DNA of 64,000 nt from Alphaproteobacteria bacterium. Its GTDB lineage: Bacteria; Pseudomonadota; Alphaproteobacteria; Micropepsales; Micropepsaceae. The position numbers and the translations under genes are program-made. Location of the stretch: NCBI GenBank assembly GCA_013697055.1, contig JACCXK010000049.1:1-64000 (forward strand), in the 5' to 3' direction. Each line of letters starts with the position of its first letter. Positions within the stretch are counted from its first letter, which is position 1. Shown one piece after another: positions 1-64,000 of the stretch. The notes beneath the pieces are model-generated. The model ran no database searches and was not told where the DNA came from. It was given only the letters and a program-made list of their open reading frames with translations.

Positions 1-750
1 GCCGACCTGGAAATCGTGCATCCCGACGTCAAGCGCATGCTGCTGCAGGCGCGCGCTGGCGTCGAAGGCCTGCGGGCGCTGGCGGCCTGGACCGCCTTGA
101 ACATCTCGATTGCGCAATCCTCGCGCCCCGAGGCGGCGACGGCCGGATTGCTGGAAGACCTGATGACCCCAGTGATAAAGGCCTTCGGCACCGATATGGG
201 TTTTGAAGCCACAAATCTCGGCATGCAATGCTATGGCGGCCATGGCTATATCCGCGACAATGGCGTGGAACAGTTCGTGCGCGATGCCCGCATCAACATG
301 GTCTATGAAGGCGCCAATGGTGTGCAGGCCATGGACCTGGTGGGCCGCAAGCTGGGCCGCAAGGGCGGTGCCGCGCCGATGGCGTTGTTTGCGCTGTTGA
401 CCGGCTGGATCGGCGAATACGAAAAAGATGAGGCGATGAAGCCCTTCGTGGCCGGCGTGAAGCGCGGCACCGAGGTCCTGCAGGGCGCCACCCTGTGGCT
501 GGCCGCCAATGGAATCAAGAATCCCAACGACGCGGGCGCCGGCGCCACCGACTACCTGCGGCTGATGGGCATCACCATGGTGGCGCTGATGTGGGGCAAG
601 ATGGCCAAGGTCAGCCTGGGCAAGGACGATCCCTTGCACAAAGACAAGCTGATGTGCGCCCGCTACTGGATGGAGCGCATGGTGCCCGAATGTCCCATGC
701 TGCTGGAACGGATCCAGGCCGGCAGCGCCACCATCATGGAGCTGGAATGA
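1..750 (+). CDS. Acyl-CoA dehydrogenase, C-terminal part (5' end outside window)
   Basis: Frame open from base 1; ACAD-like C-terminal sequence (MQCYGGHGYIRDNGVEQFVRDARINMVYEGANGVQAMDLVGRKL). Confidence 0.85.
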   Translation, partial: ADLEIVHPDVKRMLLQARAGVEGLRALAAWTALNISIAQSSRPEAATAGLLEDLMTPVIKAFGTDMGFEATNLGMQCYGGHGYIRDNGVEQFVRDARINMVYEGANGVQAMDLVGRKLGRKGGAAPMALFALLTGWIGEYEKDEAMKPFVAGVKRGTEVLQGATLWLAANGIKNPNDAGAGATDYLRLMGITMVALMWGKMAKVSLGKDDPLHKDKLMCARYWMERMVPECPMLLERIQAGSATIMELE

Positions 751-1157
751 AAGATTGGTGGCATAAGATCACGATCGACTGGCCATGCGCGCTTGGCGAC
801 TGGTTGTGGTGGGCGCTGGTGGTGGCGCCGGCGAACTTCATCGACGGCCTTACCCGGCGGCGTGTCCTGCATGTCATTGGTTTCGTTCTGCTGCTGATTT
901 TCTTCCAACAGGTCGTGATGTTCGACCTCACCTTCCTTTTTGGGCTCGATCTGGGGCTTCTGATGGAAGTCGCTGCTGCGATTTTCGTGCTGTCGGCACG
1001 CGACCGAGGCCGCGCCTTGGCGCATGCATCCTGGCATGCAGTGAAAGCCGTGGTGCGGGTCATCCGGCGCAGCCGGGTGCGCGAAAGCGTCACCAAGGCA
1101 TGCCGCGTTTTGCTGCCCCCCAAGTCGGACGACGACCCGGTCTTTGCAAGGATTTGA
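747..1157 (+). CDS. Small hydrophobic hypothetical protein
   Basis: ATGA overlap with the upstream stop; MKDWWHKITIDWPCALGDW... with hydrophobic segments; the ORF-track start at 495 lies inside the upstream gene. Confidence 0.55.
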   Translation: MKDWWHKITIDWPCALGDWLWWALVVAPANFIDGLTRRRVLHVIGFVLLLIFFQQVVMFDLTFLFGLDLGLLMEVAAAIFVLSARDRGRALAHASWHAVKAVVRVIRRSRVRESVTKACRVLLPPKSDDDPVFARI

Positions 1158-1158
1158 A

Positions 1159-1542
1159 ATGCCCGCGCCCTGCTATTTCGAAATCCATGCCGATGACTGC
1201 CAGCGCGCCCAGAGATTTTATGGCGCGGTGTTCGGCTGGAGCTTCGATTATTACGAGGCCGCCGATATAGAATATTACCGCATCGCCACCAATGAACCGG
1301 ATACGATGCGGGGCGGCCTGCTCAAGCGGCCCGGCCCGGTCCAGCCGATGCAGGCACCCAACGCCTTTGTCGTCACCGTGCTGGTGCCGTCGCTGGACAC
1401 CTATATCGAAAAAGCCGTGGCGGCGGGCGCTGTCCTGGCGCTGCCCAAATTCGCGGTGAAACAGGTGGGCTGGACCGCCTATCTGGTCGATACCGAAAAG
1501 AACGTGTTCGGCCTGTTCCAGGAAGATGCTGATGCCAGATAA
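1159..1542 (+). CDS. VOC (glyoxalase/bleomycin resistance) family protein
   Basis: MPAPCYFEIHADDCQRAQRFYGAVFGWSFDYY...VDTEKNVFGLFQED. Confidence 0.8.
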   Translation: MPAPCYFEIHADDCQRAQRFYGAVFGWSFDYYEAADIEYYRIATNEPDTMRGGLLKRPGPVQPMQAPNAFVVTVLVPSLDTYIEKAVAAGAVLALPKFAVKQVGWTAYLVDTEKNVFGLFQEDADAR

Positions 1543-1552
1543 GGGGCGCCCG

Positions 1553-3055
1553 ATGAGAAAACTCGCCGGCGCGTTGAGCCTCCTGCTCGTGCTTCCCGCC
1601 GCGGCGCAAGACGCGCCACACGCAAAAGTCGCCCAGGGCGAACTGGCGGGCTTTTCCGATCGCGGCGCCGAGGCTTACCTGAACATTCCCTTCGGCGCCG
1701 CGCCGGTGGGCGATTTGCGCTGGAAGGCGCCTGCTCCGCCGCCTGCCTGGGGCGGCGTGCGCGACGCCACCAAATTCGGTCCCGCCTGCATCCAACAGGA
1801 CGCCAAGCCCAGCGCGCCCTGGGCCATAGAATATTATGTCCTGCCGCCTTACAGCGAAGACTGCCTGAGCCTGAACGTCTGGACGTCCCCCGGAAAAAAC
1901 AAGGCCGTGGCGCTGTTCATTCCCGGTGGCGGCTTTTCGCAGGGCGGCGGCGGCGTGCCGATCTATAACGGCGCACAGATGGCCAAGTCGGACATCGTCT
2001 TCATCACCATGAATTATCGCCAAAGCGCGGCAGGCTTTCTCGCCCATCCCGAGCTGGCGGCGGAGTCCGCCGGCCACGCCTCCGGCAATTATACCTTGAC
2101 GGACGTGCTGGCGGCGCTGCGCTGGATCAAGGCCAATGCCAAATCGTTCGGCGGCGATCCCGCCAAGGTGACGGTGATGGGCCAGTCGGCGGGGGCCGCC
2201 GCCATTGTCGCCCTGCTGCAATCGCCTTTGTCCAAGGGCCTGTTTCGCGCCGCCATCATCGACAGCGGCGTTCAGGCCGGCGTCCGCTTTGCTTCCAATG
2301 AAGCGCACGAAAAGGTCAGCGCCGACTGGGCGGCGAGCCGCGGCGCGACCACCCTGGCGCAGCTACGCACCCTGCCCGCGGAGGCGCTGGTGCCGGTGCG
2401 CGGACAGAATTTCCGCTTCGGGCCCTCCATCGACGGCCATGTGATGCCCGCTTCGGGTGCGAATGTGATGGACGTGCCGGTGCTGACGGGGTGGAACGCC
2501 GGTGAAGGGTCGGTGGGTGGCGGCCGGCTGTTGACCTCGCCGGTCCCCCGCACGGAATTCGAGAAACAGAACCGCTCGCGCTGGGGTATCGCCAACGAGA
2601 TATCGGCGCTGTATCCGTCAGGCGAGGACGCGCGGGAAGCGGCACAGCAATCCGGCCATGACGCTCTGATGATGAGCGGCGCGGCCTGGGCGGCGGGGCG
2701 CAAGAGCCCGGTCTATTATTATGACTTCGAGCACGTGATGCCGGGCGCCGAAGCCGCTCCCTATGGCAGCTATCATTCCTCGGAGCTGCCTTATGCGCTG
2801 GACTCGCTGCACACATTGAACCGGCCCTGGACCGAAGCCGATTACAAGGTCTCGGCCCTGACCCAGGCCTATTGGGTGAATTTCATCAAGAGCGGCAATC
2901 CCAATGGCGGCCAAAACAGCAAATATGCTCTGCCCCAATGGGCGCGGTTCGATCCGGCGGCGAATGATGTGATGGCGCTGGGCGCCACGCCGCATATGCG
3001 GCCGATCACGGAGAAAGCGCGCGCTGAGGCCTGGCTGCGCGCGATTTCCCGCTAA
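1553..3055 (+). CDS. Type-B carboxylesterase family protein, secreted
   Basis: Signal peptide, EDCLSLNVWT, GGGFSQGGG, GQSAGAAAI nucleophile elbow. Confidence 0.85.
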   Translation: MRKLAGALSLLLVLPAAAQDAPHAKVAQGELAGFSDRGAEAYLNIPFGAAPVGDLRWKAPAPPPAWGGVRDATKFGPACIQQDAKPSAPWAIEYYVLPPYSEDCLSLNVWTSPGKNKAVALFIPGGGFSQGGGGVPIYNGAQMAKSDIVFITMNYRQSAAGFLAHPELAAESAGHASGNYTLTDVLAALRWIKANAKSFGGDPAKVTVMGQSAGAAAIVALLQSPLSKGLFRAAIIDSGVQAGVRFASNEAHEKVSADWAASRGATTLAQLRTLPAEALVPVRGQNFRFGPSIDGHVMPASGANVMDVPVLTGWNAGEGSVGGGRLLTSPVPRTEFEKQNRSRWGIANEISALYPSGEDAREAAQQSGHDALMMSGAAWAAGRKSPVYYYDFEHVMPGAEAAPYGSYHSSELPYALDSLHTLNRPWTEADYKVSALTQAYWVNFIKSGNPNGGQNSKYALPQWARFDPAANDVMALGATPHMRPITEKARAEAWLRAISR

Positions 3056-3285
3056 CTGGTGGTGCCGCTGGTCGAGGGTGTGATGTTGTTGTTGTCGGTG
3101 GTAGAGGCAACCACGGCGATCACAGCCGCTACCGCCACAATACCCGCAACCAGCAGCACGCCGCCGGCTTCGATCTGAGCCTGTTTGGTGCCGGCGGGCT
3201 TGCCGGGCGTCAGTGCGCCATCGGCCGCAAAGGCGCTGGAAAAACACATGGTCATGGCAACAAGAGCCGCACCGATCGCGCGCAT
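3052..3285 (-). CDS. Small secreted/membrane protein with GKPAG-K-AQ motif and Asn/Ser/Thr tail; paralogue of 47212-47451
   Basis: SD TGGAGA 5 nt upstream of ATG (MRAIGAALV...); signal peptide, one hydrophobic segment, polar tail; similar to the second copy in this window. Confidence 0.65.
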   Translation of the reverse strand: MRAIGAALVAMTMCFSSAFAADGALTPGKPAGTKQAQIEAGGVLLVAGIVAVAAVIAVVASTTDNNNITPSTSGTTS

Positions 3286-3450
3286 GTCATTCTCCAAAAG
3301 AGTGTGACCGCCATTTTGGTACGGCGATTCTTAAGAAACTCCTAGATGGGGTTCATCCTGCCCCTTTATTAGCCACAAAAACAGGGACTTTCCGCCGCAC
3401 GGCGGGGTTCCGCGGGGCCTGTTAGCCTAACCAAACCCAAGAGGTGACCG

Positions 3451-4761
3451 ATGCGCGCGCTGCTGATTGCCCTCCTGTTTTTGACGGTCCCCGCCGCCGC
3501 CCATCCGGTGCTGATGATCTCCATCGATGGCCTGCGCAGCAAGGATGTCACCGACGCGCCGGCCCGCGGCATGAAGCTGCCCAACCTCTCGCGGCTGATG
3601 ACGGACGGCGCCTGGGCAGATGGCGTGCGCGACGTGCTGCCATCCGTTACCTATCCCAACCACACGACTTTGGTCACGGGCGTTGCGCCCGCTATTCATG
3701 GCATCGCCGGCAACCTGAGCTTCGATCCCTTCGGCAAGAACATGGAAGCCTGGTACTGGTATGCCGAGGACGTAAAGGTCCCCAGCCTGTTTGACGTGGT
3801 GCATGCCAAGGGCGCCAGATCCCTCGCCTTCGGCTGGCCGGCCACGGTGGGCAGCCTGTCCATCACCGACAACATCCCGGAATATTGGCGCGCCTACACA
3901 CAAGACGACGTCAAGGTGGTGCGCGCGGTATCGACCCCGGGCATGGCCGAGCGCATCAACAAGATCTCCGGCACCACCTTCAAGGCGACTTTGGGTGTCA
4001 CCCTGGCGGCGGACATGGCCAAGGCCAAGGCGGCGGCCGCCATCATCGCCGCCGATCACCCCCTGTTTTCGGCTGTGCACCTGTCCAGCCTGGACGAGAC
4101 CGAACACGAGCACGGCCCGGACACGCCGCAGAAGCGCGCCAACCTGGAAGCGCTGGACGATATCGTCGGAACCTTGGTGGCGGCGGCACGCAAAGCCCAG
4201 CCCGATCTGGTGGTGGCGCTGGTGTCGGACCATGGCTTTGCCGCCATCAGCCACGACGTGAACATGGTGACGGCCTTCGTCGAAGCCGGGCTGGTGACAT
4301 TGGACAAAGGCAAGGTGAAGGACTGGCAGGCGATGCCCTGGTACCAGGCCGGCTCGGACATCATCGTGCTGAAGGATCGCAATGATGCGGCGGTGAAGGA
4401 GAAAGTCGCCGCCTTGCTCAAGAAACTGGCCGCCGATCCAAAGAACGGCATTGCCGGCGTCATCGACCGCGCCGAGATCGCCAAACGCGGCGGCGCCAAG
4501 GAGGCCGATTTCTGGGTCAGCTTCGCGCCTGGCTTCAAGGGCGGCAAGGCGCTCACGGGACCGCTAATCACGCCCAGCGTGGACAAGGGCACCCACGGCT
4601 ATTTTCCCGACTGGGACGCCATGCGCTCCACCTTCCTGATCGCAGGACCGGACGTGCCGAAAAAGGCGCTGGGCGAAATCGACATGCACGACATCGCGCC
4701 CACCGTGGCGAAGATCATGGACGTGAAGCTGCCTGCCGCCACCGGCAAGCCGCTGTTCTAG
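3451..4761 (+). CDS. Alkaline phosphatase superfamily / ectonucleotide pyrophosphatase-phosphodiesterase-like
   Basis: VLMISIDGLRSKDV, YPNHTTLVTG, HDIAPTVAKIMDV motifs; signal peptide. Confidence 0.85.
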   Translation: MRALLIALLFLTVPAAAHPVLMISIDGLRSKDVTDAPARGMKLPNLSRLMTDGAWADGVRDVLPSVTYPNHTTLVTGVAPAIHGIAGNLSFDPFGKNMEAWYWYAEDVKVPSLFDVVHAKGARSLAFGWPATVGSLSITDNIPEYWRAYTQDDVKVVRAVSTPGMAERINKISGTTFKATLGVTLAADMAKAKAAAAIIAADHPLFSAVHLSSLDETEHEHGPDTPQKRANLEALDDIVGTLVAAARKAQPDLVVALVSDHGFAAISHDVNMVTAFVEAGLVTLDKGKVKDWQAMPWYQAGSDIIVLKDRNDAAVKEKVAALLKKLAADPKNGIAGVIDRAEIAKRGGAKEADFWVSFAPGFKGGKALTGPLITPSVDKGTHGYFPDWDAMRSTFLIAGPDVPKKALGEIDMHDIAPTVAKIMDVKLPAATGKPLF

Positions 4762-5174
4762 CGGTTTTCGAAGGCGATTTTCTGCCAATCGATGTGAGGA
4801 CCGATAGTAGAAAGCAATTCAGCGTCGACATACCTCCCTCTGAGCTCACTTCGGCAATCTTCAATATATTCCTGCACCGCGTCCCAAATTTGATTGTTGG
4901 ACGCCTTGAAAGGAAGTGAAACTTCCGGCGCTAGCTTGTGAGTTTTATAAAGAAATAGCTTTTTCCTAGTTCGCAAAACCCTCTTCGCGCTCACTCCAAA
5001 ATATTCGCCGCGAATTTGCGAGCCCAGAAAGTTCAACCGTATGTGCCCGATAACCTCGTTAAATCGCCACGGACCACCATAACTATTTTCTAGATGACCT
5101 TGGAGCGCCAGTGACCTACCACGAGCACTAGCGTCGGACTTCCAATCTTCTGTGCTTGGAAAAACCATGTCCAT
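4758..5174 (-). CDS. Hypothetical protein, atypically low GC
   Basis: 138-codon ORF in a locally AT-rich segment; protein-like composition; no recognised family. Confidence 0.5.
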   Translation of the reverse strand: MDMVFPSTEDWKSDASARGRSLALQGHLENSYGGPWRFNEVIGHIRLNFLGSQIRGEYFGVSAKRVLRTRKKLFLYKTHKLAPEVSLPFKASNNQIWDAVQEYIEDCRSELRGRYVDAELLSTIGPHIDWQKIAFENR

Positions 5175-5278
5175 GAAGGACGCAACATGTACCGAACGGT
5201 CTTTATAATATTTTTATTCGGGTAATCGATACACCGGCACATCAAAAAAGTATTTGCACGGACCCATCTGGCCTCCGC

Positions 5279-8200
5279 CTAATTTGTATCAGCTAATCTC
5301 GCAAGTTGCCCCAGCAGCGCCTTGGCGCCGGCCAGCCGAGCCTCCGGGGTCGGCCAGTCGCGGGTGACCACGATCTTCTGGTCGGGCCGCACCTTCATGG
5401 TGCCGCTATGCTGGTTGATGAACTGGATCAGCTTCATCGGGTTGGCAAAGCTGTTGCCGCGGAAGGCCACGGTGCCGCCCTTGGGACCGGCATCGATCTT
5501 CTCCACCCCGGCCTGCTTGGCGAGCTGCTTGATGGTGACGATCTCGAACAGGTGCTTGACCTCGTCGGGCAGCGGCCCGAAGCGGTCGATCAGTTCGGCG
5601 GCGAAGCGGTCGATATCCTGGCGCGTCTCGATCCCCGCCAGCCGCCGGTAGAGCGACATGCGGACATTGAGGTCGGCGACATAGCCTTCCGGGATCATCA
5701 CCGAGGCGCCCAGGTTGATGGCGGGCGACCATTGGTCGGTGACATCGGCTTCGCCGCCTTCGCGCATGCTGGAGACCGCCTCTTCCAGCATTTCCTGGTA
5801 AAGCTCGATACCAACCTCGCGGACATGGCCGGACTGTTCCTCACCCAAGAGATTGCCGGCGCCGCGGATGTCCATGTCATGGCTGGCGATCGAGAAACCT
5901 GCCCCCAGCTGGTCCAGCGACTGCAGCACTTCCAGCCGCCGCGTGGCGTTCTCGGTCAGCTTCTTGTCCGGCTGTGTGGTCAGATAAGCATAGGCGCGCA
6001 CCTTGGAGCGGCCGATGCGGCCGCGCAATTGGTAGAGCTGCGACAGGCCGAACTTGTCGGCCTTGTTGATGATCAATGTATTGGCGGTGGGGATGTCGAG
6101 GCCGGATTCCACGATGTTGGTGGAGACCAGCACATCGACCTTGCGCTCGTAGAAGGCGGTCATCACCTCTTCCAGCAGCTTGGGCGCCATCTGGCCATGC
6201 GCCAGGGCCGGTTTCACTTCCGGCACCACCTCCTTCAAAAAGGTCATGGCATCGGCCAGATCGGAAATGCGCGGCGCCACGAAGAAGCTCTGGCCGCCGC
6301 GATAATGCTCGCGCAGCAGCGCCTCGCGCACCACCAGCGGATCGAACGGCGTCACGAAGGTGCGCACCGCCAGCCGGTCGATCGGCGGCGTGGTGATCAG
6401 CGACAGGTCGCGCACACCCGACAGCGCCAGTTGCAAGGTGCGCGGGATGGGTGTGGCGGTCAGGGTCAGGACATGGACATCGGCTTTCAGATTCTTCAGC
6501 CGTTCCTTGTGCACCACCCCAAAATGCTGCTCCTCGTCCACGATGACCAGGCCCAGCCGCTTGAACTGGATGCTTTCGGCCAACAGGGCATGGGTGCCCA
6601 CCACGATATCCAACGTGCCTTCGGCCAGCGCTGCCTTGGTCTCGGCCGCTTCCTTGGTGTCCACGAAGCGCGACAGCTGCCGCACCTTCAGCGGAAAACC
6701 GGCAAAGCGTTCGGCAAAGCCGCGATAATGCTGGCGCGCCAGCAAGGTGGTGGGCACCACCACCGCCACCTGCTCGCCTGCCATGGCGGCAACAAAGGCG
6801 GCGCGCATGGCGACCTCGGTCTTGCCGAAGCCGACATCGCCGCACACCAGCCGGTCCATGGGACGGCCGGCCGCCAGGTCGTCCACCACTTCGTTGATGG
6901 CGCGCTCCTGGTCTTCCGTCTCCTGGTAGGGGAAGCGGGCGGAGAATTCGTCATACAGGCCCGCCGGCGGTTCCACCGGCGGCAGGGATTTGAGCTGGCG
7001 GGCGGCGGCGATCTTGATCAGCTCGGCGGCGATGGCGCGCACCCGCTCCTTCATCTCGGCCTTGCGCTTCTGCCAGCCCGCGCCGCCGAGGCGGTCGAGC
7101 TGCGCGCCCTCGTCCGAGCCGTAGCGGGTCAGCAGTTCGATATTCTCGACCGGCAGGAACAGCTTGCCGCCGTCGTATTGCAGTTCCAGGCAGTCATGCG
7201 GCGCGCCCAGCGCGTCGATCGCCTTCAGGCCCAGGTAACGGCCCACGCCATGCTCGATATGGGTGACCAGATCGCCCGGCGTCAGGGACGAGGCTTCGGC
7301 GATGAAATTCTGCGCCCGGCGGGCGCGGCTGGCGGCGCGCACCATGCGGTCGCCCAGCACATCCTGTTCCGACAGGATGGCGAAGTCCGGTCCTTCAAAG
7401 CCGCGCTCGATGCCGAGGCAGGCAATGCCGAAGGCGGTTGGGTCCAGCTTCAGCGCCCCAGGCCAGTCCGCCACCTTCTTGATGGGCGTGACGCCGTGAT
7501 CGGACATCACCCCGCCCATGCGTTCCAGCGAACCTTCGGTCCAGCTCGCCACCAACACGCGCTTGCCGGCCGCCTGCAGGGTTTTCAGGTGATCGGCGGC
7601 GGCCTGGAATACATTGAGATTGCCGCCCTGGCGCTCCGGCGCGAAATCACGGCCCAGGCGGCCGCCGGCATCCAGACTGGTCATGCTGTCCGGCGCCTGG
7701 AAGGGCGAAAGCTCGCGCAGGATGTTCTTGCCCAGCGCCGCATTCCATTCCGCATCGCTGAGATACAGCGTTTCGGGCTTCAATGGCTTGTAAGGCGGCC
7801 CCTTGATGGCATGTTTGTCGTCTTTCTGGTGCCGGAACTGTTCGCGGGTCTCGTAATAGTCCCGGATCAGCTCCAGCCGCGCCGCCTTGGACTCTTCCGC
7901 CTGGTGGCCCAGCAGCACCAGGCAGCGCGGCAGGTAATCGAACAGCGTGTCCAGGTAGCTGTAGAACAGCGGCAGCCAATGCTCCATGCCTTGGGTCTTG
8001 CGACCGGCGCTGACGCTTTCATACAGCGGGTCATCGCCCGCCGCGCCAAAGGCCGCGACATAACCGGTGCGGAATCGGCTGATCGCCTGCGCATTCAGCG
8101 GCGCTTCGCTGGCGGGCAGAAGCGTAACGTCCGGCACCGGCGTCTTGTCCGACAGTTGCGTCTCGGCATCGAAGCGGCGAATGGCATCCAGGGTCGAACC

Positions 8201-8755
8201 GAAGAAGTCCAGCCGCAATGGCTGTTCCTCGCCCGGCGGCCACAGATCGACGATGCCGCCGCGCAAGGAAAAGTCGCCCGGCTCGCGCACCGTGCCGGCA
8301 CGGACATAACCATTGCCTGACAGGAAGCCGACCAGCGCGTCACGATCCACCTCGGCGCCGTTCTTCGCCATGAAACTGGCGCCGGCGATCACCGATTTGG
8401 GCGGCACCCGCTGCAGCAGGGCGTTGATGGTGGTGACGATGACGCACGGCTTGTCCGCGCCCCGCGCCAGCGCCGCCAAAGTGGCGAGCCGCTTGCTCTC
8501 GATATCCGGCTTGGGCGACACGCGGTCATACGGCAAACAATCCCAGGCCGGGAAGGCCAGCACCGGCATCTTGGGCGCAAAAAAGCCCAGCGCCCGTTCC
8601 ACCGCATCGGCCTGGACATCGTCCAGCGCCACGAACAGCACCGGTCCACCCCGCCGCCGCGCCGCTTGCGCCGCCACATAGGCGTCGTAACCCTGCGGCA
8701 CGCCCGAAACGGTGAGCCTGCCCTGCTGCTTGGCGATGGTATCAAGACGGTCCAA
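5279..8755 (-). CDS. mfd: Transcription-repair coupling factor Mfd
   Basis: 1158 aa; CGDVGFGKTEVAMRAAF, DEEQHFGV, TATPIPRTL, QLRGRIGRS; TRCF C-terminal domain. Confidence 0.97.
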   Translation of the reverse strand: MDRLDTIAKQQGRLTVSGVPQGYDAYVAAQAARRRGGPVLFVALDDVQADAVERALGFFAPKMPVLAFPAWDCLPYDRVSPKPDIESKRLATLAALARGADKPCVIVTTINALLQRVPPKSVIAGASFMAKNGAEVDRDALVGFLSGNGYVRAGTVREPGDFSLRGGIVDLWPPGEEQPLRLDFFGSTLDAIRRFDAETQLSDKTPVPDVTLLPASEAPLNAQAISRFRTGYVAAFGAAGDDPLYESVSAGRKTQGMEHWLPLFYSYLDTLFDYLPRCLVLLGHQAEESKAARLELIRDYYETREQFRHQKDDKHAIKGPPYKPLKPETLYLSDAEWNAALGKNILRELSPFQAPDSMTSLDAGGRLGRDFAPERQGGNLNVFQAAADHLKTLQAAGKRVLVASWTEGSLERMGGVMSDHGVTPIKKVADWPGALKLDPTAFGIACLGIERGFEGPDFAILSEQDVLGDRMVRAASRARRAQNFIAEASSLTPGDLVTHIEHGVGRYLGLKAIDALGAPHDCLELQYDGGKLFLPVENIELLTRYGSDEGAQLDRLGGAGWQKRKAEMKERVRAIAAELIKIAAARQLKSLPPVEPPAGLYDEFSARFPYQETEDQERAINEVVDDLAAGRPMDRLVCGDVGFGKTEVAMRAAFVAAMAGEQVAVVVPTTLLARQHYRGFAERFAGFPLKVRQLSRFVDTKEAAETKAALAEGTLDIVVGTHALLAESIQFKRLGLVIVDEEQHFGVVHKERLKNLKADVHVLTLTATPIPRTLQLALSGVRDLSLITTPPIDRLAVRTFVTPFDPLVVREALLREHYRGGQSFFVAPRISDLADAMTFLKEVVPEVKPALAHGQMAPKLLEEVMTAFYERKVDVLVSTNIVESGLDIPTANTLIINKADKFGLSQLYQLRGRIGRSKVRAYAYLTTQPDKKLTENATRRLEVLQSLDQLGAGFSIASHDMDIRGAGNLLGEEQSGHVREVGIELYQEMLEEAVSSMREGGEADVTDQWSPAINLGASVMIPEGYVADLNVRMSLYRRLAGIETRQDIDRFAAELIDRFGPLPDEVKHLFEIVTIKQLAKQAGVEKIDAGPKGGTVAFRGNSFANPMKLIQFINQHSGTMKVRPDQKIVVTRDWPTPEARLAGAKALLGQLARLADTN

Positions 8756-9052
8756 CTAACTGGTCCAGCGCGGCGCTTGCTGTTCGCACACCGCCTTCAG
8801 GCCGGCGAACACCGGATTGTCACAGTCGGCGGGAACGGGTGCCGCCCCGCGCAGCCAGGCATAGACATCCTGGTCGGGCGCGGTCAGCAGCGCCTCGAAC
8901 TGGTCCAGCCCCGCCTCGTCCAGCCCGGCCAGGTTGGCATTGGCATAGGCGCCAAAGATCAGATCGACCTCCTTGAAGCCGCGCCTTTGGGCCCGAAACA
9001 AAAGGCGTTTCCGGCGGTTCTCCGAAGAGCCACCCTGTTCAAACTCTGTCAT
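8756..9052 (-). CDS. sdhE: FAD assembly factor SdhE
   Basis: RRKRLLFRAQRRGFKEVDLIFGAYA signature; classic position next to mfd and recG. Confidence 0.9.
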   Translation of the reverse strand: MTEFEQGGSSENRRKRLLFRAQRRGFKEVDLIFGAYANANLAGLDEAGLDQFEALLTAPDQDVYAWLRGAAPVPADCDNPVFAGLKAVCEQQAPRWTS

Positions 9053-9113
9053 GGGCGGGATATAGCCTTGGCAGTGTTACAGAACAACGGGCGGGCGCTA
9101 ATATCTTGCCGTC

Positions 9114-11207
9114 ATGCGGCCTTCGATTCTGTTTCCCCTGTTCGCCGAGATCCGCACCCTGTCCGGGGTGGGTCCCAAGCTGGAAAAACTGATCCAGAAG
9201 GTGGCCGGGCCTCGGCTGGTGGATCTGGTGTTCGATTTGCCAGTGGGGGTGGTGGACCGCTCCTACCAGCCCAGGCTGGCAGCGGCCGAGCCGGGCCGGA
9301 TCGCCACCGTGGCGGTGACGGTACTGGAGCATCGCGCGCCCCGCGTGAAATCCCAGCCCTATAAAGTGATGGTGTCGGACGACACCTCGCTGATGGAACT
9401 GGTGTTCTTTCGGGCACATGCCGATTACCTGGCCAAGCAGTTGCCGGTGGGCGAGAAGCGCGTGCTGTCGGGCCGCATCGAACGTTTCAAGGATCGGCTG
9501 CAGATGACCCATCCCGATTATGTCGTGGCGCCGGAGGACATCGCATCCTTTCCACTGCACGAACCGATCTATCCGTTGACCGAGGGACTGACGGCGCGGC
9601 CGATGGCCAAGGCGGTGCGGGGCGCGCTGGAAAAAGTACCGGCGATGCCGGAATGGCAGGACCCGGCCTTTGTGAAGCAGCGCAAGTGGGACGGGTTCGT
9701 CGCGGCGCTGGAAATTGCGCATGGCCCGGCGCATCACAGCGATCTTCAGCCCAGCACTCCGGCGCGCCAGCGGCTGGCCTATGACGAGTTGCTGGCCAAT
9801 CAACTGGCGCTGCTGTTGATCCGCGCCAATCTGCGCGGCGGCAAGGGCCGGGTGATCAGCGGCACGGGCAGGTTGAAAGCCAAGGCCATCGCCGCCCTGC
9901 CCTTCACCCTGACCGATCCGCAACTGGCGGCGCTGGCGGAGATCGAACAGGACATGGCCTCCGAGAAGCGCATGTTGCGGCTGCTGCAAGGCGATGTCGG
10001 CTCCGGCAAGACCATCGTAGCGCTGCTGGCGATGCTGAAGGCGGTGGAAGACGGGCTGCAGGCGGCACTGATGGCGCCCACCGAACTGCTGGTGCGCCAG
10101 CATCTCGCCTCACTGGAACCTTATGCGGCAGCGGCCGGGATACGGCTGGCCTGCCTCACCGGACGGGAAAAAGGGCTGGTGCGCGAAACCACCTTGGCGA
10201 AACTGGCGGCGGGCGAGATCGACATCCTGGTCGGCACCCATGCGTTGTTCTCTGAAGACGTCACCTTCAAGGATCTCGGGCTGGCGGTGGTGGACGAGCA
10301 GCACCGCTTCGGCGTGCACCAGCGCATGCAATTGCAATCCAAAGGCAAGCCGGCGGATGTGCTGGTGATGACCGCAACGCCCATCCCGCGCACTTTGGCG
10401 CTGACCGCCTATGGCGACATGGATGTGTCCAAGATTACCGGCCGGCCGCCCGGCCGAAAGCCGGTGGAGACTCGGGTGATGGGTGCCGCCCGCATGGACG
10501 ATCTGATCACCCATCTGCGCACGGCACTGGACCGTGGCGCGCGCGCCTATTGGGTCTGTCCGCTGGTGGATGAGTCCGAAAAGATCGATCTGGCCGCCGC
10601 CCAGGAGCGCGCCGTGATGCTGCGCCAGGCCTTGGGCCTGAATGCCCCTCATCAAATAGGGCTGGTGCACGGCAAGATGAAAGCCACCGAGCGCGATGCC
10701 GCGATGACTGCATTCAAAACCGGTGAGACTCAGCTTCTGGTCGCCACCACGGTGATCGAGGTCGGCGTGGACGTGCCGGAGGCCACCATCATGGTGGTGG
10801 AACACGCCGAACGCTTCGGCCTGTCGCAATTGCATCAATTGCGGGGCCGGGTCGGGCGCGGCAGCGGCAAATCCAGCTGCATCCTGTTGTGGCATGAGCC
10901 GCTGGGCGTCACCGCCAAGGCAAGGCTCAAGACCATGCGTGAAACCGATGATGGTTTTGTCATTGCAGAAGAAGATCTGCGCCTGCGCGGGCCGGGCGAA
11001 GTATTGGGCAAACGCCAAAGCGGGATGGAGGAATTCCGCATGGCCGATCCGACGGCGCATGCCGACCTGCTGGCCGTGGCGCATGACGATGCGCGCCTGG
11101 TGCTGGCGCGCGACCCGGATCTCAAATCCCAACGCGGCGATGCCCTGCGGGTACTGCTCTACCTGTTCGGGCGCGACGAAGCCGTGCGCTACCTGCGCAC
11201 GGGATAA
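9114..11207 (+). CDS. recG: ATP-dependent DNA helicase RecG
   Basis: LLQGDVGSGKTIVALLAML, DEQHRFGVHQR, TATPIPRTLALTAYGD, QLRGRVGRG. Confidence 0.97.
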   Translation: MRPSILFPLFAEIRTLSGVGPKLEKLIQKVAGPRLVDLVFDLPVGVVDRSYQPRLAAAEPGRIATVAVTVLEHRAPRVKSQPYKVMVSDDTSLMELVFFRAHADYLAKQLPVGEKRVLSGRIERFKDRLQMTHPDYVVAPEDIASFPLHEPIYPLTEGLTARPMAKAVRGALEKVPAMPEWQDPAFVKQRKWDGFVAALEIAHGPAHHSDLQPSTPARQRLAYDELLANQLALLLIRANLRGGKGRVISGTGRLKAKAIAALPFTLTDPQLAALAEIEQDMASEKRMLRLLQGDVGSGKTIVALLAMLKAVEDGLQAALMAPTELLVRQHLASLEPYAAAAGIRLACLTGREKGLVRETTLAKLAAGEIDILVGTHALFSEDVTFKDLGLAVVDEQHRFGVHQRMQLQSKGKPADVLVMTATPIPRTLALTAYGDMDVSKITGRPPGRKPVETRVMGAARMDDLITHLRTALDRGARAYWVCPLVDESEKIDLAAAQERAVMLRQALGLNAPHQIGLVHGKMKATERDAAMTAFKTGETQLLVATTVIEVGVDVPEATIMVVEHAERFGLSQLHQLRGRVGRGSGKSSCILLWHEPLGVTAKARLKTMRETDDGFVIAEEDLRLRGPGEVLGKRQSGMEEFRMADPTAHADLLAVAHDDARLVLARDPDLKSQRGDALRVLLYLFGRDEAVRYLRTG

Positions 11208-11240
11208 AAAAGAAGCCCGCCGGAGCGGGCTTCTTCTTTC
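11208..11240. terminator. Bidirectional rho-independent terminator
   Basis: aagaagcccgc-cgga-gcgggcttctt, flanked by A-run and T-rich tail, between convergent genes. Confidence 0.8.
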
Positions 11241-11246
11241 CAGATT

Positions 11247-11624
11247 TTAGTTGGCGTGGACTTCCGCGCGGGCATTGTCTGCGCGGTCGATGGCATTATT
11301 GCGCTCAGAGGTCGCCACATCGGCGCGGGTCTGGGCGTTGTTGGCCTGGGCCGCCGCGCTGTCTGCTGCCGCCTGCGCGGTATTCGCCTGGGCCTGCGAT
11401 GCGCTGGCGTCGGTCTTGGCCGCATTGGCCTGCGCCTGCGCACTGGCGGCATCAGCCGCATTGGCATTGGCTTCGTCTTGGGCATCTTCCTTCTGCATCT
11501 GGGCCTTCATGGCGTCGGATTTGGCCTGATGCAGATCGGCCTTGGCCTGTTCGCGGGCGACCGGATCCGCCAGAACCGGCGTAGCCGTCAGTGCGGCAAT
11601 CGCCGCGAGTGTCATAAATTTCAT
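11247..11624 (-). CDS. Ala/Asn/Gln-rich periplasmic coiled-coil protein with 14-residue repeats
   Basis: Signal peptide MKFMTLAAIAALTATPVLA, then repeated AQANxAxxxADxAx units. Confidence 0.7.
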   Translation of the reverse strand: MKFMTLAAIAALTATPVLADPVAREQAKADLHQAKSDAMKAQMQKEDAQDEANANAADAASAQAQANAAKTDASASQAQANTAQAAADSAAAQANNAQTRADVATSERNNAIDRADNARAEVHAN

Positions 11625-11709
11625 CCTGCTCTCCTGTGTGAGATGTGCAGGGATAGAACTTGGTGCGCGCAAACTGGTTGCAGCAGTTCCGCGAGAAACC
11701 CTGTCGGAA

Positions 11710-12480
11710 CTATTGCGACTTGCCGGTCAGGCGGTACGCCACAAGGCCGACGGCTTCATGAGTCGCAAAATCCGTCATTTCGAGATTGGCGCCGATATTG
11801 TAAAATCCGCCAAAACCGATATCGGGGCCTGTGATGTAATCGCTGGGCCAGGCCAGCATCGGCCAATCCAGTTTGCGCGCGATGGCCATGGCGCGGGGCA
11901 TGTGCACGGCCGATGTCACCAGCAACCAGACCTCGCCCGGCTTTGGTTTCACCATCGCTTTAGAATAAAGAATATTTTCGTAGGTGTTGCGCGAACGCGG
12001 TTCCAGGATCAGGCGCTTGGAATCCAACCCCATTCCGGTCAGGACATAGCGCGCGGTTTCCGCTTCCGACCAGTCCACGCCTCCCAGCACGCCGGAGCCG
12101 CCGCTGAACACAACGCGCGCGTTCGGATAATGCCGGGCGGCGGCATAGGCCTCGGTCAACCGGTAGGCGGTGCCGTTGGTGGCCGGCGCGTGGCGGGTCC
12201 GCAGCACCCAGGTGTTGTAGCCGCCCCCCAGGATCAGAATGCCATCGACGCGGGCAGACCAGTCGCCGCGCGGATACTGATTCTCGATCGCGCGGACCAG
12301 GTATCCGCCCAGCGGCGACATCCCCGCCACCACCAACACCAGCACCGCCGCGAGCATCAACCGCCGCGCCGCCCGCAGCCGGCCCAGGAACAGGCACAGC
12401 GCGCCAGCCAGTATCAAAAGCCCCAGCCAATGGCTGGGCGCCGCCAGGATCCAGAAAATCTTGGAGACCGCGAAAAACAT
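11710..12480 (-). CDS. YdcF/SanA-like (DUF218) membrane protein
   Basis: GILILGGGYN, VVFSGGSGVLGG, EPRSRNTYENILYSK. Confidence 0.85.
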   Translation of the reverse strand: MFFAVSKIFWILAAPSHWLGLLILAGALCLFLGRLRAARRLMLAAVLVLVVAGMSPLGGYLVRAIENQYPRGDWSARVDGILILGGGYNTWVLRTRHAPATNGTAYRLTEAYAAARHYPNARVVFSGGSGVLGGVDWSEAETARYVLTGMGLDSKRLILEPRSRNTYENILYSKAMVKPKPGEVWLLVTSAVHMPRAMAIARKLDWPMLAWPSDYITGPDIGFGGFYNIGANLEMTDFATHEAVGLVAYRLTGKSQ

Positions 12481-12553
12481 GGAGCCATAGCGTCACAAAA
12501 TATAAGACCAGACAAGGATTGCCCGCGCCGGGGTTTCGCGGCAGAACCGCGTG

Positions 12554-13654
12554 ATGGAAAGGTTCGAGACAGACGCGGTGGTGATCGGCGCGGGCGCGGT
12601 GGGACTTGCCATCGCCCGCCGGCTGGAAGAAGCCGGGCACGACACCATCGTCCTGGAGAAGAACGAACATATCGGCATGGAAACCAGCGCCCGCAACAGC
12701 GAGGTGATCCATGCCGGCATCTATTACGCCAGGGACTCGTTGAAGGCGCGGTTGTGCGTGAAAGGCAAGCGCCTGCTCTATGATTTCTGCGCCAGCCATG
12801 GCGTGCCGCACAAACAGTTGGGCAAGCTGATCGTGGGCCATGCGGCGCAAGGCGCCCAGATCGCGGCTCTCGCCAAGGCGGCGGTGGACAATGGCGTGGA
12901 TGATCTGAAACCCCTCACCGCGCGCGACATCGCGAGGCTGGAGCCGGAGATCAAAGCCGATGAAGGCCTGTTCTCGCCTTCCACCGGCATCATCGACAGT
13001 CATCAATATATGCTGGCACTGCTGGGCGACCGCACCCTGGTGCGCGACAGCGAAGTGAAGAGGATCGCGCGCAGCGGCGACGGCTGGACGCTGTCGGTGA
13101 CCAGCCAGGAAGATGAAATCGCGCTGGAGGCGCGGCTGGTGGTCAATGCCGCCGGCTTGTGGGCACAGAAACTCGCTGCCCGCATCGAAGGGTTGACGGA
13201 CATCCCGCCGCTGGTGCTGGCCAAGGGCAGCTATGCGAGCCTCGCGGTAAAAAGCCCGTTCCGGCACCTGGTCTATCCGGTACCCGAGCCCGGCGGGTTG
13301 GGGGTGCATGTGACATTGGACATGGGGGGGCGGGCGCGTTTCGGCCCCAATGTCGAATGGCTGGCCAGCAACGATCCCGCCGCGATCGATTACACCGTAT
13401 CGCCGGACATCGCCGCCGCCTTCGCGCCGGTGATCGCATCCTACTGGCCCGGCGTGAAGGCCGAGATGCTGACGCCGGACTATGCGGGGGTGCGGCCTAA
13501 GCTGTCGGGACCGCGCCAGCCGGCCGCCGATTTCCGCATCGATGGGCCGCAAGTGCATGGGTTGCCTGGGCTGGTCAACCTGTTCGGCATGGAATCGCCC
13601 GGCCTGACTTCATCGCTGGCCATCGCCGAATATGTCGTGGACTTGCTGGCGTAA
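12554..13654 (+). CDS. FAD-dependent oxidoreductase, L-2-hydroxyglutarate oxidase-like
   Basis: VIGAGAVGLAIARRL, ETSARNSEVIHAGIYY. Confidence 0.85.
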   Translation: MERFETDAVVIGAGAVGLAIARRLEEAGHDTIVLEKNEHIGMETSARNSEVIHAGIYYARDSLKARLCVKGKRLLYDFCASHGVPHKQLGKLIVGHAAQGAQIAALAKAAVDNGVDDLKPLTARDIARLEPEIKADEGLFSPSTGIIDSHQYMLALLGDRTLVRDSEVKRIARSGDGWTLSVTSQEDEIALEARLVVNAAGLWAQKLAARIEGLTDIPPLVLAKGSYASLAVKSPFRHLVYPVPEPGGLGVHVTLDMGGRARFGPNVEWLASNDPAAIDYTVSPDIAAAFAPVIASYWPGVKAEMLTPDYAGVRPKLSGPRQPAADFRIDGPQVHGLPGLVNLFGMESPGLTSSLAIAEYVVDLLA

Positions 13655-15247
13655 CTACCAGAGCGATGGCGTCAGCACCCGCGCATCGCTCAGGGCGAAG
13701 CCGGACCAGTCCAGCGCCGGCAAGGGCGCAGCGGCGGCAGCCAATATCTCTTCCAGTTCTTTCAGTGAGGTCACGCCCGTCACCGCCACATCAACCTGCG
13801 GACAGGACAGCACAAAACCAAGCGCGGCGGCCAGCGGGGTGCTGCCTGCTGCTGCAATCCAGTCCCGCGCGTCTTTCAGCAGCGGCGCGGCGGCGCGCAG
13901 ATTCTCCGGCGGGTTTTCCAGAAACAACAGGCCCTGCAGGAAGATGGAGCGGGCATGGACTTCCACGCCCAATTCCTTCAGCCGCGCCAGCGAGCCATCG
14001 CGCAACAGCCGCTGATCCAGCAGGCTGAACGGCACCTGCATGGCATCGGGCCGGAAGCGCCGGGCCAGCGCGGCCGGATCATCCGCGACATAAGCGGAAA
14101 TGCCGATGCCGCCAACAGCGCCCTCGTCCTTCAATCCGCGCAACGCAAGCCACAGCGCTTCACCGTCCGTGCCCAACAAGTCGGACACGGCATGGACCAG
14201 CAACAGGTCGACGCGTCCCAGCGCGGCGACGGATTGGCGGGCGCGGGCGATCACCGCCGGGACACCCTGTTTCATGCTGATGGTCTTGGTGACGATGCGG
14301 AAGGCGCTGGTATCGGCCTGCGCCAGCACCTGTTCGGCCTCGCCGTAATTGGCGGCGGTATCCAGCAGGCCCACCCCGGCCCGCGCCGCCCGCGCCAGGA
14401 TGGCGCGCGCCTCGGCCGGCGGCACCTGGCCGCGCACATTCGAGATGCCATAGGCCTGGCCGAACTGCACCGTGCCGATGCCCAGCCTCCGGGCCGCACC
14501 CGGGCGTTCCACCTCGGTCACCAGCTTCTGGCGGACATGCGCATTCATGGCGCGGTATTGCGGTTCGTTCCGCAGCAACGTGAGGACGGCGGTGAGCGGC
14601 AGCTCGCCGGCCACCGCGCCAAGGCGCTCGTAAACAGCGCGCAGGAAAGCGAGATCTTCCGGCGTGTCCACGCTGAGACGCTCGGACGGCACCGCCAGCG
14701 GCGCATAGGCCGCCACGGTGACGGTTTTGACGGCGCCCGGATGATACTTGAAATAGCTGGTGACATGCTCGCGCGCGATCTCGTCGTCGCCCGCATGGAT
14801 GGTAAGCCAGTCCAGACCTGCGCGGGAAAACGCATCGGCGCCTTCATGGGCGCAAAGCGCGCCGGCTTCCAGCTGCACAAAATCGCCGTCGCCCAGGCTT
14901 TGCACCAGATAATCGATCAGGCCCGGATCGATCAGCGGCGCATCGCCGGTGATGCGCAGCAGGGTCGCCGCGTCCGTCGCTTCTGCCGCCAGGCGGTAAC
15001 GCTCGAGCACATTCTGCAGGGGGCCGCGCACGCACACAATGCCTTCACCCGCACAGAAGCTCTCGATGGCGTCGTCAGCAGGATCGGTGGACGTCGCAAC
15101 GGCGATCCGGTCGACCGTCCGGCATTGCCGCAGGCGATGGATGCTGTGCCACAACAGCGGTTTGCCCGCGACCGGCATCAGCACCTTGCCCGGCAGGCGC
15201 GAGGAGCCCATGCGTGCCTGGATGACGGCGACGACGGGACCGGTCAT
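13655..15247 (-). CDS. SpsF-like cytidylyltransferase fused to aldo/keto reductase
   Basis: N-term VIQARMGSSRLPGKVL, NVLERY, ITGDAPLIDP; C-term RLGIGTVQFGQAYG, LLDTAANYGEAE, TKT, LLVHAV. Confidence 0.85.
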   Translation of the reverse strand: MTGPVVAVIQARMGSSRLPGKVLMPVAGKPLLWHSIHRLRQCRTVDRIAVATSTDPADDAIESFCAGEGIVCVRGPLQNVLERYRLAAEATDAATLLRITGDAPLIDPGLIDYLVQSLGDGDFVQLEAGALCAHEGADAFSRAGLDWLTIHAGDDEIAREHVTSYFKYHPGAVKTVTVAAYAPLAVPSERLSVDTPEDLAFLRAVYERLGAVAGELPLTAVLTLLRNEPQYRAMNAHVRQKLVTEVERPGAARRLGIGTVQFGQAYGISNVRGQVPPAEARAILARAARAGVGLLDTAANYGEAEQVLAQADTSAFRIVTKTISMKQGVPAVIARARQSVAALGRVDLLLVHAVSDLLGTDGEALWLALRGLKDEGAVGGIGISAYVADDPAALARRFRPDAMQVPFSLLDQRLLRDGSLARLKELGVEVHARSIFLQGLLFLENPPENLRAAAPLLKDARDWIAAAGSTPLAAALGFVLSCPQVDVAVTGVTSLKELEEILAAAAAPLPALDWSGFALSDARVLTPSLW

Positions 15248-16105
15248 TTATGCTGGCGTCCAGCTTTCGCGCACATGTTTGAAGGGGCGCAAGCCATCCG
15301 CCGGATCGGCGCGCCATTCCCGGTCGGGCAGTTCGGCCGGCACCGGTTCCTTGAAGCCCTTGCCGTCGGCGGTCATCGCCTGCCGGATGCGCGCAATCAC
15401 CGGGGTGATTTCCTGCGGCAACCAGCAATGGCCGGTGTGATATTCCTCGCCGGTGCCGTCCAGGTCCAGGTGCAATTCAATGGTTTGCGCATTCCAGTGA
15501 TGCACCGCGCGTTCGATCACCGCAGGCGAGCGGGAATGATCCGACCAACCGGTCTTGGCGCCCGTTTCGCGGCGGATAGCCTCGATGGCCGAAAGATTGG
15601 ACTGCTCCGGCGGCGACGGATAGGCGGAAACACAGTGCAGAACAGTGATGTCCTTGGCGCCGGACTTCTCCAACGTGGACACCGCCGCCTTGATCTCGGG
15701 CATGACCGCCATGCCGGTGGAGATGATCACGGGCTTGCCTGTCTTGGCGCAGGCCTTCAGCAGGTCGGTCCACAGCAGCTCATAAGACGCCACCTTATAG
15801 AAGGCGACGTAGGGCTCCAGCTCCGCCACCGCTTCCAGATAGAAAGGCGTGCAGGAGAACTCCACGCCCTTTTCCTGGCAGCGTTTCGCCAACGGAGCGA
15901 GATGCTCCAGTGGCAATTCCCAGGCGACGCGCTTTCGGTGCTGCGAGCTCTTGGCCAGGATCTCGGGCGCAAAAAGTTGCGCGACGCGGAAAAGCTGGAA
16001 TTTTACGGCATCGAAACCGGCCTCGGCGGCGGCATCCACGAAAGCGATGGAGCGGTCCAGGTCCTGGGCATGGTTGCTGGAGACTTCGGCGATGAACTTG
16101 ACCAT
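15248..16105 (-). CDS. NeuB/SpsE-family PEP-dependent sugar-acid synthase-like protein without apparent SAF domain
   Basis: FIAEVSSNHAQDLDRS, AVKFQLF, FSCTPFYLEAV, IISTGMA, LHCVSAYPSP, GWSDHS; only 285 aa. Confidence 0.85.
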   Translation of the reverse strand: MVKFIAEVSSNHAQDLDRSIAFVDAAAEAGFDAVKFQLFRVAQLFAPEILAKSSQHRKRVAWELPLEHLAPLAKRCQEKGVEFSCTPFYLEAVAELEPYVAFYKVASYELLWTDLLKACAKTGKPVIISTGMAVMPEIKAAVSTLEKSGAKDITVLHCVSAYPSPPEQSNLSAIEAIRRETGAKTGWSDHSRSPAVIERAVHHWNAQTIELHLDLDGTGEEYHTGHCWLPQEITPVIARIRQAMTADGKGFKEPVPAELPDREWRADPADGLRPFKHVRESWTPA

Positions 16106-17317
16106 TCAGGCCTCCACCAGGAATTCGACGCGCGCCACAGCGGCTTGCGCCGCGGCGACGGCTTGTTCGCGGGTCGGGGCGCAGGAAATGACATAGCCGA
16201 CGCGCGAAGGATGATTTTCCAGCGCCGCGATCGTCTCGCCGGGACGCGCCCAGACATCGACTTTCCGGATATGATCGGCGCCCTTGGCCGCCGGCAGGCC
16301 GCGAATTTCGCGGATGGTGCCGGGGGTGGGGAAGAAATAGCGCTGCGAGGTGGCGAGATTGCGGGTGGGCACAAAGCGCGCCGGGTCGATCCCGTTACCC
16401 ACCGCCATGTCCACCAATATGTCCACAATATCCACGCCGGTGGACCATGGCACCTTGTCGTAACAGAAATTGCCGCCGGACAGCCGCGCCGCGATCTCGA
16501 TGACATAGGGCTTGCCGTCATCGCCGAAGATCATGTCGCCCTTGGCAGGACCCCAGTCGATGCCGAGGGCGCGGGCAGCCTTCTCGAACTCGGCTTCGAC
16601 GGCGCGCTTGTCGGTGTCGTTCAGGAGGGTGGGAATGTCGCCGCCATCCTCGACCATGAAGGGCACGGCATCGTCCAGCCGGGCATAATTGCGGTCGGCA
16701 AAGCCGGTGCAATAAAACTTGCCGTCATGCACCAGCCCTTCGGTGCTGATCTGCAGGCCGGTGATGAATTTCTCCGCAATTACTTCGCCCGAATAGGCAA
16801 AGCCGCGCGAATATTCGAAGGCAGCTTGGATATCCATGTCGGCGCTCAGGCGCTGCACGCCCCGGGCGCCGGAATTGTCCACCGGCTTGATGACAATGGG
16901 AAAACCGGTTTTTGCGATGAAGGATTTGAGATCGGCCAGGCCGGCGATGCGGGCGAACAGCGGCACATTCACGCCCGCTTCGCGCAGCTTTTCCTTCATG
17001 TGCAGCTTGTGGACGCACAATTCCGCCACCGCGACGGGAATGTGCCGGGCGCCCAGCGCCTCACCCGCTGCCGCGACCATGTGGGGAATGTCGCTGGCGA
17101 TGGTCATCACGCCGTCAATTTTCGACGGGTAATATCTCACGAAGTTCAGGATGGCGTCCTTGTCGCGGGTGCTGACCAGATGGAATTCGTCGGCCATGGC
17201 CCGGCCATCGGCCTTGGAGTTCATGTCCAGCACAACCGTGCGGATGCCCTTGGCCTTGGCGGCGGCGATGGCCGCGACCTGTTCCTTGCCGGCCCCCAGG
17301 ATCAGCAATGTCTTCAT
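16106..17317 (-). CDS. ATP-grasp domain carboxylate-amine ligase-like protein
   Basis: MKTLLILGAGKEQVAAIAAAKAKG Rossmann start; FPIVIKPVDNSGARGV; YVIEIAARLSGGNF. Confidence 0.85.
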   Translation of the reverse strand: MKTLLILGAGKEQVAAIAAAKAKGIRTVVLDMNSKADGRAMADEFHLVSTRDKDAILNFVRYYPSKIDGVMTIASDIPHMVAAAGEALGARHIPVAVAELCVHKLHMKEKLREAGVNVPLFARIAGLADLKSFIAKTGFPIVIKPVDNSGARGVQRLSADMDIQAAFEYSRGFAYSGEVIAEKFITGLQISTEGLVHDGKFYCTGFADRNYARLDDAVPFMVEDGGDIPTLLNDTDKRAVEAEFEKAARALGIDWGPAKGDMIFGDDGKPYVIEIAARLSGGNFCYDKVPWSTGVDIVDILVDMAVGNGIDPARFVPTRNLATSQRYFFPTPGTIREIRGLPAAKGADHIRKVDVWARPGETIAALENHPSRVGYVISCAPTREQAVAAAQAAVARVEFLVEA

Positions 17318-18054
17318 GACATCAACATCCCGCCGTTGATGTTCAGGGTCTGGCCGGTGACATAGGCGGCGCCCTCGGACGCCAGGTACAGCACACCGGC
17401 GGCGATCTCTTCCGGCTCGGCGATGCGGCCTACCGGGATCTGGGCGGCCTTCCGCTTGCCGGCCTTCGACTTCAACTCTTTCCGGATCATGTCCGTGGCT
17501 ACCAGCCCCGGCGCGATGGCATTTGCGGTGATGCCGGACGGCGAATAGAGCCGCGCCAGCGAATGGGTCAGGTTGATCAACCCGGCCTTGGCGGCGGCAT
17601 AATGGACCTGGCGCATGCCGCCCCACTGTCCGCCGATGGAGGTGATGTTGATGATGCGGCCCCATTTCTTCGCCAGCATGCCGGGCAAAATTTCCTGCAC
17701 CACGATGAAGGCGCCGCGCAAATTGACCGCCAGCATCCGGTCCCAGTCGGCATCCGTCAGGGCCTCGAACGGCTTTTCCTGCACCAGCGCGGCGTTGTTG
17801 ACCACAATGGCGACGTCCGCTTTGAAATGCGCGGCGGCAGCAGCGATGGCGCGCTTGACGGAAGCGCGGCTGGCAATGTCGATCTTGATCGCCAAGGCGC
17901 CGGAGAATGCGTCCTGCAGCTTTTGGGCGCCGGCGCGGTTGGAATTATAGCCACAGGCGACGCGATAGCCGGCCTCCAGCAACGCCAGCGCCGCGGCACG
18001 GCCGATGCCGCCGCCCGCCCCGGTCACCAGCGCCAATTTGGGCTTCGCCGCCAT
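17314..18054 (-). CDS. SDR-family oxidoreductase
   Basis: LVTGAGGGIGRAAALAL, NNAA, YAAAKAGL, VTGQTLNINGGMLM. Confidence 0.9.
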   Translation of the reverse strand: MAAKPKLALVTGAGGGIGRAAALALLEAGYRVACGYNSNRAGAQKLQDAFSGALAIKIDIASRASVKRAIAAAAAHFKADVAIVVNNAALVQEKPFEALTDADWDRMLAVNLRGAFIVVQEILPGMLAKKWGRIINITSIGGQWGGMRQVHYAAAKAGLINLTHSLARLYSPSGITANAIAPGLVATDMIRKELKSKAGKRKAAQIPVGRIAEPEEIAAGVLYLASEGAAYVTGQTLNINGGMLMS

Positions 18055-19803
18055 TCAGAACGACCATTCGTTGGACATGTCGTCCAGGGTGTGACCGCCC
18101 AGCAGCATGGGCAGCAGGTCTTCGGTGGGGTCAACCTGGCAGTGGATCAGCACCGCGCCCTTGCGCGACAGCGCGCCCCGCAGCGTTTCCGCCATGCCGT
18201 CCGTCGAACTGATGGAGACCGCTTCAATGCCATAGGCCCGGGCGATGGCCGCGAAGTCCGGATTGAACTTGTCGCCCGTGGCGGGATGGGACTTCCAGTT
18301 CTGGCGCTGGAACTGCGCCACGATGGACAGAGCGTGGTTGTCCAGCACCACAATCTTGATGTCGAGCCCCCGCTCCACAATGGTCGCCAGCTCCTGGATG
18401 TTCATCTGCAGGCTGCCGTCACCGACAAAGCAGATCACCGTGGCGTCCGGGGCGGCGATCCTGGCGCCGATGGCGGTGGGCAAATCGAAGCCCATGGTGC
18501 CGTGGCCCGAAGAAGTCAGCAGCACGCGTGAGGGTGAATCGAAATCGAAATGGCGCGGCACCCAGACCTGGTGTTGCCCGACACCGGTGGTTGCGATCAC
18601 AAATTTGTCCTGTACCGCCTCGTTCACCGCGATGATCACGTCCTGCGGCTTGGGCAGCGCGCCGGGCTTGCCGGTGACAAGCGGATATTGCTTCTTCCAG
18701 GCGGCGATCTGGGCCATCCAGCGGCCGGTCTTGCCCGACGGCTTGGGCAAGGCGCGGTCCAGCGCCGCCAGCGCGGCGCGGGCATCGGCGTTGATCTGAA
18801 GATCCAGCGGCACCCGGCTGTGATTGAGTTCATTGACGTCCAGGTCAATGCGGGCGATGCGGCCTTTCTCCACAGTCTTGTCCGGCAGGCTGCCGGTCTG
18901 GCGCAGGTGAAAGGTGGTGCCGATGCCGATCAGCAGATCGGCCTTGTACATCGCCATGTTGGCATACTGGCTGCCGGCATAGCCGCACAGGCCCAGCGAA
19001 AGCTCGCCGGTGGAAGGATAGGCGCCCATGCCCGGCATGCTCATGGTCACGGGAATGCGGTGGCGGTCGGCCAGCAGGCGCAACTCTTCCCAGGCACGGC
19101 ACGCGATCACGCCGCCGCCCGCCAGGATCACCGGTCGCTCGGCTTCGCCAATCCATTGCGCCAGCATTTCGATCTTGTCAGCCGGGACGAACGGCACCAC
19201 CTCGGTGCGTTTTTCGGGCGGCGACGGCGCCGCGCAAATGCCCCGCTGGATGTTCATCGGCAGGTCCACCACAACCGGGCCCTGGCGGCCGCTGCGCGCC
19301 AGGAAGAAAGCCTCTTCCATCACGCGCGGAAGATCGGCGATATCCGCGACCAGAAAGGCCGCCTTGGTGACGGGCTTCATCAGGTCCACGGTGTCCACTT
19401 CCTGGAAACCGCGCTGCTTGATGGGAAGGCTGCCGCGCATGTCGGAGGTAGCCACCTGGCCGGTGATCACCACCATGGGGACATTGTCGTAATAGGCATC
19501 GGCGATGGGCGTCACCGCATTGGTCACGCCCGGGCCGGAGGTCACCATGAACACTGCTGTCTGGCCGGTCATGCGGGCATAGCCCAGCGCGGCATAGCCG
19601 GCGCCCTGCTCGGTGCGCGGGCAGACGATCTCGATCCTGGAGCGCTTTTCGATGCGGTCCAGGATTGGCGCTATGGTGCCGCCCGGATAGATGAACACAT
19701 GGCGGACGCCATGGCGCAGCAAACTGTCCAGCACCAGGTCGGCGCCCAGCACATCGGGCGCCAGCTGCGCCTGGGGCACGGCAGCGGATTCAACTATTGA
19801 CAT
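18055..19803 (-). CDS. Acetolactate synthase-like thiamine diphosphate-dependent enzyme
   Basis: IYPGGTIAPILD, RTEQGAGYAALGYARMTG, GDGSLQMNIQELATIVERGLDIKIVVLDN; start MSIVESAAV. Confidence 0.88.
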   Translation of the reverse strand: MSIVESAAVPQAQLAPDVLGADLVLDSLLRHGVRHVFIYPGGTIAPILDRIEKRSRIEIVCPRTEQGAGYAALGYARMTGQTAVFMVTSGPGVTNAVTPIADAYYDNVPMVVITGQVATSDMRGSLPIKQRGFQEVDTVDLMKPVTKAAFLVADIADLPRVMEEAFFLARSGRQGPVVVDLPMNIQRGICAAPSPPEKRTEVVPFVPADKIEMLAQWIGEAERPVILAGGGVIACRAWEELRLLADRHRIPVTMSMPGMGAYPSTGELSLGLCGYAGSQYANMAMYKADLLIGIGTTFHLRQTGSLPDKTVEKGRIARIDLDVNELNHSRVPLDLQINADARAALAALDRALPKPSGKTGRWMAQIAAWKKQYPLVTGKPGALPKPQDVIIAVNEAVQDKFVIATTGVGQHQVWVPRHFDFDSPSRVLLTSSGHGTMGFDLPTAIGARIAAPDATVICFVGDGSLQMNIQELATIVERGLDIKIVVLDNHALSIVAQFQRQNWKSHPATGDKFNPDFAAIARAYGIEAVSISSTDGMAETLRGALSRKGAVLIHCQVDPTEDLLPMLLGGHTLDDMSNEWSF

Positions 19804-21002
19804 AGGGCAACCATTTTCTGGCCGGTCTCGCATTCGCTGAGACGGCCGCCGGACTTGGAGGAGAGGATTTTCACGCTGCCGAAATGACGCTCCAGGATGG
19901 CACGCAGTTCGGGCGCGGAATATTCGCGCACATGCCACGGCACCACGGGAATTTCGCCGTCGCTGTTCTGGGGCGTGGAGCAGATGAAAGCGCCGCCCGG
20001 CTTCACCACCCGGCGGACTTCCTTCACGAAGGTATCCACCTGGTCCACCGGCAGATGCTCGATCACTTCCATTGCCGTGGCGCCGTCGACCGACGCATCT
20101 TCGAGCGACAGGCCGAATGCATTGTCCACGGCATAGCGGATGTTGCGGGGATCATTGCGCTGGTTGTTGTTGGCGATCAGGCCTTCATTGATGTCCACCC
20201 CCAGCACCTGCCCGACATTGGGCGACAGGATGCGGCAGCCATAGCCGTCGCCACAGGCGATATCCAGCACGTGATCGTTCCCGCCGAAGCGATTGCGCGC
20301 GAACTCGTAGCTTTCGAACAACGGGTTGGAAATCTTGCTCGCCTCGCCCGCATCAACATGCATGCGGTCATCGGCGAAGATCTGCTGCGCCAGGTCGCGC
20401 ACCTTCAGCATGTATTCGCGGTCATACTGCGGTACATTTTCATACACCAGGGCGCCGAATGTCTCGCGGTGATGCTCGATGAAGCCGGCATAGCGGGCGT
20501 AATTGACGGCGCGGTCGTCCGGCAGGGCGGCGATGGCAGCCGCCACCTGGTCCAGGAGCTTGCGGGTATAGATCTTGCCCGCGAAATTGGGGTGAAACGC
20601 GTCGGGCAGTGAGACAAACTTGGCGTTGTGCTCGTGCAGGAAAGCCAGCATGTCACCCAGCAGAGCGGTGTCGATAAAGCAGTGCTGGCCCATCACATGC
20701 ACGGCGACATCGGCACCCATCGCGTCCAGCGCGCCGGTCATGCGCTCCAACACATTCTCGCGGGAACCGAAATGGCAGGTCACGCCATGCGCGGCGGCGA
20801 TGTCGCGGAAGATCTGGTTGCCCGGATCATCCGGCACCGCAATCGTCACGGCGGAAACCTGCGGCATGGACTGCAGCCGGCCGATCACCTCTTCCACCGC
20901 ATACTTGCCGTCGATGCGGGCCAGCGAAAAATCCCGCGCCCCGGCCCAGCCGCAATGATGCGCTTGAATCAATCCAACGATCTTCGGAGGGGCAATTTTC
21001 AT
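19794..21002 (-). CDS. Degenerate SpsF-like nucleotidyltransferase domain fused to class I SAM methyltransferase
   Basis: N-term LIQAHHCGWAGARDF...ENVLERM...VMGQHCFID aligns with SpsF; C-term VLDIACGDGYGCRIL, EVIEHLPVDQVD. Confidence 0.8.
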   Translation of the reverse strand: MKIAPPKIVGLIQAHHCGWAGARDFSLARIDGKYAVEEVIGRLQSMPQVSAVTIAVPDDPGNQIFRDIAAAHGVTCHFGSRENVLERMTGALDAMGADVAVHVMGQHCFIDTALLGDMLAFLHEHNAKFVSLPDAFHPNFAGKIYTRKLLDQVAAAIAALPDDRAVNYARYAGFIEHHRETFGALVYENVPQYDREYMLKVRDLAQQIFADDRMHVDAGEASKISNPLFESYEFARNRFGGNDHVLDIACGDGYGCRILSPNVGQVLGVDINEGLIANNNQRNDPRNIRYAVDNAFGLSLEDASVDGATAMEVIEHLPVDQVDTFVKEVRRVVKPGGAFICSTPQNSDGEIPVVPWHVREYSAPELRAILERHFGSVKILSSKSGGRLSECETGQKMVALCQ

Positions 21003-21928
21003 GGCTTCTGACCCAGGATGATGAATTCGCGGCCGATGCCTTGCGCCGACCAGGATGCGGCCAGCGCCTTTATCTGCGCCTTGTCGTGGGCAAACAGTGC
21101 GATCTCGAAGGCCTTGCGTTCGGCGTGGCATTCGCGGCCCACCGCGTCATTGCCGACATAGTTGCGGCCCGCCAGCAGGAAATTCTCCAGCGGATAGCTG
21201 GTTTCCTGGTGCAGGGTCTTGAGGCCATGGGCGGTGAAGAAACGCTTGGCGGAAGCGCCGTCGAAATAGTTCAAATGATGCTTGGGCACCACCCACCAGG
21301 GCGCGAAACCCATCTTCTTCCACAGCACCATTTGCAGCGGGTTGAAATCGTTGGGCGAGGAAACGAACAGCAGCCCGCCCGGGGCCAGCATGCTCTTGGC
21401 CTCTTCCACCAGCGCGATCGGATCGCGCAGATGTTCCAGCACCAGGTTCATCGAGATGGCGTCGAACAGCCCGCGCCCTTCGGCCTTGCCGGCCGAGAAG
21501 AAATCATTGACCACGGCGATGCCGCGGCCAGCGGTGTATTCCGCAGCGATGCGCGACGGTTCAAAGCCCAGAACATCCCAGCCGCGATTGCGGCCGGCTT
21601 CCAGGAAATAGCCGGGGCCGGAGCCGATATCCAGGATCCGCCGTCGGCTATTATTGGAAGTGGGGGCATGCGCCTCCAGCAACTCGTAGTAATGGTGGTA
21701 GCGCAGCATCCACCATTCCTTGTCGCCTTCGGCGCGGGTGAAATAGTCGGGGCGTTCCTTTTCGTAGAATTCGCCGTCGTAGAATTTCTTCAGCTCTTCA
21801 TCGCTGAACAACGGATCGATGTGGCGAAAGCCGCAAGGCCCGCAGTCGATCACGTCGAAGCCGTCCACCGTGGCCAGCACGGGGCCGAAATGTCCTGCAG
21901 TCTCAACCAGGCGTTCCGCGAGATTCAT
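20999..21928 (-). CDS. Class I SAM-dependent methyltransferase
   Basis: RILDIGSGPGYFLEAGRNRG, MNLVLEHLRDP; CGPCGFRH near N-terminus. Confidence 0.85.
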   Translation of the reverse strand: MNLAERLVETAGHFGPVLATVDGFDVIDCGPCGFRHIDPLFSDEELKKFYDGEFYEKERPDYFTRAEGDKEWWMLRYHHYYELLEAHAPTSNNSRRRILDIGSGPGYFLEAGRNRGWDVLGFEPSRIAAEYTAGRGIAVVNDFFSAGKAEGRGLFDAISMNLVLEHLRDPIALVEEAKSMLAPGGLLFVSSPNDFNPLQMVLWKKMGFAPWWVVPKHHLNYFDGASAKRFFTAHGLKTLHQETSYPLENFLLAGRNYVGNDAVGRECHAERKAFEIALFAHDKAQIKALAASWSAQGIGREFIILGQKP

Positions 21929-22021
21929 GGTGGGTCCCAGCGTTGTATTATTGCCGCCGAAAGTACCGAAGCAGGGCGAACGCCCCATTTTTCAACGAAT
22001 TCATTCATGAGTGATTAACGA

Positions 22022-22047
22022 TAAACCGCTTTGATAAAGGCCGATTT
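22022..22047 (+). promoter_or_regulatory. Sigma-28-like promoter candidate
   Basis: TAAA-N14-GCCGATTT upstream of the TPR-glycosyltransferase gene; spacing one base short of the consensus. Confidence 0.2.
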
Positions 22048-22067
22048 TCAAAGCCGAGGTGTCCCCG

Positions 22068-23816
22068 ATGGCCAAGGCCCTGCCCCAGCCGACCCTGAAC
22101 ATGCGTGCCGGCGTGGATGCGCGCCTGGAGGCCATCGACAAGCTGGAAGCCCTGGTCAACGAGGTGGTGAAGGAAAAGGCGCGCCACCGCTCCAACGTCT
22201 TCCTCAAGCGGTCCATCCGCACCTGGCGCAAGGGCGACGTCGTCAGAAGCGGCCAGTGGGCGCTGAAGGCGACCGAGGCCGATCCTGACAACTCCAAGGC
22301 CTTTCACGTCCTGGCCATGGCGCTCGAACGGATGGGCCATCTGCACAAGGCGCTGGTGACCTACGAGCGCGCCTTTGAGCTGGACCCCAGGGATCCCGAA
22401 CTCTTGATCAATCTGGGCCTCACCGCCTGGAACCTCAAGCTGACCGACGGCGCCGCCAAGATGTTCCAGCTCTACATCGCCTCCTGTCCGGACTCGCCCT
22501 TGGGCTACAACAATCTGGGCAGCGTGCAGAGCGACATGGGCGAGGTCGATGTGGCGATCGAAACTCTGCGCGCCGCGCTCTACCGCATGCCCGAGGAAGC
22601 CATGCTGTGGAATTCGCTCGCCACCGTGCTGGCGGAAAACAGCCGGGCCCAGGAAAGCGTCATCTTCTACGAGGAAGCCGCGCGCCTGGCGCCCGGATTC
22701 GCCCGCGCCTATCACAATCTGGGCTATGCCTATCTGCACCTGTCGCAGATGGACAAGGCGCTTATCGCCTATGACCGGGCGCTGGAACTGGTGATCGACC
22801 CGGCCGAGCGTATCGAGACCCGGCATTCGCGCAGCATCTGCCTGATCGGGCTCGGTCAGGTGGAAGAAGGCTTTCGCGAATATGAGATCCGCAACAATGA
22901 ACGCTTCCGCTGCTATTTCCACCACATGATCAACGCCCCCAAGTGGCAGGGCGAGGATGTGCGCGGCAAGAAGCTGCTGCTGGTGGGCGAACAGGGCCTG
23001 GGCGACGAGATCATGTTCTCCAACATCCTGCCCGATGCCTATGAGGCAGTGGGCGAGACCGGCAAGCTGCAGATCTGCGTCGATCCGCGCATGATCCCGC
23101 TCTACCAGCGCTCCTTCCCAAGGGCCGAAGTCGGCGGCTATGACGACCGCACCCTGATCGACGACAATGGCAACAAGGCGCTGCGCCTGGTGCCGTTCCT
23201 CAAGGACAATCTGCCCGATTATTGGGCGCCGATGGGCACCGCCCTGCAATATTACCGCAAGTCGCTGGACGCGTTCCCGCACAAGCCATTCCTCTTTCCC
23301 GATGACAAGCGCGTCGCGGCGTTCAAGGAAAAGCTGGCGGCCCTGCCCGGCAAGAAGGTCGGCATCTGCTGGCGCTCCATGCTGATGACCGGCAAGCGCG
23401 CCAAGTATTTCTCGCCCATCGACGCCTGGGGCGACCTGCTCAAGACCCCCGGCATCACCTTCGTGAACCTGCAATATGGCGACAGCGCACCGGACATCGC
23501 CCGCGCCGAGGGGAAGTTCGGCGTCAAGATCCATTCTATGGAAGGCCTGGACCTGAAGGACGATATCGACGGCACCGCCGCGCTGTGCCGCGCGTTGGAC
23601 TTGGTCGTCTCCGCCCCCACCGCCGCCGCCCATACCGCGGCCAGCGTGGGCGCCGAAGTCTGGTACCTGTCGGTCGGCCTGGGCTGGCCGCAGCTGGGCA
23701 CCGCCGAGTATCCCTGGTACGCCAACACCCGCGTCTATTGGCCGGAAAAGTTCGGCGACTGGGACGCGATCATGCCGCGCTTCGCCAGCGACCTGGCGGC
23801 GTTTGCCGCTTCCTGA
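22068..23816 (+). CDS. TPR protein with C-terminal GT9/OGT-like glycosyltransferase domain (FlmG-like architecture)
   Basis: TPR arrays (PDNSKAFHVLAMALERMGHLHKALVTYERAFELDP; LGYNNLGSVQSDMGEVDVAIETL); LLLVGEQGLGDEIMF, VGICWRS, VSAPTAAAHTAASVGAEVW. Confidence 0.8.
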   Translation: MAKALPQPTLNMRAGVDARLEAIDKLEALVNEVVKEKARHRSNVFLKRSIRTWRKGDVVRSGQWALKATEADPDNSKAFHVLAMALERMGHLHKALVTYERAFELDPRDPELLINLGLTAWNLKLTDGAAKMFQLYIASCPDSPLGYNNLGSVQSDMGEVDVAIETLRAALYRMPEEAMLWNSLATVLAENSRAQESVIFYEEAARLAPGFARAYHNLGYAYLHLSQMDKALIAYDRALELVIDPAERIETRHSRSICLIGLGQVEEGFREYEIRNNERFRCYFHHMINAPKWQGEDVRGKKLLLVGEQGLGDEIMFSNILPDAYEAVGETGKLQICVDPRMIPLYQRSFPRAEVGGYDDRTLIDDNGNKALRLVPFLKDNLPDYWAPMGTALQYYRKSLDAFPHKPFLFPDDKRVAAFKEKLAALPGKKVGICWRSMLMTGKRAKYFSPIDAWGDLLKTPGITFVNLQYGDSAPDIARAEGKFGVKIHSMEGLDLKDDIDGTAALCRALDLVVSAPTAAAHTAASVGAEVWYLSVGLGWPQLGTAEYPWYANTRVYWPEKFGDWDAIMPRFASDLAAFAAS

Positions 23817-23817
23817 C

Positions 23818-25776
23818 ATGACGGCGCGGCGCGAAGGCGGCACGCCCCCCGTCATTCCGCTCACTTCGGGCGTGCTGCACTGCTTCGCCCTGTTTCACCT
23901 CAATCTCGCCTTCTCTTCCATTGAGGAAGAGCAGCGCGCCACGGTGGTGCGCGATTGCTATGGCCCGCTGCTGGACCTGGCGGAACGCCATGGTCCCATC
24001 GGCATCGAGGCCACCGCCTATACCTTGCTGGCCATCGCCAAATGCGATGCGAACTGGCCGGCGCGGCTGAAAGACCTGATCGGTCGCGGCCGGGTTGAAT
24101 TCATCGGCTCCGGCTATGCCCAGGCGATCGGGCCGTTGCTGCCCGCCGACATGGTCGCCGCCAATCTGCGGCTGGGCAACGACGCCTATCGGAAGATGCT
24201 GGGCCTGACGCCGCGCATTGGCCTGGTCAATGAGCAAACCTGGTCGGGCGGCCTGGTCGGCCAATATCTCGATGCGGGCTATCAGGCCTTGCTGGTGGAC
24301 TGGGACAATGTCGCCAACTTCCATCCCGGCTGGACGCAACCCATGCGCTATGCGCCGCAGCGGGCGCTGGGCAGCGACGGCCGCGACATCCCCATCCTGT
24401 GGACCAACACGGTCGCCTTCCAGAAATTGCAGCGCCTGGCGCATGACGATATTTCGCTGGACGAGTATCTGGCCTTCGTCTCCGGCCAGCGCGGCGAGGA
24501 AGATCGCACCGTCTGTCTGTATGCCAGCGACGCGGAGATTTTCGGTTTCCGCCCCGGCCGCTACCGCACCGAGGAAAGCAACCAGGGCGGCACGGAATGG
24601 ATGCGCATCAACGCCGCGCTTGAAGGCCTCCGCGACCTGCCCGGCGTGCGGCTGGTGTCTCCCTCTGGTGCCTTGAACGCGGCTCACGCAGCTCCCATCC
24701 GGCTGGAAACCGCGCCCTATCCCATCCCGGTGAAAAAACAGCGCAAGTACAATGTCACCCGCTGGGCGGTCAGCGGCCGCGACGACATCGCCATCAATGC
24801 CGCCTGCCAGCGTATCCATGACGCCCTGAAACGCACCGACGCCCCGGATGACGACTGGCGCGAACTGTGCCGGTTATGGGCCAGCGATTTTCGCACCCAC
24901 ATCACCCAAAGCCGCTGGGAGCGCTATTGCCGTGATCTGGCCGCGCTGGAAACACGCCTGGGCACAGCGCCTGCCGTTGCCCTGCCCGCAGCCGCCGGCG
25001 AACCCATCACGGATCGTCATATCGAGATTGAAACCCGATCCCTGCGCGTGCGGCTGGACCGCCGCAGGGGCCTCGCCATCCAGCGCGCCGGCTTCGCGCC
25101 CGATTTCACGCCCCTGATCGGCGGCATCGCCCATGGCCATTTCGACGACATCGCCCTGCAGGCCGACTGGTACACGGGCGACTGCGTGTTCGAGGCGCCA
25201 GGCGAACCCAAGGTCACCGACCTGGACTGGGCCACCACCCATATCGCGCGCGCCCCGGGCGGCAAGGTCGTGGTGCATGGCGTGATCGCCTCGCCGCTGG
25301 GCCCCATCGTCAAGATCATGACCTTCCATGCCCACAGCCCACGCATCGACTTCGACCTGGAATTACAATGGGAGAATTGGGGCCGTGGCGCGCTTCGGTT
25401 GGGGCACATCACCCTGTTGGGCGAAGCCTTCGACGAACAGAGCCTGTGTTTCACCACCACCAATGGCGGCGCGCCGGAGCGCTTCGCCCTGGCCGGCCAG
25501 ACGGTCGAGCATGGCGCGCCGGTATCGTTCCTGGTGTCGGCGGCCTGCGCCCTCGGCATGACCGAAGGCTGGATCGAACTGGCCGACAGGAGCCGCAAGG
25601 TCCGGATTGAGGTGGACCGGGCGGTGGCGCCGCTGGTCGGGCTGATCAATCACCGCAGCACGGGCGGCAAGCTGTTCTGCCAGTTGCTGCTGTCGGCGCT
25701 GGAGCTGGACGATACCCGCAAGCCCTCGCCTTATGGCAACGGTCCCCGGCGCTTCCGCTTTTCCATTATGGGCTGA
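23818..25776 (+). CDS. Glycoside hydrolase family 57-like protein
   Basis: LVNEQTW (nucleophile region), LYASDAEIFGFRPGRY (DAE-FG region), C-terminal beta-sandwich-like half. Confidence 0.7.
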   Translation: MTARREGGTPPVIPLTSGVLHCFALFHLNLAFSSIEEEQRATVVRDCYGPLLDLAERHGPIGIEATAYTLLAIAKCDANWPARLKDLIGRGRVEFIGSGYAQAIGPLLPADMVAANLRLGNDAYRKMLGLTPRIGLVNEQTWSGGLVGQYLDAGYQALLVDWDNVANFHPGWTQPMRYAPQRALGSDGRDIPILWTNTVAFQKLQRLAHDDISLDEYLAFVSGQRGEEDRTVCLYASDAEIFGFRPGRYRTEESNQGGTEWMRINAALEGLRDLPGVRLVSPSGALNAAHAAPIRLETAPYPIPVKKQRKYNVTRWAVSGRDDIAINAACQRIHDALKRTDAPDDDWRELCRLWASDFRTHITQSRWERYCRDLAALETRLGTAPAVALPAAAGEPITDRHIEIETRSLRVRLDRRRGLAIQRAGFAPDFTPLIGGIAHGHFDDIALQADWYTGDCVFEAPGEPKVTDLDWATTHIARAPGGKVVVHGVIASPLGPIVKIMTFHAHSPRIDFDLELQWENWGRGALRLGHITLLGEAFDEQSLCFTTTNGGAPERFALAGQTVEHGAPVSFLVSAACALGMTEGWIELADRSRKVRIEVDRAVAPLVGLINHRSTGGKLFCQLLLSALELDDTRKPSPYGNGPRRFRFSIMG

Positions 25777-26931
25777 TCAGGCCGTGGCGCCCTGAAGCGC
25801 CGATGCCACCCGTTCGACATCGTTCGCGGTCATGGCCGGGAACATGGGCAGAGTCAGGATTTTCTTCGCCGCCGCTTCCGCCACCGGCGCGATGCCAGGC
25901 CTATAACCCAGTTTGCGATAGTGGGAGTGCAGATAAACCGGCGCGTAATGGACGTTGGCGCCGATGCCTTCGGCGCGCAGGCGTGCAAAAGCGCGGTCGC
26001 GGTCGACATGGTCGGCCAGCTTCACCACATAGAGATGATGCGCGTTGGTGCGGTCCGCACGGGTCGTGAGCGGCGTGACTTCCGCCAGACTTGCCAGCGT
26101 TTCGTCATATAGCGCGGCGATGCGCTGGCGAGCGGCCACCCAGCCGGACAGGCGGGTGAGTTGCGCCATGCCAAGCGCGCATTGCACATCCGGCAGGCGA
26201 TAGTTGAAGCCCAGCTCGGTCATGTCATAGGCGTGCGCCCCGCTGGCCTCGCGGCTGCGATGATCGCTGTCGATGCCGTGATTGCGGAAGCGGCGCATAT
26301 GCGCCGCCATGCCGGCATCCTTCGTCACCGCCATGCCGCCTTCGCAGGTGGTGAGATGCTTGACCGGGTGAAAGGAGAAACAGGAGATATCGCCCAGGGT
26401 ACCCGCGCTGCGGCCTTTGTAGGTGGCGCCCGGCGCATGACAGGCATCCGCAACAATCGAGATGCCCCTGCCCCGCACCAGCTCGCGCAAGGCGTCATAG
26501 TCGGCGGGCTGGCCGGCATAATCCACCGCCACAATGGCTTTGGTCTTGGGCGTGATCTTCATCGCCACCGAGACCGGGTCGATCAGAAGCGTGTCGACTT
26601 CGACATCGACGAACACCGGCGTAGCGCCTTCATAGAGCGCCGCATTGGCGCTGGCGGCGAAGGTGATGGCCGGCACGATGACTTCGTCCCCGGGCTGTAT
26701 GTTCAGGGCGCGCATGGCGCAATGCAGGGCGGCGGTGCCGCTATTGACCGCCACGCCTTCCGCCGCGCCGCAATGGGCGACAAAGGCTTTCTCGAATTCG
26801 GAAACGCGCGGACCGGTGGTCAGCCAGCCCGAGCACAGGGCTTCGACGACGGCCTTGATGTCGGCGTCGGCGATTTCCTGCTTGCCGTAGGGAAGAAAGG
26901 CGGCCTCCCAGGGGCCGTCACGGTCAGGCAT
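25777..26931 (-). CDS. pseC: PseC-type UDP-4-keto-6-deoxy-AltNAc aminotransferase (DegT/DnrJ/EryC1)
   Basis: FLPYGKQEIADADIKAVVEALCSGWLTTGP, VNSGTAALHCAM, FSFHPVKHLTTCEGG. Confidence 0.85.
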   Translation of the reverse strand: MPDRDGPWEAAFLPYGKQEIADADIKAVVEALCSGWLTTGPRVSEFEKAFVAHCGAAEGVAVNSGTAALHCAMRALNIQPGDEVIVPAITFAASANAALYEGATPVFVDVEVDTLLIDPVSVAMKITPKTKAIVAVDYAGQPADYDALRELVRGRGISIVADACHAPGATYKGRSAGTLGDISCFSFHPVKHLTTCEGGMAVTKDAGMAAHMRRFRNHGIDSDHRSREASGAHAYDMTELGFNYRLPDVQCALGMAQLTRLSGWVAARQRIAALYDETLASLAEVTPLTTRADRTNAHHLYVVKLADHVDRDRAFARLRAEGIGANVHYAPVYLHSHYRKLGYRPGIAPVAEAAAKKILTLPMFPAMTANDVERVASALQGATA

Positions 26932-27922
26932 AGGCCATGGTGAGCAGGGTTTGAAGCCCCCGCCCGTCCAATTGTTCAGGATTGCGGTCGCTGGAATAGC
27001 TGAAGCCATCCGCCACTGGCTTGCCGCCGCGATGCAGATAAGCATCCCGCGCGGCATGGGCAAAGCTCTGCAGGATCACATAGCGATCTTCCATCTCCAC
27101 GGTGCAATGGGCGTCGTCAGCCGGGATCATGGTCTCATGCAGCTTCTCGCCCGGACGGATGCCGATGACATGCTGCTTGTGGCCGGGGCTCACCAGGGTG
27201 GCGAGTTCAGGAATGGTGGTGGAGGGAATCTTGGGGACATAGATTTCGCCGCCCTTCATCATCTCCATGCTGGAGAGCACGAAGTTCACGCCCTGGGTCA
27301 AGGTGATCCAGAAGCGGGTCATGCGTTCGTCGGTGATGGGCAGGCTGTCGGCGCCCTCCGCGATCAGCTTCTTGAAGAAGGGCACCACCGAGCCTCTGGA
27401 GCCGAACACATTGCCATAGCGCACCACCGAGAAGCGGGTGCCGTCGGCGCCGGCAAGGTTGTTGGCGGCGACGAAAATCTTGTCCGAGGCCAGCTTGGAG
27501 GCACCGTAAAGGTTGATCGGGTTGGCGGCCTTGTCGGTGGACAGCGCCACGACGCGCTTGACGCCGACGCGCAGACACGCGCTGACCACATTCTCGGCGC
27601 CGAACACATTGGTGCGGATACATTCAAAGGGATTGTATTCGGCGGTGGTGACCTGCTTCATGGCGGCGGCATGGACCACGAAATCCACGCCGTTCAGCGC
27701 CAGCTCCAGCCGGTCCCGGTCGCGTACATCGCCGATGAAATAGCGGATGAAGGGATATTTCTCGATTGGGAATTCCTGCTGCATCTCGAACTGCTTGAGT
27801 TCGTCGCGGCTGAACACGATCAGCCGGCGCGGCTTGTATTGCGCGAGCACCGTCTTGATGAAATGCTTGCCGAAGGAACCGGTGCCGCCGGTAACCAGCA
27901 CCGCCTTGTCGTTGAGGTCCAT
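26924..27922 (-). CDS. pseB: UDP-N-acetylglucosamine 4,6-dehydratase (inverting), PseB-like
   Basis: KAVLVTGGTGSFGKHFIKTVL, FSRDELKQFEMQQEF, AAAMKQVTTAEYNPFECIRTNV, STDKAANPINLYGASK. Confidence 0.9.
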   Translation of the reverse strand: MDLNDKAVLVTGGTGSFGKHFIKTVLAQYKPRRLIVFSRDELKQFEMQQEFPIEKYPFIRYFIGDVRDRDRLELALNGVDFVVHAAAMKQVTTAEYNPFECIRTNVFGAENVVSACLRVGVKRVVALSTDKAANPINLYGASKLASDKIFVAANNLAGADGTRFSVVRYGNVFGSRGSVVPFFKKLIAEGADSLPITDERMTRFWITLTQGVNFVLSSMEMMKGGEIYVPKIPSTTIPELATLVSPGHKQHVIGIRPGEKLHETMIPADDAHCTVEMEDRYVILQSFAHAARDAYLHRGGKPVADGFSYSSDRNPEQLDGRGLQTLLTMAYA

Positions 27923-28087
27923 CCAGGGCTGCGAGAAATCGCGCAGGCCGGAGAAGATCGGCGCCGGTGCCGCGACGCTCTGGGGCGTGGCAATGGCAAG
28001 CACAGCAGATGGACTCATGGCCTGTTAATCCTGTTTATCAGGCCTGAGTGTGAAACCTCGCGGTTAAAAAGCTCTGAAGCTTAAGTA

Positions 28088-29416
28088 TTAAGGCGCGTTA
28101 AGCCTTTTGCCGATGCTGCGGGCCGCCAGCCAGACGGCAGCTATCCCTTGTATCCAGGCCGCGGGCACACCCAAGACCGCTGCGCTCGTGAGGACGGGGA
28201 TCAGTAAAAACGCCAGGCTGGACAGGCCAAGCCCGCGAAGCACCATCGGCAGCAACAGATAGAGCACGCCCAGCGCCGCCAGTGCCGCGAAGTCGCCCTT
28301 GTTGCCGGCCAAGGCCCGCATGGCCACGAAGATCGCCACATCGCGGATCAGAAAGCCCAGCATCGCCAGCATGGCCAATGCGAAATTCAGGGCCCCGCCG
28401 GATGCCAGCACCAGCGCGAGCACCAGGCCTACCGCGAGGGCGGCGGCAGTGCTGAGCATCCAGCTGTCCAGCGCCATGAACGCTGTGGTGAAACGGCGGC
28501 TGCGGATTTGTTCGCCCAGCCAGCGCAGGCGAACCGGATCCTTGGGCTCCAGGAAGGTCATGCCGTAGGCCGAGGACAGAAGCGCAAAACACGCCAGGCC
28601 CAGCCGGATGGCGGCCGGGGATAGCCCGCCGATATAGTCCAGCACCACTCGCGGAATGGCCGATTCAAACCCGGCGCTGTAGAGGCTCAGATAGCCGAGA
28701 TAGCCCAGCCAGACGAAAGGTCCGTTGGCGAAGCGCAGCTCGGCGCGCATCGCCCGCCAGCAGCCCACCAGCGCCCAGCCCAGGAACAGCAGCAGCGAGA
28801 CAATGTGGAAGCTGTTGAGGTCAAAGGCATGACCCCACCACACCACTGCGCTTTCGCCTTTGCGTTCAAAGATGGAGGCCGAACTCCACAGTGAATAATA
28901 GAGCAAGCCCGCGCCGATGCCGGCGATCTGGCAGAGGAAAGCGTCCAACCGCCAGTTGCCGGTGTTGCGGCGGATCAGGATCAGCGACGACAACAGCGCC
29001 ACCGCCTGCGAGAACAGGCCCAGCGCCAGGAGGATGGCGCCATAGGCCAGGGCGCGGCCGGGGCCGGCGCCAATCCAGACCGGCATCATGATGACAGCCA
29101 GGCATGGCAGGGCGCCGAACCAGTTGGCGCTGGTGGCGCCCAGAAGCTTGCCCCACATCATTTCGCCGGGCCCCAGCGACGACAATTTCTGGCCGTCCCA
29201 GGTGCGTTCGCGGATTTCGCCCACCACCGACATGGCGGCACTGCGCGTGCCCCACAGGACGGCGAAGAGCCAGTAGAGCGCCATTGCCGCGTGATCGGGG
29301 GAAATGATGGGTGCCACCGTGCACAAGCCGAACACCAGCAGCAGCAGGCCCGCGGTCTGCACCAGTTTGAAGGGCGATGCCTCCAGCCAGAGATTTCGCA
29401 GCAGCTCCGGATTCAC
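28088..29416 (-). CDS. ABC-2-type transporter permease-like membrane protein
   Basis: Many hydrophobic segments; overlaps the ABC ATPase gene by 4 bp. Confidence 0.6.
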   Translation of the reverse strand: MNPELLRNLWLEASPFKLVQTAGLLLLVFGLCTVAPIISPDHAAMALYWLFAVLWGTRSAAMSVVGEIRERTWDGQKLSSLGPGEMMWGKLLGATSANWFGALPCLAVIMMPVWIGAGPGRALAYGAILLALGLFSQAVALLSSLILIRRNTGNWRLDAFLCQIAGIGAGLLYYSLWSSASIFERKGESAVVWWGHAFDLNSFHIVSLLLFLGWALVGCWRAMRAELRFANGPFVWLGYLGYLSLYSAGFESAIPRVVLDYIGGLSPAAIRLGLACFALLSSAYGMTFLEPKDPVRLRWLGEQIRSRRFTTAFMALDSWMLSTAAALAVGLVLALVLASGGALNFALAMLAMLGFLIRDVAIFVAMRALAGNKGDFAALAALGVLYLLLPMVLRGLGLSSLAFLLIPVLTSAAVLGVPAAWIQGIAAVWLAARSIGKRLNAP

Positions 29417-30351
29417 TTTATATGGGCCTCCGGCCCGTTGCGGGCATCCGCCCGCGGGTTCACCTGCGCGAAATAAACCTCTTCCAATGCCTTGGCATCT
29501 TCGGCGAATTCCGACACCGCAAAACCGGCCCCGACCAACGCCGCCAGCAGCGCGGCGCGTTCCGCCGCACCGCCCTCCAGCGCCACCAGCGCTTGGGCGG
29601 CATCCGCGCTTTCGATCCGGGCGCCCTGCCCGGCCAGGAAATCCTTCAGGTCATTGCGCGGGGCCGCCAGCTTGACGCGCAGCCTTGCCGCGCCTTTCAG
29701 GGCGATGCTTTGCCCCCCGGCAATGCGGCCATTGTCCACGATCACCATGCGATCGGAATAGTCTTCCAGCTCGGCCAGGATGTGCGACGACACTACCAAA
29801 GTCATGCCGCCGTCGCGCAACGACAGCAGAAGCTGCGACAGGTCGCGCCGCGCCTGGGGATCAAGCCCCGCCGCCGGCTCATCCAGCAGCAGCACCCTGG
29901 GCCCATGCACGATGGCCTGGGCGATGGCCAGGCGCTGGCGCAAGCCCCGCGACAGCGCACCGGCCGGCTGCTCCAACCGGTCGGTCAGTCCAACACGCGC
30001 CGCAGCAACGAGTGCCGCACCGGCCGCATCCTTCGCGGCGATGCCATGGGCGCGCGCCGCATAGTGCAGGCAGCGCCGCACACTGCGCGCGTCATAGAGG
30101 CCGAAGAAGTCGGGCAGATAACCCAGCCGGGCGTGAATGGCGCGCGGCGCTTCGCGCGTGTCCAATCCGTCAATCGACACCCGCCCGGCATAAGGCGTCT
30201 CCAGCGCCGCCATGCAGCGCAACAGCGTGGTTTTCCCGGCGCCGTTCGGCCCCACCAGCGCGGTGATGGCCTTGTCGGCGATGGTCAGGCTGACGCCATG
30301 CAGCGCCCTGTGGCCGGGATATTCAAACACCAGGCCCTGGATCTCAATCAT
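29413..30351 (-). CDS. ABC transporter ATP-binding protein
   Basis: LVGPNGAGKTTLLR, LSRGLRQRLAIAQAIVHGPRVLLLDEPAAGLDP. Confidence 0.93.
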   Translation of the reverse strand: MIEIQGLVFEYPGHRALHGVSLTIADKAITALVGPNGAGKTTLLRCMAALETPYAGRVSIDGLDTREAPRAIHARLGYLPDFFGLYDARSVRRCLHYAARAHGIAAKDAAGAALVAAARVGLTDRLEQPAGALSRGLRQRLAIAQAIVHGPRVLLLDEPAAGLDPQARRDLSQLLLSLRDGGMTLVVSSHILAELEDYSDRMVIVDNGRIAGGQSIALKGAARLRVKLAAPRNDLKDFLAGQGARIESADAAQALVALEGGAAERAALLAALVGAGFAVSEFAEDAKALEEVYFAQVNPRADARNGPEAHIK

Positions 30352-30465
30352 CACACGCGTTGTAACCTATTGTCATGAAAGGGACAATTTAACCTTTGGG
30401 CGCGTAAACTTCTTGTATTTGAACCCAAGCCTTGCCATTAGGGCTGACTTTTTCGAGGGATTTTC

Positions 30466-31764
30466 ATGCGTATTGCCATGATCGGCACGGGCTATGTGGG
30501 CCTGGTTTCGGGCGCCTGCCTGTCGGAGTTCGGCCATGAGGTAGTCTGCATCGACAATGACGCGGCCAAGGTCGAGACCCTGAAGAACGGCGGCATTCCG
30601 ATCTTCGAGCCGGGCCTGGAAGATGTGGTGGCGGTGAACGCAAAAGCCGGACGCCTGTCCTTCACCACCGATCTCAAATCCGCCGTGGCGGGCGCGGAAG
30701 CGGTGTTCATCGCGGTGGGCACGCCCAGCCGCCGTGGCGATGGCCATGCCGACCTGTCCTATGTCTTTGCCGCCGCCGAAGAGATCGCCGCCGCCCTGAC
30801 CGGCTATGCCGTGGTGGTGACCAAGTCCACCGTGCCGGTGGGCACCAGCCGCAAAGTGGAAGAGATCATCAAGAAGACGCGCGCCGATGCGCAGTTCGAC
30901 ATGGCGTCCAACCCCGAATTCCTGCGTGAAGGCTCGGCCCTGGAAGACTTCCGCCGCCCCGACCGGGTGGTGGTGGGCTGCGATACCGAACAGGCCCGTG
31001 AGGTGATGCGGGAAGTCTATCGTCCGCTGTTCCTCAACGAGACCCCGATCCTGTTCACCAGCCGCGAGACCAGCGAGCTGATCAAATATGCCGCCAATGC
31101 GTTTCTGGCCACCAAGATCACTTTCATCAACGAGATGGCGGACATCTGCGAAAAGGTCGACGGCAACGTTCAGGACGTCGCCCGCGGCATTGGCCTGGAC
31201 GGCCGTATCGGCAAGAAGTTCCTGAATGCCGGTCCCGGCTATGGCGGCTCGTGCTTCCCCAAGGACACCCTGGCCCTGGTGCAGACGGCCCAGGAACTGG
31301 GCGCCCCCAGCCGCATCGTCGAAGCGGTGGTCAAGGTCAATGACGAGCGCAAGCTGGCCATGGCCCGGAAGATCGAGGCGGCGTTCGGCGGGGTGAAGGG
31401 CAAGACCATTGCGGTGCTGGGCCTGACCTTCAAGCCCAACACCGATGACATGCGCGATGCCCCCAGCCTGGTGATCGTGCCCTATCTGCAGAAGGCCGGC
31501 GCCATCATCCGGGCCTTCGACCCCGAAGGTCACAAGGAAGCGGCCAAGCACATGGAGTTGGACTATCGCGCCGACACCTATGACGCGCTGGAAGGCGCCG
31601 ATGGGGTGGTGATCCTGACCGAGTGGAATGAGTTCCGGGCGCTGGACTTTGCCAAGGTCAAGGCGGCGCTCAAGACCCCGCTGATGATCGACCTGCGCAA
31701 CATCTACCGTCCCGCCCAGATGGCCGAGAATGGCTTCCGCTATATCAGCGTGGGGCGGAGTTAG
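30466..31764 (+). CDS. ugd: UDP-glucose 6-dehydrogenase
   Basis: MRIAMIGTGYVGLVSGACLSEFGHEV; GPGYGGSCFPKDT; LGLTFKPNTDDMRDAPS. Confidence 0.95.
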   Translation: MRIAMIGTGYVGLVSGACLSEFGHEVVCIDNDAAKVETLKNGGIPIFEPGLEDVVAVNAKAGRLSFTTDLKSAVAGAEAVFIAVGTPSRRGDGHADLSYVFAAAEEIAAALTGYAVVVTKSTVPVGTSRKVEEIIKKTRADAQFDMASNPEFLREGSALEDFRRPDRVVVGCDTEQAREVMREVYRPLFLNETPILFTSRETSELIKYAANAFLATKITFINEMADICEKVDGNVQDVARGIGLDGRIGKKFLNAGPGYGGSCFPKDTLALVQTAQELGAPSRIVEAVVKVNDERKLAMARKIEAAFGGVKGKTIAVLGLTFKPNTDDMRDAPSLVIVPYLQKAGAIIRAFDPEGHKEAAKHMELDYRADTYDALEGADGVVILTEWNEFRALDFAKVKAALKTPLMIDLRNIYRPAQMAENGFRYISVGRS

Positions 31765-31777
31765 GCGCGAAGGTTTT

Positions 31778-31918
31778 TTAAGCGCGAAGTCGCGGCGCGG
31801 CGCAGATCAGGATAAAGACGCACGCCAGCAGGCTGATCAGCAACACCGTGGCGCCCGCGACAGCGGCAAACGCCACCCGTCCCGTCTCCACTGCGATGTT
31901 TCTGAGCCCTGCGAACAT
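31778..31918 (-). CDS. Putative 46-aa single-pass membrane protein
   Basis: Manual translation MFAGLRNIAVETGRVAFAAVAGATVLLISLLACVFILICAAPRLRA*; below the ORF-track length cutoff. Confidence 0.35.
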   Translation of the reverse strand: MFAGLRNIAVETGRVAFAAVAGATVLLISLLACVFILICAAPRLRA

Positions 31919-31979
31919 GCCGAGCTTGTAATCCCGTTTTGGCACAGGCGCCAAAGCGCGCGCAAGTTAAGCTTACCGG

Positions 31980-32642
31980 TCAAGCGCCGGCCATCAGGCG
32001 CGCGGCCTCCGGCCAGTCCCGCACCAGCCGTTCGGCCCCCGCCTCCAGCAGGCGGCGGCCCAAACCATCATCGGCATGGCCCCCGCCCAGGAAACCCCAC
32101 ACCGTCATGCCGGCGGCGCGCGCCCCAAGCACCCCGTTGACGCTGTCTTCCAGCACCAGGCAGTCGGCCGGCGCAACAGCCAACGCCGCGGCGGCATGGA
32201 GAAACAGGTCGGGCGCCGGCTTGGCGTTGGCAACGTGATCGGCGGAATAGACATGCGGCGCGAAGTGGTCCCACAGGCCTGTGCTTTTGAGCTTGCGTTC
32301 CATGCCGGGCATGGAGCCGGAACTGGCGATCGCCTTGGGCAACTTCAGGGCGGCCACGGCGTGAACCGCGCCCGGGACTTCGGTCAGTTCGGCCACCATC
32401 ACGGCGCGCAGCCGCTCGGACTGGCGGATGACTTCGGCGATGGGACGGCCCAGGCGCTTTTGGGATTCCTCATCGATGGCGGCGTGATAGGCGTAGGTGG
32501 AAAGACCCATGAAGCGCTGGACATAGTCGCTGCGCTCGAAGGTCAGCCCCTGCTCGGCCAGCATTTCCAGCTCGACCGCCAGCGCGATCTTTTCGCTGTC
32601 GACCAGCACGCCGTCGCAATCGAAAATGACCGCCTTAAACAA
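31980..32642 (-). CDS. HAD-superfamily hydrolase, beta-phosphoglucomutase-like
   Basis: FKAVIFDCDGVLVDSEKIA...ASSGSMPGMERKLKSTGLWDHF...VLEDSVNGVLGARAAGM; TTG start preceded by GGAG. Confidence 0.85.
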   Translation of the reverse strand: MFKAVIFDCDGVLVDSEKIALAVELEMLAEQGLTFERSDYVQRFMGLSTYAYHAAIDEESQKRLGRPIAEVIRQSERLRAVMVAELTEVPGAVHAVAALKLPKAIASSGSMPGMERKLKSTGLWDHFAPHVYSADHVANAKPAPDLFLHAAAALAVAPADCLVLEDSVNGVLGARAAGMTVWGFLGGGHADDGLGRRLLEAGAERLVRDWPEAARLMAGA

Positions 32643-32682
32643 TTGGTCGCTCCGGCTCACGCCTACGCTCCGGAAGCTCAGA

Positions 32683-33867
32683 TCAAACCGCCTTGCGGGT
32701 CTTGAGGAACTCGCCCATGCGCTCCAGCGCGCGCAGGATATTCTCCGCCGAATTGGCATAGGACAGGCGCAAATAGCCTTCGCCCAGGATGCCGAAGTCC
32801 GGTCCGCCGATCAGCGCCACGCCGGTTTCGTCCAGCAGCGCGTTGGCCAGCGCCTTGGCCTTCCAGCCGGTCTGCTTGACGTTGGGGAAAGCATAAAAGG
32901 CGCCCTTGGGAATGATGCAGGACACGCCCGGCAGTTTGTTCAGGCCATCCACCACCAGCTTGCGGCGCTTGTCAAACTCGCCGCGCATGTGGGTCACCGC
33001 ATCCTGGGGCCCGGTCAGCGCAGCGATGCCGGCATACTGGGTCGGCGCGTTGACGCAGGAATGCAGGTTCACCGCCAGCTTGCGGGCATAGTCGTAGAGC
33101 TTGCCCGGCCAGATCGCGTAACCCAGCCGCCAGCCGGTCATGGCATAGGTCTTGGACCAGCCATTGAGGATGATCAGCCGGTCGCGGATGGAGGGATAGT
33201 TCAGCAGGGTGACATGCTTTTCGCCGTCATAGAGCAGCTGGTCGTAAATCTCGTCCGACAGGATGGCGACATTCGGCCACTTGGCCATGCCGGCGACAAA
33301 CTTTTCCACTTCCGCCTTGGGCGTGACGCCGCCGGTGGGATTGGCGGGCGAGTTGATGATGATCAGCCGGGTCTTGTCGGTGATCAGGCCCAAAGTTTCT
33401 TCCGCCGAAAAAGCGAAACCATTTTCCTCGCGAATCGGGATCGGCACTGGGGTGGCGCCGGTATATTCGATCATCGAGCGGTAAATCGGAAAGCCGGGAT
33501 CCGGATACATGATCTCCACGCCCGGCTCGCCGAACATCAGGATGGACATGTACATGGTGGGCTTGCCGCCCGGCATGATCATCACTTCCTCGGGCGACAC
33601 GGTCACGCCATAGCGCTTGTGCAGATCGGCCGATACCGCTTCGCGCAGAGGCAGGATGCCGTTGGCGGGGGTGTAACCGTGATGGCCGTCGCGCAGCGCC
33701 TGGGCGGCGGCTTCGACGATATGGTCGGGGGTGCGAAAGTCCGGCTGGCCGATGCCCAGGTTGATGATGTCGCGGCCAGCCGCAGCCAGCGCGGTGGCGC
33801 GGGCCAGCACGGCGAAGGCGTTTTCCTCGCCGATACGGTCGAAATTCGCGACGGTTTTCATGGGCAT
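32683..33867 (-). CDS. Class I/II PLP-dependent aminotransferase
   Basis: INLGIGQPDFRTPDHI, NSPANPTGG, NGWSKTYAMTGWRLGYA. Confidence 0.92.
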   Translation of the reverse strand: MPMKTVANFDRIGEENAFAVLARATALAAAGRDIINLGIGQPDFRTPDHIVEAAAQALRDGHHGYTPANGILPLREAVSADLHKRYGVTVSPEEVMIMPGGKPTMYMSILMFGEPGVEIMYPDPGFPIYRSMIEYTGATPVPIPIREENGFAFSAEETLGLITDKTRLIIINSPANPTGGVTPKAEVEKFVAGMAKWPNVAILSDEIYDQLLYDGEKHVTLLNYPSIRDRLIILNGWSKTYAMTGWRLGYAIWPGKLYDYARKLAVNLHSCVNAPTQYAGIAALTGPQDAVTHMRGEFDKRRKLVVDGLNKLPGVSCIIPKGAFYAFPNVKQTGWKAKALANALLDETGVALIGGPDFGILGEGYLRLSYANSAENILRALERMGEFLKTRKAV

Positions 33868-33937
33868 CCAGGGCTTCTAAAGCGGCTTTTGGAGGGTTGC
33901 CATATAAAGCCTCGCGCCCCAGGATGCCAGCGTCCCT

Positions 33938-34798
33938 TTAGCCGCGCCGGAGCAGCAGCCGGGCCAGGTTTTTGGCCTTTTCCTTGATGAGCGGGGCATA
34001 GGCGAGCCCCCTGCCTTGGGCCACCCGCGACATCTGCGCCTTGATATGGCCCTGGAAGTGCAGCGAACGGAATCGCACCCAGTGGCCGGTCTTCAGACTG
34101 CGGCACCAGGGCTGGCCATCCCGAAACACGATGTGCTTGCGGCCCAGCCGGGTTTCGTACTCGTCCTTCACCAGATTCTCGGCGCTGTTGATATTGATGT
34201 CGAACACCGCGCCGCCGATCGGCGCGGCGAAATTCATCACGTCGCAGCGGTCCCTGGCCCACAGATGCAGCAGCGCCATGTCGCAGATGCCGCCGGGGGC
34301 GCCGGTCTCGAGATGCCAGGCCCATTTGTCGGTTATGGCGGGCAAAAGGTTTTCAAACGACGCGACCAGATAGGCGCAGAAGTCATCCACCGCGCCCTTC
34401 GTCCAGTAGGAGGTCTGCGGCCCGTAGGAATAGCGAAAGCCCGGCTGGGCCAGCGGCATGTGCAGACCGCAGAACACGCCCTTCAGATATTCCGACTCAA
34501 AGGCATGGAGATCATCGAACAGCAGCACGTCGCTGTCGACATGGAAGAAACTTTCGATCCCTTCTTCCTGCATCAGCCGCTGCATCACAAAGAAACGCTG
34601 GAAGCAGCGCAGCTCGAAAATATGCGAATGGGTGGACATGTGGCGGTAGGCCGCCTCGAAACGCGACCAGCCGTCCGACATGCGGTCAATACCCAGATGG
34701 GCAACCGCGTTGCCGGCCGCCCGCGCGCGGGCCAGCGCGGTCTTGAGGTACTCCTGGTCGCCGTCGTGAATGATCACGACATTGGGTTTGGCCGTCAC
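33938..34798 (-). CDS. Putative glycosyltransferase (DxD-containing)
   Basis: NVVIIHDGDQEYL...FFHVDSDVLLFDD; lies directly after cysNC. Confidence 0.5.
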   Translation of the reverse strand: MTAKPNVVIIHDGDQEYLKTALARARAAGNAVAHLGIDRMSDGWSRFEAAYRHMSTHSHIFELRCFQRFFVMQRLMQEEGIESFFHVDSDVLLFDDLHAFESEYLKGVFCGLHMPLAQPGFRYSYGPQTSYWTKGAVDDFCAYLVASFENLLPAITDKWAWHLETGAPGGICDMALLHLWARDRCDVMNFAAPIGGAVFDININSAENLVKDEYETRLGRKHIVFRDGQPWCRSLKTGHWVRFRSLHFQGHIKAQMSRVAQGRGLAYAPLIKEKAKNLARLLLRRG

Positions 34799-34832
34799 GA
34801 ACCTGTCCGCTCTTTGCAAACTGCCATCGAGC

Positions 34833-36719
34833 CTAGCCCAGATAGCCCTTGTCACGCAGATATTTCACGATGCTTTCGGCCTGGGCCTCCGGTGAAGACT
34901 CTACCGTCTTGAGGATGAGATCAGCCTGCTCCGGCGCTTCATAGGGACTGTCGATGCCGGTGAAATTCTTGATCTTGCCGGCCTTGGCCTTTTCGTAAAG
35001 CCCCTTGGGGTCGCGGCGCATGCAGACCTCGATGGGCGTGTCCACGAACACTTCCAGGAACTCGCCCTCGCCCACCAGCTCGCGTGCCATGCGGCGTTCG
35101 GAGCGGAAGGGCGAGATGAAGGCGGTGAGCACGATCAGGCCGGCATCCACGAACAGCCTGGCGGCCTCGCCGACGCGGCGGATATTTTCCACCCGGTCGG
35201 CATCGGTGAAGCCCAGGTCGCGGTTCAGGCCATGGCGAACATTGTCGCCGTCCAGCAAATAGGTGTGCTTGCCTTGGCCCGCCAGTGCCTTCTCCACCAG
35301 GTTGGCGATGGTGGATTTGCCGGAACCCGACAGGCCGGTGAACCATAGCACCACCGGCTTCTGGCCCTTCATGGCAGCGCGGGCCTGCTTGTCCACGTCC
35401 ACCGCCTGCCAATGCACGTTGGTGGCGCGCATCAGCGAGAAGTCGATCATGCCGGCGCCCACCGTGGCATTGGTGAAGCGGTCGATCAGGATGAAGCCGC
35501 CGGTGTCGCGATTGTCGCGATAGGCATCGAATGCCAGGGGCTGGGCCAGAGAGAAATTGGCATAGCCCACTTCATTCAGCGCCAGGGTGCGCGCGGCATG
35601 ACTGTCCAAGGTGTTGACGTCGATCTTGTGCTTAAGCCCGGAGACCTGCGCCGGCACCGTCGCGGTGCCCAGCTTGAGCAGATACTGGCGGCCGGGCAGC
35701 AGCTCTTCGTCCGCCATCCATAACAGATGCGCCGCGAACTGGTCGGAAACAACAGGTCGCGCCTGCGGATCGCTGAGCACGTCACCGCGGGAAATATCCA
35801 CTTCGTCGGCCAGGGTCAGGGTAATCGCGTCACCCGCCACGGCCTCGGCCTTGTCGCCATCCATGGTGACGATGCGGGTGACCGTGGAGGTGCGGCCCGA
35901 CTTGGCAACGGCGATCGGCTGTCCCGGTTTGATGCGGCCGCCGGCGATGGTGCCGGAGAAGCCGCGGAAATCCAGATCCGGACGATTGACCCATTGCACC
36001 GGCAGGCGGAATGCCGTGTCGGCCAGCGCGGTATCGACATCCACCACTTCCAGATGCGACAGCAGGCTCGGCCCGGTATACCAAGGTGTTTCCTTGGACT
36101 TCTCGATGACGTTGATGCCGAACCGCGCCGACAACGGGATGGCCACCTGGCTGGCAAAATTCAGCCGCGCCGAGAACTGGTGGAAATCCGACACGACCCG
36201 GTCGAACACCGCCTGGCTGTAATCCATAAGATCGATCTTGTTCACCGCCAGCACGACGTGGCGGATGCCCAGCAGGGAGGCGATATAGGCGTGACGGCGG
36301 GTCTGGGTCAGCACGCCCTTGCGCGCATCGATCAGGATGACGGCGAGGTCGCTGTTGGAGGCGCCAGTCGCCATGTTGCGGGTATATTGTTCATGGCCCG
36401 GCGTGTCGGCGACGATGAACTTGCGCTTGTCGGTGGCGAAGAAGCGATAGGCGACATCGATGGTGATGCCTTGCTCGCGCTCTGCTTCCAGGCCGTCCAC
36501 CAAAAGGGCGAAGTCGATATCCCCGCCGGTGGTGCCGAACTTCTTGGAGTCTTTCTCCAACGAAGCCAGCGTGTCCTCGAACAGCAGCTTGGTGTCGTAG
36601 AGCAGCCGCCCGATCAGGGTGGACTTGCCATCATCGACGCTGCCGCAGGTGAGAAACCGCAGAAGGCTTTTCTTTTCCTGGGCGGCGAGGAACTTCTGAA
36701 GATCGGTGGGAGCATTCAT
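34833..36719 (-). CDS. cysNC: Bifunctional sulfate adenylyltransferase subunit 1 / adenylylsulfate kinase
   Basis: [35 protein letters not shown]-terminal [21 protein letters not shown] (APS kinase). Confidence 0.96.
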
Positions 36720-36831
36720 AACAACGCCTCACCATGGGCGGGCTTGACCCGCCCATCCAGGGGCCGCAGACGCAGGTGCTTGTCGCTCTGGATGGCCGGC
36801 TCAAGGCCGGCCATGGAGGAAATATTTTGCA

Positions 36832-37785
36832 TCAGAAATAGCCCTCCTTCTTCTTCTTCTCCATCGAAGCTTTCTCGTCCGTGTCGATCAAACGGCCTTG
36901 GCGCTCGCTGGTGCGGGCGGTGAACATCTCGGTGACAATGCCTTCCAATGTGTCGGCGTCGCTTTCGATGGCACCGGTGAGCGGATAGCAGCCCAGGGTG
37001 CGGAAGCGGACCAGCTTCTCTTCCACTTTTTCGCCGGGCAGCAGCTTCATGCGTTCGTCATCGCGCATGATCAGGGTGCCGGCGCGTTCCACCACCGGAC
37101 GCTTCTTGGCGAAGTAGAGCGGCACGATGGGAATATTCTCGGCCAGGATATATTGCCAGATGTCCAGCTCGGTCCAGATGGACAGCGGGAAGACACGGAT
37201 GCTTTCGCCCTTGTTGATGCGGGTGTTGTAAACGCGCCAAAGCTCGGGCCGCTGGTTCTTGGGGTCCCAGCCATGATGGCGGTCGCGGAAGGAGAAGATG
37301 CGCTCCTTGGCTCTGGACTTTTCCTCGTCGCGGCGCGCGCCGCCAAAGGCGGCGTCGAAGCCATATTTGTCCAGCGCCTGCTTCAGCGCCTCGGTCTTCA
37401 TCACCTGGGTGTGCAGCGACGAGCCGGAATCGAACGGATTGATGCCGCGCTTCACGCCGTCTTCATTGATGTATTCGATGAAATTCAGGCCCAGCCTTCT
37501 GACGGTCTCATCGCGGAACTTGATCATCTCCTGGAATTTCCACGTCGTGTTGACGTGCATCAGGGGAAAGGGCGGCTTGGAGGGATAGAAGGCCTTCATC
37601 GCCAGGTGGAGCATGACGGCGGAATCCTTGCCCACCGAATAAAGCATTACCGGGTTGGCAAACTCGGACGCCACCTCGCGCATGATGTGCATACTCTCGG
37701 CTTCCAGCCGGCGCAGGTGCGATATAACAGTTTTTTTACTGGACAATCTTGGGTATCCCAAATCTGAGCTGTGAAATAAGCGCAA
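36832..37785 (-). CDS. cysD: Sulfate adenylyltransferase subunit 2 (exact start uncertain)
   Basis: [41 protein letters not shown]; a TTG start just upstream is possible. Confidence 0.93.
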
Positions 37786-37875
37786 TACCCTACCAATGCA
37801 AGACCGATCTGGTGTTTAAGAAAGCCGGGAAACGTCGCCAAATCATCACGGGGGCGGGCCGGGGACGCCAGTTTA

Positions 37876-39414
37876 ATGCTCTTCAATTCCAGCATTTTCA
37901 TTCTGGCCTTCCTGCCGGTGACCCTGGCGCTGTTTTTCGTTGGTGGGCGGGTCAGCCCCAATGCGGCGGCCGCCCTGCTGGGGCTGGCGTCCGTGGTCTT
38001 TTATGGGGCCTGGAACATCCGGTATGTGCCGCTGCTGCTGGCCTCGATCGGGGCCAACTTCGCGCTGTCGCAGGTGTTGGGTGACACCGCCCGCCGGCCC
38101 GGCACGCGGCGCGCCGTGTTCGCCGGCGCGATTGCGGCCAACCTCGCCCTCCTGGGCTATTTCAAATATGCCAATTTCTTCCTGAACAGCTGGGCCGATG
38201 TGACCGGCGCAAGCCTTTCGCTGTGGAGCATCGTGCTGCCGCTGGGCATCTCCTTCTACACCTTCACCCAGATCGCCTTTCTCGCCGACACCTACAAGAA
38301 CCAGGCGCGGGAAAAGAACTTCGCGCACTACCTCCTTTTCGTGACCTACTTTCCCCACCTGATCGCCGGACCGATCCTGCATCACGCCGAGATGATGCCG
38401 CAGTTTCGCAAGAAGGCGATCTACCGGCCCGATTGGGAAAATTTCGCGGTTGGCGTCAGCGTCTTCATCCTCGGCCTCGCCAAGAAGACGCTGATCGCGG
38501 ACGGTATCGCGCCGGTGGCGCGCGCGGTATTCGCCTCGGCGGATTACGGCCAGCGCATCGAATTCCTGCGCGCCTGGGGCGGGGCGCTGGCCTATGCCAT
38601 GCAGATCTATTTCGATTTTTCCGGCTATTGCGACATGGCGATCGGCATTTCCATCTTGTTCGGCGTGCGCCTGCCGCTGAACTTCAACTCGCCCTACAAG
38701 GCCCGCAGCATCGTGGATTTCTGGCGGCGCTGGCACATGACCCTGTCGCGTTTCCTGCGCGACTATCTTTATATCCCGCTGGGCGGCAGCCGGCGTTCGC
38801 GTCCGCGCCGCTATGTCAACCTGATGATCACCATGCTGCTGGGCGGGCTATGGCATGGCGCGGCCTGGACCTATGTCGCCTGGGGCGGACTGCACGGTTT
38901 CTATCTTGTCGTGAATCACGCCTGGGACTATTTGCGCAAACGCATCGCGCCCAATGCCCCTCCGGCAGGACCCGTGCTGCGCGCCGCATCCGCCCTTCTC
39001 ACCTTCGCCGCGGTGGTGGCGGCCTGGGTGCTGTTCCGCGCCTCCAGCTTCGCCTCCGCCACGCGCATCTTGAGCGGCATGGCCGGGCTCAACGGCATCG
39101 ACCTGCCCGCCAAGGCGGAGACCGCAAAAGCGCTGTCCGCCCGGCTGGGCATGGCGCCGGTTTCCCAGACGCCTTACATCTCCAACACCGCCATCCTGGG
39201 GCTGATACTGTTGCTGGCGATCTGCTGGCTGGCGCCCAACGCCTATCAGATCATGGGCGCCAGGAACCCAGCCCTCAATGCGGTCGAGCCGGGCACGAAA
39301 TGGACGTGGCGGCCGTCCCTGGGCTGGGCGGTGGGCCTTGGCGCGCTGGGAGCGGTGGCATTCACAGCGATCTTTACCGGGCCAGCGTCCGAATTCCTCT
39401 ATTTCCAGTTCTGA
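37876..39414 (+). CDS. MBOAT-family O-acyltransferase (AlgI-like)
   Basis: MLFNSSIFILAFLPVTL; FWRRWHMTLSRFLRDYLYIPLGG; GGLWHGAAWTYVAWGGLHG. Confidence 0.93.
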   Translation: MLFNSSIFILAFLPVTLALFFVGGRVSPNAAAALLGLASVVFYGAWNIRYVPLLLASIGANFALSQVLGDTARRPGTRRAVFAGAIAANLALLGYFKYANFFLNSWADVTGASLSLWSIVLPLGISFYTFTQIAFLADTYKNQAREKNFAHYLLFVTYFPHLIAGPILHHAEMMPQFRKKAIYRPDWENFAVGVSVFILGLAKKTLIADGIAPVARAVFASADYGQRIEFLRAWGGALAYAMQIYFDFSGYCDMAIGISILFGVRLPLNFNSPYKARSIVDFWRRWHMTLSRFLRDYLYIPLGGSRRSRPRRYVNLMITMLLGGLWHGAAWTYVAWGGLHGFYLVVNHAWDYLRKRIAPNAPPAGPVLRAASALLTFAAVVAAWVLFRASSFASATRILSGMAGLNGIDLPAKAETAKALSARLGMAPVSQTPYISNTAILGLILLLAICWLAPNAYQIMGARNPALNAVEPGTKWTWRPSLGWAVGLGALGAVAFTAIFTGPASEFLYFQF

Positions 39415-39415
39415 C

Positions 39416-40369
39416 ATGCAGAACCGGCGCTTCCTTCTTGTCCTGTTTGTCTCGGCGCTGGCGACCCTGGTTCTGATTGTCCTGCTGCCGCTGGCGCCGG
39501 GCATGAAGACCGACCCGTCTGCGCCCTGGATTGATGGACTGTACAAACAGAAGATAGCCGCCTTGCGCGCAGTCAAAGGTGAGCGGATCTACGTCGTGTC
39601 CGGCTCCAGCAGCCTGTTCAGCCTGGACACCAAGCTGCTGGCCAGCGCCGCCGGCAAGCCGGTGATCAACCTGGCCACCCATGCGGGCCTGGAGCTTCCC
39701 TATATCCTGGACCGGGCGGAACGCGAGATGCAGCCCGGCGACACCATCATCTTCACGCCGGAATATCCGCTGATGGTGCTGCCGGTCCAGCCCAACCAAC
39801 TGATCATCGACTATGTGACATTCTTCGACCGCGCCTATATCCCGACCCGGCCGCTCGGCGAGCAGGCGCATTTCTATCTCGGCTACGGCTTCGTGGATTC
39901 CATCGTGGAGACCCTGAAGACGATCCGCACCGGCAAACAGGTCGGCCGCGACGATCTCACCATCGACGCGCTGGGCAACGCGCGCGGCAATACCGTCGCC
40001 CTGTCGGTGAAGGACAAGAGCGAATTCGGCCCGCACGGCTCCCCCTCCCCCATTTCGCCGGATGAAGTGGCGGTGTTGCGGAAATTCGCTGGGTTAGCGC
40101 GCGCCAGGCACGTCACCATCCTCGCCTTCCCCCCTGCGCTGATCCGCCTGCGCGGCTATGAAACACAAGGCCAGCGGGCGCTGCGCCAGCATATCCGCGC
40201 GACATTTCGTGATCTTGGCATGACGGTGCGCGGCGGCGACGAAGACGGCTGGGTGGAGCCGGACGGCATCTATGACAGCGGCGCGCACGCCAACGATGTC
40301 GGCCGCGCCGCCTACACCGCGCGCATCGCCGTCCTGTTGTGCCGGGAAATACGCTGCGCCGGGCGCTGA
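39416..40369 (+). CDS. SGNH/AlgJ-like membrane-anchored partner protein
   Basis: N-terminal TM; YVVSGSSSLFS; ATG 1 bp after the MBOAT stop. Confidence 0.6.
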   Translation: MQNRRFLLVLFVSALATLVLIVLLPLAPGMKTDPSAPWIDGLYKQKIAALRAVKGERIYVVSGSSSLFSLDTKLLASAAGKPVINLATHAGLELPYILDRAEREMQPGDTIIFTPEYPLMVLPVQPNQLIIDYVTFFDRAYIPTRPLGEQAHFYLGYGFVDSIVETLKTIRTGKQVGRDDLTIDALGNARGNTVALSVKDKSEFGPHGSPSPISPDEVAVLRKFAGLARARHVTILAFPPALIRLRGYETQGQRALRQHIRATFRDLGMTVRGGDEDGWVEPDGIYDSGAHANDVGRAAYTARIAVLLCREIRCAGR

Positions 40370-41476
40370 CTATTTGAGAATCCGCGTGCCGGTCGCCGGG
40401 GGCACGGCCTGTTCTTCCACCGCAAAGCGCACGTGGCCTACGGAACGGCCGTCACCCGTCAGGATATTGACCTGCCACTGGCCGGGCTGCGGCGACGTCT
40501 TGGTGGTGTAGTAGCGAAAGCCTTCCTCGCGCCCGCCGGTGATGGGCACCGAGATGCGCTGCTGCGACACCCAGCCCTTTTTCGGCTGCAGCCATAGCCA
40601 GTCATGCACGATGCGGGTGCGCAAGCCCCGCGGGGCGAACACCGCATTGTAGAGAAAGAGCCTGGCGCCCTTTTGCACATGCATGATGGCATGGGTGCCG
40701 AACAGCGCCTGCCACTCCGGCGGCTCTTCTTCCTGCTGCGCCTGGAAGTCCCTGCCCACCCGCTTGACCTCGTGATAGACCCCCGCATCGGTCAACACCA
40801 ATGGCAGCGGCGGCAACAGGCGCGCGAAATAGGCGATGTTGAGGAAGATGGTGATGAGCACCATGCCGGCGAAAATCTGCCCGCGCGCGCCGCGATAGCG
40901 CTCATGCCCCAGCTGCGCCAGCGCCTGCATGAAAAAGAAGAAGATCACCACCGCGATGGCGCCGCTGATCAGGAACGGGATGCGGCCGATGCGGCCGATC
41001 ACCACCGGCACCAGCAGGATGGCGTAGGAATAGAGCGCGAAGAAGAACAGCAGGCCCGAGAACACCAGCCGGGAATGATAGCGGCGCATATATTCATTGC
41101 CGATGAAGATCGCCGCCATCGCCAGCAGGAACGGCCAGGAGGAGGTGATCGAGGCGCTGCGGATGTAGAAGACGCAGAAACCCGACAACAGGCAGCCCAG
41201 CGCGAACTGGGTGATGGCGACCAGGATGGTGCGGGTCTTGTCCGAGGGCTTCCTGCCGTCGGGCCGCGATTCCAGCCCATGCAGCACGGCGATGGCGATG
41301 CCCGCGACCAGGAGATAGACAATGAACACCGCCTGGGTGATCGCATGGTCGATGCGCCCGAAGGTGGCGCTGTCGAAGGCGAAGCCGCCGGCCAGCGACA
41401 GGGCCGAGATCTGGCGTTCGTGCCGCCGGGCCCAGCCGATGGCGGGCTCGAAAGCCTTGGTGTCAAAGGTCCGCAT
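40370..41476 (-). CDS. Multipass membrane protein with C-terminal DUF2914-like domain
   Basis: Several TM segments; C-term QPKKGWVSQQRISVPITGGREEGFRYYTTKTSPQPGQWQVNILTGDGRSVGHVRFAVE. Confidence 0.65.
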   Translation of the reverse strand: MRTFDTKAFEPAIGWARRHERQISALSLAGGFAFDSATFGRIDHAITQAVFIVYLLVAGIAIAVLHGLESRPDGRKPSDKTRTILVAITQFALGCLLSGFCVFYIRSASITSSWPFLLAMAAIFIGNEYMRRYHSRLVFSGLLFFFALYSYAILLVPVVIGRIGRIPFLISGAIAVVIFFFFMQALAQLGHERYRGARGQIFAGMVLITIFLNIAYFARLLPPLPLVLTDAGVYHEVKRVGRDFQAQQEEEPPEWQALFGTHAIMHVQKGARLFLYNAVFAPRGLRTRIVHDWLWLQPKKGWVSQQRISVPITGGREEGFRYYTTKTSPQPGQWQVNILTGDGRSVGHVRFAVEEQAVPPATGTRILK

Positions 41477-41582
41477 GCGTGGTCTTATGCTGCCCGGTCC
41501 CCTGCATAACAAGGCCGGATTGCGGCAAAAGCAGGATTTGCGGCTATGATGCCGCCCAAGAAATGCTTCAAGGAGTTACACG

Positions 41583-42590
41583 ATGCGGCTGGTGCAAATA
41601 AAGGGCGCGGATGGGGTGCGCATGGTGGCCGTGTTGGGTGAAGACGCCGGCGGACGGCTGATCAGGAGCGTCGCCAGCGCTTATGAACTGGCCGGCCGCG
41701 CCATTGCCGAAAAACTGTCACTGGAGGCCATGGCGGCCAAGCTGGGCCTTGGAGACAGCGTCGACGTGCGTGCCGCCCTGGCCGAGGGCCGCGTGCTGGC
41801 GCCGCTGGATCATCCGGACCCTGCGCATCTGGTGGTGACCGGCACGGGCCTGACGCATTTGGGCTCCGCCGAAGGGCGCGACGCCATGCACAAGAAGCTG
41901 GCTGTCGATAAGACAACTGGCGGCGAGCCCGTGCTCACCGACTCCATGAAGATGTTCAAGCACGGCGTGGAAAGCGGCAAACCCAAACCGGGCGAGGAAG
42001 GTTTCCAGCCGGAATGGTTCTACAAGGGCGATGGCGGCAGCGTGGTGGCGCCGGAAGCAGCCTTCGCCTCGCCCGCCTTCGCCCAGGATGGCGGCGAAGA
42101 ACCGGAGATCGTGGGCCTCTACCTGATCGGTCCCGATGGCACGCCGCACCGGTTGGGCTTCGCCCTGGGCAACGAGTTCTCCGATCATGTCACCGAGAAG
42201 TTCAACTATCTGTGGCTGGCCCATTCCAAGCTGCGGCAATGCTCGTTCGGGCCCGAACTGCGCACCGGCCCCCTGCCCGCCGCCGTCACCGGCCGCTCCC
42301 GCGTCCGCCGCGGCAACGAGATCATCTTCGACAAGCCGTTCCTGTCGGGTGAGGACAATATGAGCCACACCATCGCCAACCTGGAATTCCATCACTTCAA
42401 GTATGCGGGCTTCCGGCGGCCGGGCGATGTGCATGTGCATTTCTTCGGCACCGCCACCCTGTCCTTCAGCGCCGGGGTCACGACGCAGGACGGCGATGTG
42501 TTCGAGATCGATGCCGATGCCTTCGTATTTCCCCTGCGCAACACGCTGGGCACCGCGCCCGCGATGCCGTTCCTGGTCGCCGCGCTTTAA
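41583..42590 (+). CDS. AraD1/GguC-family protein (fumarylacetoacetate hydrolase-like)
   Basis: MRLVQIKGADGVRMVAVL...TGTGLTHLGSAEGRDAMHKKL...VGLYLIGPDGTPHRLGFALGNEFSDH. Confidence 0.8.
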   Translation: MRLVQIKGADGVRMVAVLGEDAGGRLIRSVASAYELAGRAIAEKLSLEAMAAKLGLGDSVDVRAALAEGRVLAPLDHPDPAHLVVTGTGLTHLGSAEGRDAMHKKLAVDKTTGGEPVLTDSMKMFKHGVESGKPKPGEEGFQPEWFYKGDGGSVVAPEAAFASPAFAQDGGEEPEIVGLYLIGPDGTPHRLGFALGNEFSDHVTEKFNYLWLAHSKLRQCSFGPELRTGPLPAAVTGRSRVRRGNEIIFDKPFLSGEDNMSHTIANLEFHHFKYAGFRRPGDVHVHFFGTATLSFSAGVTTQDGDVFEIDADAFVFPLRNTLGTAPAMPFLVAAL

Positions 42591-42598
42591 AGCGCGAT

Positions 42599-42624
42599 CC
42601 GGAAAATCGGAATCGATTTTCCGG
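42599..42624. repeat. Short palindromic hairpin
   Basis: ccggaaaatcg-gaat-cgattttccgg, 11-bp perfect stem. Confidence 0.75.
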
Positions 42625-42647
42625 TAAATTGCGCGACAAAGCAAGAA

Positions 42648-42692
42648 TCTAGCGAATGATCCGATTTCAAAGAAATCGGATCATTCGCTAGA
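42648..42692. repeat. Long perfect hairpin (21-bp stem, 3-nt loop), possible dispersed repeat/terminator
   Basis: tctagcgaatgatccgatttc-aaa-gaaatcggatcattcgctaga. Confidence 0.85.
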
Positions 42693-44151
42693 GCGGCGCG
42701 CGCAACGCCACCTCCACCGCCGCGGCAAAGCCGCCATGCGGATAGGGCTGGTTGTCCTGCAGCCGCCCCGCCAGGTCCAGCTTGAAGCCGCGCCTGTCCA
42801 GCATCAGCGGCAGTGACACGCGTGCCTCGGCCTGGTTCAGCGCCACCGGCGGGTCGCTGATGATGTTGCCATGGCCGCGGCGGTTGCCGATGGTGGCGTG
42901 GTGCAGGCTGAGTTCGTAGAAGCGCCCCGCGGCATCGCTCCAGCTTCCTTGCACCGACGCCAGGGTGGAATCGGTATCCAGGCTGAAGCCCAGGGTGCGG
43001 CCGCGGTAGCGCATGCCGTCAGGATACTGGCCGTTGGTGTAGGTGTAGCCATAGATGAAGTTGCCGAAACTGAACGGTGTCCTGGTCGCGATACTGTCGG
43101 CGAATTCCGCCGTCAGCTTCACGGGGCTGCCGGCGGTGGGCACGAGCACGCTGGCGCCGAACAGGTGGCTGGAGCCGGAGCTGCTGGAAAAGGAATAGTC
43201 CTCGTTCATCATCTGGGCATAGACCTGGAACGGGACGCCGCCGAGCAGGCGGCTATATTTGAGTTCGAACGATCCCTCGCCATTGACGTTGTCGGGATGG
43301 TTGGAGAAATCGAAGTTGGTGAAATAATCGCGCAACGGCGAGCAGGGATGTCCCTGGCCGCAGAACTGCTCGGTCTTGGCCGCCGCCAGTTCAAGGCCCG
43401 GCAGCGGGCTGATCGAGAGCCGCGCCCCATTGTAATAAACGTTGGACTGGATCTGCGGCCCGTCGAACTTGGCCAGGAAGAATTCGAACTGCCAGGGACC
43501 AAGCCAGCGCAGCACCGGCCAATGCGAAGGCGCGGTGCTGGAACGCTGGATGCCGATCTGCGGCATGGGACGCGCATTGTTGGAAAGCTGCAGGGTCGAG
43601 ATTTCGCCAGGCCCCCACCAGTGATCGAGATAGCCGGCATAGACCAGCGCGCCGCCGAGCCGGGCGGCAAAATAGGTCCCGTCGGGCATCAGCTTGTTGG
43701 GCTTGGCCCCGAAATTGTTGGTGATGGCGCCCAGCGAAACCCGGCCCGAAAAGATGCCGCTGTTGAGGCTCAGGGAAGCCTGCGCCTGCGCGTCGCCGCG
43801 CCCCATGCCGTCAAAGCCGTAAATCACATCGGACTTGTTGGTGGCGTCCAGATACACGGCGCCGGAAAAGCCCGGCGCGGTCCCGGCATGGGCCAGCCCC
43901 AGCAGCCGGGCGGCGGCGGCGCGCACCGCCGGCGTCTGGCGCGACAGCTCCTGGCTTTCCAGGCTGGAGACAATGGATTGCCAAGGCATCGGCCACTGGA
44001 TGGTGATATCGCGAACCACGCCCGAGGCGTTCAGGAGTTCCAGGTCAGAACGCAGCTGGTTGTCGCCCACCTCGGCCCATGGCGAAGCGGCAGCCGGTGC
44101 TGCCAACAGCAGCGCAAAGATGGCACCCATGCCAAAAGTTCCGGCGCGCAT
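42688..44151 (-). CDS. Capsule assembly Wzi-family outer-membrane protein
   Basis: Signal peptide; SPWAEVGDNQLRSDLELLNASGVV; YLDHWWGPGEISTLQLSNNARPMPQIGIQR. Confidence 0.85.
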   Translation of the reverse strand: MRAGTFGMGAIFALLLAAPAAASPWAEVGDNQLRSDLELLNASGVVRDITIQWPMPWQSIVSSLESQELSRQTPAVRAAAARLLGLAHAGTAPGFSGAVYLDATNKSDVIYGFDGMGRGDAQAQASLSLNSGIFSGRVSLGAITNNFGAKPNKLMPDGTYFAARLGGALVYAGYLDHWWGPGEISTLQLSNNARPMPQIGIQRSSTAPSHWPVLRWLGPWQFEFFLAKFDGPQIQSNVYYNGARLSISPLPGLELAAAKTEQFCGQGHPCSPLRDYFTNFDFSNHPDNVNGEGSFELKYSRLLGGVPFQVYAQMMNEDYSFSSSSGSSHLFGASVLVPTAGSPVKLTAEFADSIATRTPFSFGNFIYGYTYTNGQYPDGMRYRGRTLGFSLDTDSTLASVQGSWSDAAGRFYELSLHHATIGNRRGHGNIISDPPVALNQAEARVSLPLMLDRRGFKLDLAGRLQDNQPYPHGGFAAAVEVALRAPL

Positions 44152-44241
44152 ACGACTCCAGCCTGGGCCCCCACAGCGGAAGCGACCTTAGCGATTCCGC
44201 ATATGCGAACAAGCTTGATTTCTGAAAAAAAGTTACTTGAG

Positions 44242-45480
44242 TCAGTCTCTTACAGGCATGCAGGCCAGGCCGTTTGCCACCAAACTGTCACACAGGGCGG
44301 CTTGGCTTTGGCCCGGGGGCGGACTGATCCGGAGGCGGTAATAGCGGCCTTTGCCCGGCAAATCGGCCATCACGACATGGGGGCTGAGCCGGCCAAGCTG
44401 ACCCGGGGCCCTGGCTTTGGCCTTGTCCCAGCCGTCACCGGCTTCGGCCTGGCTGCGCCAGGCGCCGAGCTGGACTTCGCCGGCCACAGGCTGGACGGGC
44501 GGCCGTTCCGGCTGGTCCAGCGCGGGGCGCAGCGCCGGCTTTCCTGGCGGCGGCGGCGCGGCGCGCACGGTCCGCTCCTCGATCGCACGCACAGTCGCGC
44601 CGGGCGGACGCAGCACGATATCCGAGCCCTGATTGTCCGCGCCCTGGCGCGCGCGGGGTGGACGCAGCGCGACAGTGTCGCCGGAATCCGGGCGGACTTC
44701 GGTCGCGACCTTGAAGCCGCGCGCCGTATCGGCAGGCGATGCGACGGGTGGGCGCATCGCAGATTCGGGGGCATGCAATGTCACCCTGTCGGCATCGGCG
44801 AGTGTTCCCTCCGGCGGACCGCCGAGCGCCGCCAGCCGTTCCGACGCCAGACTGTAATCAGGGTCGGCATTCAGTGCCTTGGCGTAGGAGCTGCGCGCCG
44901 TGAGCATGTCGCCTTGCGCCTCCGCGATCTGGCCGAGGCCATAATAGCTGTATTGGGGCTTGCCACTTCTGGCCGATAGAGCCGCCACATAATCGCGCCG
45001 CGCATCCATCAGCCGGTTCTGACGGCGATGGATGTTGGCGCGGTTGTTGAGCGCCGTGGCAAGGCCTTCGCCTTTCATGGCGATGACGGCGGTGTAATCG
45101 GTGCTGGCCTGATCGAGCCGCCCCTGTCCGTCCCGCAGGAAGCCGCGCTGGAGCAGCGCCTGCGCCCGTTCTTCCGGCGGCAGCGCATTGGTGGCCAGCG
45201 CCTGGGTGAAATCACCGACCGCCGCGTCATGCGATCCCAAGAGTTCCTGCGCCAGGCCGCGATAGAACAGAAGCTGCCCACGTTCGATGGTGCTGACGCC
45301 GCCCTCCTTCAGCGCTCCTTCTGCCAGGAGCGCGGCCTGTAGTGCATCGCCCTTGTCCAGCGCAGCCTGCACTTCGGCGATCAGGACAGGGGTGGTCGGC
45401 GCCGCTGCCACAGGCCACGAAAAGCCTGCGCCCGCCAAGAGCCAGGCGGCAAAAATGCCGATCCTCGCCGCCTTTGCCAT
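44242..45480 (-). CDS. Secreted TPR protein with C-terminal SPOR-like domain
   Basis: Signal peptide MAKAARIGIFAAWLLAGAGFSWPVAAA; TPR-like repeats; C-term VQLGAWRSQAEAGDGWDKAKARAPGQL...YYRLRISPP. Confidence 0.75.
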   Translation of the reverse strand: MAKAARIGIFAAWLLAGAGFSWPVAAAPTTPVLIAEVQAALDKGDALQAALLAEGALKEGGVSTIERGQLLFYRGLAQELLGSHDAAVGDFTQALATNALPPEERAQALLQRGFLRDGQGRLDQASTDYTAVIAMKGEGLATALNNRANIHRRQNRLMDARRDYVAALSARSGKPQYSYYGLGQIAEAQGDMLTARSSYAKALNADPDYSLASERLAALGGPPEGTLADADRVTLHAPESAMRPPVASPADTARGFKVATEVRPDSGDTVALRPPRARQGADNQGSDIVLRPPGATVRAIEERTVRAAPPPPGKPALRPALDQPERPPVQPVAGEVQLGAWRSQAEAGDGWDKAKARAPGQLGRLSPHVVMADLPGKGRYYRLRISPPPGQSQAALCDSLVANGLACMPVRD

Positions 45481-45591
45481 TATGCCTGGCCCATCATGCC
45501 CGCGCCGCCTGCCAAATCCTTGAAACTGGACAATAATGGCGGGCCCATGCCATGAAACAGGCCGTTTGCGAAACCATCCCCCGGAAAACGC

Positions 45592-46470
45592 ATGACCACG
45601 ATAAAACCCGTCCGCAAAGCCGTTTTTCCCGTCGCGGGAATGGGAACCCGCTTCCTGCCCGCCACCAAGGCAGTCCCCAAGGAGATGCTGCCGGTGGTGG
45701 ACAAGCCGGTCATCCAGTATGCGGTGGAAGAAGCCCGTGAAGCCGGGATCGAGCAGTTCGTCTTCATCACCGGGCGCGGCAAGTATGTCATCGCCGATCA
45801 TTTCGACCATGCCTATGAGCTGGAATCGCTGCTGGAAGCACGCGACAAGACCACCGAACTGAACAGCTTGCTGGAGATGCTGCCCAAGAGCGGCTCTGTC
45901 GGATATATCCGACAGCAGCAGCCCCTGGGGCTGGGCCATGCGGTGTGGTGCGCCCGCCATTTCGTCGGCAACGAACCTTTCGCCGTGCTGCTGCCGGACG
46001 ACCTGATGGTGGGCAAGCCCGGCGCGCTGGCGCAGATGATCGCCTCCTACAACCAGGTCGGCGGCGGCATCATCGTGGCGGCGGAGGAAAAGCCGCAAGC
46101 CGAGGTCAAGCGCTATGGCGTGGTCAAGCCGGGCGCGGTGAAGGGCAATGCCACCGAAGTAAAGGGCGTGGTGGAAAAACCCGCCACCGGCACCGAACCC
46201 TCCAACCTGTGCGTGATCGGCCGCTACATTCTGCAGCCCGAGATCTTCGCCATCCTGGACCGCCAGGAACGCGGCGCCGGCAACGAAATCCAGCTGACCG
46301 ACGCCATGGCGCAGATGATCGGCAAGACGCCTTTTCACGCCGTGAAAACCGATTGCGCCCGCTATGACTGCGGCGACAAGGTGGGCTTCCTGCACGCCAA
46401 TATCGCGGTCGGCCTGTCGCGCCCCGACATCGCGCCGCAGCTTTCCGCCATCATCAAGGCGCTGGTGTGA
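45592..46470 (+). CDS. galU: UTP-glucose-1-phosphate uridylyltransferase
   Basis: KAVFPVAGMGTRFLPATKAVPKEMLPVVDKPVIQYAVEEA. Confidence 0.96.
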   Translation: MTTIKPVRKAVFPVAGMGTRFLPATKAVPKEMLPVVDKPVIQYAVEEAREAGIEQFVFITGRGKYVIADHFDHAYELESLLEARDKTTELNSLLEMLPKSGSVGYIRQQQPLGLGHAVWCARHFVGNEPFAVLLPDDLMVGKPGALAQMIASYNQVGGGIIVAAEEKPQAEVKRYGVVKPGAVKGNATEVKGVVEKPATGTEPSNLCVIGRYILQPEIFAILDRQERGAGNEIQLTDAMAQMIGKTPFHAVKTDCARYDCGDKVGFLHANIAVGLSRPDIAPQLSAIIKALV

Positions 46471-47150
46471 GAAAGACAGCGGCGCTGGCGGGCGCTGGCC
46501 TGACGATGGTATGGGCTTTGCTGGCGGCGGGCTGCAGCTCCGGCCAATCCGGCAACACCAACTATTCGCAGTTCCTGCAACTGATACGCCAGAGCTGGGC
46601 GGCGAGCACCGGCAATGTGCGCATCACCCGCGACCAGGCCGCCTCCATTCCGTATGCCTCCATGGGTTACCGCCAGGACGGCGGCAACGAGATGCTGTTG
46701 GTCCTGGGCACCGACAATGGCGGAGAACAGCTCTGGACCTCTTCGGCCAAGGTTGTAATCGTCACCCGCGACGGCCGCATCGTGCGTACCCTGGGGCTGG
46801 AGCATGACCTGTCCGGACTTACCGCGCGTGGTGGTCAGGCGCCAGCGCCGGCCTCGGCAATCACCGCGCCCTTCACCACCACACGGCTGGAGGATTTTCC
46901 GGAGTTGGGCCTGTATGGCGCCATCGTGGTGTGCAACGCCCGGGCCGCCGGCCGCCAGTCCATCAAAATCCTGGACCAGCCCATCACCACCATGCGGGTG
47001 GATGAATCCTGCCGCAGCCGCAAACCCGAATGGTCTTTCACCGACAATTACTGGGTAGACCTGGACAATGGCCGGGTCTGGCGTTCGCGCCAACATGTCC
47101 ATCCCAAGGGCGGGCTGATCGAGACGGAAATCTTCCGTCCACCCGGCTGA
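46467..47150 (+). CDS. YjbF/GfcB-family lipoprotein
   Basis: Lipobox LLAAGCSSG; SYSxFLQLIRQSW-like start; overlaps the galU stop. Confidence 0.8.
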   Translation: MRKTAALAGAGLTMVWALLAAGCSSGQSGNTNYSQFLQLIRQSWAASTGNVRITRDQAASIPYASMGYRQDGGNEMLLVLGTDNGGEQLWTSSAKVVIVTRDGRIVRTLGLEHDLSGLTARGGQAPAPASAITAPFTTTRLEDFPELGLYGAIVVCNARAAGRQSIKILDQPITTMRVDESCRSRKPEWSFTDNYWVDLDNGRVWRSRQHVHPKGGLIETEIFRPPG

Positions 47151-47159
47151 GACAAAAAA

Positions 47160-47187
47160 ATCGGGAGAGCCTTGCAGCTCTCCCGAT
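47160..47187. terminator. Rho-independent-type terminator between convergent genes
   Basis: atcgggagagc-cttgca-gctctcccgat, preceded by an A-run. Confidence 0.75.
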
Positions 47188-47211
47188 CCGAATTCAAAAA
47201 AGACGAACCCG

Positions 47212-47451
47212 TTACGGAGTACCCGTGACCGAGCCGGTGGTCGAAGTCTGCACGCCGCCGCCATTGCTGGACGCCGCCAGGCCGATCCCTAGGCCCGCAA
47301 GGCCGAGGCCCGTGACAATCAGGAGAGCGCTGGGGGATTCCATCTGCGCCTTCTTCACGCCGGCAGGCTTGCCCGCGGGAAGTGTAGTCGCCGCAAATGC
47401 GTTCGTCGTCACCAAGCTGGCCGCCAAAATGGCTGCACTGAAAGTCCGCAT
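47212..47451 (-). CDS. Small secreted/membrane protein, paralogue of 3052-3285
   Basis: SD ATGGAGA 5 nt upstream of ATG; MRTFSAAILAASLVTTNAFAATTLPAGKPAGVKKAQMES..., Gly/Ser/Thr tail. Confidence 0.65.
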   Translation of the reverse strand: MRTFSAAILAASLVTTNAFAATTLPAGKPAGVKKAQMESPSALLIVTGLGLAGLGIGLAASSNGGGVQTSTTGSVTGTP

Positions 47452-47693
47452 CTGGTTCTCCATAAAGAATAATCTTGGGCTGTTAGGCCTGTTCTACGCG
47501 GCCTCCAGTAACACTGTCAATTCGCGATAGGCCAGTCGGTTCACGGTTGGCGGGAAACAAGGTTTTTGTGTTGCTGCGGCGCAACAATATCGCTTTTCTG
47601 TCAAATTGTCAGGATCCCCGTTCCTCGTCCGGCAAGGCATCTCAACACATCTCTGATAAGTAGATTCCCGTCTTAAACCGAGTGGCCCCTAAA

Positions 47694-49112
47694 ATGTCCG
47701 CTGTCCATCCCGTCATTCTGTCCGGAGGCTCAGGGTCGCGGCTCTGGCCGCTGTCGCGCAGCCTTTTCCCCAAGCAACTGCTCGCTTTGGCCGGAAAACA
47801 CAGCTTGATTCAGGACACCGCCTTGCGCGCGGGGGGCGCGGATTTCGCCAATCCGCTGATCATCTGCAACGTTGAACATCGCTTCCTGATCGCCGAACAG
47901 ATGCGCGAAGCCGGTGTCTCGCCCGAGGCGATTGTCCTGGAACCGATGGGGCGCAACACCGCGCCCGCCGCCGCCATCGCCGCCCTGATGGTGGAACGCA
48001 AGGATTCCGATGGGGTGCTGCTGCTGATGCCGGCGGACCACATTGTGCGGAACCGTACGGCTTTTCTGGAGGCCTTGGACCGCGCCACCGCCGCCGCGCG
48101 GCAGAATCACCTGGTGAGTTTTGGCATCACGCCTGATTCGCCGGAGACCGGTTACGGCTATATCCGGCGTGGGCCGGCCCTGAAGGGGTTGGAGAAAAGC
48201 TTCCAGGTGGCGCGCTTTGTCGAAAAGCCCGATGCTGCCACCGCCGCCGGCTATGTCGCCTCGGGCGACCATGACTGGAACAGCGGCATGTTCGTTTTCA
48301 AGGCCGCCACCTTCCTGGCCGAACTGGAAAAGCTGGAGCCTGAACTTCTGGCGCATTGCCGCGCTGCGCTGGACGGCGCCAAGGGCGACCTGGATTTCCT
48401 GCGGTTGGAAGCGGGTGCTTTCGCCAAGGCCAAGTCCATCTCCATCGACTATGCCGTGATGGAACGCACCGACAAGGCGGCGGTGGTGCCGGTCGAAATG
48501 GGTTGGAGCGATATCGGTTCCTGGGAATCACTTTGGAGCGTGGCGGAGCGCGACGGTAGCGGAAATGCCGTGAAGGGCGATGTGCTGCACCATGGCACGA
48601 AGAATTCCTATCTGCGGAGCGAAGGTCCGCTGGTGGCGGCAGTGGGTGTCGAAGACCTGGTGGTGGTCGCCACCCCGGACGCCGTCCTGGTCAGCCACAA
48701 GAGCGCCTCCCAGGACGTCAAGCGGATCGTGGAGCAACTGGAGAAGTCAGGACGCGAACTGCACAACACCCATCGCAAGGTCTATCGACCCTGGGGCGCC
48801 TATGAAGGCGTCGACGCCGGCGACAATTTCCAGGTCAAGCACATCACCGTGAATCCGGGCGCCAAGCTGTCGCTGCAGATGCATCACAAGCGCGCCGAAC
48901 ACTGGATCGTAGTGTCCGGTACCGCCCAGGTGACTTGCGGCGACAAGGTGTTCGCGATGCGCGAAAATGAATCCACCTATATCCCGCTGGGCTCCAAACA
49001 CCGGCTGGAGAATATGGGCCCCGAGCCGCTACACCTGATCGAGGTGCAATCGGGTTCCTATCTCGGGGAGGACGATATCGTCCGCTTCGAAGATACCTAC
49101 GGACGCAGCTAG
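47694..49112 (+). CDS. manC: Mannose-1-phosphate guanylyltransferase / mannose-6-phosphate isomerase
   Basis: VHPVILSGGSGSRLWPLSRSLFPKQLL; EKPD; C-term YRPWGAYEGVDAGDNFQVKHITVNPGAKLSLQMHHKRAEHW. Confidence 0.95.
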   Translation: MSAVHPVILSGGSGSRLWPLSRSLFPKQLLALAGKHSLIQDTALRAGGADFANPLIICNVEHRFLIAEQMREAGVSPEAIVLEPMGRNTAPAAAIAALMVERKDSDGVLLLMPADHIVRNRTAFLEALDRATAAARQNHLVSFGITPDSPETGYGYIRRGPALKGLEKSFQVARFVEKPDAATAAGYVASGDHDWNSGMFVFKAATFLAELEKLEPELLAHCRAALDGAKGDLDFLRLEAGAFAKAKSISIDYAVMERTDKAAVVPVEMGWSDIGSWESLWSVAERDGSGNAVKGDVLHHGTKNSYLRSEGPLVAAVGVEDLVVVATPDAVLVSHKSASQDVKRIVEQLEKSGRELHNTHRKVYRPWGAYEGVDAGDNFQVKHITVNPGAKLSLQMHHKRAEHWIVVSGTAQVTCGDKVFAMRENESTYIPLGSKHRLENMGPEPLHLIEVQSGSYLGEDDIVRFEDTYGRS

Positions 49113-49119
49113 ACGCGTC

Positions 49120-52100
49120 TTACTGCTTCGCCAGGATGGCCAACGAGGCAGCCGTGACCGCAAACGAACTGAGGATGCCTGTAACGTCCAGCAGAATTTG
49201 GCGCGCGGTAAGCGGCGCCAGGTCGCGCGGCACCACGATGGAGCTGCCGGGCGGCAGGCTCTGGGCGTCGAAATTCAGCCACGACGTCTCCACGCGGCGC
49301 GCCGAGCCGTCAGGTTGGACGACGAAGGTCAGGTCGTCGTCCGAGAATTGCGCGTAACCGCCCGCCCGCTTGATGTAGTCGCCGACGGTCAGGCCCGGGC
49401 GATAACTGTAGCTGCCCGGCTGCATGACTTCGCCCAGTACGGTGACGGTGGAGGGACGCTGCGGGATGAACACCACGTCGCCGGCTTCCAGCAGCGGATC
49501 CAGTTGCGGATTGGCCGCCAGCACGCTCGGATCGGCAGTTAGCGCGATGCGGCCCAGGCCCTTCTGGGTGCGCAACTGAGTGATGAAACCCTGAATGGCG
49601 GTGTAGCCTTCGCCGGTGATCTTGTCGCTGCCGATGCGCGCGATGCCCGCGAGCAACTGGCTCTGGATTTCAGAGGCGGCGCGATTATAGCCTTCTTCCT
49701 CCAACTGGGCCGCGGACTTGCGCAGAAAGACCGTGCCCTGCGGATAGGCCGTGCTGGTCAGCCCACCGGCGCGCATCAGCAATTCGGACAGATGCTCGCC
49801 GCGGCGAATGGGATAATTGCCGGTGAAGCGCACTTCGCCCTGGATGGTGATGGAGCCGGCGCCGACTTCGGTGAAGACCTTGTTGAAGTGAATCTGGTCG
49901 CGCGGACGCACGACATAGCTGACCAGGGTGCCCTGGCGCAGCGGCAATGTCTGCCGCTGGCTGGCGGCGCGGCCGGAGCGGTTGTCCACCGCGGTGGTCA
50001 GAAGCTCCACGCCGCTTTCGTCCGCCCAGCTCACCGTGCCGCCGCCGGCCTGGACCAAATCCGCCAGGGACACGCTGGGGCCAACCAGATAGGTGCCGGG
50101 CCCACGCACCGCGCCGTCGAGGCGGGCGCGATGGTCGATCAGGAAGTTGACCATCACCAGCGGGTCGACACCCAGTTGGCGCGTGAACTCGCCAAAGGTG
50201 TGGGCTTCACGGTTGGTGGCGAAGTCGCCCTGCTCGACCGGCTGGTCCTGGAAATTAGCCGCTGGCGGGAGTGGCTTCTTGTTCGGGCCCAACTGATCCT
50301 GCTCAAACTGCGAGGCCCCGGACGCCTCCTGGTTCTGGTTGGGGGGTTGTTGCTGCTGCGGAACCGCAGGCGTGCCATAGGGCGATGGCGCCGCCTGCAA
50401 GGGCGTTCCGGTTTGTGACGCGACCAGGGCAGCCTGCTGTGCCTGTGCCGACTGGATCGGGCTCTGGGCGCCGCCGCCGGCCGTGCCGCTGCCATTGGCG
50501 GTGATCAGCGCCTGCTGATATGCCTGTTGGCGCATCAGGGCGTTCAAGGTACCGGGCGCAGCGGTGTGCAGGAGCGCGATAATGTTGCTGCGCTGGATGT
50601 CCGCCGGAACGCCGCTGAAATCTTCAACGTCCAAGCCGTTGGCCAGGGCTTCATCCGGTGAAAGACCGAAGGGGTTGGCAGGTGAAACCGCGCTGGCCAC
50701 GGCCACCTGCGCCGCGGCAATGGCCGCCGGCGAAGCCGCATTGCTGCTATTACTGGCATTGCTGGCCGGCCCCGACGATTGGGACGCCGCTATGGCCTGG
50801 GCGCGGTTGGTGGCAAGAGGGTTGCGAATGCGCGACTGATCCAGCGCCAGCTTGTCGAGATAGGTCTTGACGATAAAGCTCAGAAGCTGCGCTTCATCCA
50901 CGGAAATCGGCCGGATAATGTCGTCACTCTGAGTCTGCTGGTCTTCAGTGCCGTTCAGCACCGCCACCGGCGTAAAAGCGACCAGGCTTCTGAGCAGGGT
51001 GCGAGGATCCTTGCGGACGATGATGCCGAACAGGGTATAGGGACTGGCGCCAAGCGCGCCGGGCGCGCGAATAACGTCCGACAGTTTCGTGCCGCCGGTG
51101 ACGGCATACTGGCCCGCGATGCCCGAGCCGCCGGACAGCGTCGCCTGCGCGCCCTGCAGATCGGCGCCGAGTTCTACGCGCAGGATTTCGCTGTCGCGCA
51201 CCACGCCGCCCTGGGCCGGCAAGGCAACAAGATTGAGACGGCCATCGGCCTCAATGCGCTGGACCGCGAGGCGGTAACGCCCGCGTACTTCCTGTCCGCC
51301 CGCCAGCGCCAGCAGGTTTCGCGCCGATATGCTGGCGGCATGGGGCGGAAGCTCATAGATGCCAGGACGGCGCACCAGGCCGGCCACCGCCACGGTGGCG
51401 CCAAGCGGCGCCACGACGATGCGGTCGCCATCGGCCAGGCGCATGCTGGCGCCGCTGCCGCTGCCGGTCAGCACACTGTAAAGATCGATATTGTAGACGC
51501 GGCCGCCGCGATCCAGCCGGATGCGTCGCAGGGTTCCGGCCTTTCTGATGCCGCCCGAAAGCAGAATGGCGTCCACAACCGAGGACAAGCCCGTGACCAA
51601 CCGGGGGCCCGGCGCATTGACCTCACCTGAGACCAGAACGCTGATCTGGCGCACGCGGCCGATCGAGGTGGAGGCGGTGCTGGCGACATAGGCGCGATGC
51701 ACCGCCGCTTCGACATCCTGGCGGAAGCCGCCGAAGCTGCGCCCGGAAGCGGGGATCGGCGCCAAGCGCGGCAGCACGACATTGCCGTCGCGTCCCACCA
51801 CACTGCGGAAATCGCTGTTCTCCTGGCCGCGCAGCGACACGGCAATTTCGTCGCCGGGCCCGAGAATATAATCGTCCTGCACCGCTCCGGTTTCCGGAAC
51901 GGTTACCGGTTGGCCGCTGCCGAGTTGGTCATATCCGAACTGCTGCAAGCGCATGCCGGCGCGCGCGGAGAGAATCTGCTCCAGCCGCGACGTCGGCAGC
52001 GGGCGCAGAAGCTGCATGTTCTGCTGCGGCTGAAGGGTCTGGCCTTGTCCGGGCGTGGACTGCGAATTTCCTGTCCCGCTATTGTTGCCGCCGATGTTGG

Positions 52101-52338
52101 CGCCGCCTAGCAAGCCGCCGAGCCCGCCGCTCTGGCCGCCACGCAGTTGTTGGAGCAGATCGGCGCCAGAATTCTGCGCAAGGCCTTCTCCGGGGAGCGC
52201 CATCCAGCCTATGGCCGCAAGCACAAAGGGCGCGACAAACCCCGCCACGGAGGCGCTGGGGCGGCGGCCCCTCCCGCCGGACTTTTTCGGTATTAGCACT
52301 TGGGAACGTCCCGGTTCGACAGGGCCGTGGTCTAGCAT
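49120..52338 (-). CDS. Large SLBB-domain polysaccharide export protein with low-complexity insert
   Basis: DDYILGPGDEIAVSLRG (Poly_export) followed by several SLBB-like blocks and a C-terminal hydrophobic segment; 1072 aa. Confidence 0.85.
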   Translation of the reverse strand: MLDHGPVEPGRSQVLIPKKSGGRGRRPSASVAGFVAPFVLAAIGWMALPGEGLAQNSGADLLQQLRGGQSGGLGGLLGGANIGGNNSGTGNSQSTPGQGQTLQPQQNMQLLRPLPTSRLEQILSARAGMRLQQFGYDQLGSGQPVTVPETGAVQDDYILGPGDEIAVSLRGQENSDFRSVVGRDGNVVLPRLAPIPASGRSFGGFRQDVEAAVHRAYVASTASTSIGRVRQISVLVSGEVNAPGPRLVTGLSSVVDAILLSGGIRKAGTLRRIRLDRGGRVYNIDLYSVLTGSGSGASMRLADGDRIVVAPLGATVAVAGLVRRPGIYELPPHAASISARNLLALAGGQEVRGRYRLAVQRIEADGRLNLVALPAQGGVVRDSEILRVELGADLQGAQATLSGGSGIAGQYAVTGGTKLSDVIRAPGALGASPYTLFGIIVRKDPRTLLRSLVAFTPVAVLNGTEDQQTQSDDIIRPISVDEAQLLSFIVKTYLDKLALDQSRIRNPLATNRAQAIAASQSSGPASNASNSSNAASPAAIAAAQVAVASAVSPANPFGLSPDEALANGLDVEDFSGVPADIQRSNIIALLHTAAPGTLNALMRQQAYQQALITANGSGTAGGGAQSPIQSAQAQQAALVASQTGTPLQAAPSPYGTPAVPQQQQPPNQNQEASGASQFEQDQLGPNKKPLPPAANFQDQPVEQGDFATNREAHTFGEFTRQLGVDPLVMVNFLIDHRARLDGAVRGPGTYLVGPSVSLADLVQAGGGTVSWADESGVELLTTAVDNRSGRAASQRQTLPLRQGTLVSYVVRPRDQIHFNKVFTEVGAGSITIQGEVRFTGNYPIRRGEHLSELLMRAGGLTSTAYPQGTVFLRKSAAQLEEEGYNRAASEIQSQLLAGIARIGSDKITGEGYTAIQGFITQLRTQKGLGRIALTADPSVLAANPQLDPLLEAGDVVFIPQRPSTVTVLGEVMQPGSYSYRPGLTVGDYIKRAGGYAQFSDDDLTFVVQPDGSARRVETSWLNFDAQSLPPGSSIVVPRDLAPLTARQILLDVTGILSSFAVTAASLAILAKQ

Positions 52339-52356
52339 AGGGCCGCGGAAAGATAG

Positions 52357-52383
52357 AAGGAAAAAGATTTTCCTTGCAATTGC
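52357..52383. promoter_or_regulatory. Inverted repeats in divergent promoter region
   Basis: AAGGAAAA-aga-TTTTCCTT followed by GCAATTGC between divergent export and YjbH genes. Confidence 0.3.
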
Positions 52384-52434
52384 TTAGGCGAAAGGCAAGG
52401 AAATCCCGGACGGGCAGATCGAAGGTCAAAGCAA

Positions 52435-55002
52435 GTGAAGGGACGGGCGCCGTTACCCGGCAGCGGACATACCGCCGCCCGGCGCACGGGCCGGAAAGCG
52501 GCCCGCCGGACCGCGGCTGCGGGATCTACCCTCCTCGCCGTCCTTTTCCTGGCCAGTCCCGCCCGGGCGCAGGAACCCGCCGATCCCGCCAACCTGTTCG
52601 GCGGACGCGGGGTGATCGGAACACCCAGCGCGCGCATGGCCCCGGACGGGGAATTGTCCGTCGGCGCCAGCTTTCTGAAAAACAATCAACATTACAATTT
52701 CGGCTTCGAGGTTTTGCCCTGGCTGGAAACGACCTTCCGCTATTCCGGATTACAGCATTTTCAGAAGGATTATCCCGTCTATTACGACCGCGCCTTTGGC
52801 GTGAAGGCGCGACTGTGGGACGAAAGCGGCCCGTGGCCGGCCGTGGCGGTGGGCATCGACGATGTCATCGGCACCGGCGTCTATAACGGTGAGTATGTCG
52901 TCGCCTCCAAGCGGTTCGGCGACGTCGATACCAGCATCGGCATGGGCTGGGGCCGTCACGCGGGCACGGCAGAACTGCGCAATCCCATCGCGCTGGTGAT
53001 CAAGTCCTTCGACCAGCGCCAATCCTTTTTCGGCCAGGCGGGCGGCGCCGACTTCAAGGCCTTCTTCCACGGCCACAATGTCGGCGTGTTCGGCGGCGCG
53101 GTGTGGCACACTCCGTTCGAAGGCCTGTCGCTGATGGCCGAGTATGACAGCGACAACTATTCGCAGGAAAAAGCCTTCGGCAACTTCTCGCCCAGGAGCC
53201 AGATCAATTACGGCCTCGCCTACAACATCTCCGACAGCGCCCTGCTCGGGCTTTATTGGCTTTACGGCAGGAGCGTCGGCGGCAACTTCTCGCTGCGGCT
53301 CGATCCGGTGCATGAGCAATATCCGCAGAAGTTCGAACCGCCGCCCCCGCCCGTGGCCGAACGCAGCGCCGAACAGCAACGCGCGGCGCTGGCCTCGCTC
53401 CTGGGGCAGCGCGATCCGATCAATGCGGTCAACATCAGATTGATGGATGCCCGCAACGCGGACCGCAATGATTTCGTCGATGCCCTGTGGCGGCAGGGCG
53501 GCGATTATGCCGACATCCAGGTCCGGCAAAGCATGCTCGACCTGACGGTGACGGGCACCGTTTCCAGCACGCGTTGCGCTGCCACCGCGCGGCTGATGCA
53601 GGGCGTGGCGGCGCATATCGATCGTGTCCGGCTGCACGACCCGGAGGCAAGGCGCAGCGTGTCCTGCGCCGTGCCGCGCACGGTGGAAGGTGCAGCGGTC
53701 AGCGCCGCCTTCCTGTCCACCGCCAATCTTAAGCTCCTGGCCCTGCCGGTGGTGCAGACCATCGATGCCTCCGATGTCACGCCCGTGATCGACCTCAAGC
53801 AGGCGATGCGCAATATCAGGACGGCGCTGACCGAGCAGCATCTTGTGGTGGAAGCGCTGTCGCTGGGCGCTGGCGACTTGGTGCTTTACTACCGCAACAA
53901 CCATTACTTCGCGGAAACCGACGCCATCGACCGGATCGTGCGCGTCCTGACCAGGGAAGCGCCGCCCGATGTCGAGAAATTTCGCCTGATCGCCATCTAT
54001 GGCGGCATTCCCCAGCAGGAATTCGACGTCCTGCGCGGCCCGGTAGAACGCAGCGCCTCGCAGAACAGCGGCGAGATTTGGGACAAGTCGGTCAGCCTGG
54101 TCGTACCGCCGATGGACAATCCGGTGCTGGCAGCGGCGGGGCGCGAAACCTATCCCCGGTTCAGCTGGGGCATCTACCCGCAACTGCGCCAGGCGCTGTT
54201 CGATCCCAACCAGCCGTTCGGCGTTCAGCTTCTGGCGGCCGCGAATGCGGGCCTTGAGCTGGCGCCTGGGCTGAGCGTCAGCGGCTCGCTGGAAGTCAGC
54301 CTGTATGACAATTTCGACACCACACGCACCAGCGACAGCGCCTTGCCGCATGTGCGCAGCGACTTCCTGAAATACTTCAATGCCGGCAAAACCGGCATCG
54401 GCCATCTGGAGATGGACTATCGTTTCCGGTTTTCACCCACGGTCTATGTGTCGGCGCGCGCCGGCTATCTCGAAAGCATGTTCGCCGGCGCCGGTGGCGA
54501 GATCCTGTGGCGGCCGGAAGGCGCACGCTGGGCGCTGGGCGCCGACCTCTACCAGGTATGGCAGCGCGATTTCGACAGGCTGGTTGGACTGCAGCACTAT
54601 CATGTGACCACCGGCCATGTGTCGCTCTACTACGCCTCGCCCTGGTATGGCCTGAATTTCCAGTTGCGCGCCGGACAGTATCTGGCAGGAGACCGCGGCT
54701 TCACCTTCCAGGTGACGCGGCGCTTTTCGACCGGCGTCGAGATCGGCGCCTTCTTCACCAAGACCAACGTGCCGGCCAGCCAGTTCGGCGAAGGCAGCTT
54801 CGACAAGGGCATCATCATCCGGCTGCCGCTGGGCTGGGTCGCGCCGCTGGAAACCCAGAGCCAGATCGTCATGGATCTGCGGCCCGTGCAGCGCGACGGC
54901 GGCCAGACACTGTTGGGCGATGCGAACCTGTTCGAAGAAAGCCGCCCCACCAGCGAAGGTGAACTGCTGCTGCGAGAACCTGAGCTGCAGAACGCCAATT
55001 GA
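52435..55002 (+). CDS. YjbH/GfcD-family outer-membrane protein
   Basis: NLFGGRGVIGTPSARMAPDGELSVGASFL; QEKAFGNFSPRSQINYGLAY; GTG start. Confidence 0.85.
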   Translation: MKGRAPLPGSGHTAARRTGRKAARRTAAAGSTLLAVLFLASPARAQEPADPANLFGGRGVIGTPSARMAPDGELSVGASFLKNNQHYNFGFEVLPWLETTFRYSGLQHFQKDYPVYYDRAFGVKARLWDESGPWPAVAVGIDDVIGTGVYNGEYVVASKRFGDVDTSIGMGWGRHAGTAELRNPIALVIKSFDQRQSFFGQAGGADFKAFFHGHNVGVFGGAVWHTPFEGLSLMAEYDSDNYSQEKAFGNFSPRSQINYGLAYNISDSALLGLYWLYGRSVGGNFSLRLDPVHEQYPQKFEPPPPPVAERSAEQQRAALASLLGQRDPINAVNIRLMDARNADRNDFVDALWRQGGDYADIQVRQSMLDLTVTGTVSSTRCAATARLMQGVAAHIDRVRLHDPEARRSVSCAVPRTVEGAAVSAAFLSTANLKLLALPVVQTIDASDVTPVIDLKQAMRNIRTALTEQHLVVEALSLGAGDLVLYYRNNHYFAETDAIDRIVRVLTREAPPDVEKFRLIAIYGGIPQQEFDVLRGPVERSASQNSGEIWDKSVSLVVPPMDNPVLAAAGRETYPRFSWGIYPQLRQALFDPNQPFGVQLLAAANAGLELAPGLSVSGSLEVSLYDNFDTTRTSDSALPHVRSDFLKYFNAGKTGIGHLEMDYRFRFSPTVYVSARAGYLESMFAGAGGEILWRPEGARWALGADLYQVWQRDFDRLVGLQHYHVTTGHVSLYYASPWYGLNFQLRAGQYLAGDRGFTFQVTRRFSTGVEIGAFFTKTNVPASQFGEGSFDKGIIIRLPLGWVAPLETQSQIVMDLRPVQRDGGQTLLGDANLFEESRPTSEGELLLREPELQNAN

Positions 55003-55070
55003 ACGCATGGACGGGCCCCCGAACCGTGGTAAATAACGGGCCCACCTTGCGGCGGCCGACGGAGCAGTGA

Positions 55071-56045
55071 ATGACGAGCCTGGATGAAGTTGAAGCCCGC
55101 GCACCCACCGCAGCGATACGCGAGTTCCTGCGCAACTCGATTTCCATCTCCGACATAACGCAGCAGCTATGGTCCGGCCGGCTGATCGTGGTGGCCGCGC
55201 TGGTGCTGGGGCTGATTTATGGACTCTATGACGCACACCGCGCGGGCCCGCAATTTCAGGCGAACATCGAAATCCTGCCGGCGGAAACCGGCGACGGGGG
55301 CGGCGGCGGCGCCGGTGCGATCGGCATGCTGGCCAGCCTGGCCGGCGGCAGCGGCGGAGGCCCAATATCGAAGTTTACGCAATTTCAGTTCGCCATAGGT
55401 TCCGTCGGAGTGGCGCAGATGCTCGACAAGAAATACGACATGCTCTGCATCATCTATCGCGGCCTGTGCGATCCTAAGACCCATAACTGGCGTCCGCGCA
55501 CCGGCATCGATGCGGCCTTCAACGCCTTTCTGGCGCGCGTCGCGGGCCTGCCCAACCCCAACGGCGCGATGACGCTCGCGGACCTGGCGCAACATAATGC
55601 GAACGGCATCGTCATCACCAAGGACAAGACCAGCGGACTGGTCACGCTGAGCTACCAGAACAAGGACCCGCAATTCGCCGGCGACTATCTCCGCAAGGTT
55701 CTCGACACCACCAACGAGTATGTCCGCGAACAGGATCGCGCTACGGCGCGCAATATGGTGGATTATGTCGCGCACCGCATCGCTACCAATACCAATGTCG
55801 AACAGCGCCAGGCTCTGGATCAATTGCTTCTGCAGCAGGAACGCCGGCAGATGATGACCGAGGTGAACGCCCCTTATGCCGCCACCATTCTTGACGGTCC
55901 GATCGTGCTGCCACTGAACAATGTGCTGCGGAGCACGCTACTGAGTGGTTTCTTCTTCCTGCTGGTCGGCATGGCCATCGTCCTGTTCCGGGGCCTCGTG
56001 CCGGCGCGCTTCCGATTCTGGAGCAGGATTTGCACGCGCTCCTGA
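55071..56045 (+). CDS. Wzz-domain chain-length determinant protein
   Basis: ISISDITQQLWSGRLIVVAALVLGLIYG N-terminal TM; second TM near C-terminus. Confidence 0.75.
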   Translation: MTSLDEVEARAPTAAIREFLRNSISISDITQQLWSGRLIVVAALVLGLIYGLYDAHRAGPQFQANIEILPAETGDGGGGGAGAIGMLASLAGGSGGGPISKFTQFQFAIGSVGVAQMLDKKYDMLCIIYRGLCDPKTHNWRPRTGIDAAFNAFLARVAGLPNPNGAMTLADLAQHNANGIVITKDKTSGLVTLSYQNKDPQFAGDYLRKVLDTTNEYVREQDRATARNMVDYVAHRIATNTNVEQRQALDQLLLQQERRQMMTEVNAPYAATILDGPIVLPLNNVLRSTLLSGFFFLLVGMAIVLFRGLVPARFRFWSRICTRS

Positions 56046-57298
56046 ACCGCAAGATTAATGTCCAGACTTGGCTGGTCTTTTCGACTCTGGCCAGTGTCTT
56101 CCTGATCATCAAGATCGGACGTCTCGGCGCGGACATATTTGCCGGTTATCCGATCGTTATCCTCAATGCCGGCCTTCTTTTGCTGCTGGGAAGACTGATG
56201 ATCCACAAGAGCCACGCCATCCTCATCGCCCTGATCGCCGTCACCAGCGTGCTGGCGGCGCATTTTTCGCACACTCCGATGACGGCGATCCTCGCCCAGA
56301 TAACCGGCATCATCTTGATGTCGGTCTGCTACTTCAGCGTGCTGCTGACCTCCGGCCTGACGGTGCCGCGCTGGATGAACCTTTATGCCGATGTCGCCTT
56401 TTACCTGGCAGTCTTCGGCATCGCCGCTTTCATCGCCCAGCACATCCTGCACTACGACCCGGAAGGCGATCAGCGCCTGAAATCCATCTTCGCCGAGCCG
56501 TCCCTGTTCGTTTACACCACCTTGCCGGCAATGGGCTATTACATGAATGCCTGGGCGAGCGAGCGGCGATACGGGCTCGAAACCTTAATCTTTCTGCTGG
56601 CCTATGTGCTGGCGGATTCCGCGCTGGGCTTTATGGGCCTGCTGCTGATCGGCGCGTTTACCTTCATCAAGCGCTTCACCATCTGGCATCTGTTGCTGGG
56701 CGCCATCGTAATAGCCACTCTGCTGGCCGGACTGTTTTTTGCCAGCGAAAATTTCCGCTTGCGTGTCACCGATACAGCCGTCGCCGCGTCCAGCGAGGAC
56801 ATCAAGCAGACCAACGGCAGCACCTTTGCCTTTCTGTCCAACCTTTACGTCACGGGTCACGCCGTGGCCGATCATCCGGTGTTGGGCGTCGGCATCGGAG
56901 GATATCGCAGCGCCTATGACCGCTATATCAGTGAACTCGGCCAGGTAACTTTGGAGAGCAACAAGAATTCCGTCGGACTGAACAGCGATGACGCCAATTC
57001 CCTGTTCCTGCGGGTGGTGGCGGAGCTGGGCCCGATCGGGCTGATCGCCCTGTTGGGCTTCCTGATTGTCTGCGCCAAAGTAGACGGAACGCCTTATCGC
57101 CAGATCCGCAATGCGCTGTTGCCTTATTTTTTTGTGCGCATGTCGCGCTTCGGCGCCTATTTCTCGATGGAGCTCTACTTCTTCGTGGGTCTCTATCTGC
57201 TCAATTTTCTGGATTACCGCCGGCAGGTGGCATCCGCCGTTCCCGGCGCCCTGCCCGCCCCTGCCGATCCCGCCGGGGCGCGCTACAGCCCGGGATAA
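56030..57298 (+). CDS. O-antigen polymerase/ligase (Wzy/WaaL)-like membrane protein
   Basis: Many TM segments; HPVLGVGIGGYRSAYD and VVAELGPIGLIALLGFLI loops; TTG start overlapping upstream gene. Confidence 0.7.
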   Translation: MHALLNRKINVQTWLVFSTLASVFLIIKIGRLGADIFAGYPIVILNAGLLLLLGRLMIHKSHAILIALIAVTSVLAAHFSHTPMTAILAQITGIILMSVCYFSVLLTSGLTVPRWMNLYADVAFYLAVFGIAAFIAQHILHYDPEGDQRLKSIFAEPSLFVYTTLPAMGYYMNAWASERRYGLETLIFLLAYVLADSALGFMGLLLIGAFTFIKRFTIWHLLLGAIVIATLLAGLFFASENFRLRVTDTAVAASSEDIKQTNGSTFAFLSNLYVTGHAVADHPVLGVGIGGYRSAYDRYISELGQVTLESNKNSVGLNSDDANSLFLRVVAELGPIGLIALLGFLIVCAKVDGTPYRQIRNALLPYFFVRMSRFGAYFSMELYFFVGLYLLNFLDYRRQVASAVPGALPAPADPAGARYSPG

Positions 57299-57301
57299 TG
57301 G

Positions 57302-57976
57302 ATGAAAAACATTGCAATCCGCAAGCGCCGTGCCCCGAACCACCTTGCGCTCTGGGGTGCGATCAGCCTTTGCCTGGCGGTGACAGAGGCACAGGCCGCT
57401 TATCCGGGCCAGCCTATTGCCGTGCATGGCGACAGCACCGCCATCGGCTCGCGCATACCGTTGCTGGAAAAATACTGGAACATTTTTCCCCAGCTGGATG
57501 GGGCGCGATGGTGGAATCAGTTATCCCAAAGCTATCGGCCCGCCCGGCCCGTTTTCAACGACGGGGTCGGCGGGCAAAGCATCGTCACCATGCGCCGGAA
57601 GATGGAACAAGACGTTCTTCACAGGCGCGACACCACCATCATTTACGATCGCCGGAATGACGGAGAAAATGCGAACAGTTATGTGGAAAATCTGGCGGCT
57701 GCGCTTGCTACATTGGCAACAGATCATTTTCTGATTATGCCGCAAGTGCCCCGCGCGGACGCAGAGAGTCCGCAGGACTTGGCTGTCTTGAAAAAGATTG
57801 ACGGCCTCGTATCTGCGCGCTGGCCGCACAACAGCTTCAGCGGCCCGGAGCGCCAACGCTTCTTGGCCGCGCTCGCCTTTTTAGACACAAGAGACGACGG
57901 GTTACACCGCAACCGCAAAGGCCAGGCCATTGAAGCCCGGCTAATTAAGGCATGGCTGAATGCGCGGGGATGGTAA
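57302..57976 (+). CDS. Secreted SGNH/GDSL-like hydrolase
   Basis: Signal peptide; VHGDSTAIGS block I; DDGLHRNRKGQ (DxxH-like block V). Confidence 0.65.
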   Translation: MKNIAIRKRRAPNHLALWGAISLCLAVTEAQAAYPGQPIAVHGDSTAIGSRIPLLEKYWNIFPQLDGARWWNQLSQSYRPARPVFNDGVGGQSIVTMRRKMEQDVLHRRDTTIIYDRRNDGENANSYVENLAAALATLATDHFLIMPQVPRADAESPQDLAVLKKIDGLVSARWPHNSFSGPERQRFLAALAFLDTRDDGLHRNRKGQAIEARLIKAWLNARGW

Positions 57977-58072
57977 CCCCTCGATCTTTAGGCCATTTTC
58001 TCGAAATTTGGCAGGATTGCCACTGGCGAGGGTTCGGGTTATGCATCGGCCGCTTTTGCGGATGACAGGTTG

Positions 58073-59131
58073 ATGCGAAAAAAGGCCCTGATTACAGGCG
58101 TTACCGGCCAGGATGGCGCACTGTTGGCCGAGCTGCTGCTGGCTAAGGGTTATGAGGTTCATGGCGTCAAGCGCCGCTCCTCTTCTTTCAACAGCGAGCG
58201 CATCGATCATCTCTATCAGGACCCGCACAAGGCGGGCGCCAATTTCTTCCTGCATTATGGCGACCTGACCGACTCCACCAACCTGATCCGCCTGGTGCAG
58301 GAAACCCAGCCTGACGAGATCTACAACCTGGCCGCCCAGAGCCATGTCCAGGTCAGCTTCGAGACCGCAGAATACACCGCCAACGCCGACGGCATCGGTG
58401 TGCTGCGCCTTCTGGAAGCGATCCGCATCCTGAAGCTGGAAGACAAGGTGCGGTTCTACCAGGCTTCGACTTCCGAACTGTACGGCAAGGTGCAGGAGAC
58501 GCCGCAGAAGGAAACCACGCCCTTCTATCCGCGCAGTCCCTATGCCGCCGCCAAGCTTTACGCCTACTGGATCACGGTGAATTACCGCGAGGCCTATGGC
58601 ATGCATGCCTCCAACGGCATCCTGTTCAACCATGAAGGCCCCACCCGCGGCGAGACCTTCGTCACCCGCAAGATCACCCGCGCCGTGGCCGCCATCCAGC
58701 TTGGCCTGCAGAAGACGCTCTACATGGGCAACATCGACTCGCTGCGTGACTGGGGCGATGCCCGCGACTATGTGAAAGGCATGTACCTGATCCTGCAGCA
58801 GGACAAGCCCGACGATTACGTGCTGGCCACCGGCGAGATGCACTCGGTGCGCGAGTTCATCGAGGTCGCCTTTGCCGAAGTCGGCCGCAAGATCAACTGG
58901 CGCGGCCAGGGCGTGGATGAAGAAGGTGTCGACGCCGGGACCGGCGAGGTCCTGGTCAAGATCGATCCGCGCTATTTCCGCCCCACCGAAGTGGAACTGC
59001 TGCTGGGCGATCCCAGCAAGGCGCGCAAGGCGCTGGGCTGGAAGCATGAAATCACCTTCCCGCAGCTGGTGAAGGAAATGGTCGCCTCCGACGTCATAAA
59101 AGTCGCGGAAGAAGGCAAGCGCAATTCATGA
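58073..59131 (+). CDS. gmd: GDP-mannose 4,6-dehydratase
   Basis: [49 protein letters not shown]. Confidence 0.97.
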
Positions 59132-60078
59132 GCTACGCGCTTGCCGGCAAGCGCGTCTGGGTCGCCGGCCATAACGGCATGGTCGGCAGCGGCCTGGTGC
59201 GCCGGCTGGAAAAGGAAAACTGCACCGTCCTGACCGCGGATCGCGACCGCCTGGACCTGCGCGATGCCGCCGCCGTCGCCGCCTGGACCCGGGCCAACAA
59301 GCCGCACGCCGTGCTGCTGGCCGCCGCCAAGGTCGGCGGCATTGTCGCCAACGACACCTATCCGGCCGATTTCCTGTTCGACAACCTGGCTATTGAAACG
59401 GCCATCATCCATGCCGCCCATCAGGCGGGCGTGGAAAAGCTGCTGTTCCTGGGCTCTTCCTGCATCTATCCGAAGTTTGCGCCCCAGCCGATCACCGAGG
59501 AAGCGCTGCTGACCGGCCCGCTGGAGCCAACCAACGAATGGTATGCCCTGGCCAAGATCGCCGGCGTCAAGCTAGCCCAAGCCTATCGCCGGCAGTACGG
59601 GCATGATTTCATCTCGGCCATGCCTACCAACCTGTACGGCCCCGGCGACAACTTCAATCTCCAGGCCTCGCACGTCATTCCGGCCCTGATGCGCAAGGCC
59701 CATGAGGCCAAGCTGGCAGCCGCACCCTCCATCACCATCTGGGGCTCAGGGACCCCGCGCCGCGAATTCCTGCATGTCGATGATTGCGCCTCGGCGCTGG
59801 TCTTCCTGCTGAAGAATTATTCCGGCGACGGCCATATTAATGTCGGCTATGGCGACGATGTCACCATCGACGAGCTGGCGCGCGAGGTGATGGCGGTGGT
59901 CGGCTATGCCGGCACCCTGGAGCATGACACCTCCAAGCCTGACGGGACGCCGCGCAAGCTGATGTCCAGCGCCAAGCTGACCGCCATGGGCTGGACGCCA
60001 CAGATCTCGCTGGAACAGGGCCTGGCCGGCACCTATGCCTGGTTCACCGAGCAGGAAAAAGGCGCGCTTCGTGCCTGA
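59128..60078 (+). CDS. fcl: GDP-L-fucose synthase
   Basis: [49 protein letters not shown]. Confidence 0.97.
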
Positions 60079-60616
60079 GCGGCAGGATCTTAGCCGCTTC
60101 CGCCTGCCGCCCGGTTTTCGCGGCCGTTCCGCTCCTATCGTGTTTCTCTGGCAGATCGTGCAGGGCTCGCTGTTCGCCTGCTCCCCGCAATTCGCCCATG
60201 GCTGGCGGCGCTTTCTGTTGCGCGCCTTCGGCGCGCGGATCGGGCGCGCCGTCATCGTGCGGCCCAGTGCTCGCATCGCCTATCCGTGGAAAGTGGCGAT
60301 CGGCGACTATGCCTGGATCGGCGACCATGCCGAGCTTTACAGCCTGGGACCCATCAGCATCGGCGCCCACAGCGTGATATCGCAGCGCACCTATCTGTGC
60401 GCCGGCAGCCATGACTATCGGGGCATCGACTTCGCCATTCACGCACATTCCATTACGATCGGCAGTGAGGTCTGGATCGCCACTGATGTTTTTGTCGCGC
60501 CAGGCGTCCGCATCGGAGATTGTGCGGTGATCGGCGCCCGCAGCAGCGTGTTCCAGGATATCGAGGCCGGCGTAATCGCCTTCGGCTCTCCGGCCAAGGT
60601 TCAAGGCAAGCGCTGA
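60071..60616 (+). CDS. WcaF-like hexapeptide acetyltransferase
   Basis: LWQIVQGSLFACSPQFAHGWRRFLLRAFGARIG; left-handed beta-helix repeats. Confidence 0.8.
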   Translation: MPERQDLSRFRLPPGFRGRSAPIVFLWQIVQGSLFACSPQFAHGWRRFLLRAFGARIGRAVIVRPSARIAYPWKVAIGDYAWIGDHAELYSLGPISIGAHSVISQRTYLCAGSHDYRGIDFAIHAHSITIGSEVWIATDVFVAPGVRIGDCAVIGARSSVFQDIEAGVIAFGSPAKVQGKR

Positions 60617-61818
60617 TCGCTGCCGACGCGGTGGAAGATCCCGATCAGGTGATCCAGCTCGCCATCATAGGAAAAGTCTTTCGCCCGCTGAAGCCCTTTG
60701 GCGCGCAATTGCGCGCGCAGGTCCTGGTCTTGCAGGATGGCGGCGATCTCTGCTGCGCAGCCTTCGACATCCTGGGCTTCATAATAGCGCCCGGCATCGG
60801 CCAATATTTCCGGCGTTGCCCCGGCGCGCGCCGCCAACACCGGCGCGCCGCAGGCCATCGCCTCAATCACCGTGCGGCCGAAGGTTTCCGCGGCGCTGGA
60901 TTGGACATAGAGGTCCGTACCCGCATAGAGCGCGCGCAAATCCTGGATGCCGACATCCTCCAGCGCCACCAGCCGGTCTGACAGGCCGGCATCGGCGATG
61001 CCCTTGAGAACCTGCTCCCGATAGGCCTCACCCATGCTGTCGGTGCGGGAAAAGCTGCCCACCACCACCAGCTTGTGCGGCAGGTCGCGCGACGCCGCCG
61101 CGCGCGCAAAGGCTTCGGCCAAGATATGGAGCAGCTTGTAGGGATAGAGCTGGCCTACGAACAATATATAGGGACCGTTCACGCCGCGTGACGCCAGCGG
61201 CGCCATTTCATCCTGCGTCAGCGGACCGGGACGGAACAGATTGAAATCCACCCCGTGATGCACGACTTCCACGGGCGCCCGAATGCCGCCGCCATAGTGC
61301 TTCAGCAACAGGTCGCGGGTATAGGCGGAATTGACCAGTATGGCGTCCGCGCGGCGCAAGCCCGGACGAAACAGCAGCCGGCGATAAAGCCGCTGCTCCC
61401 ATCGTATGTCTGCGGCCGCGACATGCTGCATGCCCCAGATCGCCAGAATCAGCTTGGTCCGGCGCGGCATCACGAGCGGCGCCACGCCAGAGGAGCCATG
61501 AAACAGGATATCGGCGCCCAGCCGTTTCAGCGCCGGTCCAAGAAGAAAATGCTCCGACAGGATGCGCAAGATGCGGCGGCGATTGCCCCATCCGGCGCCT
61601 TCCACGTGCAGCGCCGGATTCTTCTGGCGGTAATAGGCTGCATCATCGCGGCCCGCGACATAGACATAGGTGTTTGCCGGATCGCGGCCCGGCGCTGCCC
61701 GCGCAAACTGGGTGAACCAGCTCAGCGCGCCGGTGGAATGGGTGGGGCTTTGGAACAGGACGTCGACAGCGATCTTCAAGCGGGCTCGGATCCGGAATGC
61801 GCTGCTTTGTAGGATCAT
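60601..61818 (-). CDS. GT4-family glycosyltransferase
   Basis: YILFVGQLYPYKLLHILAEAF; VQSSAAETFGRTVIEAMACGAPVLAARAGATPEIL. Confidence 0.9.
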   Translation of the reverse strand: MILQSSAFRIRARLKIAVDVLFQSPTHSTGALSWFTQFARAAPGRDPANTYVYVAGRDDAAYYRQKNPALHVEGAGWGNRRRILRILSEHFLLGPALKRLGADILFHGSSGVAPLVMPRRTKLILAIWGMQHVAAADIRWEQRLYRRLLFRPGLRRADAILVNSAYTRDLLLKHYGGGIRAPVEVVHHGVDFNLFRPGPLTQDEMAPLASRGVNGPYILFVGQLYPYKLLHILAEAFARAAASRDLPHKLVVVGSFSRTDSMGEAYREQVLKGIADAGLSDRLVALEDVGIQDLRALYAGTDLYVQSSAAETFGRTVIEAMACGAPVLAARAGATPEILADAGRYYEAQDVEGCAAEIAAILQDQDLRAQLRAKGLQRAKDFSYDGELDHLIGIFHRVGSDQRLP

Positions 61819-61941
61819 TCGCCGCAGCTGGAAAGACCATTGCGACCAGTTATTTATGCGGTCTGCAGGCGGATTTGCGGGGCCGCCCCAGCCCAGCTAG
61901 AAGGGGGCCGCCGGCGGCCTCAACCCCTTAATTCCTGCGCG

Positions 61942-63432
61942 ATGCTCTTCAACTCGACCATTTTCCTGTTCGGTTTCCTGCCGGTCGCCCTGATCGTGTT
62001 CTTCACGCTGGGCCGGCTGTCGGTGACGGCCGCGCGCATCTGGCTGGCGGCGGCATCGCTGTATTTCTACGCCTGGTGGAATCCGCCTTACCTGGTCCTG
62101 CTGGCGATCTCGATCCTGTTCAATTTCGGCGTCGGCCGGTTGCTGCAGGAGCCGGAACGATTTGCCTTCCTGCCCTCCCGCAAGCTGGTCCTCGGCCTGA
62201 GCCTCCTCTTCAATCTCGGTTTCCTGGGCTATTTCAAATATTACGCCTTCATCGTCCAGAACATCGATACGGCCACCGGCGCCGATTTCGTGGTCCATCA
62301 CATCGCACTGCCGCTGGCGATCTCCTTCTTCACCTTCCAGAAGATCGCCTATCTGGTGGATTCCTATCTGGGCAAGGTGAAGGACCGCAGCTTCATCAAT
62401 TACGTGCTGTTCGCCGCCTTCTTCCCGCAGCTGATCGCGGGGCCCATCGTGCACTACAGTGACTTATTTCCCCAGTTCCGTAAAGTCGAGACGTACCGCT
62501 TCCAGTGGCCGGGCCTCACTGACGGGTTGACCCTTTTTCTTTTGGGCCTGGCCAAGAAGGTGGTGCTGGCCGACGAATTCGCCCGTTACAGCGACATCAT
62601 GTTCAATGGCGCGCAGGCTGGCGCCACCATCACCCTGGCGCCGGCCTGGGTCGGAGCCCTCTCCTACACGCTGCAGCTCTATTTCGATTTCTCCGGCTAT
62701 TCCGACATGGCGATCGGAATGGCGAAAATGTTCAACATCGAGCTGCCGCTGAATTTCTGGTCGCCCTACAAATCCGGCAGCATCATCGAATTCTGGCGGC
62801 GCTGGCATATGACGCTTTCGCGCTTCCTGCGCGACTATGTCTATATCCCACTGGGGGGCAATCGCGGCGGCGAAGCACGGCGTTACCGCAACCTTCTGCT
62901 GACCATGCTGGTGGGCGGCATCTGGCACGGCGCGGGGTGGACCTTTGTCGCCTGGGGCGCCCTGCATGGCGTGGCGCTGGCCGTCAATCATCTGTGGGCG
63001 GAGCATGTCCCCCGACCCCTGGGTTCGCGGCTGTATCGTATGGTGGCGCACCTGATGACCTTGCTGGTGGTGGTGTGCGGCTGGGTGATCTTCCGCAGCC
63101 CGTCCATGCAGGCGGCGGGCCGCGTCTTCGCCGGCATGAGCGGGCGCAACGGCGCCGTGCTGCCGGACCAGTTTCTGAATGTTCTGCATCCGCTGCGGGC
63201 GCTGTTCGGCGGCGTGGGCCAGGTGCCCTATCTCGGCGACATGACCGTGATGGGCGCCTTCGAGGCCTTTTTCATGCTGGGACTGGGCGGCGCCATCGTG
63301 TTCTTCGCGCCCAACCTCTATCAATTCGGCAAGCGCGCCAGGCTGGTGCTGGTGGCATTGAGCTTCGCCTTCGTGCTCCAGAAGATCTTGTTCGCGGGCG
63401 CCATGTCACCCTTCCTCTATTTCCAGTTCTAG
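61942..63432 (+). CDS. MBOAT-family O-acyltransferase (second copy)
   Basis: MLFNSTIFLFGFLPVAL; FWRRWHMTLSRFLRDYVYIPLGG; GGIWHGAGWTFVAWGALHG. Confidence 0.93.
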   Translation: MLFNSTIFLFGFLPVALIVFFTLGRLSVTAARIWLAAASLYFYAWWNPPYLVLLAISILFNFGVGRLLQEPERFAFLPSRKLVLGLSLLFNLGFLGYFKYYAFIVQNIDTATGADFVVHHIALPLAISFFTFQKIAYLVDSYLGKVKDRSFINYVLFAAFFPQLIAGPIVHYSDLFPQFRKVETYRFQWPGLTDGLTLFLLGLAKKVVLADEFARYSDIMFNGAQAGATITLAPAWVGALSYTLQLYFDFSGYSDMAIGMAKMFNIELPLNFWSPYKSGSIIEFWRRWHMTLSRFLRDYVYIPLGGNRGGEARRYRNLLLTMLVGGIWHGAGWTFVAWGALHGVALAVNHLWAEHVPRPLGSRLYRMVAHLMTLLVVVCGWVIFRSPSMQAAGRVFAGMSGRNGAVLPDQFLNVLHPLRALFGGVGQVPYLGDMTVMGAFEAFFMLGLGGAIVFFAPNLYQFGKRARLVLVALSFAFVLQKILFAGAMSPFLYFQF

Positions 63433-63441
63433 GTGGGAGCG

Positions 63442-64000
63442 ATGCGAACATTCCTGTCCCTGCTGGCGGCCGCGGCGATCTCCCTCGCCGGCTATTTCCT
63501 GCTGTTCGGTTTTGTCGTGTCGCGTCCACTGGTGGTGGACCAGATCAGCGCCCTGATGGACAAGAAGCTGGCTTACGCAGCCGCCACGCCTCATCCCAAG
63601 CTGTTCATCGTGGCAGGTAGCAACGCCCGTTTCAGCCACAGCTGCGCCGCAGTGGAAAGGGTCCTGCACCGGCCTTGCGTGAATATGGGTATTGCCGCCG
63701 ACGTTGCGCTGGACTGGACCCTGGACAGGGCTCGCGCGCAGCTGGCGCCCGGCGACTTGGTCTATCTGCCCCTCGAATATGATTTGTACTCCCGCCCCCT
63801 GACCCAACTGCAAACCGGAATGGATGCGGCCTATCGTTTCCGCCATGACAAGGCTTCGCTCACGGCACGCGGACCCGAAGGCATGGTGCGCGCCGCCTTC
63901 ATGTTCAGCCTGCCCACCCTGGTCCATTCCATCGGCGAGATGGGCCTCAAGGCCGCTGGCGTGGCGCGCCGCTTCAACGTGGAGACCCTGGACCGGCAGG
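63442..64000 (+). CDS. SGNH/AlgJ-like partner protein (truncated at window edge)
   Basis: Manual translation MRTFLSLLAAAAISLAGYFLLFGFVV...KLFIVAGSNARFSHS...; no stop before 64000. Confidence 0.6.
   Translation, partial: MRTFLSLLAAAAISLAGYFLLFGFVVSRPLVVDQISALMDKKLAYAAATPHPKLFIVAGSNARFSHSCAAVERVLHRPCVNMGIAADVALDWTLDRARAQLAPGDLVYLPLEYDLYSRPLTQLQTGMDAAYRFRHDKASLTARGPEGMVRAAFMFSLPTLVHSIGEMGLKAAGVARRFNVETLDRQ

Follow-up and report, generated by a model that had tools for sequence, protein, structure and literature searches.

A closely related described system is the sfm locus of Shewanella oneidensis MR-1, whose flagellins carry a 274 Da mono-N-acetyl nonulosonate together with a 236 Da substituent that bears zero to two methyl groups, at least one of them an O-methyl (PMC3765264). 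Loss of sfmA-D gives non-motile cells with flagellin of unmodified size, and the deletions made in this region covered sfmA-E only (PMC3765264). Flagellin lysines are also methylated in MR-1, by an enzyme that was left unassigned (PMC3765264). The locus encodes a flagellin-modification SAM methyltransferase, SfmD (SO_3264). For the nearby genes SO_3266-SO_3269, no mention was found in the open-access literature. In Caulobacter, the flagellin glycosyltransferase FlmG is a protein of 596 aa with N-terminal TPR repeats and a C-terminal glycosyltransferase at residues 309-596 (PMC7591256).

The window, the whole 64,000-nucleotide stretch of alphaproteobacterial DNA that was analysed, contains a gene in which an SpsF-like pseudo-cytidylyltransferase is joined to a methyltransferase. 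It lies among the following genes, with identities to MR-1 proteins unless stated otherwise:

13655-15247, minus strand: intact SpsF cytidylyltransferase fused to an aldo-keto reductase
15248-16105, minus strand: NeuB/PseI-type nonulosonate synthase, SfmA-like (about 61%)
16106-17317, minus strand, start approximate: ATP-grasp/L-amino-acid-ligase-like ligase, SfmE-like (37%)
17314-18054, minus strand: SDR ketoreductase, SfmC-like (49%)
18055-19803, minus strand: acetolactate-synthase-like ThDP enzyme, SfmB-like (about 45% to an SfmB-type protein of Paraglaciecola, which shares 71% with MR-1); its start overlaps the 3' end of the fusion gene by 10 bp
19794-21002, minus strand: fusion of an SpsF-like pseudo-cytidylyltransferase and a class I SAM methyltransferase, 402 aa
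20999-21928, minus strand: Methyltransf_23 methyltransferase, 309 aa, overlapping the start of the fusion gene by 4 bp
22059-23816, plus strand: TPR protein of 585 aa, with a TPR N-terminus and a C-terminal region without Pfam match
23803-25776, plus strand: GH57-like protein
25777-27063, minus strand: PseC aminotransferase (open reading frame, true start uncertain)
26924-28018, minus strand: PseB dehydratase (open reading frame, true start uncertain)

Read along the minus strand, the order is Methyltransf_23, fusion, ThDP enzyme, SDR, ATP-grasp, NeuB and SpsF-aldo/keto reductase. These seven genes abut or overlap and apparently form one operon; PseB, PseC, the GH57-like gene and the TPR gene lie just upstream. 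NeuB, SpsF, PseB and PseC mark the surroundings as a nonulosonate (NulO) cluster. Like an Sfm-type flagellin nonulosonate cluster, it holds homologues of sfmA, B, C and E. No SfmD-type methyltransferase was found in the window's cluster, and its place in the operon is held by the Methyltransf_23 gene and the fusion. The TPR protein has an FlmG-like layout. The aldo-keto reductase domain of 13655-15247 scores barely above the NCBIfam KidO equivalog cutoff (245.6 versus 244 bits).

The coordinates assigned to the fusion gene in the initial annotation are correct, with the gene on the minus strand, the start ATG at 21002 and the stop at 19794-19796. The strings it had cited (NVLERM, VMGQHCFIDTALL, IQAHHCGWAGARDFS and LDIACGDGYG) are likewise all present. 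The protein is organized as follows:

20367-21002, minus strand: N-module, residues 1-212, SpsF/KdsB fold with the catalytic signature replaced (AlphaFold2, Foldseek, hhalign)
20931-20972, minus strand: motif 1, LIQAHHCGWAGARD, residues 11-24, in place of IQARMGSSRLPGK; Q13, A14, W19, G21 and D24 invariant in an alignment of eight sequences
20679-20696, minus strand: motif 4, VMGQHC, residues 103-108, in place of ITGDAP; G105 invariant in eight of eight sequences, H107 in seven
19797-20324, minus strand: class I SAM methyltransferase domain, residues 227-402 (Methyltransf_11, E 1.5e-20)
20238-20270, minus strand: SAM motif VLDIACGDGYG, residues 245-255

Methyltransf_11 is the sole Pfam match of the protein. 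As had been claimed, the C-terminal half keeps a normal SAM motif: LDIACGDGYG (motif I) and the acidic D270 after strand 2, both class I methyltransferase traits, are conserved. This half shares its fold with the sugar O-methyltransferases AtmM and RebM (6uv6, 3bus), which in contrast to the fusion have no SpsF module and act on an unrelated substrate. A Pfam search gave no match for the N-module of the window protein; those of its relatives match weakly (NTP_transf_3, E 1.4e-4; CTP_transf_3, E 3.8e-4). Its kinship to SpsF, which had first been proposed from an alignment of the two window genes, holds at three levels. BLASTP aligns it with the intact SpsF domain of 13655-15247 at 28% identity over 106 residues (E 1e-8), and a profile-profile comparison (hhalign) with SpsF gives a probability of 98% (E 5e-14, 182 columns); the best PDB match of the profile is KdsB. 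AlphaFold2 models the whole protein with a mean pLDDT of 89.4 and pTM of 0.85, and the N-module alone, with a pLDDT of 90.5, adopts a cytidylyltransferase fold. The nearest structure found by Foldseek is the Leptospira cytidylyltransferase 6oew (TMq 0.75, rmsd 2.2), followed by KdsB, IspD and NeuA.

Like SpsF/CTP_transf_3 proteins (6oew and window 13655-15247), the N-module retains the fold, the strand order and the NVLER motif with its Arg, but ARMxSSRLPGK, GDxP and REHV are replaced and a new conserved QA-x4-W-x-G-x2-D is found. The CMP-NulO synthetases KdsB, NeuA and PseF belong to the same fold class (TM 0.52-0.67); in contrast to these, the N-module lacks the triphosphate-binding Arg/Lys set and the metal Asp, and is fused to a methyltransferase. 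SpsF R12, R17 and K21 correspond to H15, G18 and A22 in the window protein and to non-basic residues in most members, while SpsF R83 is retained as R87. The metal Asp of GDxP (SpsF D102) is Q106 in the window protein and Gln, Ile or Leu in its relatives. The VDTPED segment of SpsF falls outside the region alignable by hhalign. The ARMxSSRLPGK signature is replaced in every complete member, and alignment extends to the whole family the loss, first noticed in this one protein, of the CTP-phosphate Arg/Ser/Lys and the metal Asp. The N-module would accordingly be catalytically inactive.

Most complete members carry a signature of their own, consisting of Q-A-x4-W-x-G-x2-D, an invariant Arg, G-x-H and P-D-x-F. 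In the eight-sequence alignment, Q13, A14, W19, G21, D24, P57, L85, R87, A91, G105, P133 and R202 show no variation, and H107, D134 and F136 almost none; a divergent member outside this alignment (L041) deviates at D24 and in the G105-H107 stretch. Before residue 200 there are 11 invariants, nine of which sit at most two positions from SpsF invariants; this is matched by two of 194 circular shifts, an indicative figure given the eight sequences. Between the window protein and L030, dN/dS is 0.25 for the N-module and 0.26 for the methyltransferase, and Shewanella pairs stay below 0.14 in both halves. Because the invariants cluster at SpsF-conserved positions and the N-module is under the same constraint as the methyltransferase, the pocket seems to have been rebuilt and kept up instead of decaying. 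The recurrence of the family, together with the purifying selection that acts on the N-module, led us to reject the idea of a decaying pseudo-copy confined to the window genome.

Full-length two-domain homologues occur in other alphaproteobacterial assemblies, Kordiimonas marina, several Shewanella, Paraglaciecola and further gammaproteobacteria; a relative of the window genome carries a fusion homologue (77%) that is cut off by the contig end. Six further loci (L031-L036), matching the methyltransferase half only, were set aside. A scan of the genome collection with the single window protein gave no match, and a scan with the family alignment recovered relatives. The fusion is rare: counting the window, four of the 96 genomes from its family and two of 399 from its phylum have it. 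A search of 385 alphaproteobacterial genomes (E≤1e-12) brought up no N-module standing alone. The fusion is a conserved pseudo-enzyme that has apparently not been studied so far. The window protein and one homologue on a proteobacterial MAG contig (L028:297-1508) form a subfamily separate from the Shewanella one (tree support 0.999). That contig holds two fusion copies (297-1511 and 6979-8193), one per subfamily, along with two ATP-grasp genes and radical-SAM genes. As the window protein belongs to the divergent subfamily and both subfamilies coexist on this contig, the two may differ in substrate, and the window protein may be a paralogue of its MR-1 counterpart.

That counterpart lies on a locus (L053) which we infer to be the MR-1 sfm region, since gene lengths of 290, 255, 395 and 412 aa and gene order fit the published sfmA, C, D and E (PMC3765264). 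It encodes 400 aa (L053:9746-10948), directly follows sfmE in convergent orientation and, by position, would be SO_3266; the genes after it are, in order, Methyltransf_23, GH57, SpsF, PseC and PseB. The MR-1 homologue shares the two-domain build and cluster content of the window and 30% identity with the window protein over 396 aa (E 1e-56; N-module alone, E 4e-16). It belongs, however, to the other subfamily, with D-G-I-H and S-P-L-x-R-M where the window protein has M-G-Q-H and N-V-L-E-R-M. The fitting length of SfmD, 395 aa, raised the candidate that SfmD is itself the fusion, which was rejected: SfmD, although encoded in a homologous cluster, is another type of methyltransferase, whose N-terminal part has a CxxC-type stretch and which lacks an SpsF domain. 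At the MR-1 locus, the fusion is a gene of its own in convergent orientation.

Five other Shewanella genomes (L054-L058) possess the NeuB-ThDP-SDR-SfmD-ATP-grasp core, and the 20 kb read there showed no fusion gene and also no ortholog of the Methyltransf_23 gene next to it. Since neither gene showed up in that stretch and a Methyltransf_23 gene usually precedes the fusion where it occurs, the two seem to be an optional cassette added to a shared core, a pattern that would be expected for enzymes adding optional methyl groups. In most of these five genomes, a B12-binding radical-SAM protein and a glycosyltransferase-2-like gene follow the SpsF gene instead.

Across alpha- and gammaproteobacteria, a recurring set comprises PseB, PseC, SpsF, NeuB, the ThDP enzyme, SDR, ATP-grasp, GH57, Methyltransf_23 and the fusion, with the Methyltransf_23 gene preceding the fusion in most clusters. 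Homologous clusters adjoin flagellins or Maf genes, which makes flagellin glycan tailoring the likely role; in Kordiimonas (L027 and L029) the adjoining genes are flagellin-like, as assigned from sequence. The recurrence of the fusion in flagellin-sugar clusters, among them a place next to that of S. oneidensis, makes a part in the decoration of flagella probable. On balance, we favour the fusion as a methyltransferase that tailors the sugar of a flagellin nonulosonate (pseudaminic-acid-like) pathway, with an altered SpsF module holding the substrate. The points against this reading are the 30% identity to the MR-1 protein and the divergent subfamily, one locus (L019) where the fusion is present without the cluster, the absence of flagellin genes within the window itself, and the presence of SfmD as well in MR-1. 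The window genome encodes two flagellins, on a contig other than the window's.

In the favoured reading, the C-terminal half is probably active as a class I SAM methyltransferase and most likely methylates oxygen. The N-module would be an ancient relative of the pathway's SpsF that lost its triphosphate- and metal-binding residues and had its pocket rebuilt. Without CTP chemistry, it most likely binds a nonulosonate (free, CMP-linked or acylated) and presents the sugar to the methyltransferase. We infer the ligand, the methyl acceptor and the methyl position; a CMP-sugar, which the initial annotation had put forward, is a possible ligand. More tentatively, a duplicated sugar-activating enzyme may have become a non-catalytic reader of a carbohydrate or nucleotide sugar, its rebuilt pocket putatively made of QA-x4-W-x-G-x2-D, Arg, GxH and PDxF. 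Such a reader might select the nonulosonate form to be methylated, coupling methylation to completion or CMP-activation before transfer to flagellin.

The N-module could instead be purely structural, its fold kept for dimerization or scaffolding of the methyltransferase with no ligand bound. Both the absence of the catalytic residues and the low identity of the N-module across the family (21-27%) agree with this, but the invariant residues gather at pocket-motif positions and not along the whole module, which suggests a ligand and makes a mere scaffold unlikely. Alternatively, the module might still act as a nucleotidyltransferase or other sugar-nucleotide enzyme through other residues, for which the conserved D24, D59, H107 and D134 offer new acidic and His residues at equivalent positions. 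No Arg/Lys set for the triphosphate remains in motif 1, however, and the metal Asp has given way to Gln, Ile or Leu. In addition, nearly all full clusters encode an intact SpsF alongside the fusion, which leaves no need for a second cytidylyltransferase. Retained catalysis is therefore very unlikely.

A further alternative concerns the methyltransferase, whose target could lie outside the NulO and its substituent, for instance flagellin lysines or a free acid precursor before coupling. The lysine methylation of MR-1 flagellins, still in want of an enzyme (PMC3765264), would leave room for this. The tight linkage of the fusion to sugar genes and a sugar-nucleotide-fold module that suits a sugar ligand better than a peptide nonetheless render such a target distinctly improbable.

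If the favoured reading holds, the MR-1 homologue and its neighbouring Methyltransf_23 enzyme would be the leading candidates for the optional O-methyl groups on the flagellin glycan, naming enzymes for an open point in a studied model. The fusion would also exemplify a nucleotidyltransferase fold reused as a substrate-recognition domain. A genetic test is at hand, as the homologue adjoins the genetically characterized S. oneidensis operon, in a laboratory strain that is not pathogenic.

The clusters vary in other respects. Their ThDP step is of two types, DXS/transketolase-like in L011, L020-L024, L026 and L041 and acetolactate-synthase-like in the window, L018, L025 and L053, while the other genes are the same. 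The GH57-like protein of the window (23803-25776, plus strand) has homologues in nearly all of these nonulosonate clusters. Several also encode a protein of 319-346 aa without Pfam match (L011, 7500-8459; L020, 7959-8945; L041, 8334-9374). Elsewhere in the window genome (L061, contig C100), a second SpsF gene (2-1096, minus strand) adjoins two flagellin genes (2138-4253, minus strand) and encodes an extra C-terminal stretch that is cut by the contig end.
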